From Bdellovibrionales bacterium (GTDB lineage: Bacteria; Bdellovibrionota; UBA1018; CAIMNF01): 37,927 nucleotides of DNA. Position 1 is the stretch's first letter. Each line of letters begins with the position of its first letter. The DNA lies in assembly GCA_018969905.1 (NCBI GenBank), contig JAGWXK010000014.1, forward strand, positions 1 through 37,927. Direction: 5' to 3'. The position numbers and the translations under genes were made by a program. Below the pieces are notes generated by a model. The model was given only the letters and a program-made list of their open reading frames with translations. It was not told where the DNA came from and did no database searches. Of the stretch, positions 1 through 37,927 are shown one piece after another.

Positions 1-171
1 CGCAGAACCCTCCTCAAGTGGCGCGATGAGATTCTGAACTACTTCAAAACCGGGCTGACAAATGCACGCGTTGAAGGCTATAATAACGTCGCAAAGCTTG
101 TGAAAAAGCGGGCTTACGGATATCGATCCTTTAAAAACTATCGACTGCGTCTGATAGATGTTTGTTCCTGA
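1..171 (+). CDS. ISL3-family transposase, C-terminal fragment (cut by window start)
   Basis: The first 56 codons read in frame from base 1 to a TGA at 169-171. The peptide has the typical end of an ISL3-family DDE transposase: a W-x-x-E-I-L-x-Y-F segment, then TGLTNARVEGYNN, then a basic KKRAYGYRSF stretch. In this family the glutamate in the N-A-x-x-E-G motif is the last acidic catalytic residue. The N-terminal zinc finger, HTH and the other acidic residues lie outside the window, so it is unknown whether the gene is intact. The domain call is firm for such a short piece. Confidence 0.82.
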   Translation, partial: RRTLLKWRDEILNYFKTGLTNARVEGYNNVAKLVKKRAYGYRSFKNYRLRLIDVCS

Positions 172-212
172 AAGGGAAATTTAAAATACCCACCATAGAG
201 TGAGTAGAATCC
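1..212 (+). mobile_element. Right end of an ISL3-like insertion sequence with candidate terminal inverted repeat
   Basis: About 40 bases follow the transposase stop. Within them, 188-212 (core CCCACCATAGAGTGAGTAG, ending in CC at 211-212) resembles the right inverted repeats of ISL3 elements, whose outer ends usually begin with GG on the complementary strand. This would put the element boundary near 212 and an 8-base target duplication at 213-220. The left end is outside the window, so neither the inverted repeat pairing nor the duplication can be confirmed. The boundary is an inference. Confidence 0.45.
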
Positions 213-226
213 AATCTTAGGAAGAA

Positions 227-302
227 TGGCGTCCCCACGGGGAGTCGAACCCCGGTTACTGCCGTGAAAAGGCAATGTCCTAGGCCTCTAGACGATGGGG
301 AC
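227..302 (-). tRNA. tRNA-Glu (anticodon TTC), CCA encoded
   Basis: Read on the minus strand, the segment folds into a standard cloverleaf. It has a 7-bp acceptor stem (GTCCCCA with TGGGGAC), a 5-bp anticodon stem with loop TTTTCAC (anticodon TTC), a short variable loop and a T arm with stem CGGGG/CCCCG around TTCGAAT. The discriminator base is G, as usual for tRNA-Glu, and CCA is encoded at 229-227. The length is 76 nt. It stands alone, with no other tRNA next to it in the window. An insertion sequence end lies about 14 bases beyond its 3' end. Confidence 0.96.
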
Positions 303-323
303 GCAATGAAAAGAGGAAGTCTT

Positions 324-352
324 TTTCTAGCCGAGATGCGAAATGAATTCAA
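324..352 (-). promoter_or_regulatory. Candidate sigma-70 promoter for tRNA-Glu
   Basis: On the minus strand, TTGAAT (352-347) and TAGAAA (329-324) are separated by exactly 17 bases, and the -10 box ends about 21 bases before the tRNA 5' end. Hexamer matches are moderate, but spacing and position are right for a stable-RNA promoter. The rest of the 303-590 gap shows no convincing gene. Confidence 0.5.
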
Positions 353-590
353 GGAAAAACTCGTGAGGATTGCTTTGGGTCAGAATCCGGGAGGGAGTGC
401 GGTGAGAAATACGAAAAATCTGATTAAATACCAGTAATGATAGGTGATTTTTTGTGTACGCCATTGGCCAAGGAAGCCTTCTGAAGCCAAGCTTCTGGCG
501 ATCCTGGGTTTCGAATCCGTATCCCGGGCAGACTCCCGGCCGATGAAAAAATCCGCAAGATATTAAATATTGGATGTAGAATAATCGGAT

Positions 591-1595
591 ATGACCGAAA
601 TCAAAAAACGAAACATCAATCCCCTTGCTTTGATCCTGGGACTCTCGGCAGCCCTGTTTGCCTTCTTCCTGATCTTCTCCTTTGTGTATTTTTTCATGAA
701 AGGCGGGTCGGAATCCTGGAAGGAGACGGACTCCCAAAAAGGATTCAATGAGAAACGGGAATATGTTGCGGTCATCGAGCTGAAGGGCGTGATTCTTGAG
801 TCTAAAAAGGTACTCCGGAACCTGAAAGACGCTGAGGAGGACAAGGAGGTAAAGGCCGTTGTTCTGCGCCTGAATTCCCCAGGTGGTGCCGTGGCTCCCT
901 CTCAGGAAATTTACGAGGCCGTAAAAAAATACAGCAAGCCTCTCGTGATTTCCATGGGTAGTGTTGCTGCTTCTGGCGCGTTTTATGTGGCGGCCGGTGC
1001 AAAGAAGGTATTCGCAAACGCAGGAACTCTTACTGGGTCCATCGGCGTGATCATGGAGTTTATCAATATGAAAAAGCTTTATGAGTGGGCAAAAGTGGAA
1101 CGATTCTCGGTCAAGACCGGAAAGTTCAAGGACAGTGGAGCCGACTACCGTGAACTTGCCCCCGATGAGCGCGAGTACTTCCAGACACTTGTGCTGGACA
1201 CCCTGGATCAGTTCAAGGCGGCCGTCGCAGAGGGCCGCAAGCTTACTGCTGAAGAAGTGACCGCGGTTGCGGATGGACGTGTTTTCACCGGAACCCAGGC
1301 CAAAAAGCTGAAACTGGTTGATGAGATAGGAACGCTTCAGGACGCAGTGGAATTTGTTGCAAAAGAGGCCAAGATCAAGGGGAAAGTCCGTACGGTTTAT
1401 CCGACGAAAAAGATGAAAGGACTTCAGGATCTTCTTTTGGGTGGATCGTTGGAGGATGAGGAAACCTTCGAAGAAGAACACTCATTCATCGACCGTATTG
1501 TGTCCCGACTTGCGGATCGGATCACAGGGATGAAACAAAATGGAGCTGAGGTCCTGCCTGCAGGCCTCTATTCAATCTGGAATGGCGCACGCTGA
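591..1595 (+). CDS. sppA: Signal peptide peptidase SppA (short, 36K type)
   Basis: This 334-residue membrane-anchored serine peptidase of the SppA/S49 family degrades leftover signal peptides in the inner membrane, acting from the periplasmic side. One transmembrane segment lies at about residues 12-36. The protease core follows, with LRLNSPGG near residue 97, the nucleophile motif GSVAASGAFY (Ser128) and the general base in GKFKDSG (Lys180). The Ser-to-Lys spacing of 52 matches the Ser/Lys dyad of the Bacillus enzyme. Length fits the single-domain form, not the 67-kDa E. coli form. The ATG at 591 has only a weak GGAT close upstream, but it gives the expected short cytoplasmic N-terminus. The last 14 bases overlap the next gene. 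Confidence 0.93.
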   Translation: MTEIKKRNINPLALILGLSAALFAFFLIFSFVYFFMKGGSESWKETDSQKGFNEKREYVAVIELKGVILESKKVLRNLKDAEEDKEVKAVVLRLNSPGGAVAPSQEIYEAVKKYSKPLVISMGSVAASGAFYVAAGAKKVFANAGTLTGSIGVIMEFINMKKLYEWAKVERFSVKTGKFKDSGADYRELAPDEREYFQTLVLDTLDQFKAAVAEGRKLTAEEVTAVADGRVFTGTQAKKLKLVDEIGTLQDAVEFVAKEAKIKGKVRTVYPTKKMKGLQDLLLGGSLEDEETFEEEHSFIDRIVSRLADRITGMKQNGAEVLPAGLYSIWNGAR

Positions 1596-2811
1596 GTCAG
1601 GGCGGAAATCCGCTCAATCCTTGGTCGAGCTTCGAAGTCTTGCTGCGCGAGTGCTTGCGCACGTGTCGACGTCGAAGGACTCCCTCGAAGAGTCAGTGAA
1701 CCTTGTTCTCTCCGCTGCGAGTGGGAAAACTTTTCAAGATTTTGATCGGGCCTGGATCTATGAGATTGCATCAGGTGTTCTGCGCTTCAAAGGGAGGCTC
1801 GATTTCATCATTGATACTTATTCCCTCAAGAAAAAACCCACAGGGGAGATCCGGCGTTTTCTTCAAATCGGAGTGTATCAGTTGCTGGCGCAGGATGTGC
1901 CTCCGCCTCTTGCCGTTTCAGAGACGGTTCAAGCCATTCGTCAGCATGACGGGGAGGCGCCCTCTAAATTTGCAAATGCACTTCTTCGAAAGGTCTCGGA
2001 TTCAAGGGAGTCCTGGATCCATTGGAAAGTCAGCGAGGCGAGCCCGTTCGAGGAACAGGTCGCTTGGTGCAGTCTGCCTGAGTGGCTGTTTAAAAAACTT
2101 CGCAAGGAGCGCGGTTCAGAGTGGGTGTTTTCTTTTTCAGAGGCAGTGCTTGACCGACCGCAGGTCTGGTACCGTACCCCGGCCGAAACCATTCTCCTGA
2201 ATGAAGGATACCGTGGTGATGAGCCTCCTGGATTTGTGCAGGACATTTCCAACCAGAAACTGGTCGATGCGGTGGTGGAATTCCTGAAAGAGCGGGGAAA
2301 AAGTCCCCTTCGGATCCTTGACCTGTGCTCGGCCCCCGGAGGAAAATCGCTTGGACTTGCCTTTGCCGGATTTTCCGTGATTGCGACCGACATAGATGAC
2401 GAACGTCTTCAGAGGGTGCGTGAAAACGTGAGTCGCCTGAATCTCCGCGAAAAGATCGAGATCAGTTCTTATTCCGCAATTCACGAATCGGAGGCAAAGT
2501 TCGATGTGATCTGGATTGATGCTCCCTGCTCGAGCACGGGAATCATTCGCAGGCACCCTGAGATCAAGTGGAACCGAACTCTTCATGATGTCGATCGAAT
2601 GGTGCTCGCACAGGAGGACCTGATGACCTGGGCTGGTCGGCACCTTTCCCCCGGGGGGCTTGTGATTTACTCGACCTGTTCGCTCTTGGATGTGGAAAAC
2701 AATACGAAAGTCCAAGGTTTCGAGATCGGAAAGCGTTTGGAGTGGGTGCCCCAGAATGCGCCACGTGGAGACGGCATACGTGCCGTCTTTTATTTACACA
2801 AAAATTGTTGA
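1582..2811 (+). CDS. rsmB: RsmB-type 16S rRNA (cytosine-C5) methyltransferase
   Basis: The protein would methylate a cytosine of 16S rRNA (C967 in E. coli) using S-adenosylmethionine. An N-terminal NusB-like helical domain covers roughly residues 10-140. The Rossmann methyltransferase domain follows, with motif I LDLCSAPGGKS, motif IV DAPCSSTGIIRRHPE and motif VI YSTCSLLDVENN. The catalytic cysteine lies in TCS, and the PCS cysteine releases the product. I chose the ATG at 1582, which overlaps sppA by 14 bases. An in-frame ATG at 1540 would overlap by 56 bases and add residues that look like read-through of sppA. A second member of the same superfamily lies at 20184-21446. Confidence 0.9.
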   Translation: MAHAESGRKSAQSLVELRSLAARVLAHVSTSKDSLEESVNLVLSAASGKTFQDFDRAWIYEIASGVLRFKGRLDFIIDTYSLKKKPTGEIRRFLQIGVYQLLAQDVPPPLAVSETVQAIRQHDGEAPSKFANALLRKVSDSRESWIHWKVSEASPFEEQVAWCSLPEWLFKKLRKERGSEWVFSFSEAVLDRPQVWYRTPAETILLNEGYRGDEPPGFVQDISNQKLVDAVVEFLKERGKSPLRILDLCSAPGGKSLGLAFAGFSVIATDIDDERLQRVRENVSRLNLREKIEISSYSAIHESEAKFDVIWIDAPCSSTGIIRRHPEIKWNRTLHDVDRMVLAQEDLMTWAGRHLSPGGLVIYSTCSLLDVENNTKVQGFEIGKRLEWVPQNAPRGDGIRAVFYLHKNC

Positions 2812-2862
2812 ATCAGCTTTTCCCGTTTGATAGGGTCCTTCGCCAGGGAGGACTTTCGAGTC

Positions 2863-4386
2863 ATGCGAATCACAACGGTCGTGTTTGCTTTTGGTCTTTT
2901 TACCGGTTTCCTGGTGTACGCAGCCGAAATCAAGCCGGGGAGTGTGGATGATCCGAGCAGCTTTGATACCACCTGGCACAAGGTCTCTTACGATCGGCGT
3001 TTTGGCGCTCTTCCCCTGAACGGATCGGTTGAGAACGAACACATTCCGTGGGCAGATAGTTATTGGCCGATGCAAAGGGGCGGGATGGCGTATCGATGGC
3101 GGGAGTTTCAGGACGGATCCCCGGAAGCCTCGGAACCCGCCTCTGTCAGGAAAAAACGATTCTTTCAGGTTCACCGGTACTCAAGAGCCGAACTTCTTCG
3201 TATGGCACCCGGAGAACGGAGTAGGGTCGTGTCAAACCTCTCGCCGCTTGAAAAATATTCACTCCTGATCGGTGATTATGATTACAAGCTCGTGAACAAA
3301 TTTTTGGACTCCGGGGATGCGGCCTTAAGCTCCTGGCAGGGCTATTGCCATGCTTGGGCTCCGGTTTCCCTTCATTATCCTGAACCGAATCCCGCTACCG
3401 CAATCAACGCGGATGGCATTGAGATCGATTTCGGTTCATCCGACATCAAAGCGGTCATGATCTCGAGTTATGCGGAAAGGGTGAAGGTCTCTTTCAACTC
3501 GTTCATCAATGGAATCGGGCGGAGGATCGGAAACGTGTTCAAGCGGATTGGCGGTTCCACTGTGCAGGATCCTGATGCGACTTTTGTGGGACAACGCTGC
3601 ACTAAGCGTTTCTTGTACCCTACGACCAAGATCAAGAATGGCAGAGAAGTGTTTTCCGATTATGGTGATCCTGCCGGAATCGCCGATTCATATTACCGAC
3701 AGGTAGTGGAGTCATTCCGCAACAAAGCGTTGGCACTTCGGTATTTCCCTGAGGGAGGCCCAGCCCCAACCGACCCCGGATTTGTTCAGAAGGTGATGGC
3801 AAACAAGGAAGATCCCGCTTGTCGGGATGTGAACGCGGGAGCCTTTCACATCGTGATCGGAAATCAACTGGGTCTGAACCGGGAGGGTTTTCTGATCGAC
3901 AAGACCCGTGACGTGGAGGTTTGGAATCAGCCCGTATTCCGCTATGACTCGCAGGTGCTGGAGTGGTCCGGTCCTGAGGCCGGAGCAAGTCCCGGAACGG
4001 CTCGTATGGTGCGGGTCAAGACCCGTCTGTTTTTTGCAGACGACACGGATTATGGATGGGCGTTCTGGTTCCCGACGCTTCCTGCTCTTTTTGGACTTCA
4101 GTCGCCGTTTCTTTCAGAGTATGACCGCTATCAGAAGTTCCTGATTCGGGAGGGAGATCAAACGGAACCCGGAAACTATCCGGAGGGCATTCTCGACTAC
4201 GCCGATTATGAGTACAAACTTGATCTGGATCGTGACGGGGTCATTCTGGGAGGAGAGTGGATCACTTTTGACCGTCCTGATTTCCTATGGCTTTTCCGGA
4301 AAACAGGATTCACCGGCGATTATGCAAAGCTCAACTCCATCTATCATCCCGTTCAATTGCCGGATGACATTGAGCTGCGCTTTTGA
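2863..4386 (+). CDS. Secreted elicitor-type transglutaminase-like protein
   Basis: This is a 507-residue exported protein. A signal peptide (MRITTVVFAFGLFTGFLVYA, then Ala-Glu) supports the ATG at 2863, which is preceded by GGGAGGA about 10 bases upstream. An in-frame ATG at 2827 would bury the signal. The motif WQGYCHAWAP (Cys162-His163) looks like the nucleophile site of the TGase_elicitor family. Further on come SSDIKAVMISSY, AFHIVIGNQLG (His329) and DKTRDVEVWNQP (Asp346), which could complete a Cys-His-Asp triad. Near the C-terminus, DLDRDGVILGGE (454-465) is a perfect EF-hand-type calcium loop pattern within a GGEW motif. It may crosslink or cleave proteins or amide bonds in the envelope or outside the cell; the substrate is unknown. 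It ends 10 bases from a convergent gene. Confidence 0.72.
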   Translation: MRITTVVFAFGLFTGFLVYAAEIKPGSVDDPSSFDTTWHKVSYDRRFGALPLNGSVENEHIPWADSYWPMQRGGMAYRWREFQDGSPEASEPASVRKKRFFQVHRYSRAELLRMAPGERSRVVSNLSPLEKYSLLIGDYDYKLVNKFLDSGDAALSSWQGYCHAWAPVSLHYPEPNPATAINADGIEIDFGSSDIKAVMISSYAERVKVSFNSFINGIGRRIGNVFKRIGGSTVQDPDATFVGQRCTKRFLYPTTKIKNGREVFSDYGDPAGIADSYYRQVVESFRNKALALRYFPEGGPAPTDPGFVQKVMANKEDPACRDVNAGAFHIVIGNQLGLNREGFLIDKTRDVEVWNQPVFRYDSQVLEWSGPEAGASPGTARMVRVKTRLFFADDTDYGWAFWFPTLPALFGLQSPFLSEYDRYQKFLIREGDQTEPGNYPEGILDYADYEYKLDLDRDGVILGGEWITFDRPDFLWLFRKTGFTGDYAKLNSIYHPVQLPDDIELRF

Positions 4387-4395
4387 TTCCTGAAA

Positions 4396-4689
4396 CTATT
4401 TTTTGGGTGGAGCATTCAGTGCGGCTGAAACCGTAAGCACCGCGAGCCTGATGTCCGGGTAAAATTCCGCACTTCTCAATTTTTCTTCCTCAACCTGTTT
4501 GAGCACAAGCTCCAGAATTTCCGTATTTCTTTTCCGGAGCTCCTCGTTCTCCGCAAGGGAAGCCTTGATCTGCTCCAGCCTGCGTTCCAGCACGTCCGCC
4601 TGCGTGTCCAGGGCGTTCTTTTGACTCTGGAGTTCCTTTACCTGATTCACTACGGCATCCTGGGGAATGATCTCAGCCTTGATGTTCAT
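4396..4689 (-). CDS. Small coiled-coil protein of unknown function
   Basis: This 97-residue protein has no recognised family. Residues 12-70 are a charged, Leu/Glu/Lys/Gln-rich heptad pattern that should form a coiled coil. The last 25 residues (SAEFYPDIRLAVLTVSAALN onward) are more hydrophobic and could pack as a small helical cap. There is no signal peptide or cysteine. Its ATG overlaps the stop of the upstream gene, so it is the last gene of the 8370-4396 set and is probably translationally coupled. It is likely a partner of the 201-residue protein before it, which also has a coiled coil. That pairing is inference. Confidence 0.7.
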   Translation of the reverse strand: MNIKAEIIPQDAVVNQVKELQSQKNALDTQADVLERRLEQIKASLAENEELRKRNTEILELVLKQVEEEKLRSAEFYPDIRLAVLTVSAALNAPPKK

Positions 4690-5291
4690 AGTTTGATTTC
4701 CATGGCATAGGCGGTTTTTAGCTCCTCGAGAGCCGTGTTCACCTTCTGGTTGTACTCCGGATCACTCGGGGTGGAGCGGGTTTGTTCCTTCATCCGTTCT
4801 GCGATGAATTTGGTCATTCGAGTGAGCATCCGGTGCTGTTCTTTCAGGGTGATGTTCTCGAGCACGATTTTTTGTGCTTGGTCACCATCGCCACCGAGTT
4901 TTTCCAACTCGGCCTTGAGGTTCTCGACTCTGGCATGAAGCTCATGGGTTTCGTCTTCAAGAGTGAGGCGTTCGCCGATTTGCCTGAGTTTGAATCCTCC
5001 GAGCCTCTGAAAGAGCAGGCTTAAGCTCACGAAATCCGAAAGTCCCTTTCCCTTTCCAACCCAGTACACCTTGTGCTTCGTGCTTTTGGCCAAAAGCTTT
5101 TTCAAGTCGGTCAAAGGTTTCAGGTAAAGCGGATCAAGTGTGGCCAGGGTAAAGTTCACAACCATCGGCTCATCCAGAGTTTTGACCAGTGTTTCAAGGC
5201 CGATGGCAAGAATTCGGATCTGTGGGAGTTCAACAACTCCACGAATCGAAAAACAAGAAATGACCTCGAACCGTTCAAATTTTAATTTCAT
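4686..5291 (-). CDS. Uncharacterised protein: alpha/beta N-terminus plus coiled coil
   Basis: This 201-residue cytoplasmic protein has two parts. Residues 1-105 show alternating predicted strands and helices (MVVNFTLATLDPLYLKPL, KVYWVGKGKGLSDF), faintly like an STAS or anti-anti-sigma fold, but I cannot confirm that. Residues 115-200 are a charged coiled coil. The ATG at 5291 lies inside the end of the upstream gene (17-base overlap), and its stop overlaps the start of the 97-residue gene. Overlaps on both sides point to coupled translation and possibly a complex. No catalytic motif is visible. Confidence 0.7.
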   Translation of the reverse strand: MKLKFERFEVISCFSIRGVVELPQIRILAIGLETLVKTLDEPMVVNFTLATLDPLYLKPLTDLKKLLAKSTKHKVYWVGKGKGLSDFVSLSLLFQRLGGFKLRQIGERLTLEDETHELHARVENLKAELEKLGGDGDQAQKIVLENITLKEQHRMLTRMTKFIAERMKEQTRSTPSDPEYNQKVNTALEELKTAYAMEIKL

Positions 5292-6294
5292 TCTTGATCT
5301 CCGGAGTGAGGGACAAATCGAGGAATTGCAATTCCGGAAGGGTGTCGCCGACGCGACCCGAGCCCTTGAAATCCGAGCCGGTGACCCGCTCCTTCAGCGC
5401 TGCTCCCAACATCGCCATTCCAGAAAGGTCATGCACATCCCGAAGACCGCTGATCCAGGACAAATATGGCGCACCCCAAACAGACATGGCTTCATCCAGG
5501 GGGGTGAACTCCGGGATCATCTGGGCCACAAACGTTGCGATCACCCCGTGATGGACCCCGAATTTCTGGGATTCCATGGAAAGTCGCACGGGTTCGGTGT
5601 ACTTGAGTGAGGAAAGCTTCTTGTAGAATTCGGGGCCCTCTGTCGGCCTCAGCATGCAGATCATAAGCTGCGCAAGTTGTCGCACAAAGGCCGCGGCCGG
5701 AGTGAGTTTTTCGAGGGTGAGTTTCTTTTTGTATCGGGCCACTTTCAGTGTCATTTGCCCTTGTTCAACGGCCCGTGTGAAGGCTTGGGCGATTGGTTCG
5801 TCGAACTTGGCACCCCCGAGATTCAGCATCTGGGTTTTTGACAGATAAAGTAGAAAATCAAAGATGAGACCACCGGCAAACACAAGATCCTTGTATCGGC
5901 TTTCATCGCCGAAAAGCGCGCGGGCCTCATTGGAATACTTCAGGAGTTCATTGGCTTTTCCTGGAAGTTTTCCTGTCGCCTCATCCATCTGGAGTTCTTT
6001 TGTTCTCAGGACCTGATTCATCAAGTTCACGAGCATCCAGAGCTGGGTTGCGCGGGTGGTGTAGAATCGTATGTGTTCTTCCAGAGGCACATCGATATCC
6101 TGCGGATTCAAGGATTTGATCAGAGTCTGAAAGGGAGGAATCAGATGAGGATGGTTGCTGAAGTTTTTGACGAGGTGGGTGACACGATCCTCCACATTGT
6201 CAGGCTCGAAGAGCAGGGGCGTGATCCTCGTGGCTGCGAATGGCCCGATGATTTGTTTGAATAAATCCTCAATCAGCGCCACGCCGGGATTCAC
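5275..6294 (-). CDS. Uncharacterised protein with degenerate HDOD-like region
   Basis: This 339-residue, largely helical protein has no signal peptide. Two stretches recall HDOD domains: FAGGLIFDFLLYLSKT sits where HDOD proteins have a G-L-[IL]-H-D-[IV]-G-K motif, and KFGVHHGVIATFVAQMIPE resembles the F-G-x-x-H-x-x-[IV]-G-A stretch. The metal-binding HD pair is absent, as in many HDOD signalling domains. The start is a GTG at 6294 that overlaps the psd stop in a GTGA arrangement. A real HDOD protein occurs at 23372-24211, and the two show only this loose likeness. A scaffold or signalling role is possible but unproven. Confidence 0.68.
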   Translation of the reverse strand: MNPGVALIEDLFKQIIGPFAATRITPLLFEPDNVEDRVTHLVKNFSNHPHLIPPFQTLIKSLNPQDIDVPLEEHIRFYTTRATQLWMLVNLMNQVLRTKELQMDEATGKLPGKANELLKYSNEARALFGDESRYKDLVFAGGLIFDFLLYLSKTQMLNLGGAKFDEPIAQAFTRAVEQGQMTLKVARYKKKLTLEKLTPAAAFVRQLAQLMICMLRPTEGPEFYKKLSSLKYTEPVRLSMESQKFGVHHGVIATFVAQMIPEFTPLDEAMSVWGAPYLSWISGLRDVHDLSGMAMLGAALKERVTGSDFKGSGRVGDTLPELQFLDLSLTPEIKNEIKI

Positions 6295-7190
6295 TCGTTG
6301 AGTTCTCCCAAGGGTTGGCCGAGCGGAACCCAGGTTTCAAGGCCCTTGGAGCTGTTCTCCAGGATGTCCTGACTTGGCTTGAATTTCTCCTTTTGCAACA
6401 ACCAGATCACAGTTGATCCCCCAAATAAAAAATACCCTTTTTCAAGGCCTTTTTCAAATTTAAGTGGCATCGATGACCTTCCTGAGTACGCGCTTTGCAC
6501 GATCTTTCCCACCCCGAGCGCGCCCACCTCGATCATTGCAACCCTGCCAAATTTCGGGTGCTCCATGACTGCCACTTGGCGCTCATTCTCGAGAAAAACC
6601 TTCGGAGTAGCCTCAATGGCGACGGGATTCACCGAATGGAGCCCCCCCGCGATCCGGTAATGGCGGGTGAGTAGGCCTGAAAAGGGAAAATGGAAGCGGT
6701 GATAGTCCACTGGACAAAGGCGCGCCAAAATCATGCAGCCACCCACAAACTCCTGAGCGAGTTCGGAGTCCCTGAGCAATTCCTCAAGGTCGATCTCGAT
6801 CCCCTTCACATCGAACTTTTGTCGGGGCTTCAGTTCCGGGAAAACATAATAGCGGGCTTCCGCTCCGGCACAAAAATCCCGGTCCGCTTGTGAAAACGGT
6901 CTTTTTCCGGCCTTGAACTTACGGATGAAAAAATCGTTGAAGCAGAAGTAGTCTTCAGCCTCAAAATCCCGCATGTCAATACCGTACCTCGAGATGAAGT
7001 CTTTGATTCTTGAGCGACTCAGGGCGGAGTCCTCGAAGGCACCAAAGATCCGGCTCAGCCAGCGTTTTGAGAAAAACTTGTCGGTGAGGTAAAAGCCCAA
7101 ACGGCTCTGATATGCCCAGTTCAGGTAGGCTCCTCCGTAAACATGTTCGGTTTCAATGGTTTTTGTGACGCGGTTGAAATAGGGGATCAT
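6291..7190 (-). CDS. psd: Phosphatidylserine decarboxylase (type II), Glu in place of triad Asp
   Basis: This enzyme converts phosphatidylserine to phosphatidylethanolamine in the inner membrane. The 299-residue proenzyme should self-cleave at FGGST (Gly258-Ser259) to give a pyruvoyl-bearing alpha chain. The motifs VDYHRFHFPFSG (His164, His167) and EVGALGVGKI match the family, and the start MIPYFNRVTK...VYGG is typical of the Clostridium/Chlamydia-like type II group. In the family the Asp of the Asp-His-Ser triad sits in an S-P-A-D-[GS]-R motif. Here that place reads AGAEAR (Glu111), a conservative but notable change. The ATG at 7190 has GAAGTGA upstream and overlaps the Rsm22 gene end by 38 bases. 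Confidence 0.88.
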   Translation of the reverse strand: MIPYFNRVTKTIETEHVYGGAYLNWAYQSRLGFYLTDKFFSKRWLSRIFGAFEDSALSRSRIKDFISRYGIDMRDFEAEDYFCFNDFFIRKFKAGKRPFSQADRDFCAGAEARYYVFPELKPRQKFDVKGIEIDLEELLRDSELAQEFVGGCMILARLCPVDYHRFHFPFSGLLTRHYRIAGGLHSVNPVAIEATPKVFLENERQVAVMEHPKFGRVAMIEVGALGVGKIVQSAYSGRSSMPLKFEKGLEKGYFLFGGSTVIWLLQKEKFKPSQDILENSSKGLETWVPLGQPLGELNE

Positions 7191-8370
7191 GGATCACTTC
7201 GCCTCTGAATACGGGTTTTTTTGGAGTGGGTTCATACGTAAAACGATCGGGCCTGCACACCAAATTCCTGAGCCCCGATGCCGTGCGGATCGGATCACTG
7301 ATCACACGGACCAGGCCTTTTGGAGATGTGGCCCGGTCTTCCGACCTTTTTGATGCAAACCAGACATAGGAAAACTTGAGCCAGTCCCGTACGCCCCCGA
7401 GTTTGATGGAAAACTTGCGAAAAAATTCTCCAGGCAGTTTTGCGGGAACCGAAAAATGGCACCAGTTCTTTCCGCTCGAAAGAGGACACTTTTCACGGTG
7501 AAGGCAAGGACCCCAGATCGGGAGGGGTGAATTGGAGAGCATCACTTCGTCACGGATGCTGGAGAGCCTTTGTGATGGTTCACGGAAGGCAGGCTCCAGG
7601 AGGAGTACGCCCCCCCCTTTTGGGTCCTTTAGAAACGGTGCAAGACCTTGCTGAAATACGGCGGCTCCCGGGGCTCCTTCGTTCAAGACATTTCCGAAGA
7701 GAACCAAGGAGGCATCAAATGAGAAACCCTTGGGATGTTTCCACCAGGGGCGGACCTGGGTGGTCAGACCGATGGAGCCGTCGATCTCTGGAAAGAGCTC
7801 AAGCAGTCTTGAAAGCAACTGTTCCCCATCTTTCAAAATCGCCTCATTGTGATCAATCCACAAGAGCTCGATGGAAAACGGAAGTCGAAGTTTTGAATCC
7901 TTTTTTCCGATGGGTTGGTCCTTCAGGATCTTTTCCAGTGCGTGACACAAGAACGCAATCGACGCGGTCCCGGGGCCCGCGCCCACATCGAGGATCCGTA
8001 GGGTACCGGTTTCCACGGCATGATTCAGAGCCGCATCGACAGCCGCCGGGTGACGATCAAAAAGAGTCAGGAATTTGGCTCCCTGAAGGCCAAAAAAGTA
8101 AAGAAAATAGCTCGATCGGAATCGGGCTGTGGTGAAATAGTTCGGCAGTCGATCACTTTCCCGGCCAGAGGTGAAAAACTCCGAAAGTTCGAGAAGGCCC
8201 TTGGAAAAAAAATTGACATCCTCTTTTGAGAAGGGCTTCTTCTTCCAGGATTCAGAAGGAGAAAATCGTTCCTTCACGAATGCAGGAAGAGTCCCGTCAA
8301 GCAGCCGGGACCATCGATCTGGAAAATGAGGGGTCTCGGCAAGCGAGAAGGTTTTTGCAGCAATTTTCAT
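7153..8370 (-). CDS. Rsm22/METTL17-family small-ribosomal-subunit methyltransferase-like protein
   Basis: This 405-residue protein belongs to the Rsm22 family, whose mitochondrial members (METTL17) assist small-subunit assembly and bind an Fe-S cluster. SAM motif I is RILDVGAGPGTASIAFL (about residues 125-141). The C-terminal half has CLHREKCPLSSGKNWCHF (Cys289, Cys295, Cys304) and a later Cys372 in RNLVCRPD. Together these are four cysteines placed as in family members proposed to hold a [4Fe-4S] cluster. I chose the ATG at 8370 (MKIAAKTFSLAETP), 50 bases from the divergent gene at 8420; a longer in-frame form from 8448 would run into that gene. It heads a five-gene overlapping set. Confidence 0.82.
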   Translation of the reverse strand: MKIAAKTFSLAETPHFPDRWSRLLDGTLPAFVKERFSPSESWKKKPFSKEDVNFFSKGLLELSEFFTSGRESDRLPNYFTTARFRSSYFLYFFGLQGAKFLTLFDRHPAAVDAALNHAVETGTLRILDVGAGPGTASIAFLCHALEKILKDQPIGKKDSKLRLPFSIELLWIDHNEAILKDGEQLLSRLLELFPEIDGSIGLTTQVRPWWKHPKGFSFDASLVLFGNVLNEGAPGAAVFQQGLAPFLKDPKGGGVLLLEPAFREPSQRLSSIRDEVMLSNSPLPIWGPCLHREKCPLSSGKNWCHFSVPAKLPGEFFRKFSIKLGGVRDWLKFSYVWFASKRSEDRATSPKGLVRVISDPIRTASGLRNLVCRPDRFTYEPTPKKPVFRGEVIHDPLFQPRHKNH

Positions 8371-8419
8371 TGAGGCTTTGGTATACTCTATTTTGCGGCG
8401 GAATTGAAAAGGAGTTTCA

Positions 8420-8902
8420 ATGTGGCCTAAAAACAGGAAGTCCTCCATCCAGCAGTGGATGAAACAAATCGAAAATCAGGGATTCAAGTTCTTTTGTGTA
8501 AGTTGCAGGCGCGAGCGAAGGCAGTCTCCGCCGGCGAAGGTCGGCTCTGTCGCATTTTTTTTTCATGTCTTTCTGGCAACGATGTCCTTCACGCTTCTCT
8601 TCTGGCCTCTCATGGGGGCAAAAGGCTTCCTCGCGTTCCTGATTCCTGCGGGGGCGGTGCTTGAGGCGGTGTACCGCCTGAAAATGCGTTCAGCCATGGT
8701 CTGCCCCGACTGCAAGTTCGATCCAATCCTGTATTTGGTGGACCGCCAGAAAGCAATTGGGCAGGTGGAGGATGCCTGGCGGAAAAAGTTTTCCCAAAAA
8801 GGGATCCCTTTTCCTGAGAAAACAAGGGCATCCGGAGAACCTCGAAGAAGCCTTGACTTCCCCAACACAACGGGCGTAAGTCAGAGGCATGTCAATCAAT
8901 AA
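8420..8902 (+). CDS. Zinc-ribbon membrane protein of unknown function
   Basis: This 160-residue protein carries CVSC (Cys26, Cys29), two transmembrane segments (about 43-62 and 68-86), then CPDC (Cys95, Cys98). With an even number of membrane spans, both CxxC pairs would lie on the same face, probably the cytoplasm, and could form one zinc site. The C-terminal 50 residues are polar and probably disordered. AAGGAG lies 7 bases before the ATG, an excellent ribosome site. TATACT at 8382-8387 may serve as a -10 box, without a clear -35. The 3' end overlaps ssb by 14 bases. I do not recognise the family. Confidence 0.75.
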
Positions 8903-9398
8903 AGTGATCTTGATCGGGAACCTGGGCCAAAATCCGGAAGTGAAGCATTCTGCCTCCGGACAAGCCATTTGCAACCTAAGCATCGCAACCAATGAGTCTT
9001 GGACGGATAAAAACGGCCAAAAACAGGAAAAAACCGAGTGGCATCGGGTGGTTGTATTTGGAAAGCTTGCAGAGATTTGCGGACAATACCTCCAAAAAGG
9101 ACGCCAGGCCTACATTGAAGGAAAGCTTCAAACCCGGTCTTGGCAGGATAAGGACAACCAAACCCGTTACACTACCGAAGTAGTGGCCCAATCCGTTCAG
9201 TTCCTGGGCGGAAACGCTGGTGCAGGCCGATCCTCCAATCAGGAGTACGGCAACTCGAATTCCAACTACGGAGCTCAAAACCAGAACTACGGTGGTTCTT
9301 CTAACTACGGTTCAAACTCAGGTGGAAACTCCAATTATGGAGCAGGAGCATCATTTCAATCGGAACCTACCTTTACCGAAGAAGATGTTCCATTTTAA
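8889..9398 (+). CDS. ssb: Single-stranded DNA-binding protein
   Basis: This 169-residue SSB protects single-stranded DNA in replication, repair and recombination. Residues 1-112 form the OB fold, from [17 protein letters not shown] and [12 protein letters not shown] to [13 protein letters not shown] linker of about 45 residues is rich in Asn, Tyr, Gly and Ser with repeated N-Y-G units. The acidic tip ends EEDVPF, the conserved peptide that recruits partner proteins. The ATG lies within the end of the zinc-ribbon gene, with AGAGG just upstream. The next gene starts on the base after the ssb stop, so they are likely cotranscribed. Confidence 0.96.
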
Positions 9399-10115
9399 AT
9401 GATAAATTCTGATTCCAAAGTTCTCGTCGTGATCCCCACTTACAACGAGATCGAAAATCTTGAGCCGATCACCAAGGCTGTGCTTGCACGTACGCCCGAG
9501 AGTGTCCATGTTCTCGTGGTGGATGATGGATCTCCGGATGGAACTGGAAAGCGGGCCGATGAGCTCAGTGCCTCGGAGCCCAGAATCCACGTGCTTCATC
9601 GTACAAAAAAAGAGGGCCTTGGGCCGGCATATATCGCCGGGTTTCGCTGGGGATTTGCGCAGAACTTTGATCGCTTGATCGAAATGGATGCGGATTTTTC
9701 ACACAAACCCGAGTTCCTCCCGACCATGCTTTCTCTGTTGAACGAGCATGATTTTGTGATCGGCTCCCGGTATGTGCCAGGAGGCGGGACGGTAAACTGG
9801 GGGCTTGGTCGTAAGATCATCAGTCGCGGAGGCAGTCTCTATGCGCGTACCATGCTGGGTGCTCCGATTCGTGATTTCACGGGTGGTTTCAACGGATGGA
9901 ATCGAAAAGTACTCGAGTCGATTGATCTCGGAACTCTCGAGGCGGGAGGCTATTCCTTTCAAATCGAGCTGAAATATAGGGCGTTTAAAAAGGGATTCCG
10001 CTGTAAGGAGTTTCCGATCATTTTCGAGGATCGACGCGTCGGAAAATCCAAGATGAGTTCGAAAATTGTGTTTGAAGCGCTTGCTCTTGTGCCGAAACTT
10101 CGCTTTAAAACCTGA
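9399..10115 (+). CDS. Polyprenol-phosphate mannosyltransferase (DPM1-like, GT2)
   Basis: This 238-residue family 2 glycosyltransferase likely moves mannose or another hexose from a nucleotide sugar to undecaprenyl phosphate at the cytoplasmic face of the membrane. The motifs VVIPTYNEIENL, VVDDGSPDGTG, EMDADFSHKPEFLP (the D-x-D metal site) and GSRYVPGGG are classic for the dolichol-phosphate mannose synthase group. It has no C-terminal membrane domain, so it is the short soluble form. The start ATG follows the ssb stop directly, giving zero spacing and probable translational coupling. The final acceptor (lipopolysaccharide, glycoprotein or other) is not indicated by neighbours. Confidence 0.87.
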   Translation: MINSDSKVLVVIPTYNEIENLEPITKAVLARTPESVHVLVVDDGSPDGTGKRADELSASEPRIHVLHRTKKEGLGPAYIAGFRWGFAQNFDRLIEMDADFSHKPEFLPTMLSLLNEHDFVIGSRYVPGGGTVNWGLGRKIISRGGSLYARTMLGAPIRDFTGGFNGWNRKVLESIDLGTLEAGGYSFQIELKYRAFKKGFRCKEFPIIFEDRRVGKSKMSSKIVFEALALVPKLRFKT

Positions 10116-10140
10116 ATAAAAACAGTTAGAATCACCTCCG

Positions 10141-11091
10141 ATGTCTAATCTCGGGAAATCAATGTGGACGCGCGCAGCGTGGCTGGCGGGAGTTTGTGCT
10201 GCCGTTAACGTTTTGTATTTCTCCGTTTCCGCCCTGGCAACTGGCCGCTCCTCACATCAGCAGCACATGCACACCCTGATTCTCGTCGATAAAAAGACCA
10301 ATCTTCTTCACGTCGCGCACTACGAACCGGATGATTCTTTCAAGATCTTGAAAACCTATCATGCCACCACTGGAAAGGTAAAAGGAGACAAAGAGGAAGA
10401 GGGGGATTTGAAAACGCCGGAAGGAGTTTATCAGTTTTCCTCCAAGATTCTCCCCCCACGAATCAAGCCCAAGTTTGGTGCGATGGCCTTTTATGTGAAT
10501 TATCCAAATCAATACGATCAGATCGCAGATTGCACAGGAAACAACATCATGTTGCACGGAACTAACGAGCCGGATCGTTTGAAGAGGGATTTTGACAGCG
10601 AAGGTTGTGTGGTTGTCCTGAATGAGGAGCTTCGGGAAATTGAACGATTCATTCAGGTCGGGCTCACCCCGATATTGATTTTTGATGCCCTGACTCCCGA
10701 ATACAAGAACGGGGGACGCGACGAAAAGCTCCATCGTTTCTTTGATTCGTGGATCAACGACTGGGAAAGTCGGGATGTCGAGAAATACATGAGTCACTAC
10801 CACACGGATTTCTCCTCTCCCATCAAAGGCCGTACTTTCGACCGGGACTCGTGGAAGCAGTACAAGGCGGCCTTGACGAAGAAATACTCTTCAATTCATG
10901 TGAATGCGAGCGAACCCTTCTTCTTCCGTCATCCGAAATATACCATGATGATGTTCACCCAGGATTATGAGTCGGAATTGAAGAACGGTAGGAAGGGGTT
11001 GGTGTCCCGGGGAACCAAAACTCTTTACATTGCCGAGGAGAATGGAGAACCCAAAATCATCTCTGAGAATTTCAGCCAGATGATGTGGTGA
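10141..11091 (+). CDS. YkuD-fold L,D-carboxypeptidase/transpeptidase with NTF2-like domain (Csd6/Bd1075-like)
   Basis: This is a 316-residue envelope protein. A hydrophobic segment at about 11-33 acts as signal peptide or anchor. The YkuD catalytic domain covers roughly 42-180 with IMLHGT (His139) and the nucleophile motif DSEGCVVV (Cys156). An NTF2-like domain follows at about 196-316. This two-domain layout is that of Helicobacter Csd6 and Bdellovibrio Bd1075, which trim tetrapeptide stems of peptidoglycan to tripeptides and set cell curvature. A plain L,D-transpeptidase activity cannot be excluded from sequence. No strong ribosome site precedes 10141; a second ATG at 10162 is possible. The next gene starts 8 bases after the stop. 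Confidence 0.82.
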   Translation: MSNLGKSMWTRAAWLAGVCAAVNVLYFSVSALATGRSSHQQHMHTLILVDKKTNLLHVAHYEPDDSFKILKTYHATTGKVKGDKEEEGDLKTPEGVYQFSSKILPPRIKPKFGAMAFYVNYPNQYDQIADCTGNNIMLHGTNEPDRLKRDFDSEGCVVVLNEELREIERFIQVGLTPILIFDALTPEYKNGGRDEKLHRFFDSWINDWESRDVEKYMSHYHTDFSSPIKGRTFDRDSWKQYKAALTKKYSSIHVNASEPFFFRHPKYTMMMFTQDYESELKNGRKGLVSRGTKTLYIAEENGEPKIISENFSQMMW

Positions 11092-11098
11092 GAATCAG

Positions 11099-12340
11099 AT
11101 GAGTACGGCAGGAATGAATTCGGATGTATTGGTAATCGGCGGTGGATTGATTGGAAGCTCAATAGCCATGGGTCTTTCACGAAGAGACGCAGGATCGGTC
11201 ACCGTGGTGGATCTTGATCTTGGAGGGGAGTGGAGTAGCAGTGAACTCAACGCCGGAGGAGTAAGGGCAACCTGGTCTCAAAGGGTAAACCTCCTCGCAT
11301 CCAAAAGCTCCATCGAATATTTCGGAACCGTAGCCGATTCGATCGGCTATCGTGATTGCGGATATCTCTGGCTTCATCGTCCTGAGTCTTTCTCTTCGGC
11401 GTTAAAGGCCCGCGAAATGCATGTAAAAGAGGGCTGGGCTGTCGATGTTCTCGATGTAAAACAGATTCGTGATCGCTGTCCGTTTATCGACAAGACGGAT
11501 GATCTTGCCGGTGGGCTTTTCGGTGTGAAGGACGGGCTCGTCAATCCAAACCGCCTGAAAGAGCATTATCGGGAGTTGGCAAAAGAGGCTGGTGTGGTTT
11601 TTATGGATGGCGTTTTTGTCACCGAAGGCAACCGATCCTCCGACTGGAAGATTAGGGCTTTCCGATTCAAGGATACGTTGAAAAGCGAGGATAAGCGAAG
11701 GATTCTGGAGCAAAATCCCACCAGCCGTGACTCCTTCGACGGATCTTTGGGAGAGTGGATTGAGTTTTCTGCGGGACAGGTGGTGAATGCGGCAGGCGCC
11801 TGGGCTCCGAAACTTGCGTCCATTCTAGGCTATGAGTGTCCCTCCGTGCCTGTTCGCCGGCAGATCTCGCTTTTTCATGCAAGAGACCTCGACCTTACTC
11901 CGTACGGCATGATCATAGACCCCAGTGGTGTATATTTTCATCCCGAGTCGATTTACGGTCTTTCGGGCTTCGCAACTCCGGGTGAGAGTGCGGGATTCAA
12001 TTTCAGGTACGATGCGGATTCCTTCTTTGAGGAGCACATTTGGCCTGCACTCTACGAGCGATCCACCGGCTTTGAGAGCCTTAGGCATGTGAGTGGGTGG
12101 GCGGGGCTTTATGAAAATTCTCCGGATCATCATGCGATTGTCGGACCAGTGAACGGGTTGCCGGGTGTGTTTGAAGCACACTCCTTCTCGGGTCACGGTG
12201 CGATGCAAAGCTATGCGGTGGGAATCGCAATTGCAGAGCAAATGACCAAGGGTCGGTATGAGACTCTCGACTTTTCAGATCTTTCCGGCGGGCGATTCAA
12301 GTCTGGTCGCACGATTGCAAGTGAAACCTGGGTGATCTAG
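11099..12340 (+). CDS. FAD-dependent oxidoreductase, D-amino-acid/sarcosine oxidase (DAO) family
   Basis: This 413-residue flavoenzyme starts with the dinucleotide-binding motif VLVIGGGLIGSS (about 10-21). A basic/acidic strand end (VTVVDLD) follows about 20 residues later, as expected for binding the FAD ribose. The C-terminal stretch HSFSGHGAMQSYAVG is the second FAD-binding segment of the DAO fold. The substrate is probably an amine or amino acid; nothing in the sequence narrows it further. An approximately 35-residue charged segment around residues 190-220 looks like an insertion. GGTGAG precedes the ATG. The stop codon is directly followed by the start of the next gene. Confidence 0.85.
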   Translation: MSTAGMNSDVLVIGGGLIGSSIAMGLSRRDAGSVTVVDLDLGGEWSSSELNAGGVRATWSQRVNLLASKSSIEYFGTVADSIGYRDCGYLWLHRPESFSSALKAREMHVKEGWAVDVLDVKQIRDRCPFIDKTDDLAGGLFGVKDGLVNPNRLKEHYRELAKEAGVVFMDGVFVTEGNRSSDWKIRAFRFKDTLKSEDKRRILEQNPTSRDSFDGSLGEWIEFSAGQVVNAAGAWAPKLASILGYECPSVPVRRQISLFHARDLDLTPYGMIIDPSGVYFHPESIYGLSGFATPGESAGFNFRYDADSFFEEHIWPALYERSTGFESLRHVSGWAGLYENSPDHHAIVGPVNGLPGVFEAHSFSGHGAMQSYAVGIAIAEQMTKGRYETLDFSDLSGGRFKSGRTIASETWVI

Positions 12341-13375
12341 ATGAAAGTCTCCCGGACCCGCTCCATTCTGGAATCCGCATTGAGGCAAGGAGTCGGTTCC
12401 GGGATGGCAGCCTCTTTTGGCAGGATCGGATCCGAAAAAAAAGTCCGCCACTTTCTTGGAACCCATTCCCGATTTTCGGGTTCTCTGCCTGTGGGCGAAG
12501 AGTCGTTTTTTGATCTCGCATCCTTGACGAAGATTCTGGCAACCACTCTCCTTTGCATGAAAAAAGTGGAAATCGGAGAACTTTTCCTCGATACGAGGCT
12601 TGAGGAATTACTCACTCATCGATCAGGCCTCCCCGCGTGGAAGCCCTTTTATGAAGCAATGCGGACCCGATTCGGAGATCGCTTGGGCTCACTGCCGCGC
12701 GATGAGCGCATCCAGCATTTCAATTCATTGCTGGATGCGGTGCCTGCGGAGGAATCCCGGCGTGGGAGTGTGGTTTATTCGGATCTTGGATTTCTGCATT
12801 TGGAGCGGATTCTCGGAGACACTTTCGAGAAAGAGCTGATGGGCCTTTATGCACAAGTGCCGGGGTTGCGTCTCCATTATCGCGAGGCTTCGGGGCTGCT
12901 GGTACCGGATCAGGCACAGTATGTGATGACCGAGCTTTGTCCATGGAGAGGGCCTCTGCAGGGTGAGGTTCATGATGACAATGCCTGGTCTCGCGGGGGA
13001 ATGGCCGGCCATGCAGGACTCTTTGGAAGACTTCGGGATCTGGAGCTTTGGGTGGATGCCCTATTTCAAGAAAAATTTGTTTCGTTCAAGACCCTGCGTG
13101 AATTTTCAAGAGTGGTGACCGACATATCCGGTAGCAGAAGGGCACTTGGGTTTGATGTGCCAACTCTTGATGGAAGTGGTTCCACGGGGTTTGTGTTTTC
13201 CCCCTCGACCATCGGGCATCTCGGGTTTACGGGAACTTCGCTTTGGCTGGATCTGGATCAGGGGCTCTATGCAATCTTGCTTACGAATCGCGTGCACCCC
13301 GTTCGAACGGATGACCGGATCCGGCTTGTGCGGCGGGAATTTCATGAAGCGGTTCGAGACGAGTGGAGAAGTTGA
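12341..13375 (+). CDS. Serine hydrolase of the beta-lactamase/penicillin-binding family
   Basis: This 344-residue protein has the three motifs of the class C beta-lactamase-like fold: SLTK (Ser61, Lys64), YSD (Tyr146-Ser-Asp148) in place of Y-x-N, and HLGFTGTSLW as the third H-x-G motif. LLTHRSGLPAW is also typical. Such enzymes may be peptidoglycan peptidases, esterases or D-amino-acid amidases. There is no clear signal peptide, so it is probably cytoplasmic, which argues against a classical secreted beta-lactamase. It sits immediately after the oxidoreductase gene and 1 base before the M48 lipoprotein gene, in a tight run of wall-related genes. Confidence 0.83.
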   Translation: MKVSRTRSILESALRQGVGSGMAASFGRIGSEKKVRHFLGTHSRFSGSLPVGEESFFDLASLTKILATTLLCMKKVEIGELFLDTRLEELLTHRSGLPAWKPFYEAMRTRFGDRLGSLPRDERIQHFNSLLDAVPAEESRRGSVVYSDLGFLHLERILGDTFEKELMGLYAQVPGLRLHYREASGLLVPDQAQYVMTELCPWRGPLQGEVHDDNAWSRGGMAGHAGLFGRLRDLELWVDALFQEKFVSFKTLREFSRVVTDISGSRRALGFDVPTLDGSGSTGFVFSPSTIGHLGFTGTSLWLDLDQGLYAILLTNRVHPVRTDDRIRLVRREFHEAVRDEWRS

Positions 13376-13376
13376 G

Positions 13377-14189
13377 ATGAAGAACGGGGTGTCTAAAATT
13401 TGGGGTTTCACGGCGCTCATCGCACTGGTCGCCTGCGCGACGTCTCCCTTGGGACGAAAGCAGATCGTTCTTTTGAGTGCAGGAAAAATGGACGCCATGG
13501 GAGCTCAGTCCTTCGAGGAACTGAAGGCAAAGACTCCCATTGAGCGGGATGCGAAGGTCAATCAATATGTGCAATGCGTGGTTGCCCCCATTCTCGAAGC
13601 ATCCAAGGGGCGGGTAAGTGTGGAGCGGTGGGAGGTGGTGGTCTTCAAGGATCCTTCTGCCAATGCATTTGCCCTCCCGGGCGGAAAAATCGGAGTTCAT
13701 ACTGGAATTCTTCCGGTCGCGAAGACTCCAGCCCAGCTTGCCGCGGTATTGGGTCATGAGGTCGGACACGTGATGGCCCAACACGGAAACGAGCGGGTAT
13801 CCCAGGGGCAATTGGCGTCGATTCTTTTGGGTGCGACCGATCTCGCAGTCAAGGACATGGATGACTCGAAGAAAAGACTCCTGATGGCGGGGCTCGGAGT
13901 GGGGGTTCAATTCGGAGCCCTTCTTCCGTTCAGCAGAACCCAGGAGAGCGAGGCGGATTTGATTGGGCTTGAACTCATGGCAAAAGCCGGGTTTGACCCT
14001 TCCGAGAGTGTTGAACTTTGGAAGAACATGGCTGCCGCCTCCGGGGGCAAGTCGCAACCGGAATGGATGTCGACCCATCCTTCGAGCGAGAGCAGGATTT
14101 CAAACCTAAAATCGCACGTTCCAGCCCATGTTCCGGAATATCAGGCGGTGGTGAACCAAGGCCGCGCCCCTCGCTGCAAGTTGAACTGA
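13377..14189 (+). CDS. M48-family metalloprotease lipoprotein
   Basis: This 270-residue periplasmic zinc protease is of the LoiP/BepA type. The lipobox LVAC places the lipidated cysteine at residue 20. The zinc site is LGHEVGHVMAQH (His127, Glu128, His131), with the third ligand likely Glu192 in ESEADLIG. Family members degrade misfolded outer-membrane proteins. No TPR domain follows, so it resembles LoiP more than BepA. The start at 13377 is chosen because GGAGAAG lies just upstream and the signal peptide begins there. A longer frame from 13146 would overlap the previous gene by about 230 bases and hide the signal. Confidence 0.9.
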   Translation: MKNGVSKIWGFTALIALVACATSPLGRKQIVLLSAGKMDAMGAQSFEELKAKTPIERDAKVNQYVQCVVAPILEASKGRVSVERWEVVVFKDPSANAFALPGGKIGVHTGILPVAKTPAQLAAVLGHEVGHVMAQHGNERVSQGQLASILLGATDLAVKDMDDSKKRLLMAGLGVGVQFGALLPFSRTQESEADLIGLELMAKAGFDPSESVELWKNMAAASGGKSQPEWMSTHPSSESRISNLKSHVPAHVPEYQAVVNQGRAPRCKLN

Positions 14190-14257
14190 CCTGTTCGCCG
14201 GTTTCCCGCTCCTGATTTTGTTTTTCAACCTACCCGCTTTCGGCTATGCTGCCGGCC

Positions 14258-14737
14258 ATGCCCATCTCGATCAAAGACACAATTTTTTTGCGGGCGTTTT
14301 CTTTTGCAAAAATTCCTCTTCTTTTTGCGGCGGGACCGAAAGTCGTTTCGCTTGATGACCATACCTGCGTGATTTCTCTGCCCTTTAAAAGACGCAATCT
14401 CAATCATCTTGGTTCCATGTATTTCGGGGCTCTTTGCATCGGGGCGGATGCGGCAGGTGGATTGATTGCGGCAAAAAAATTGCGGGAGTTGAAGTCCGGA
14501 AAAGGAAGTCTCATTTTCAAGGACTTTACGGCCAAGTTCTTAAAGCGCCCCGAAGGGGAAACCCATTTCACCTGCCGGGTGGGGGATGAGATCTGCAAGG
14601 CGGTCGAACGGGCGGCTGCAACGGGCGAACGGGTCGATCTTCCGGTTCCGGTCACCGCCACGGTTCCCTCGATTTCAGGGGACGAGCCGGTGGCCGAATT
14701 CATTCTGACTCTTTCCCTCAAGGTAAAGCGGGGGTGA
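14258..14737 (+). CDS. DUF4442 hotdog-fold protein (putative thioesterase)
   Basis: A protein of 159 residues matching the DUF4442 (YiiD C-terminal-like) family of hotdog folds. Its signature is KRRNLNHLGSMYFGAL followed by CIGADAAGGL, where the Asn-His-x-Gly-Ser segment lies on the helix that packs along the active site. It is likely an acyl-CoA or acyl-carrier thioesterase, with substrate unknown. Start choice is uncertain: ATG at 14246 (four residues longer) is equally possible, and neither has a good ribosome site. TATGCT at 14244-14249 could be a -10 box that would give a nearly leaderless message, but the -35 is unclear. It follows a gap of about 68 bases with no other feature. Confidence 0.78.
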   Translation: MPISIKDTIFLRAFSFAKIPLLFAAGPKVVSLDDHTCVISLPFKRRNLNHLGSMYFGALCIGADAAGGLIAAKKLRELKSGKGSLIFKDFTAKFLKRPEGETHFTCRVGDEICKAVERAAATGERVDLPVPVTATVPSISGDEPVAEFILTLSLKVKRG

Positions 14738-14740
14738 TGG

Positions 14741-15541
14741 ATGGCATTCCGGTTTGACAAATACGCTCACTATGAAAATTCCGTCCAAACCCCCGAGGAG
14801 CATGTTCGCATCTTTGATCGGATGTTTTTTGACATCCGGAATCGTCCGGCGCGTTCCCTACGGGAGGATTTCTGCGGCACTTTTTTGATTTCAAAGGAAT
14901 GGGTGAAATCTCATCCTGAGCGCACTGCGATGGCGCTCGATCTCGATCCTGAGCCGCTGAAGTACGGGAAGAAAAACACCCTGGCCCGACTTTCTGCGAG
15001 TGAAAAGAAGCGGATTACCCTCTTGCGGGAAAATGTCTGCACCGCTCAAAAGCGGAAATCGGAAATCATCGGAGCTGGAAACTTTTCTTTTTTCATCTTC
15101 AAAACCCGCGAACAGATGCGGCTTTACTTCAAGGCTGCCCATGAATCGCTGAGCCGGGACGGGATCTTTGTGCTCGAGATGGCCGGGGGGCCCGGGTTCA
15201 TTTTAACGGGCCGTGAACAAAAAACCTACCGCGTACCGGGCCTCGGCAGGTTTACCTATTACTGGGACCAAAAGTCCTTTGACCCGATTCATCACCACGG
15301 GCTTTATGCGATCCACTTCAAGGACAAGACCGGAAAAATGCACCGCGATTGTTTCACTTATGACTGGAGGGTGTGGACGATCCCCGAACTCCGCGAGATC
15401 ATGAAAGAAGCCGGATTCCGCGAAACTGCGATTTATTGGGAGGAGCCGGGCCCGGATGGACAAGGAAATGGCGAATATGTTCGCACGGAAACAGGGGATA
15501 ATGCCTACTCCTGGATTGCTTTTGTGGTTGGCATCAGGTGA
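14741..15541 (+). CDS. Class I SAM-dependent methyltransferase
   Basis: This 266-residue methyltransferase shows LREDFCGTFLIS as a divergent motif I and AMALDLDPEPL as motif II, where the Asp contacts the SAM ribose. DGIFVLEMAGGPG marks the later strand of the Rossmann core. A 90-residue C-terminal part with FTYDWRVWTIPELREIMKEAGF is typical of small-molecule or protein methyltransferases. The target is unknown. GGGGGTGATGG lies directly before the ATG, 3 bases after the preceding stop, so the two genes are probably cotranscribed. Confidence 0.8.
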   Translation: MAFRFDKYAHYENSVQTPEEHVRIFDRMFFDIRNRPARSLREDFCGTFLISKEWVKSHPERTAMALDLDPEPLKYGKKNTLARLSASEKKRITLLRENVCTAQKRKSEIIGAGNFSFFIFKTREQMRLYFKAAHESLSRDGIFVLEMAGGPGFILTGREQKTYRVPGLGRFTYYWDQKSFDPIHHHGLYAIHFKDKTGKMHRDCFTYDWRVWTIPELREIMKEAGFRETAIYWEEPGPDGQGNGEYVRTETGDNAYSWIAFVVGIR

Positions 15542-15562
15542 ATTCTCTTTCAGAATGAAAAA

Positions 15563-16999
15563 ATGAGCGAATCTTCGGGTTTACATCAGTTCAGGCACGT
15601 TCATATCATCGGAGTCTGCGGGACCTTGATGGGGTCTTTTGCAGCGTTCCTCAAGCGTTCTGGAATCCGGGTTACGGGGAGCGATCAAAACGTCTATCCC
15701 CCGATGAGCGATGTTCTGACTGCGGCGGGTGTGGAGCTTTTTTCGCCGTATGATGCCAGCAATCTCGCTCGCATCGGCAGCAAGCCGGATCTTGTGGTGG
15801 TCGGAAATGTGATCAGCAAGGGCAATCCCGAGATGGCGGCATTCCAGGCTCGTGGCGACAAGTATGTTTCGCTCCCGGAGTTCATGGAGCAGAATCTTCT
15901 TCCCGGAACCCGCAATCTCGTGGTGGCCGGGACTCATGGAAAAACCACCACCTCAAGTCTGCTTGCCCACGTGCTTGCATCGGCTGGAAAAATCCCATCC
16001 TATTTCATCGGGGGAGTATCCCAGAGTCTGCCGCATAGTTTTCATGTCGAGGAAAAGGGCCAGTTTTTCGTGCTAGAAGGCGATGAGTACGATACTGCGT
16101 TTTGGGACAAGGTTCCGAAGTTCAATCATTATCTCTCGAACGATGTCATTCTTACTTCCGTCGAGTTTGACCATGCCGACATTTATGCCGATCTTGCAGC
16201 CGTAAAACGGGCTTTCTCCGGTTTGGTCTCCAGGATCCGTCCCGGGGGGCGACTCATTGCTTGCGTGGAGACCGAAAATGTTCGCGAAAAGGTGCGCGAA
16301 GCAAAAGTGCCCGTGATCACGTATTCACGAAATTCCTCTGATTATGCTGATTATACGTTTTCAGGATTGAAATCATCAGGAGCAGGCATTGAGTTTGATG
16401 TGTTTTACCGCTCCGAAAAGATCGATCGCCTCTCGCTTCAGTTGCCGGGCGAGCACAATGCGCTCAATGCACTTGCCGTATACATCGAGTGTCGAGAGCT
16501 TGGATTGACTCCAGCCGAAATCAAGGCTGGTCTTGCATCGTTTCAGGGAATCAAGCGGCGTCAGGAGGAGCGCGGCGAAATCAATGGCGTTCTTGTGATT
16601 GATGATTTCGCCCATCATCCCACCGCCGTCCGGGAAACCCTTAAGGCACTTCGAGCCAAATACGCCGGACGCAGACTGGTGGCCGTGTTTGAGCCAAGAT
16701 CCGCAACCTCCAGGCGCAAGGTCTTCCAAAAGGAATATGCCGAGGCCTTTGATTTAGCCGATGCGGTTCAGATCGCAGTCGCCTTTGATCAGAGTAAGAT
16801 TCCGGCAGACCAGCAGTTCAGCAGCCAGGACCTGGTGTCTGATTTGAAACAAAAAGGTAAGGATGCCTCTTTTTTTGAGTCAGTTGAGGAAGGAGTCAAG
16901 TCTGTGGCAGTTCATTCCAAAACCGGGGATGTGATTGCTGTGCTCTCAAATGGCGGTTTTGGGGGATTCATTCCAAAATTGCTCGATGCCCTCAAATGA
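15563..16999 (+). CDS. mpl: UDP-N-acetylmuramate:L-Ala-gamma-D-Glu-meso-DAP ligase (Mpl)
   Basis: Mpl joins recycled murein tripeptide to UDP-MurNAc in the cytoplasm, feeding peptidoglycan synthesis. The 478-residue protein has the Mur ligase three-domain plan: an N-terminal UDP-binding domain starting HVHIIGVCGTLMGSFA, the ATP P-loop GTHGKTTTSSL (residues 123 onward), the central motif LEGDEYDTAFWDK and a C-terminal domain with VIDDFAHHPTAVRETL and EPRSATSRRKVF. The Gly-Thr-Leu-Met-Gly stretch and the AHHPT motif distinguish Mpl from MurC. Its product pairs logically with the L,D-carboxypeptidase at 10141, which would make tripeptide stems. The ribosome site is weak. Confidence 0.93.
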   Translation: MSESSGLHQFRHVHIIGVCGTLMGSFAAFLKRSGIRVTGSDQNVYPPMSDVLTAAGVELFSPYDASNLARIGSKPDLVVVGNVISKGNPEMAAFQARGDKYVSLPEFMEQNLLPGTRNLVVAGTHGKTTTSSLLAHVLASAGKIPSYFIGGVSQSLPHSFHVEEKGQFFVLEGDEYDTAFWDKVPKFNHYLSNDVILTSVEFDHADIYADLAAVKRAFSGLVSRIRPGGRLIACVETENVREKVREAKVPVITYSRNSSDYADYTFSGLKSSGAGIEFDVFYRSEKIDRLSLQLPGEHNALNALAVYIECRELGLTPAEIKAGLASFQGIKRRQEERGEINGVLVIDDFAHHPTAVRETLKALRAKYAGRRLVAVFEPRSATSRRKVFQKEYAEAFDLADAVQIAVAFDQSKIPADQQFSSQDLVSDLKQKGKDASFFESVEEGVKSVAVHSKTGDVIAVLSNGGFGGFIPKLLDALK

Positions 17000-17064
17000 T
17001 CCTTTGAATTCAGGCAATCTTTGCCGATTTTTAGGCCCTCTTCCTTGGCTTATCCTGAGGGGAG

Positions 17065-18756
17065 ATGTCTACGGTTTCAGACTCCACCTCCTATTCCCGT
17101 TCTTTGCAAAGACTTACGGACTCCTATGAGTCGGAGCTCGAAAAAACTCGCGCCAATCAGGAAAAAGAACTGGAGCGGGTCCGCGATTCCTATCGGGAAG
17201 AAATGAAGGAATCCAAGGATGAAGCACGTCAGGAAATCCGGAAGCTAAAGGAAGAGCTCTACGACTCCCAGGGCAAAAGAGCCGCCTCGGAATCAAAGCG
17301 CGAGCATGAGCAGCATGCGCGTTTTGCAGGATACCGTGAGGCAACCGAAAAGGATTCTGCAAGGCGGGTTGAATCCGCTCAGAAATACGCGGAATCCCGC
17401 ATGGAGACGATCGCTCGCGAGAATCAGGACCGGATCGAAGAGGCATTGCAGGCACAGAAAAACTCCCACCGCGAAGAAATGAAACCTGTGCTCGAAGAGC
17501 TTGCACTCTATCGCAACGAGGGGCGGGATCCGGAAGCGGAACGCGCGCAGGCAAGACAGGAAGAAATCGAATCCTTTGAGGGCGATCATCGGATTGAAAA
17601 GAAAACCATTGTGGATTCCTACGAGCGGATGCTCGAGCGAATGAAGAACCACGAGGAGGAACTTCAGGATCTTTATTCCCGGAAGCTCACGGAAGCGGAA
17701 ATCGGATCCAATGCAAAAAGTCGGGAACAGGTGAAGCGCTTGAAGGCGGAGTTTGCAGAGGCCATGAAAGCACAACGTGCGGAACGAATGCGGGTGGAGC
17801 AGGGGCTGCAGGAGGAGCTTAGAAACGAGCGTCTTCGAAGTGAAGCAAAGAGCAAGCAAGTGGTTGCGCGAAGTCAGGAAGATACCTCGCGCGCCCTCCG
17901 TGACAAGGACCAGGCTTATCTTGGATTCCTCGAAACCAACGCAAAGCGGGTGAATGCTGAAATGAAAGCACGGGAAGATGTGATCCGGGATCTTTCGACC
18001 ACCAATGACCCAAGGCGTGTGTCACCCGCGCTTGTGGAGAAACTTAGGACCAGTGAGGCGCTCCGGTATGAGGAAAAGCTTGGGAAGCTCAGGGAGTCGA
18101 GCGTTGCGGGTCTGAGTGCGATTCGGGAAAAGGACGCAGCCGAACGCGCTGCCATTCGCGATCGCTATGAGGAAATGGCCCGGACCATGGGCCGTGAGAT
18201 CCGAAAGAACTCTGATTCGGAGAAACGTGAGCTCTTCATGGCCTATCAGGACATGAGTGATCTCCATTCCTCAAAACTCCAGGACATCGATGGAAGAGCA
18301 CGTAGTGCCGTGGCCAAACTTCATCAGGACCAGGAGTTGAGCCTCGTTCGCCAGGAAAAGCGGAATCAAATGGCACTCGAGGAACAACGGGATTCATTGA
18401 AAGAAGTGAAGGATCGTGAGGTGGAGGATCTGAAGCTGGAATCCCGATTGAAGGATCGTGAGTGGTCCATAAAGGCGAACGATCAGCGTCGGGAGCTTGA
18501 AAAAAAGCTCAATACAGAGCGGGATTCGCATGAGCGCGAGGTGGCAGAGCTCAAAAGCGAGTTTCAAAAGAAGCTCCACGAGCAGCAGCGCAATTCCCAA
18601 CGCATAGTCGAGGAAAAAGATCGGTCCTTAAGCCACCAATTGAAGCAACAGGACCTGTCGCACAAGGAAAAAGAGCGATTTTTGGTCGAGCATTATGAGG
18701 AAGAGCTTGATAGGATGAAGCGCACCAATGCTCAACTCATCGCGAAGAAAAGTTAA
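17065..18756 (+). CDS. Large coiled-coil protein, no recognised family
   Basis: This 563-residue protein is almost entirely a charged coiled coil, with no cysteine, no signal peptide and no membrane span. Proline-containing breaks near residues 139-155 and 313-321 split it into three rods of about 130, 160 and 240 residues. Such a protein could be a filament former, tether or scaffold. The nearest idea is an intermediate-filament-like coiled-coil protein such as Bdellovibrio Ccrp, but sequence identity cannot be judged here and low-complexity coils mislead. AGGGGAG is very close to the ATG. The gene overlaps pyk by 29 bases, so it is likely cotranscribed with it. Confidence 0.82.
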   Translation: MSTVSDSTSYSRSLQRLTDSYESELEKTRANQEKELERVRDSYREEMKESKDEARQEIRKLKEELYDSQGKRAASESKREHEQHARFAGYREATEKDSARRVESAQKYAESRMETIARENQDRIEEALQAQKNSHREEMKPVLEELALYRNEGRDPEAERAQARQEEIESFEGDHRIEKKTIVDSYERMLERMKNHEEELQDLYSRKLTEAEIGSNAKSREQVKRLKAEFAEAMKAQRAERMRVEQGLQEELRNERLRSEAKSKQVVARSQEDTSRALRDKDQAYLGFLETNAKRVNAEMKAREDVIRDLSTTNDPRRVSPALVEKLRTSEALRYEEKLGKLRESSVAGLSAIREKDAAERAAIRDRYEEMARTMGREIRKNSDSEKRELFMAYQDMSDLHSSKLQDIDGRARSAVAKLHQDQELSLVRQEKRNQMALEEQRDSLKEVKDREVEDLKLESRLKDREWSIKANDQRRELEKKLNTERDSHEREVAELKSEFQKKLHEQQRNSQRIVEEKDRSLSHQLKQQDLSHKEKERFLVEHYEEELDRMKRTNAQLIAKKS

Positions 18757-20218
18757 GATCGTCTGTACGCTGGGGCCATCCAGCAACACCCGGGAAAAAA
18801 TTGAAAAACTGGTTCGAGCGGGCCTTGACACCGCCCGGCTCAACTTCAGCCATGGAACCCATGAGGTTCATCGCGGCTTGTTTCAATCAGTACGGGACGC
18901 TGCCGCCACGGCAGGCAAGCATGTGGGAGTTCTACAGGATCTTCAGGGGCCAAAGCTCCGCGTTGGAAAACTCGCGCAAGGCGGGATTCAGCTCAAAGCC
19001 GGAGACGAAGTTCTTTTGTATCCAGAGGGTACTGATCCGAGGTCTTCGATCACCGGCAGGATTGCGATTCCGATTTCTGCTGAAATTGCAGAGCCTCTTT
19101 CAAAAGATGTGCGCAAAGGGTCGCGGATTCTTTTTGATGATGGAAAGATCTGGAGTGAAGTGAAGGAAGTTCATCCTCCTGAAATGGTAGTGACCGTTTC
19201 GGTCGGCGGGAAGCTCACTTCGAACAAGGGGATGAATCTTCCCGGCACTCCGCTTTCGCTCCCCTGTGTTACTGACAAGGATCTGAAGGATCTTAAGCTC
19301 GGTCTTGAGCTTGGAGTGGATTCTGTTGCGCTTTCGTTTGTGAGAAATCCGAAGGACATTCAAATCGTACGGGATCAGATCCGGAAGACCAGCAATCACC
19401 ATCCGCTGCTTGTCGCGAAGATCGAACGGGAAGAAGCCGTTTATGCGCCCGAGGGAATTCTCGAGGTGACGGATGGAATCCTGATCGCACGCGGGGACAT
19501 GGCGGTGGAACTCGGTGCCGAGAAAGTGCCGATCGTTCAAAAAATGCTCATACGCATGTCAAACGAGCTGGGAGTGCCTGTGATCACGGCAACCCAGATG
19601 CTCGAGAGCATGATTTCTTCGCCCACTCCGACGCGTGCCGAGGCTTCGGATGTTGCGAACGCGGTTTTCGACGGAACCGATGCAGTGATGCTATCGGCTG
19701 AATCCGCTTCCGGTGAATATCCGGTCGAGGCGGTTGAGACCATGGCCCGGATTGTTCTCGAGGCGGAGAGCGAGACCAAGTATTCGGTGCATGCGAATTT
19801 GATTCCCATGTCGGGTTCCATCGTGGAATCGATCGAATTCAGCGCATCGAGGATTGCAACCCATGTGGGCGCGACTGCAATCGCGTGCCTGACTCATTCT
19901 GGAACCGCAGCGAGGACCCTTGCCAAATATCGTCCTGAAACTCCGATTGTGGCAATCATGGACAGTGATGCGTCCTTGCGCAAGCTCTCCTTTGTATGGG
20001 GGGTGGATGGCGTTCTGATTCCGGAACTGGTCGCAACCGATGACCTCTTTGGAATGGTATCGAGAGTTCTGGTTGAACATCAGCGTGCCGAAGAGGAGGA
20101 CCTGATTGTGGTGACTGCCGGGATCCCAAGTCTTGGGCGCGGAACCACAAACACCGTCAAGGTTCACCAGATCAAACTGAAGAATGAAACCAAAGATTCT
20201 AAGCGAAGCGTTCGCTGA
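18728..20218 (+). CDS. pyk: Pyruvate kinase
   Basis: Pyruvate kinase makes pyruvate and ATP from phosphoenolpyruvate and ADP at the end of glycolysis. The 496-residue protein has KIVCTLGPSS at the start, ARLNFSHG with substrate-binding residues, LVAKIEREEAV (the catalytic Lys region), MVARGDMAVELG-like IARGDMAVELG with metal ligands, and VITATQMLESMI followed by ASDVANAVFDGTDAVML. A C-terminal effector domain of about 130 residues is present, giving the usual bacterial length. The start ATG lies in the end of the coiled-coil gene (29-base overlap), and the 3' end overlaps the next gene by 35 bases. This embedding of a housekeeping gene between two overlaps is uncommon. Confidence 0.96.
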   Translation: MLNSSRRKVKIVCTLGPSSNTREKIEKLVRAGLDTARLNFSHGTHEVHRGLFQSVRDAAATAGKHVGVLQDLQGPKLRVGKLAQGGIQLKAGDEVLLYPEGTDPRSSITGRIAIPISAEIAEPLSKDVRKGSRILFDDGKIWSEVKEVHPPEMVVTVSVGGKLTSNKGMNLPGTPLSLPCVTDKDLKDLKLGLELGVDSVALSFVRNPKDIQIVRDQIRKTSNHHPLLVAKIEREEAVYAPEGILEVTDGILIARGDMAVELGAEKVPIVQKMLIRMSNELGVPVITATQMLESMISSPTPTRAEASDVANAVFDGTDAVMLSAESASGEYPVEAVETMARIVLEAESETKYSVHANLIPMSGSIVESIEFSASRIATHVGATAIACLTHSGTAARTLAKYRPETPIVAIMDSDASLRKLSFVWGVDGVLIPELVATDDLFGMVSRVLVEHQRAEEEDLIVVTAGIPSLGRGTTNTVKVHQIKLKNETKDSKRSVR

Positions 20219-21446
20219 GTTCTGCGAAACGCGCATCCATTTTGATTCACTTTTGTCAAAGGTGGATCCAGGGCAGAAGTCCCGCGTTGCGGGATTGCTG
20301 GGGGCTTTTTTGCGCAGACCCTGGACCATAGCTTCTCATTTCAAGATTCAGCTTGAGGCTTCGCCCGAGGAGTTCTGGCAGCTCAATTTCATCCGGCTGA
20401 AAAAGCATCCGGGAATCCATGCGACACTTTCAGAAATGTGGGAGCACTGGAAGGACATTCCGCGCGAAGGGGGTGTTTTGGATTTTCCTCCGGAACTGGT
20501 GCAGTTCTGGGAGCGGGACTGGGGAGTTGAGACGAGTGGCAAGCTTTGCAGATTGCTGACCCAGGATCCGCTCACGACCTTGCGTTTTCATCGAAGGGCG
20601 TATCTGGAGTCAGGCGAGCTTAAGCCTGAAGTGGAGACCTGGCTCAACGGTACGACGCTGCCAAAGTCACGGGCAGGGAACTGGTTTGCGAAAGCCCGGA
20701 TCTTTAAGGGGTACGCAACGGTTCAGCGCAATGAGCTCTACCATCAGGGCTACTTTGAAATTCAAGACGAAGGATCGCAATTCATGGCGGCGTTTTCGCT
20801 CTTCCCGAGACAGGCGGGGGCGATCCTGGGCGAATCTCCGGTCGTGGAAAAACGCGAGCACGCGACTCTCCCTGCCGATCTTCGTGCAGAGGGGCTTCGG
20901 GTGATTGATGCCTGCGCAGGAGCCGGGGGGAAGTCTCTTGCAATCTCAGACCTGATGGGCGGAAGAGGGCAGGTTTTCTCGTATGACATCTATGAGAAAA
21001 AAATCAAAAGTCTCAAAGTACGTATGGAACGGGCAGGAGAGAGTAACATCAAATCGGTTTTGATTCCCAAAGAGGATTCTTCCTTTCTCGATCGCTACCG
21101 CAATACTGCGGATTTGGTGGTTGTGGATTCCCCCTGCAGCGGGCACGGCGTTCTCAGGCGCAATCCGGACATCAAATGGAACCGGAAGCCCCTTTCCTTG
21201 ACGAAGGGACAGGCGGAGCGCCCGATGAAGGAGTTGCAGCGCGAGATTCTTTCTGGTTATTCAACCTTGGCTCGTCCCGGTGGGAGAGTGGTGTACGGGG
21301 TTTGTACGTTTCATAGGGAAGAGACTGCGGTCGCAGTAGCCCGGTTCCTTGAGGAAAATCCCGGGTTCGAGTTGGAGACCATGGGGTTCATCGGACCCTA
21401 CGACACGGACGGGTTTTTCATGGCTGCAATGAGGCGTAAGGATTGA
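20184..21446 (+). CDS. Second NSUN/RsmB-type RNA (cytosine-C5) methyltransferase
   Basis: This 420-residue protein has a Rossmann methyltransferase core at about 230-420. Motif I is VIDACAGAGGKSLA, motif IV VVDSPCSGHGVLRRNPDIKWNR and motif VI VVYGVCTFHREET. The two cysteines expected for catalysis and release are present (PCS and VCTF). The N-terminal 200 residues are helical but lack an obvious NusB signature, so this is not simply a copy of RsmB at 1582. It may modify another rRNA or tRNA cytosine. Its start lies 35 bases inside pyk. It is the last plus-strand gene before a convergent terminator. Confidence 0.86.
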   Translation: MKPKILSEAFAEFCETRIHFDSLLSKVDPGQKSRVAGLLGAFLRRPWTIASHFKIQLEASPEEFWQLNFIRLKKHPGIHATLSEMWEHWKDIPREGGVLDFPPELVQFWERDWGVETSGKLCRLLTQDPLTTLRFHRRAYLESGELKPEVETWLNGTTLPKSRAGNWFAKARIFKGYATVQRNELYHQGYFEIQDEGSQFMAAFSLFPRQAGAILGESPVVEKREHATLPADLRAEGLRVIDACAGAGGKSLAISDLMGGRGQVFSYDIYEKKIKSLKVRMERAGESNIKSVLIPKEDSSFLDRYRNTADLVVVDSPCSGHGVLRRNPDIKWNRKPLSLTKGQAERPMKELQREILSGYSTLARPGGRVVYGVCTFHREETAVAVARFLEENPGFELETMGFIGPYDTDGFFMAAMRRKD

Positions 21447-21449
21447 AAC

Positions 21450-21481
21450 AAAAAAGGGAGACCCCGGATTTAGGGTCTCCC
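21450..21481 (-). terminator. Intrinsic terminator of the minus-strand cluster
   Basis: A perfect 9-bp stem (GGGAGACCC at 21456-21464 with GGGTCTCCC at 21473-21481) closes an 8-base loop. Read on the minus strand, six T follow the stem (21455-21450). That is a classic rho-independent terminator about 30 bases after the response regulator stop. Read on the plus strand the hairpin is followed by TTCACTC, so it would stop the methyltransferase message only weakly. Confidence 0.88.
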
Positions 21482-21511
21482 TTCACTCAAGTGGTTTCTT
21501 AACGAAATGAA

Positions 21512-22234
21512 TCAGGCTGCCTTTTTAGTGTTCCGATAGACTGATGCGTCGATTTGATGCCGTCGAAGAAGTCTTAGAAAGTTGCTCCGGTCCACGGACG
21601 CCTCTTTTGCGGCAGCCGTCACGTTTCCTCCATGCTTGACGAGCACCTGTGTGAGGTACTCTTTCTCGAAGGCCTCGGACCACTTCTTTTTCAGAACAGT
21701 ATAGCTCGAGGTGTTTTCCTTGTCGCTCCATTCATCGACATCTATCGAAGTCTGAGGCACAAAGGTCATCTCGGCCTCTTGTCGGTTTCCGCCCGAGGAT
21801 TCGGAACCCGCTGAGATATTCACGACGTTCTGGGCATAGGTCTCGTTAGCCTTTTCGAGCGATCGCTCCTTCAGGGTGCGGTTGACCGCATGGACCATTT
21901 CCTCCATGTCGAAAGGTTTTTCAAGGTAGTCTGAAGCTCCGATGCGGAGGGCCTGGATTGCGGTTGATTTTTCACCATGACCGGTCATGACGATTACCTT
22001 CATGCCCTTGTGTTGTTCCTTCACCTCTTTGGTGAAAGTGATGCCATCCTTGCCCGGCATTTTCACGTCGCTCACGATGAGTGAAATATTGCGGTTCTGG
22101 GCCAGAACTGCTCCAGCTTCCCCAGCGTCACCGGCAGTGAGAACGATGAGTCCCTCTCGCTCGAAACGGGCTTTCAATAGCTTCCGGATTGCTTCTTCAT
22201 CATCTACGATCATTACGACGTTCTTGGTGTTCAT
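21512..22234 (-). CDS. Response regulator: receiver plus Fis-type HTH, no AAA+ domain
   Basis: This 240-residue regulator has a receiver domain at 1-125 with VDDEE (acidic pocket), LIVSDVKMPGKDG (phosphorylated Asp56), MTGHG and YLEKPF. A roughly 65-residue linker with Ser/Thr/Asn-rich composition follows. The C-terminal 50 residues form a Fis-type helix-turn-helix (HGGNVTAAAKEASVDRSNFLRLLRRH) as at the end of NtrC proteins. The sigma-54 AAA+ ATPase domain is missing, so it should bind DNA but cannot itself activate sigma-54 holoenzyme. The layout is like ActR/PrrA or AlgB-derived short regulators. Its ATG overlaps the kinase stop by 4 bases. It is followed by a terminator. Confidence 0.9.
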   Translation of the reverse strand: MNTKNVVMIVDDEEAIRKLLKARFEREGLIVLTAGDAGEAGAVLAQNRNISLIVSDVKMPGKDGITFTKEVKEQHKGMKVIVMTGHGEKSTAIQALRIGASDYLEKPFDMEEMVHAVNRTLKERSLEKANETYAQNVVNISAGSESSGGNRQEAEMTFVPQTSIDVDEWSDKENTSSYTVLKKKWSEAFEKEYLTQVLVKHGGNVTAAAKEASVDRSNFLRLLRRHQIDASVYRNTKKAA

Positions 22235-23382
22235 GCGGCCTCTCCTTCTTGAGTTATGCCCAGTGGGCGGAATGTGAGTTTGAATTCGGTCCCATGGCCT
22301 GGTTCGCTTTGAACTTCGACCGTGGCCCCGATTTTTTTTAAAATTCCATAACTGATACTGAGTCCGAGCCCTGTTCCTTTGCCTACTTCTTTCGTGGTGT
22401 AGAAAGGGTCGAAAATCCTGTTCCGCGTTTCTTCGTTCATGCCGCAGCCGTCATCCGAAACTGTAACCAGAATCGAGTCGCGGGGAGCGGAGACTTCAAT
22501 ACGAATGAGACCGCGGCCCGCGTGAGCGGCCTCGATTGCATCACGCGCATTGCTTATGAGATTCACAAAAACCTGTTCCAGCTGGATCGGGTTCGCAAGC
22601 AGGAGCGGAATCTGCGGATCAACTTTGATTTCGGTCCGAATGCCCTTTTGGTTCAGGCTATGACTCATGAGTTTTACCGCTTCCCGTACCGCATGCTCCA
22701 TGGATGTTTCAGTCTTTTCCTCTCCGGCCTCCCTGGCAAAAGACCTGAGCGATTTGATGATCTCTGCCATTTTCTTCGAGGCATGAATGATGTCCTGAAC
22801 GAATTCCGTTCCGGTGGGGGAAAGTTTTTCGAACTCCGCAAGTTCCTGGCTGAACCCGAGAATCGCTTGAAGCGGTTGGTTCAACTCGTGCGCGATTCCG
22901 GACGATAGTTCTCCAAGGGAGGCAAGCTTCGCGGATTGGGTCAGGGCCGCCTGTGTACGACGAAGTTCAATAAAGGCCTGATTCAATTCCACATGATTCC
23001 TGATCAGTTGTTGTTCAAGGTTCTGTTTTACCTGTACGTCTTCAACTACGGTCAGGAACCCTTCGATGGAAGAGCTTTTTAAGCATGACACCCTGAGTTC
23101 AACGGGGATTCTTTCACCGTCGGTGTTTTCAATTTGGAAGCCTTCATGTCGGCCCGGACTGGTGAGGACCGAAAGATCAGGTTTGCGCTCGCGGATCAAG
23201 CTGATCCTGGAAGGTGTTTCAAACCTTTGAAGGGGGGCCTTGCCGAACGCAGCTTCGAATGCGGAGTTTGCCCAGAGAGTCCGGGACATGGAGTGATACA
23301 CAAGCACCGGCATCGGGAGGGACTCGAATCCCTCCGGAATCGCGAACTCAGGAGTGGTGACTTTCAGCTTCTTAATGCCCAC
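22231..23382 (-). CDS. PAS-domain sensor histidine kinase (cytoplasmic)
   Basis: This 383-residue kinase has no membrane span. A PAS-like sensor domain (about 16-123) is followed by a short coiled coil and the phosphorylation motif LGELSSGIAHELNQPLQA (His165). The ATPase domain has the N box NPIQLEQVFVNLISNARDAI, G1 SDDGCGM and G2 GKGTGLGLSIS. I propose the GTG at 23382, because it overlaps the upstream HDOD stop by only 11 bases. A frame start at 23523 would bury about 150 bases of the HDOD gene and add a Pro/Arg-rich tail unlike a protein domain. Its partner is the response regulator that follows with an ATGA overlap. Confidence 0.88.
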   Translation of the reverse strand: MGIKKLKVTTPEFAIPEGFESLPMPVLVYHSMSRTLWANSAFEAAFGKAPLQRFETPSRISLIRERKPDLSVLTSPGRHEGFQIENTDGERIPVELRVSCLKSSSIEGFLTVVEDVQVKQNLEQQLIRNHVELNQAFIELRRTQAALTQSAKLASLGELSSGIAHELNQPLQAILGFSQELAEFEKLSPTGTEFVQDIIHASKKMAEIIKSLRSFAREAGEEKTETSMEHAVREAVKLMSHSLNQKGIRTEIKVDPQIPLLLANPIQLEQVFVNLISNARDAIEAAHAGRGLIRIEVSAPRDSILVTVSDDGCGMNEETRNRIFDPFYTTKEVGKGTGLGLSISYGILKKIGATVEVQSEPGHGTEFKLTFRPLGITQEGEAA

Positions 23383-24211
23383 TGAGGATTGCCCCCGCTT
23401 TCTCAAATTCTTTCTGGAAGTGGATCTCAAGGGCCTCGAGTGCGCGGGAGCCCAGCCCGAGCCGGGTCTGGGTTTCAACCATGATGCTTTCGAGGCCGGG
23501 ATCGTGATTTCCTGAATTGCCAAGGTTTCGGAAATTCACACGCAGGTTCGCCCATTGGATCAGGGTGCAGGAACGATCAGACAATCCGGAGTGGTGAAAT
23601 TGGATCGCTTTCTGGATGCCCGGAGGAAGCTTCCAGTGCTTTGCGAGTTCAAGACCAAGATCCACATGTGTGCTGTCCCCGAGTTCTCTTTCCGCGGCGA
23701 GGAAGGAAAGTTTTTTTTCCTTGGCAAGACGAACGATGCGGGCCAGGTGTTCTGGAGCCGTTTCAAGCAAGATGAGTTTACCCACATCATGAATCAATCC
23801 GCCCACAAAAGAGTCTGAGGGATTCTCGAGTTGCAGGGTACGGGCGGTCATTTCGGCAAGTTGTCCCACGGCGAAGGAATGCATCCAGAATGGGGCAAGG
23901 GGAAATTCACGGATTCCCTGTGTCTTGAATGATCCGAAAACAGAGCTGGTCAGCACAATCTGGGCGATGGTCGTAAAGCCAAGATAATGGAGTGCCTTTG
24001 AAACCTCTGACACACCCCCTGGAATCGAATAGTAGGAAGAGTTGGCCAGACGAAGGACCTTCGTGGAGAGCCCGACATCGGACTTGATCAGATCGGAGAT
24101 TTCAGAAAGGGTAGCGGTCGGCGATTGCATGCGCTCGGTTACGCGCATCGCGATTTGCGGCAAGACCGGAAGTGATTGGATCTTTTCAATCCATGAGGAG
24201 TGTGTACTCAT
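23372..24211 (-). CDS. HDOD-domain signalling protein
   Basis: This 279-residue protein is a single HDOD domain covering residues 5-210 and a helical tail. Motifs include IQSLPVLPQIAMRV at the start, LANSSYYSIPGGVSEVSKALHYLG, GGLIHDVGKLIL (HD pair retained) and FHHSGLSD. HDOD proteins usually act as signalling or regulatory modules, sometimes linked to motility and c-di-GMP, and are often encoded beside two-component genes, as here. The start ATG at 24211 gives the standard N-terminus; an ATG at 24235 is also possible. It is the first gene of the HDOD-kinase-regulator trio, separated by about 95 bases from the LemA-like gene upstream. Confidence 0.9.
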   Translation of the reverse strand: MSTHSSWIEKIQSLPVLPQIAMRVTERMQSPTATLSEISDLIKSDVGLSTKVLRLANSSYYSIPGGVSEVSKALHYLGFTTIAQIVLTSSVFGSFKTQGIREFPLAPFWMHSFAVGQLAEMTARTLQLENPSDSFVGGLIHDVGKLILLETAPEHLARIVRLAKEKKLSFLAAERELGDSTHVDLGLELAKHWKLPPGIQKAIQFHHSGLSDRSCTLIQWANLRVNFRNLGNSGNHDPGLESIMVETQTRLGLGSRALEALEIHFQKEFEKAGAILSGH

Positions 24212-24306
24212 CACTCTATGTATCGGTCGACACATGCTTGAACTTGAGAGGAAGAGTTAAATGGAAATGGAATCAGCTCTGATGAAAAGATGCCGATTCC
24301 GCCGAC

Positions 24307-24822
24307 TCAGTTGGCTTCGCGCTGATGAAGCAGAGCCTCGGCAGGGAAGACGGGGATTTTTTGCTGGCCGGTCCTGAATTTTTGGATCAGGTCATCCGCT
24401 TCGATGGCGGCATTGTGGTATTTTTGACGGTTCTTGTTGATCTTCTCCTCGATTCTTTCAAGATCTTTGATTTTTTTTTGAATCTCGGGATTCGAAAGAA
24501 GCGAGCTCAAGTGATTGGTGACCTTCGTCTGGAATGAATCAAAATCCCTGAAGTCGGTCTCTGTCTCGAGTTTCAGGTCCGGAATTTTCGAAAATTCCCC
24601 GGGAAGTTTTCCGCCAGAGACCTTCTGCCATTGAATCATCAGGTCAAAACGCTCCTGGTAAAGGTTCAGTAGCTCCTTGGCGATGGGCTGCACCTGGCTG
24701 GCTACTTCATTTACTTTTTGGATCGACTCTTCTCTGGGTTTCCAGTATCCGGAATAAAATACCACTCCGATAAGTACAGAAACCGCAGCCACGCCGGAAA
24801 TCATAAGTGAGTTCTTTTTCAT
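24307..24822 (-). CDS. LemA-like membrane-anchored coiled-coil protein
   Basis: This 171-residue protein has an N-terminal hydrophobic anchor (about 7-26) and an all-helical extracytoplasmic part. RFDLMIQWQKV and the C-terminal IEEKINKNRQKYHNAAIEADDLIQKF followed by VFPAEALL resemble LemA, whose final helix carries A-R-x-x-Y-N-x-x-V and an F-P motif. The match is partial, so I call it LemA-like. LemA function is poorly known and is tied to envelope processes. The ATG at 24822 has AGGA about 8 bases upstream. The gene starts 29 bases after the giant lipoprotein gene stop, suggesting cotranscription. Confidence 0.65.
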   Translation of the reverse strand: MKKNSLMISGVAAVSVLIGVVFYSGYWKPREESIQKVNEVASQVQPIAKELLNLYQERFDLMIQWQKVSGGKLPGEFSKIPDLKLETETDFRDFDSFQTKVTNHLSSLLSNPEIQKKIKDLERIEEKINKNRQKYHNAAIEADDLIQKFRTGQQKIPVFPAEALLHQREAN

Positions 24823-24851
24823 GACTGAATCCTAATCAATAAGACTCCGCA

Positions 24852-27800
24852 TTACCACCATCTTTTGACCATCCTGATGGAGTGCGATCCTCGCTCCGAG
24901 AAGTAGAGGTTTCCATCGGAATCGAAGACAAGCCCGTAGGGTGCAAAGAGTTTCACGGAAGGGTTGTCCGAAACGACGCCCTCCTGTTCCGTTCCAAGAG
25001 CTGCTCCTGATCTCACATCAAGTGCGGTAGAGGGCGTTCCCCCGATGATGCGACTGGTGGCGCCTGAAGAGGTCGATACCGCATAACAGGTGATGTTGTG
25101 GCTGCCGATCATGGCATTGTCAAAGCGACCTCCCGCAACACACATCTGGGTCACTCCGTTTACCGTTACCGCCGCAAGACCGTTCACGGTTGCATAGTTC
25201 GCTCCTCCCTGAGTCGGTGGGTTCATGTATTGGACAAATGTGATGGTTCGGATATAGGGCTCACCCGGAACCGAAGTTCCGTTCACGGTCTGATTTCCGA
25301 CTGTCACGGAAGTTGAGCGGAAATTTGCATAACGAATCATGGAGCCTGAGGTCAGGTCTGGAGTGTCGGCAAAAAAGAAGTTACCGTCTGCCGCAAAACG
25401 GGGATCGATCGCAATCGCGGTGGGGTAGCGAATGACAACACTCGAGCTGCTTGCCTGGCCAGCGGTTGCGGTGCTGGTGGGAGCAGTGATTCCAACCAGG
25501 CCGGTCTGATGACACCTGACGTTCGAACCGGTCCCCGTTCCGACCACGACTTGCGATGATCCATTCGGCATGACTTTCAGGATGCAATGATCCTGACGGT
25601 TTGTGACATAGAAATTGGTTCCGTCGGACGCGATTCCCTCCGGGTTGAAAAGGGTGAAGGAATCATAAGTGAGTGCTCCGCGTGAAAAGGTGCCGGTCCC
25701 GTAAGGTCCGCATCCGAGTCCCATGTCGCCCAAGGCATTGAAATACCGGTTGGAGGAAACCGTGCCCGCACCTGGAAAAAACTGGGTGGAGGTGGAGCCA
25801 AGATTGAAGCCTCCCACATAGCAGAACTGATCCGGACCACCAGTTGAGTTGTCCCAGTGGAAACCTGCGGTCGCGCTTACGGAGTTCGCGGTGTCCACAT
25901 AGAGCAGGAAGGGATTTCCACCGGCAGTATGCATGGTGAGTCCACGAGGGGAGTTCATGGAAATCAGGGTTGGATTGCTCCCATTGCTTGGATTCATGTT
26001 TGTGGAACCGTTTCCTGCGAAAGTGTTGACATTTCCCTGAAGAAGATCAAGCACCCGGATGTAGCGGCTTCCCGGATCGCTGATGTAGAGCCTTCGATTG
26101 GCATTGTCGACGGCAAGTCCTGTCGGGGACGAGTAGAACATTTCATTGGTCTTGGTGATTGAAGCGCCGAGATTTCCGGATCGTCCAAATCCGCTCCCGA
26201 TCGTATCGTTTACCTGAGAGCCGGTGACATCCAGCGATCGAACACGGAAGTTGTTCTGATCGGTCACAAGGAGCTGATTCTTTGCTCGATTCATGCTCAG
26301 ATTCCCAGGAGTGTTGATCCGGGTTGCAACGCCGAGTCCGGGACCGTCTGCCGCAGCCGAGGTCCCCCCCAGCACCACTCCTCCCCGGTAGGCTGGAATG
26401 GTGTTACCTCCAATGGTGATCGGGCCGTTCGTGTTGTTCATGAAAAGGACACGATGAACGTTGGATGCGCTGATGAAAAACCCTCGAACCACTCCTCCCT
26501 GTTCATAAACCTCGAGTCCACCGGGCAAGTTGAATGTCAGGCCGCCGTATTCGAGATTCTGGTTGGCAGCCGGGTAGGCGGATGTCGGCGTGTTGGTATT
26601 TGGATTCGGGAATCCAAGAAGAGATCCGACTTCGCCCGTAGGAATCACCACTGCGGTTTTGTAATAGATTGTGGTTTCGGAGGTGCCGGTTGCAATGGTG
26701 GCGCTCGTTGACAAAGAAGTGCAGTTTGCATCGGAGTAAAAGGAACCGAAGGTATTTGTGCTGAACCGGAAAAAACGGTTCGCAGTTGCATTGGATGGAT
26801 CACCGGTGCTGGTCCTGAGCTGAAGTTTATAGGGGACACAGGCATCGAAGGGAATTTCCCGGGGACCATACAGGGCAGCATTGTTTTGGGCGCCGGCGGC
26901 GCTCGCGACCACTGCCGCACTGAATCCGTACGGAGTCACAGCAAAGGCCGCGCTGTTCATGCTGGCCGCCGTGATTCCATTGGTGGTGCCAATCGTCCAG
27001 TTGATGCTTTGTGCGGATGTAGCGCGGTAATAAAAGACCGTACCATGGGTGCCCGCAAGGATGCTGACCGTACGTGCGCCCGCAGACCCCCCGATCACTC
27101 CTGTGCTTGTCGTGCAGTTTGAATCATTAAACAGGTCACCTGTTCCCGTAACGGTAACGCTCACTGCTGTGTTTGCAGACGCAATCACCAGTTGGTTTGA
27201 GTTGTTGAGAGCGGTCATCCTGTACTCGTTGCAGGTGTTGGCAAGGAATCGGTCGGTGCCCGTGATCCGAACGCGGGTCACCGGTGCGGTGGTGAGTCCG
27301 TTTCGAGAGCTGTAGGGTTGAATGCCAAATCCATTGCTGCCAAGCGCGGTGACAGAGCCCAGGGTTCCAAGCGCAATGGAGGCGTTGGTGTGCTCATTGT
27401 AGTACAGGGCGATCCAGGAGCTTATGTCCTCGGTTGTGGTTCCGCCGAAGAAGGTGAGCGGGGTGGACCCGGCATTGAATACCCTGACTCTCGCGCCTGA
27501 AATCCCTCCGAAACCACTGAGACCAGCTCGGTCTCTTTCAATCCAATAGACATTATGGTTCGAATCTTTTGCCAAAGACCAAGGATTAACGGTTCGTGAG
27601 GCACCGTAGGTGATGCCGATGGGCCCGTCGATCGCACCCCAGCCAACCTGGTTTGAAGTCAGGGAACCGGAAACCATGAAGGTCCTTCCGTAATTCACAG
27701 CATCGCCATCCGAAAATGCCGCCTTCATCCGCTTCACGGCATGCAGGCCGTAACAAGTCACATACAAAAATTTGTTGGGGCTTTCGCCGGCAAGAATCAC

Positions 27801-30800
27801 ATCCGCAGGGCCAGTGCAGATATGATTGATGCCTTGAGCACCCTCTGTGTTTCCGGCAGCGTTATTTGCAAGGGTCGCAGCACCCGGGACTTGACCCAAA
27901 ATGGTTTTTACCTGTCCAAGGGTGGGGCCGGCACGCCCGTCAACTCTCACGACACGGTTGTTGTTGTAGTCCGCGATGTAAAGAAACCTCTCGGCATCAT
28001 CCAGTGCAAGACCTCCACCTACCATATTGAGTTTTGCAAGAGTATTGAAGGCATCCTCATCTGAAATTCCCGGAGTCCCGTTTCCGACCAAGGTAACCAC
28101 TCCGCCAGTCGAGCCGGGAGAGCTTGCTCCAAGAGCGGTCTTTCCGAATACGGTTACCGGGCATGTTGAGTTGCCTTGTCCACAGGAATAAGTACCATCA
28201 AAAGGATTGCGTCCGGATCGGTTCCAGAAGCTCACGGTCTGGTTCAGGCTATCTGAAAAGAACCAGTTTCCATAAGCGTCCTCAATGACCTTCATGGGTT
28301 GAATCCGGAAGTTCGACTGATCGGATGCCGGAATGCGGCCGTCACCCACTCCGACCAATCCTGAAAGAGTACATACCTTACCGCCTTCTTCGGCGACCGT
28401 TCCGTTGAACAGGGTATTGCATTGATTGCTGAAGTGATTCACCTCCACGGTCCAGGAGTGCGTGAAAGACTCGTTTCCGTCGGTCACTTCCACAGACAGG
28501 GTGTGGGGATTGTTCGAGGTTACCAGGCTGACATTGTGAGGATTGAAAGTGGCGCTATTCGTGGTGCTGTTCAAAAAGGAGTTCTGTATTGATCCGTCAA
28601 GCCTCCAGATGTAGGTCAGGTTGTCATTGTTGGGATCACTGGCCGTGACCGAGAAGCCCATGGTCGATCCCTGAGCCACGCGCCAAACACGGGAATTGTC
28701 TGGAGAGGCTGCGGTGCGGGCAGGCGGTCCGTTTCGCTTCACGTTGAAGGTACAGTTCACTTCCGGAGAATTCAATGCATCGGTGGCAAAGGCCCTGAAT
28801 ACATAGTTGGATGGCTGTGCTGCAAGCGAGGTGGAGGAAACACTTTGCAACGAGGTGCTGTTCGTGATGCTTGCGCCATCACGTGTCCAGCGGAATGCGG
28901 TTCCATTCAACACGTTGATGATCAGGTCCCTGTCCGAAACGCCCGGACCGCCGCTGGAAAGAAGCACGATCGGGTTTGCATTCGGATTGCATGAAACAAG
29001 AGATACCGTATTCGGGTCTGTAATTCCGAAATTCCAATAGCACTCTCCCGAGTCGTAACCGTCATTGAAAGTGAGTGAGAGTTTTTGTGCCGCTCCCACC
29101 TGGTTTGAAGTCGGAACAAACGTCATGGACTGGGTCGTGGTCGGTGTGATCGGACTCAGTGAAGAATAAATTCCCGGTGGATTCGAGCTATCGTTGAATT
29201 TCCAGATGAAGCTTGAGAGCGCATCACCATCAGGGTCGGAGCCGGTTCCTGAAAACACGTTTGTATTTGTCGTATATGGAAAAGAGGAGGGATTGGATGC
29301 CGGAATCTGGGACAGGCAAGCGGGGATTTGGTTCCGGGTGATCGCCCAGCTGCGGGTCGAGGTGCTCACGCCATTTGAGATCTGGACTGACAGGGTATTC
29401 CCGGAGCCCGGAGCGAGGCTTGACCCTGCGATGGTTTGAATGGAGTTTGTTCCGCTGATCGGAGATCCGTTCAAGGTCCAGCTCGGAATGCAAGACGAGT
29501 CGTTCGGGATGATCACGTAGTTCTGGGTTGCAATCGACGAGTTCGCCACCTTGTGGGTTGTCGTGGTCGGGGATGAAGAGACGATGGAGCATTGGTTTGC
29601 AAGGTTGAAGTTCCAGTAACACTCTCCCGAATCATAGCCGTCAGAAAATACGAGGCTCAGTTTCTGTCCATTTCCGATCTGTGAGGTCGTGGGCGCAAAT
29701 GTCATCTGCTGGCTTGTCGTCGGGCTTGCCGGGGTAAGGGAGGTAAAGATGTTCGATGGAGTTGCGCTGTCGTTGAATCTCCATGAAAAGCTGGTGAATG
29801 CATCGCCATCCGGATCCTGGGCGGTTGCTGAAAAAACCCTGGTGTTGTCGGTGTAAATGAAAGGTGCGGGATCCGTGGCAGGGGTTTTTCCGGCACAGGA
29901 GGGGATCTGGTTTCTGGCAATGTTCCAAGTCCTTGTTGCGGTGCTGGTACCATTTGACATGGTGGCGACCAGCATGTTTCCAGCTCCGTTATTGAGCTGC
30001 GATGAGGTGATCAGCTGGTGGGGACTTGAGCTGCCAATCGGGCTTCCGTTCAGTGTCCAGGTTACGGCACAAGAGGCATCGTTCGGGACGACGGTATAGG
30101 TTTGGGAGTTGGTTCCGGCGGATGCCATTTTATAGGTCGAGGTGCTTGGGAGAGATGAGACAAGCGAGCATTGATTGGAAATATTCATGGTCCAGGCGCA
30201 CTCTGCACTGTCATATCCATCGCTGAAAGAAAGGCTCACTTTTTGAGCGGGTCCGATCTGCGAGAATGCGGGAGTGAAGTCAGCACTGCGGCCATTGGAG
30301 ATGTTTGAGATGTTTGAGAAGAGAGTGGGGGCCGCTGCATCGTTGAAGCGCCATGAAAAGCTTGAAAGTGTATCACCATCGGTGTCGGTGCCTTCGGCGC
30401 TAAGATTTCGGGTCGTTCCGAATGCGAAGGGGGCCGGGTTTGCAGCGGGTGTTTTGTTTCCGCACGTGGGTGGGACATTCCTTCGAATGCTCCAGGAGCG
30501 GGTGGAGGAGCTTGTTCCATTTGAAATGGTGACAGAAAGGGTGTTTGTCGGATTGAGGCTTTCCGAAGTGAGGTTTCGCGTATAATCGCTCCCACCAAGG
30601 GTGGCCCCATTGAAGGTCCATGCTGCGGTACACGAGGAGCTGTTCGCACCGACGGTGAAATCCTGTGAGCCACCGACTGCCGGCATCTTGAAATCGTTTC
30701 CCGCCGGAAAAGAAGAAAGAATGCTGCAGACATCGGTAATGTTCATGTTCCATGAGCACTCGCCAGGGTCATAGCCGTCCGTGAAGGTCAGGCTGATTTT

Positions 30801-32558
30801 CTGAGAAACTCCGATCTGGGCGGAAGTGGCGCTGAATGTAGCCGAGCTTCCTACCACTGTGTTTGCAATATTCGTGAAAAGGGATGAAAAATTGCCGCTG
30901 TCGTTGAATTTCCACTGGAATCCGCTCACCGTATCCATGTCAGGATCATTTGCAATCGCAGTCAGATTTTGGGCGTTATTGTAGGAGAACGGAGCGGGAT
31001 TCGTAGACGGGACCTTGACCACGCATGCAGGGACCGAGTTTTTGGAGACGGTCCAGGTTCTGGTCACAGTACTCGTTCCGTTTGTCAGGGAGGCGACCAG
31101 TGTGTTGCTGGAACCCGTGAGGAATTGGGAAGAGGTGAGTACCTGGGTTGGGTTGTTGCCAGCGAGTGGTACCCCGTTCAGGGTCCAACTCACACCGCAA
31201 CTGACATCATTGGGAACGACCGAGAAGGTTTGGGTGGTGCCCGCAGCATTTGCAACCCTGTGGGTCGATGTGGATGGAAAAGAGGATGCAACCACGCATT
31301 GATTCGTGATCGGTACAGTCCAGCTGCACTCACCGTTGTCGAGTCCGTCCGAAAACACCATGCTGACTTTTTGTGCGCTTCCAACCTGGTTTGCTCCGGG
31401 AGTGAACATGGCACTGCTTCCGTTTCCGGCACCGTTTGTGGTAACGCCTGTGAAGAGGGACGGAAAGGGTGTGTCGTTGAATCGCCAGGAGAAGCTACTG
31501 AGGGTGTCCCCGTCCGAGTCAGTGCCGGATGCGGAAAATGACTGCGAGGACCCATGCGCAAACGCCGGCGGATTGCTTGCAGGTGTTCTTGAGCTGCAGG
31601 TCGGAGGATTGTTCTTCTCAATGGTCCAGGATTCAGTGTCAGAGCTGACTCCATTTGAGATACTCAAGGTGAGGGTATTTGTTCCTGCCACGAGTTGGCC
31701 AGAGGTGATGGTGCGCGACAAGCCGGTGCCGGCAAGGGGGGTGCCATTCAGGGTCCATAGAGGGGTGCAGGCTGAATTGTTGATTGTAGCGCTGAAAACC
31801 TTTGTGCCACCCGAATTCGCCATCCGGTTCGTAGCGGTTGCGGGAAAGAGGGCATCAATGGAGCAGCCGCCGCTCATATTCATGGTCCAAGAGCACTCGC
31901 CGGAGTCGAGTCCATCGGAAAAAGTCAAGGCAACCTTGTGGGTACCCATCTGATTCGAGGTGAAAGTTGACGAACTTCCTACAGCAGTTGTGATGACATT
32001 CGTGAAACGATCCTGGGCCAATACGTCATTCATTTTCCAGGTGAAACCGGTAACCGCATCACCGTCCGGATCAACGGCAGCCGCGCTCAACTCCTTCGGA
32101 AAGGTGAAGATGAATGGTTCCGGATTCCCGGAGGGTGACTTTACAACGCAAGTGGGAGCCTTGTTTTTCGTGATTTCCCAACTCTTGGAATCGCTGCTCG
32201 TTGCGTTGCTCACAACTGCTTCCAGTACATTCACGGCATCGCTTACCAGCATGCTGGAATTGATCTCTTTTGAGACTGCTTGACCCGATACCAAGACTCC
32301 ATTGAGCCGCCAGGAAATCTCGCAATCCTCGTGCACGCCACCGACCACGAAGTTCTGGAGTCCGCCACTCGCAGCCATCCTGAGTGCGGATGTTTCTGGA
32401 ACGGATGAGGCGATCTTGCATTTCACGAGGTCCTCTTTTTTTGCAACTTTGGAAGCAAGAACGTTTGAGAAGCGGGAATCCGAACAGGCAGTCAAAGCGA
32501 TCAGGAAAATCACTTTCAATGGAATCAATTTATTTGCCTGCATTTTGGTAGGTCCCAT
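24852..32558 (-). CDS. Giant surface lipoprotein: six Ig/PKD-like repeats plus interrupted NHL propeller
   Basis: This 2568-residue lipoprotein is the largest gene in the window. The lipobox LTAC gives a lipidated Cys25, with Ser at +2, compatible with outer-membrane sorting. Residues 47-1180 hold six tandem repeats of about 190 residues, each made of two beta-sandwich-like halves with four conserved cysteines and motifs such as C-x-x-x-WTLNG, DPDGD, W[RK]FND and FSDGYDSGEC-W. A degenerate seventh unit runs to about 1390. The rest, to the C-terminus KRWW, has at least eight NHL-type strands (YIADYNNNRVVRVDG, LYISDPGSRYIRVLD, NLYFSERGSHSIRMV), interrupted near 1710-2010 by other beta domains. 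It is probably a surface adhesin or binding protein. An ATG at 32543 is an alternative start. Confidence 0.85.
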   Translation of the reverse strand: MGPTKMQANKLIPLKVIFLIALTACSDSRFSNVLASKVAKKEDLVKCKIASSVPETSALRMAASGGLQNFVVGGVHEDCEISWRLNGVLVSGQAVSKEINSSMLVSDAVNVLEAVVSNATSSDSKSWEITKNKAPTCVVKSPSGNPEPFIFTFPKELSAAAVDPDGDAVTGFTWKMNDVLAQDRFTNVITTAVGSSSTFTSNQMGTHKVALTFSDGLDSGECSWTMNMSGGCSIDALFPATATNRMANSGGTKVFSATINNSACTPLWTLNGTPLAGTGLSRTITSGQLVAGTNTLTLSISNGVSSDTESWTIEKNNPPTCSSRTPASNPPAFAHGSSQSFSASGTDSDGDTLSSFSWRFNDTPFPSLFTGVTTNGAGNGSSAMFTPGANQVGSAQKVSMVFSDGLDNGECSWTVPITNQCVVASSFPSTSTHRVANAAGTTQTFSVVPNDVSCGVSWTLNGVPLAGNNPTQVLTSSQFLTGSSNTLVASLTNGTSTVTRTWTVSKNSVPACVVKVPSTNPAPFSYNNAQNLTAIANDPDMDTVSGFQWKFNDSGNFSSLFTNIANTVVGSSATFSATSAQIGVSQKISLTFTDGYDPGECSWNMNITDVCSILSSFPAGNDFKMPAVGGSQDFTVGANSSSCTAAWTFNGATLGGSDYTRNLTSESLNPTNTLSVTISNGTSSSTRSWSIRRNVPPTCGNKTPAANPAPFAFGTTRNLSAEGTDTDGDTLSSFSWRFNDAAAPTLFSNISNISNGRSADFTPAFSQIGPAQKVSLSFSDGYDSAECAWTMNISNQCSLVSSLPSTSTYKMASAGTNSQTYTVVPNDASCAVTWTLNGSPIGSSSPHQLITSSQLNNGAGNMLVATMSNGTSTATRTWNIARNQIPSCAGKTPATDPAPFIYTDNTRVFSATAQDPDGDAFTSFSWRFNDSATPSNIFTSLTPASPTTSQQMTFAPTTSQIGNGQKLSLVFSDGYDSGECYWNFNLANQCSIVSSSPTTTTHKVANSSIATQNYVIIPNDSSCIPSWTLNGSPISGTNSIQTIAGSSLAPGSGNTLSVQISNGVSTSTRSWAITRNQIPACLSQIPASNPSSFPYTTNTNVFSGTGSDPDGDALSSFIWKFNDSSNPPGIYSSLSPITPTTTQSMTFVPTSNQVGAAQKLSLTFNDGYDSGECYWNFGITDPNTVSLVSCNPNANPIVLLSSGGPGVSDRDLIINVLNGTAFRWTRDGASITNSTSLQSVSSTSLAAQPSNYVFRAFATDALNSPEVNCTFNVKRNGPPARTAASPDNSRVWRVAQGSTMGFSVTASDPNNDNLTYIWRLDGSIQNSFLNSTTNSATFNPHNVSLVTSNNPHTLSVEVTDGNESFTHSWTVEVNHFSNQCNTLFNGTVAEEGGKVCTLSGLVGVGDGRIPASDQSNFRIQPMKVIEDAYGNWFFSDSLNQTVSFWNRSGRNPFDGTYSCGQGNSTCPVTVFGKTALGASSPGSTGGVVTLVGNGTPGISDEDAFNTLAKLNMVGGGLALDDAERFLYIADYNNNRVVRVDGRAGPTLGQVKTILGQVPGAATLANNAAGNTEGAQGINHICTGPADVILAGESPNKFLYVTCYGLHAVKRMKAAFSDGDAVNYGRTFMVSGSLTSNQVGWGAIDGPIGITYGASRTVNPWSLAKDSNHNVYWIERDRAGLSGFGGISGARVRVFNAGSTPLTFFGGTTTEDISSWIALYYNEHTNASIALGTLGSVTALGSNGFGIQPYSSRNGLTTAPVTRVRITGTDRFLANTCNEYRMTALNNSNQLVIASANTAVSVTVTGTGDLFNDSNCTTSTGVIGGSAGARTVSILAGTHGTVFYYRATSAQSINWTIGTTNGITAASMNSAAFAVTPYGFSAAVVASAAGAQNNAALYGPREIPFDACVPYKLQLRTSTGDPSNATANRFFRFSTNTFGSFYSDANCTSLSTSATIATGTSETTIYYKTAVVIPTGEVGSLLGFPNPNTNTPTSAYPAANQNLEYGGLTFNLPGGLEVYEQGGVVRGFFISASNVHRVLFMNNTNGPITIGGNTIPAYRGGVVLGGTSAAADGPGLGVATRINTPGNLSMNRAKNQLLVTDQNNFRVRSLDVTGSQVNDTIGSGFGRSGNLGASITKTNEMFYSSPTGLAVDNANRRLYISDPGSRYIRVLDLLQGNVNTFAGNGSTNMNPSNGSNPTLISMNSPRGLTMHTAGGNPFLLYVDTANSVSATAGFHWDNSTGGPDQFCYVGGFNLGSTSTQFFPGAGTVSSNRYFNALGDMGLGCGPYGTGTFSRGALTYDSFTLFNPEGIASDGTNFYVTNRQDHCILKVMPNGSSQVVVGTGTGSNVRCHQTGLVGITAPTSTATAGQASSSSVVIRYPTAIAIDPRFAADGNFFFADTPDLTSGSMIRYANFRSTSVTVGNQTVNGTSVPGEPYIRTITFVQYMNPPTQGGANYATVNGLAAVTVNGVTQMCVAGGRFDNAMIGSHNITCYAVSTSSGATSRIIGGTPSTALDVRSGAALGTEQEGVVSDNPSVKLFAPYGLVFDSDGNLYFSERGSHSIRMVKRWW
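29013..32420 (-). repeat. Six tandem coding repeats of about 560-580 bp in the giant lipoprotein gene
   Basis: Repeat units recur at near-constant spacing, seen from the G-E-C-x-W motif codons near 29041, 29619, 30198, 30755, 31327 and 31892. The units have diverged clearly at DNA level, so this is an old array rather than a fresh duplication. Four cysteines per unit (unit start, about 35 residues in, at the half junction, and near the end) suggest two disulfides per repeat. Neighbouring units 4 and 5 look the most alike, notably around the FND and Q-[IV]-G segments. Confidence 0.85.
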
Positions 32559-32582
32559 ATTTTAATTTTATTCAAAAAATGT

Positions 32583-33155
32583 TTAAAATTCTATAACAAT
32601 GCCGCCGCACGCCGAAATCTCGCTTGCTTTGGCTGTTCCCCCTGCGGATAAAGAGTATGCTCGCATCGAAACGCGCAGACTCAACCGTTCCAGTAGATTC
32701 TTGTCCACTCCGACACCCACTCCAAATCCGGCATAGCTGGTCTGGATGCTTTGGTAATTTCTCTGTGCAAAGCTCAATGAAACGAATGGACGAAGATCTT
32801 CGGAATAAGACAGGTACCCGTGCTCTCCGCGCGACTCCAGACGGTGGGAGGCTCCGAGAAAATAATACGTTCCATTCAGATCGAGTCCAAAGCCGCTGTC
32901 ACCGCTGATGACTTTCGTGAAAAGAATCGTATAACCAAGTCCGATGTCAAAGTGGGAGTTGATGCTGCGACGATAGCCGATGCGGTACGTTCCGAATGCG
33001 GCAAGTTTACCACTTGTATCCCCGGAGCTTGCGTCAAGCGAAAAGCCACCGACTTCAAGATCCACGCTGTTTCCGGTAGCAAATGCAGGGGTTGCCATAA
33101 AAAGAATCATGCAGAATACCCAATTCCGGCTATGCGGCTTTTTTCGTTTTTTCAT
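32583..33155 (-). CDS. Small outer-membrane beta-barrel protein
   Basis: This 190-residue protein has a signal peptide (basic start, hydrophobic core, cleavage after PAFA) and then alternating amphipathic strands such as YRIGYRRSINSHFDIGLGYTI and AGFGVGVGVDKNL. It ends in IVIEF, with a terminal aromatic residue as recognised by the Bam machinery. Size and pattern suggest an 8-stranded OmpA/OmpX-like barrel. The ATG lies 26 bases inside the end of the FliF-FliG-like gene in another frame, so the two are likely translationally linked. It is 24 bases ahead of the giant lipoprotein gene in the direction of transcription. It could be the outer-membrane element of the same machine; this is inference. 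Confidence 0.83.
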   Translation of the reverse strand: MKKRKKPHSRNWVFCMILFMATPAFATGNSVDLEVGGFSLDASSGDTSGKLAAFGTYRIGYRRSINSHFDIGLGYTILFTKVISGDSGFGLDLNGTYYFLGASHRLESRGEHGYLSYSEDLRPFVSLSFAQRNYQSIQTSYAGFGVGVGVDKNLLERLSLRVSMRAYSLSAGGTAKASEISACGGIVIEF

Positions 33156-34908
33156 TGGCTTGGGGTTCCAGGGTCTCGCTGGAGTCGCTCTCTTTTGGGT
33201 TTCTATTTGACTTCAAAAAATCATCAAGGACTTCAACGGTCGAGGTTTCCCTTTCAGTGTCGAATTTCCTGAACTCGAACCCGATGAGTTCACGAACCCT
33301 TCCGGTCATCGAGGATTCGGGATTCCTGTCGATGCGTTTCAGGTTTTCAATGAACATGTAGTTCTGCTTTTCACTGAAGAACTTTTGGATCTTCTTGCGC
33401 TCGGTTTGGGCAACATTGAAGAGGGCCTGCGCCCATTGATCGGGTGTGAATTTTGGAACAAATAGTTTCAGGGCCGTCTCCTCCGCATCAAGGACCTTGA
33501 AGAAAGGGGGACGATGAAGATGGATCGCCGAATCCGACTTTGAGGCAAGGTAGATTTCCCGCTCCTCCTCCACGGAGGCATTGGATAGGAATTCCCTCAG
33601 TTCCATCTCGATCTTGTGCTTTTCGAATGCCTGAGGAGCCCTGAGGGGAAGGCTCTTCAGAGCCTCATCCGAAATTTTTTTGCATTCGGCATCGCTCAGG
33701 GACCGGGGTTTGAAGTCCGGATCTAGAAGATCCGCCCAGGCTCCAGGGAACGCCTTTCTTCCGGCTTCGATTGCTTTTCCTTTTGGGAGATGTCCGAGGA
33801 TTGCCATGCCCCGGTCCCGATCAAGCGAGCGAATGAAGACAGGGAGTTTTTCGTTCAGGCGCCATACGTGGATCAACATCGTTTCAAGTGCGGGTGAGCG
33901 CCCGGTGTCGGATTCCTTGATCAATTTTTGAAAAATCTCCAGATGGCTCAGTTCGAATCGTTCTGCCTTTAACAATGCATCAAACCACCAGTCGCCGGCA
34001 CTCATCGAGAAAAGTGTGTTACGCATCTGTACCGGGAGCTCCGAGAGGATGGCGCCGAGTTTGCCCGGATTCCTTCGGCCATAGTCATCAAGAATGATCA
34101 TCGACTGGAGATTCGGGAAGTCTTTTTGATCGCGCAGCTGGTTCACCATCTTCGAGATGATTTCGCTGATCTTGATCGGATCCGAGAGTTCCAATCCCCG
34201 CTTTGGTCCCGAGAAATCATCCCCCCCTGACTCGTCTTGCCTTGAAGGGGAGGTCATTCCCGCAGGGGACAGCCCCATGGGAGTTGAAACACTGGATGCC
34301 GTGTTCTTGGAGCCTTCGGCAAGGGCCCTTGTGATCTTCTGGGTGGATTGCCGATTGATCAGGTAAAGCCCGATCAGGAACAGAACTGCAAGGCCGAGTG
34401 CCATCAGTCCCTGAAGATAACGGTTGCTCGACTGGGTCCAGTTCCTTACTTCGATTTTTACCTCGTCGCGTGCCGGTGTCAGGTGAAGGCTCTTGAAGAT
34501 ATTCTCCCGAACCTCCACGATTTCCGAATCGCTTGTGCCGCTGCTCAAAGAGATGTCCACCACGATTTTCGTGGTGCGGAGTTGAAGGTGCTGGAGGGAG
34601 AGTGTGGGAACGTCCCATTCATCCTTGATTTCCTCGGAAAAGGAGTCGAAAAATGGAAGTGTTTCATTGTCCTGCGTTTTCGCGTTGATTCTTCGCAGTG
34701 GCTCAACGCTCACATTCACAAGAAAGGGCTGCTCCGGAAAGCGGGCCTTCAGGTAGGATCCGGCTTTGTCTCTCAGGTCGTCCTCGAGTTCGGCCACTCT
34801 CGGATGTTTTTGGATGGTTTCCGCACTGGCGATCCCCATGGTGAACCCGAGGATTCCGATGATCCTTGTGACCGAAGTTCTGAATTTGGATTTTTCCGCG
34901 TTTTTCAT
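33130..34908 (-). CDS. FliF-FliG-like fusion protein (MS-ring segment joined to motor switch domains)
   Basis: This 592-residue inner-membrane protein has a signal peptide or first membrane span at about 11-29 (cleavage likely after ASA). The periplasmic part (30-163) includes FLVNVSVEPLRR and KIVVDISLSSGTSDSEIVEVRENIF then DEVKIEVRNW, which recalls the FliF region before its second membrane span. A span at 164-185 follows, then a cytoplasmic linker. Residues 245-400 resemble FliG middle repeats (IILDDYGRRNPGKLGAILSELP, FIRSLDRDRGMAILGHLP, RKAFPGAWADLLD). Residues 465-545 resemble the FliG C-terminal torque domain (PPFFKVLDAEETALKLF, ALFNVAQTERKKIQKF, ENLKRIDRNPES). It overlaps motB by 4 bases. 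Confidence 0.75.
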   Translation of the reverse strand: MKNAEKSKFRTSVTRIIGILGFTMGIASAETIQKHPRVAELEDDLRDKAGSYLKARFPEQPFLVNVSVEPLRRINAKTQDNETLPFFDSFSEEIKDEWDVPTLSLQHLQLRTTKIVVDISLSSGTSDSEIVEVRENIFKSLHLTPARDEVKIEVRNWTQSSNRYLQGLMALGLAVLFLIGLYLINRQSTQKITRALAEGSKNTASSVSTPMGLSPAGMTSPSRQDESGGDDFSGPKRGLELSDPIKISEIISKMVNQLRDQKDFPNLQSMIILDDYGRRNPGKLGAILSELPVQMRNTLFSMSAGDWWFDALLKAERFELSHLEIFQKLIKESDTGRSPALETMLIHVWRLNEKLPVFIRSLDRDRGMAILGHLPKGKAIEAGRKAFPGAWADLLDPDFKPRSLSDAECKKISDEALKSLPLRAPQAFEKHKIEMELREFLSNASVEEEREIYLASKSDSAIHLHRPPFFKVLDAEETALKLFVPKFTPDQWAQALFNVAQTERKKIQKFFSEKQNYMFIENLKRIDRNPESSMTGRVRELIGFEFRKFDTERETSTVEVLDDFLKSNRNPKESDSSETLEPQANEKTKKAA

Positions 34909-35654
34909 GGTTTTTCCTTGGGTAGGGGCTCAATGACCAGAACCACCTTTCTGGCGAATCGATCCCCTTTTTTATCCTTTTGTACCGACTCCGATCCCGT
35001 ATCAATGTTCCCCGGAATGCGGTTCGCAAATGTTTCCCCGAATCCGACTATTTTCATTCTGGACAAAGGGATTCCGGAAGACTGAAGCACCCTCATGGAG
35101 GAAATTGCGCGGAGTGCGGACAATTCCAGGTTATCCCGATACCGATGGCCCGTCCTTACGGGTACGGTATCCGTGAATGCTTTGACATTCAGCATGTGTG
35201 TGCCTGCGAACTTCACATATTTTTTTGCAAAGACTTCAAGGTGTTTTTTTGCTCCCGACCGCACATCCTCTCGACCGAGGTCGAAGAAAGTGACCAACGG
35301 AAATTGAATGATGACCTTTTCTCCATCCCGAGTCACAGAACCGCCCCAGTCTTGAATGACCGCAGGATCGAGTTCACCCCTGGTGTCCTCTCCAAGTTTC
35401 ATTTTTGGAGGGGAATTCAGGGTTTCAGTTTCCGCAGAGGCTTTCTTCTCGCCGAACTCCGAAAGCAGCTCCTTCCTGAGAAGGGTTTTCTGCTCCTCTT
35501 GTTTATTGTTTATGTTGAAATACAGGATGAAAAAGGTGAGGAGAAGGGTGATCATGTCTCCGAAAGAGATTGCCCAGCTTCCTTCTGCATCGGTTTCTCC
35601 CTCGCCAAAGGATCTTCTCGAATTCCGAAACCCTGTGGATTCCCCTTGGGTCAT
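34905..35654 (-). CDS. MotB-like stator protein
   Basis: This 249-residue protein has one membrane span at about 30-48 (ISFGDMITLLLTFFILYF), with Asp33 in the place of the ion-binding aspartate of MotB. The periplasmic OmpA-like domain covers about 115-245, including VKAFTDTVPVR and the peptidoglycan-binding stretch DNLELSALRAISSMRVLQ, then MKIVGFGET. With MotA it should form an ion channel anchored to peptidoglycan that turns ion flow into torque. The ATG overlaps the motA stop by 4 bases, and its own stop overlaps the next start by 4. Flagellar, TolR or ExbD roles were considered; the OmpA domain favours the MotB type. Confidence 0.88.
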   Translation of the reverse strand: MTQGESTGFRNSRRSFGEGETDAEGSWAISFGDMITLLLTFFILYFNINNKQEEQKTLLRKELLSEFGEKKASAETETLNSPPKMKLGEDTRGELDPAVIQDWGGSVTRDGEKVIIQFPLVTFFDLGREDVRSGAKKHLEVFAKKYVKFAGTHMLNVKAFTDTVPVRTGHRYRDNLELSALRAISSMRVLQSSGIPLSRMKIVGFGETFANRIPGNIDTGSESVQKDKKGDRFARKVVLVIEPLPKEKP

Positions 35655-36463
35655 GATGCTTCCTCCAATGTTGGACCTGTCCCTTCGATTCCATCGGAGA
35701 ACAGATTGAGTCGGTCTCGTTTTGGAACAAAGGAGTTCAGTGTTTCCTGGGACTCAAGAAGATTGGTTCGCAGGGATGCCAAAATCACCGCTTGATGCGC
35801 GAGTTCGGAAGCTTTCTTTTCCTCAAGCGCCCTTTTCAGGAGGTTTTCTCCCGCCGGGTTGATCACGAGATTCGCCACCAGGAGTCCGTAGAGCGTTGCG
35901 ACAAGCGCAACGGCCATCCTGAGCCCCGTTTCGGTGGAGCTTGCCCCCTCGGAAATGGAACGCATCAGACTCATGAGGCCTAGCACTGTTCCCACGAGAC
36001 CGAAGGCAGGTGGATATTTAGATAACGACCGAACGACGTTTGCGATCTTGATTTTCCGCTCACACGATTGGAAGATCCGCTCCTCGAGAATGGACCTGAT
36101 CTTCTCGGTCGGAAAGCCCAGCTGGATCAGTTCCGCGCCATCCTGAAGGGTGCGATGTGCGAGTGTTTCCGCTTTTTCCAAATCGAATTTCGGCTGACCT
36201 TCAAGCGCGGATTGGATGAGGTTGAAGCAGTGCCGGTTCAGCACTTTCAGATCGATCGACGTTCCCCGAAAAAGAACACGGACAGCGAGCTTTATTTCCT
36301 CAAGATCCTGCCACGGAAATATGATGGTCGCCACGGCAAGGGTACCCCCGAGAACAACGATCACACCCACAGGATCCACGTAATTCGAGAAATCCTGTTT
36401 CAGGTGGAAGATCGAGAATGTGATGGCGACGAAGGAGATGATGATTCCTGTAATGAATTGCAT
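35651..36463 (-). CDS. MotA-like stator protein
   Basis: This 270-residue protein has four membrane spans at about 2-20, 31-49, 151-168 and 183-202, with a cytoplasmic loop of about 100 residues between the second and third. YPPAFGLVGTVLGLMSLM and ATLYGLLVANLVINPA are the signature third and fourth spans, with the conserved prolines (151/152 and 203). PVGVIVVLGGTLAVATI is the second span. The C-terminal tail carries a charged helix as in flagellar MotA, where it touches FliG. GAGGAAAC precedes the ATG. It is the first half of the stator pair, 9 bases after the PEGA lipoprotein gene. Confidence 0.9.
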   Translation of the reverse strand: MQFITGIIISFVAITFSIFHLKQDFSNYVDPVGVIVVLGGTLAVATIIFPWQDLEEIKLAVRVLFRGTSIDLKVLNRHCFNLIQSALEGQPKFDLEKAETLAHRTLQDGAELIQLGFPTEKIRSILEERIFQSCERKIKIANVVRSLSKYPPAFGLVGTVLGLMSLMRSISEGASSTETGLRMAVALVATLYGLLVANLVINPAGENLLKRALEEKKASELAHQAVILASLRTNLLESQETLNSFVPKRDRLNLFSDGIEGTGPTLEEAS

Positions 36464-36472
36464 AAAGTTTCC

Positions 36473-37084
36473 TCAGTCGCCTTTCCCCAGGATTGATTTT
36501 ATTTTCCCGATCATCTTCTGGGTTTCCGAGTTCTGGGGATTCAGATTCAAGGACGTTTCATAGGCCATAAGCGCCTGGTCGAGATTTTTCTGGAGATAGC
36601 GTACGTTTCCAAGGAGGTCCCAAAATACCGCAACATTCGCGAACTTCGCCGTGTAGGTGGCGAGCGAACGTTCCGCTTCGACATAACTCTTTTTGTAGAT
36701 CAGCCTCAGGATCTGCGCGACCCCTTCGCTTACCTCGTTTGTGGTGTTTGAGCCCTCGATCCGAGTCAGTTGGGCGTGAACCCGTCCGGATGCTGTTGTG
36801 GAGGCGGGAGGCACAAGAAAGGATTCGCTCCTGTAGCCTTCCTTTTGAACGGTGATCTGCAAGGCATCCCGAAAGAGCGCCGGAGCATTGGAGTTCGTGA
36901 GCTCAAGCGGTGTTTTTCCAACTTTGTCCTTGCTGTTATTGGCAGCCAAAATGTAGACATCCGCCCCATCAGGATTGCTTTCCACCTTAAGGCGGTTGCT
37001 TGCACACGCACTCAGAATCCCGGTAAGGATGACTGCCAGGAGCGCAAATCGGGAATTTCGAATATGGATGAGATTAAGACCCAT
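36473..37084 (-). CDS. PEGA/TPR lipoprotein heading the motor cluster
   Basis: This 203-residue lipoprotein has a lipobox LSAC with Cys27. Residues 32-110 form a PEGA-type domain (LKVESNPDGADVYIL, VGKTPLELTN, ITVQKEGYRSESFLV), a fold common in surface-exposed or carbohydrate-linked envelope proteins. Residues 120-200 look like two TPR-type helical repeats (AVFWDLLGNVRYLQKNLDQALMAYETSLNLNPQN). It is the first gene of the minus-strand block. Its start sits 135 bases from the divergent transporter gene. A short hairpin at 37086-37103 lies directly before the ATG. It may be an envelope adaptor of the stator complex. Confidence 0.83.
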   Translation of the reverse strand: MGLNLIHIRNSRFALLAVILTGILSACASNRLKVESNPDGADVYILAANNSKDKVGKTPLELTNSNAPALFRDALQITVQKEGYRSESFLVPPASTTASGRVHAQLTRIEGSNTTNEVSEGVAQILRLIYKKSYVEAERSLATYTAKFANVAVFWDLLGNVRYLQKNLDQALMAYETSLNLNPQNSETQKMIGKIKSILGKGD

Positions 37085-37085
37085 A

Positions 37086-37103
37086 AATCCATTTCGGTGG
37101 ATT
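37086..37103 (-). promoter_or_regulatory. Short hairpin at the start of the motor-cluster message
   Basis: AATCCA and TGGATT (six perfect pairs, six-base loop) end 2 bases before the ATG of the PEGA lipoprotein, where a ribosome site would normally lie. No clear Shine-Dalgarno sequence is visible outside it. The hairpin might limit translation, but it is weak and could be chance. No convincing promoter hexamers were seen in 37104-37219. Confidence 0.25.
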
Positions 37104-37219
37104 GAGTCGAAATCTTGAGAAATTTTGACGCTCTTTTTTGCTCTGCCTCATTGGAATCGAAAAATGGCAAGAGAATCAAATGATTGACGGAAGAATGCCT
37201 TTGGAGGAAGCTTTTGGAC

Positions 37220-37927
37220 ATGACTCCCGAAACGAAAGCCGCGTGGCTTCCCCTTTTCGCTCTTTTTGCGGTTCAGCTCATTTTCGGGTTCAACTATGCC
37301 GCAGCCAAGGTCGTTTTGGAGCATTATCCGCCCACGATTTGGGGAGCGGTGAGGCTTTTGATTTGCGCCTTGGTGATGTTTCTCGCATCCGGGGTTTTGG
37401 TTCCTCCCGGCAGGCGGGTGGTTGACCGGGGCTTCCTGCTCCGTACTGCACTCTATGGAACCATCGGTATGGCCCTCACCCAGTATTTTTTTCTGATGGG
37501 ACTCAGATACACCACGACCGTGAATTCAGCGATCATGAACACCCTGACCCCGCTTTTCACGCTCATGATCGGAGTGATGCTGGGCATCGAGCGGGCAACA
37601 CCCAGACGGTGGATGGGGTTTTTTCTTGCGATCACCGGCGCGATTGTCATCCGGGATGTGAGTGAGCTTCATTTTGGAAGCGATACGATGATTGGGGACC
37701 TGTTCACCCTTCTCAACTGTGTTTCCCTTGCGGCTTATTTCACGCTCAGCAAGAAATTCCTTATGGAGCATTCCCCGTTTTGGGCCACCGCTTGGATGTT
37801 TCTTTTCGGATCGATCGCTCTTTTTCTTTTTTCCGGGAGTGAATTCGGGCTCCTGTTGAAATCGGGACTCGATCAGAGATTCTTTCTGGCTGCAGGGTAC
37901 AATGTGGTCTTCGCGACCCTCATCACC
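37220..37927 (+). CDS. EamA/DMT-family transporter, N-terminal part (cut by window end)
   Basis: An open frame of 236 codons runs from the ATG at 37220 to the last base. It encodes several hydrophobic spans: WLPLFALFAVQLIFGFNYAA, AVRLLICALVMFLASGVLV, GTIGMALTQYFFLMGLRYTT, PLFTLMIGVMLG and FFLAITGAIVI. The pattern LRYTTTVNSAIMNTLTPLFT is typical of the first EamA repeat of drug/metabolite transporters; the second repeat is just starting. GGAGGAAG precedes the ATG. It is divergent from the motor cluster, and its substrate cannot be told. About 60-70 residues are expected beyond the window. Confidence 0.88.
   Translation, partial: MTPETKAAWLPLFALFAVQLIFGFNYAAAKVVLEHYPPTIWGAVRLLICALVMFLASGVLVPPGRRVVDRGFLLRTALYGTIGMALTQYFFLMGLRYTTTVNSAIMNTLTPLFTLMIGVMLGIERATPRRWMGFFLAITGAIVIRDVSELHFGSDTMIGDLFTLLNCVSLAAYFTLSKKFLMEHSPFWATAWMFLFGSIALFLFSGSEFGLLLKSGLDQRFFLAAGYNVVFATLIT

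Follow-up and report, generated by a model that had tools for sequence, protein, structure and literature searches.

The described systems closest to the locus reported here are the flagellar motor, the Agl-Glt gliding machinery of Myxococcus, the T9SS/Gld system of Bacteroidota, Tol-Pal together with TonB-ExbBD, and Zorya. To our knowledge, FliF and FliG are known solely as flagellar parts. The gene cassette described below resembles the flagellar motor in its four-TM MotA, in a MotB with an ion-carrying Asp and an OmpA-like domain, in the RBM3-TM2 portion of FliF and in FliG domains with a conserved basic residue at the position of Arg281. It differs in that FliF and FliG form one chain and in that the unit, which contains no export gate and no flagellar switch, rod, hook or filament genes, ends in an outer-membrane barrel and a propeller lipoprotein.

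A preliminary description of this DNA compared the cluster with Agl-Glt, and as an idea the comparison stands: both have an ion-driven stator, an envelope-spanning set of proteins, a TPR protein, an outer-membrane barrel and a surface lipoprotein. It does not extend to the parts, since the AglR/Q/S stators belong to the TolQR/ExbBD clan and the cassette stators to the flagellar four-TM MotA clan, the FliF/FliG rotor is the cassette's alone (FliG is absent from the Agl-Glt text, PMC3169522), and no Glt protein was recognised in the cassette. Likewise, in the T9SS/Gld system (GldLM, SprB) a PMF motor moves a surface protein, which is also the arrangement proposed here, but GldLM is similar to MotAB without being homologous (PMC13104615), T9SS/Gld has no FliG, and no T9SS parts were recognised in the cassette; none of the seven proteins gave a Pfam or NCBIfam match to the GldL/GldM motor or the GldK/GldN ring. 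Tol-Pal and TonB-ExbBD share with the cassette a related ion-motor family, an OmpA-like peptidoglycan-binding domain and a propeller protein, whereas their stators are of the ExbB/TolQ clan, Tol-Pal has no rotor ring, and the TolQ/TolR/TolA/TolB/Pal set was not found in the cassette. Zorya (ZorAB) contains a MotAB-like pair; the cassette differs in having no ZorA match, no effector nuclease or helicase, and other partners. A 2026 review says of Bdellovibrio's gliding machinery that it "remains unidentified" and calls it "a major open challenge" to find the motor, the adhesins and the means of force transmission (PMC13104615).

Results

Gene content of the cluster

The window, i.e. the whole stretch of DNA analysed, spans positions 1 to 37,927 of contig JAGWXK010000014.1 (GCA_018969905.1) from a Bdellovibrionales bacterium. 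Gene content, homology, residue conservation, co-occurrence and separation from flagellar genes, as given below, were read from the sequences themselves. Seven minus-strand ORFs lie at 24307-37084, all at the positions noted earlier (listed 5' to 3'):

36473..37084, minus strand: P0001, PEGA and TPR lipoprotein of outer-membrane type, 203 aa, lipobox (Pfam PEGA 1e-4, TPR 1e-4)
35651..36463, minus strand: P0002, MotA-type stator subunit, 4 TM (Pfam MotA_ExbB 3.5e-19)
34905..35654, minus strand: P0003, MotB-type stator subunit with OmpA-like peptidoglycan-binding domain (Pfam MotB_plug 4.9e-10, OmpA 6.7e-7)
33130..34908, minus strand: P0004, FliF(RBM3-TM2)-FliG fusion, predicted rotor protein, 592 aa (AF2/Foldseek and profile homology)
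32583..33155, minus strand: P0005, small outer-membrane beta-barrel (Pfam OMP_b-brl 1.1e-6)
24852..32558, minus strand: P0006, lipoprotein with lipobox, NHL and Ig/PKD-like domains, putative surface output module, 2568 aa (Pfam NHL 2.6e-11)
24307..24822, minus strand: P0007, membrane-anchored helical protein, weakly LemA-like, 171 aa (Pfam LemA 0.019, below cut-off)

The arrangement as seven adjacent, tightly spaced genes was confirmed, and the spacing from P0001 to P0007 (9-bp gap, 4-bp overlap, 4-bp overlap, 26-bp overlap, 24-bp gap and 29-bp gap) is operon-like; scanning the cluster for promoters and terminators was uninformative, as sites were no more frequent than in shuffles. A FliG-type rotor domain occurs beside a MotA/MotB-type stator. 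The earlier remark that genes for rod, hook, filament and export are missing from the window holds among the scanned window genes, and no switch genes (FliM/FliN) were found in the cassette unit. The Pfam matches also uphold the PEGA/TPR lipoprotein and the outer-membrane barrel.

Stator pair

P0002 and P0003 had been described as MotA-like and MotB-like, and Pfam matches, tree placement and conserved residues bear this out. In the MotA tree P0002 groups with four-TM MotA, separate from ExbB/TolQ (support 100/100), and the best NCBIfam matches of the cassette stators are flagellar MotA/MotB models, with TolQ reaching only 3.3e-5. Pro151, Pro152 and Pro203 are kept in 32/32 P0002-type MotA sequences, while the ion-carrying Asp33 and the peptidoglycan-binding Asn175 and Arg182 are kept in 35/35 P0003-type MotB sequences. 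With these residues intact, the stators are functional-looking. The electrostatic stator residues of E. coli MotA, Arg90 and Glu98, are not clearly retained in type A MotA, type A being the form found in the window.

The FliF-FliG fusion

P0004 consists of a signal peptide, a periplasmic RBM3 domain (~aa 36-157), one TM helix (~aa 163-190) and a cytoplasmic FliG-like region (~aa 244-568); RBM1, RBM2 and TM1 of MS-ring FliF are absent. In a Foldseek search with its AF2 model (pLDDT 76), the top matches were FliG MC and FliF S-ring/RBM3 structures, from two separate domains, and the FliG-C structure 1qc7 aligned with the model at TMt 0.81 and rmsd 1.9. Homology came out via family alignments and a bridging sister family (type B): the type A fusion matches the type B family over its full length (3.4e-12), and the type B profile matches FliG at 4.6e-17 and the FliF RBM3-TM2-C-tail at 3.5e-6, FliF against FliG as a control giving 0.31. 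Taken directly, without the bridging family, the type A profile matches FliG (0.034) and FliF (0.0019) weakly, and the FliG part of P0004 alone falls under the Pfam FliG_C cut-off (0.045). No match was obtained in a single-sequence profile comparison with the source genome's own FliF and FliG, or when PDB sequences were searched with the fusion by phmmer. One fusion-family member matches Pfam FliG_C (2e-4) and YscJ_FliF_C (0.023) with the domains in order, and fusion variants C and D exceed the Pfam FliG_M/FliG_C cut-offs.

Lys514 of P0004 corresponds in position to Arg281, the torque residue in FliG of E. coli, and Lys or Arg stands there in 35/35 sequences. The FliM-binding EHPQ motif of FliG_M is absent from the type A fusion; the type B fusion of the source genome has EAPD. 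In combination, Foldseek and profile comparison confirm the proposed FliF-FliG-like fusion of flagellar-motor origin: P0004 joins a signal peptide, the RBM3 ring domain and TM2 of FliF, and FliG.

The propeller lipoprotein

In P0006 the lipobox is followed by a long Ig/PKD-like stalk, which exceeds 1000 aa in the window protein and varies in length among homologues, and then by C-terminal NHL beta-propellers. The AF2 model of a compact homologue (L173, pLDDT 87.6) matched teneurin-like, NHLRC2 and LRP6 propellers, and P0006-type tandem propellers (two NHL) resemble extracellular receptor/adhesion proteins in fold. The predicted build, two NHL propellers and an Ig stalk on a lipid anchor, is suited to the cell surface and fits the earlier view of a giant surface lipoprotein, which would presumably be exposed; the lipoprotein could instead face the periplasm.

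Conservation across Bdellovibrionota

All five core genes (PEGA/TPR lipoprotein, MotA, MotB, FliF/G fusion, outer-membrane barrel) are present in unchanged order in 24 loci, the barrel homologue lying 3' of the fusion gene; a further 12 core loci are cut short or have no barrel gene. In nearly all loci the gene immediately preceding motA is a P0001 homologue. In 22 loci a P0006 homologue adjoins the core; strong homologues are, within the order, confined to cassette carriers. P0007, present as an ORF though with weak LemA identity, has counterparts in only 3 loci and is optional. Joint conservation applies to the core and the lipoprotein but not to the LemA-like gene, so the conserved unit comprises five genes and the propeller lipoprotein. 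Chance or assembly artefact was rejected because 24 loci, drawn from many genomes and families, share the order. In a pattern scan of named genomes the feature had looked rare, with 17 MAG loci, a reading overturned by a phylum-wide profile search of whole genomes, in which P0004 homologues were detected in 68/369 genomes and 11 families. The source genome holds two further cassettes beside that in the window. The window cassette belongs to a superfamily that extends across the phylum and shows several gene orders.

One such order (type B, locus L110) places MotA, MotB, a PEGA/TPR lipoprotein and a FliF-FliG fusion in about 7 kb, and the locus appears to be motA2/motB2 (bd3021/bd3020) of Bdellovibrio bacteriovorus. 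It shares these four genes with the window cassette but differs in its type B gene order and type B fusion; neither a type A outer-membrane barrel nor a type A propeller lipoprotein was detected in the L110 region. Deletion of each B. bacteriovorus motAB pair reportedly has a modest effect on swimming.

Separation from the flagellum

Separate flagellar motor genes were found in the source genome outside the cluster: flagellar fliF, fliG and flhA lie on other contigs, and the genome's own flagellar motA also lies elsewhere. The cassette genes are thus identifiable as separate from the normal flagellar genes. Of the outcomes named beforehand as refuting the idea, neither of the two examined here came about: these are not the genome's only motor genes, and the cluster, as core plus lipoprotein, is conserved. 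Within the order, flhA is present in 33/33 near-complete genomes and the type A cassette in only 6, and about 80% of flagellated relatives have no cassette. Genome G082 carries a cassette while flagellar FliF and FliG are not detectable in it. Within the order flhA accompanies every type A cassette, so a flagellar link may yet exist.

Discussion

The cassette very probably encodes a separate, non-flagellar stator-rotor machine. In the mechanism we propose, MotA/MotB would form a stator anchored to peptidoglycan through the MotB OmpA-like domain and, presumably using the PMF, would drive a rotor made of a single polypeptide, i.e. the FliF RBM3 ring domain, the second TM helix and FliG, assembled into a ring. 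Rotor motion would then pass through the periplasmic RBM3 ring to the PEGA/TPR lipoprotein/outer-membrane barrel pair and on to the lipid-anchored propeller protein with its two NHL propellers and its Ig stalk of varying length; on the outer membrane this protein might serve in adhesion, gliding or prey/surface contact. No connector between the RBM3 ring and the outer membrane was recognised among the cassette proteins. The whole chain, a stand-alone ion-driven machine derived from the flagellar motor and acting on the cell surface, is the reading we lean towards, by a modest preference; adhesion or gliding as its output is evenly balanced. The cassette probably encodes a cell-envelope machine that has not been described before, no published account having been found in the openly accessible literature, and is a candidate for the phylum's gliding or surface-contact motor. 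A further-reaching version is possible but doubtful: PMF-driven rotary machines with fused FliF-FliG, cut free from the flagellum, that turn or drag surface propeller/Ig lipoproteins would form a class of their own in Bdellovibrionota, with the cassette or its type B form (in Bdellovibrio, the motAB2 locus) as the phylum's gliding/prey-contact motor. If true, this would be another machine derived from the flagellum, after the injectisome, with the motor kept and the export apparatus dropped, and a conserved operon family that fuses FliF and FliG, has its own stators and is linked to a surface-type protein.

The cassette stators, perhaps with a FliG-like ring, might alternatively add torque to or regulate the ordinary, often sheathed flagellum. 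The ubiquity of flhA in near-complete genomes of the order agrees with such an auxiliary role, as does the treatment of B. bacteriovorus motAB2 as a flagellar stator whose expression is altered in fliL mutants (PMC11323537). However, the fusion has neither RBM1/RBM2 nor TM1, its type A form has no FliM-binding EHPQ, its rotor comes with dedicated stators encoded outside the flagellar cluster, and both the many flagellated relatives without a cassette and G082 argue against it, so that this role appears unlikely. Since a type B cassette is apparently present in the laboratory strain HD100, the question of the Bdellovibrio gliding machinery becomes directly testable.

A Tol-Pal-like envelope-maintenance motor, in which ion flow would power work on lipoprotein traffic or on the links between peptidoglycan and outer membrane and the propeller lipoprotein would, like TolB, reside in the periplasm, would be compatible with the MotB OmpA domain, the barrel, the outer-membrane-type lipoproteins and the beta-propellers. 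Yet Tol-Pal is needed generally whereas the cassette is patchy across the phylum, the FliG rotor has no counterpart there, and the P0006 stalk would seem far longer than the periplasm needs; we consider this motor quite unlikely.

Compared with the stand-alone surface machine, a variant of the Agl-Glt gliding/focal-adhesion machinery is very unlikely: the phylum is known to glide (PMC13104615) and stator homologues, TPR proteins, barrel and surface lipoprotein are shared as an idea, but the stators group with four-TM MotA rather than the ExbB/TolQ-like clan, and the Bdellovibrio Agl-Glt-like clusters of Luciano et al. are separate loci (best candidate Bd0828-0838) in a text without FliG (PMC3169522). 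A Zorya-like anti-phage defence motor is highly improbable and was rejected, as the match to ZorB models (1.1e-11) is confined to the generic OmpA part of MotB, while defence models gave no match to MotA, the fusion, the PEGA lipoprotein or the barrel, the genes beside the cluster included no recognisable ZorC/D/E-type nuclease or helicase, and the cassette is linked instead to the propeller lipoprotein.

Organization and conservation of the gene cluster

The seven adjacent minus-strand genes of the preliminary description were all found, and their operon-like spacing suggests that they are cotranscribed. The features of the window are as follows:

24307–37084 (−), cluster of seven genes: PEGA/TPR lipoprotein; MotA; MotB; 592-aa FliF/FliG-like protein; outer-membrane barrel; 2568-aa lipoprotein (24852–32558); small helical protein
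21515–24235 (−), HDOD protein, histidine kinase and response regulator; same strand as the cluster, immediately 3′ of it
1540–2808 (+), RsmB/F-type rRNA methyltransferase
20184–21443 (+), second RsmB/F-type rRNA methyltransferase
2827–4383 (+), protein carrying a Pfam transglutaminase-elicitor domain (2.1e-28)

The small helical protein had been called LemA-like; the gene exists, and the likeness to LemA is weak (Pfam 0.019). The HDOD/histidine kinase/response regulator trio was not found beside the closest other copies of the cassette.

Conservation of the core genes as a unit was confirmed by mapping 37 distinct loci of type A, the family of the window's fusion. The five-gene core is complete in the order lipoprotein–MotA–MotB–fusion–barrel in 24 of these; 4 have no barrel gene that could be detected, contig ends truncate 8, and the last (L031:1291–10500) has a solitary type A fusion with a 2275-aa lipoprotein after it and neither stators nor other core genes next to it. 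At a threshold of E < 1e-70, homologues of the fusion were found in 68 of 369 Bdellovibrionota genomes, spanning 11 families, and the type A cassette in 13 of the 55 genomes of the source genome's order. Its distribution across the phylum is thus broad, with many gaps.

The fusion protein and the stators

The fourth protein can be assigned as a real FliF–FliG fusion, as had been proposed, by structure matches together with family profiles, the latter being decisive. The Pfam match of the window protein (FliG_C, 0.045) is insufficient by itself. An AlphaFold2 model built from 18 homologues (pLDDT 76) had as its top PDB matches both FliG middle/C-terminal structures (3ajc, 8umx, 1lkv, 4fhr) and FliF S-ring/RBM3 structures (8z5v, 8z4g, 7d84); its alignment with the FliG C-domain 1qc7 spans 87 columns with an rmsd of 1.9 (TM 0.81 of target). 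Taken over the entire model, E-values are modest (best 5e-3), which probably reflects the transmembrane segment and disordered linker between the two domains. The profile of type B, the sister family, matched flagellar FliG at 4.6e-17 across the N, M and C domains, and FliF at 3.5e-6 across RBM3, TM2 and the C-terminal tail; type A in turn matched type B over nearly its full length (3.4e-12), while a FliF–FliG control comparison gave 0.31. In one type A member, L033, Pfam detects YscJ_FliF_C (0.023) and then FliG_C (2e-4), in that order. The layout is a signal peptide, RBM3, one transmembrane segment and a cytoplasmic FliG; RBM1, RBM2 and the first transmembrane segment are absent. The FliM-binding EHPQ motif is absent in type A, suggesting a rotor without a directional switch, and reads EAPD in the source genome's type B.

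Judged by their residues, the motor parts look functional. The ion-carrying aspartate of MotB and the Asn and Arg of its peptidoglycan-binding motif are kept in 35/35 sequences, and three MotA prolines in 32/32. Rotor position 514 (Lys in the window), the counterpart of torque residue Arg281 in E. coli FliG, is Lys or Arg in 35/35, and position 521, near Asp288, is acidic in 23/35. In the MotA tree, cassette stators and flagellar MotA split from the ExbB/TolQ-like clan (support 100/100), and the cassette stators form one group (88/96), some on long branches. In the terms of a MotAB study (PMC12505986), they look like flagellar-type stators rather than generic transporters.

The large lipoprotein

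Homologues of the C-terminal part of the large lipoprotein adjoin the core in 22 loci, some on the opposite strand or upstream, and strong homologues (E < 1e-25) within the order occur only in cassette carriers; the protein is part of the conserved unit. Its N-terminal Ig/PKD-like stalk varies greatly in length, from ~200 to ~1600 aa. The structure predicted for a compact homologue (L173, 1005 aa; pLDDT 87.6) consists of Ig-like domains and tandem NHL propellers, whose PDB relatives include teneurin-like, NHLRC2 and LRP6 propellers, a fold-level likeness that is no proof of adhesion. Past the lipidated Cys, a Cys-x(2-10)-Phe pattern (e.g. window ~32480), which may be a docking signal, occurs in 22/23 members versus 16/67 other predicted lipoproteins of the same loci; the lipidated Cys of the giant lipoproteins was chosen by eye, so this enrichment is a lead only.

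Relation to the flagellum

The cluster is not the flagellum of its source genome, in which separate flagellar genes were found on other contigs: FliF and FliG on C111, FlhA on C106 and a flagellar-type MotA on C72. Among near-complete genomes of the order, flhA is present in 33/33 and the cassette in only 6/33.

The strongest rival explanation is an auxiliary flagellar module, since flhA is present in every cassette carrier of the order and the motAB2 pair counts as a flagellar stator. G118, presumably B. bacteriovorus HD100, has MotA genes at 0.13, 2.92 and 3.17 Mb and a type B cassette at 2.92 Mb. As these positions agree with the order of the known locus tags, this cassette most likely corresponds to motA2/motB2, bd3021/bd3020 (PMC11323537). 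The best evidence that the cassette family can exist without a flagellum comes from one incomplete genome (G082, 89% complete), where a variant cassette (L259) comprises a PEGA lipoprotein, MotA, MotB and a fusion that scores above the FliG_M and FliG_C cut-offs of Pfam (P0015), and where neither FliF nor any further FliG_M protein was detected. FliF and FliG are likewise absent from its relative G075 (93% complete).

Proposed mechanism and novelty

At the sequence level, an envelope machine has its basis in a stator pair with intact ion-carrying and cell-wall-binding residues, a fused rotor protein, an outer-membrane barrel, a PEGA/TPR lipoprotein and a lipid-anchored Ig/propeller protein, stably linked. 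In the likeliest mechanism, the fusion would form a ring in the inner membrane, turned by the stators; RBM3 would carry the motion into the periplasm, and the lipoprotein/barrel pair would link it to the outer membrane, the connection from RBM3 being the weakest step. The propeller protein would lie outside the cell and bind a surface or prey. Were the large lipoprotein periplasmic, a Tol-like envelope motor would be possible. Agl-Glt and Zorya were rejected, their tested defining features being missing. The cassette does not classify as a flagellum, Agl-Glt, T9SS, Tol-Pal or Zorya system, and no description of such a cassette was found in the open literature. A FliF/FliG rotor outside the flagellum belongs to no known system; on a stricter view the cassette could count as a flagellar-motor variant. 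A 2026 review lists the Bdellovibrionota gliding machinery as unidentified (PMC13104615), and gliding has competing candidates in agl/glt-like clusters proposed earlier (best candidate Bd0828–0838; PMC3169522) and in the surface-induced bd1480 (aglQ) and bd3099 (PMC9140294).

Related cassettes

The cassette belongs to a wider superfamily, of which the source genome carries two further members. The type B cassette on C78 (L041:1–9000) encodes an RBM3-only partner just upstream of the fusion, then MotA, MotB and a PEGA/TPR lipoprotein, with a 1095-aa protein without Pfam match downstream; a third, very divergent cassette on C159 (L264:1245–5831) has the type A order of lipoprotein, MotA, MotB, 571-aa fusion and barrel. 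Further gene orders, labelled C to G here, occur in relatives. One class (L250:7761–12268, L251, L252, L253, L254) consists of lipoprotein, fusion, an optional gene of 160–190 aa, MotA and MotB; its fusions (740–783 aa) possibly carry two periplasmic RBM-like repeats, and FliG_M and FliG_C exceed the Pfam cut-offs in P0016. In Bdellovibrio-like genomes, the gene for a 583–603-aa protein converges on that of the type B fusion (L110:8673–10424, also L108, L111, L112 and L114); in L110 this protein is a HAMP-SpoIIE phosphatase and a possible regulator. A stand-alone 146-aa FliG_C protein (E 4.2e-22) is encoded on C33 (L043:18257–18697), and similar proteins of 144–155 aa occur in another family.
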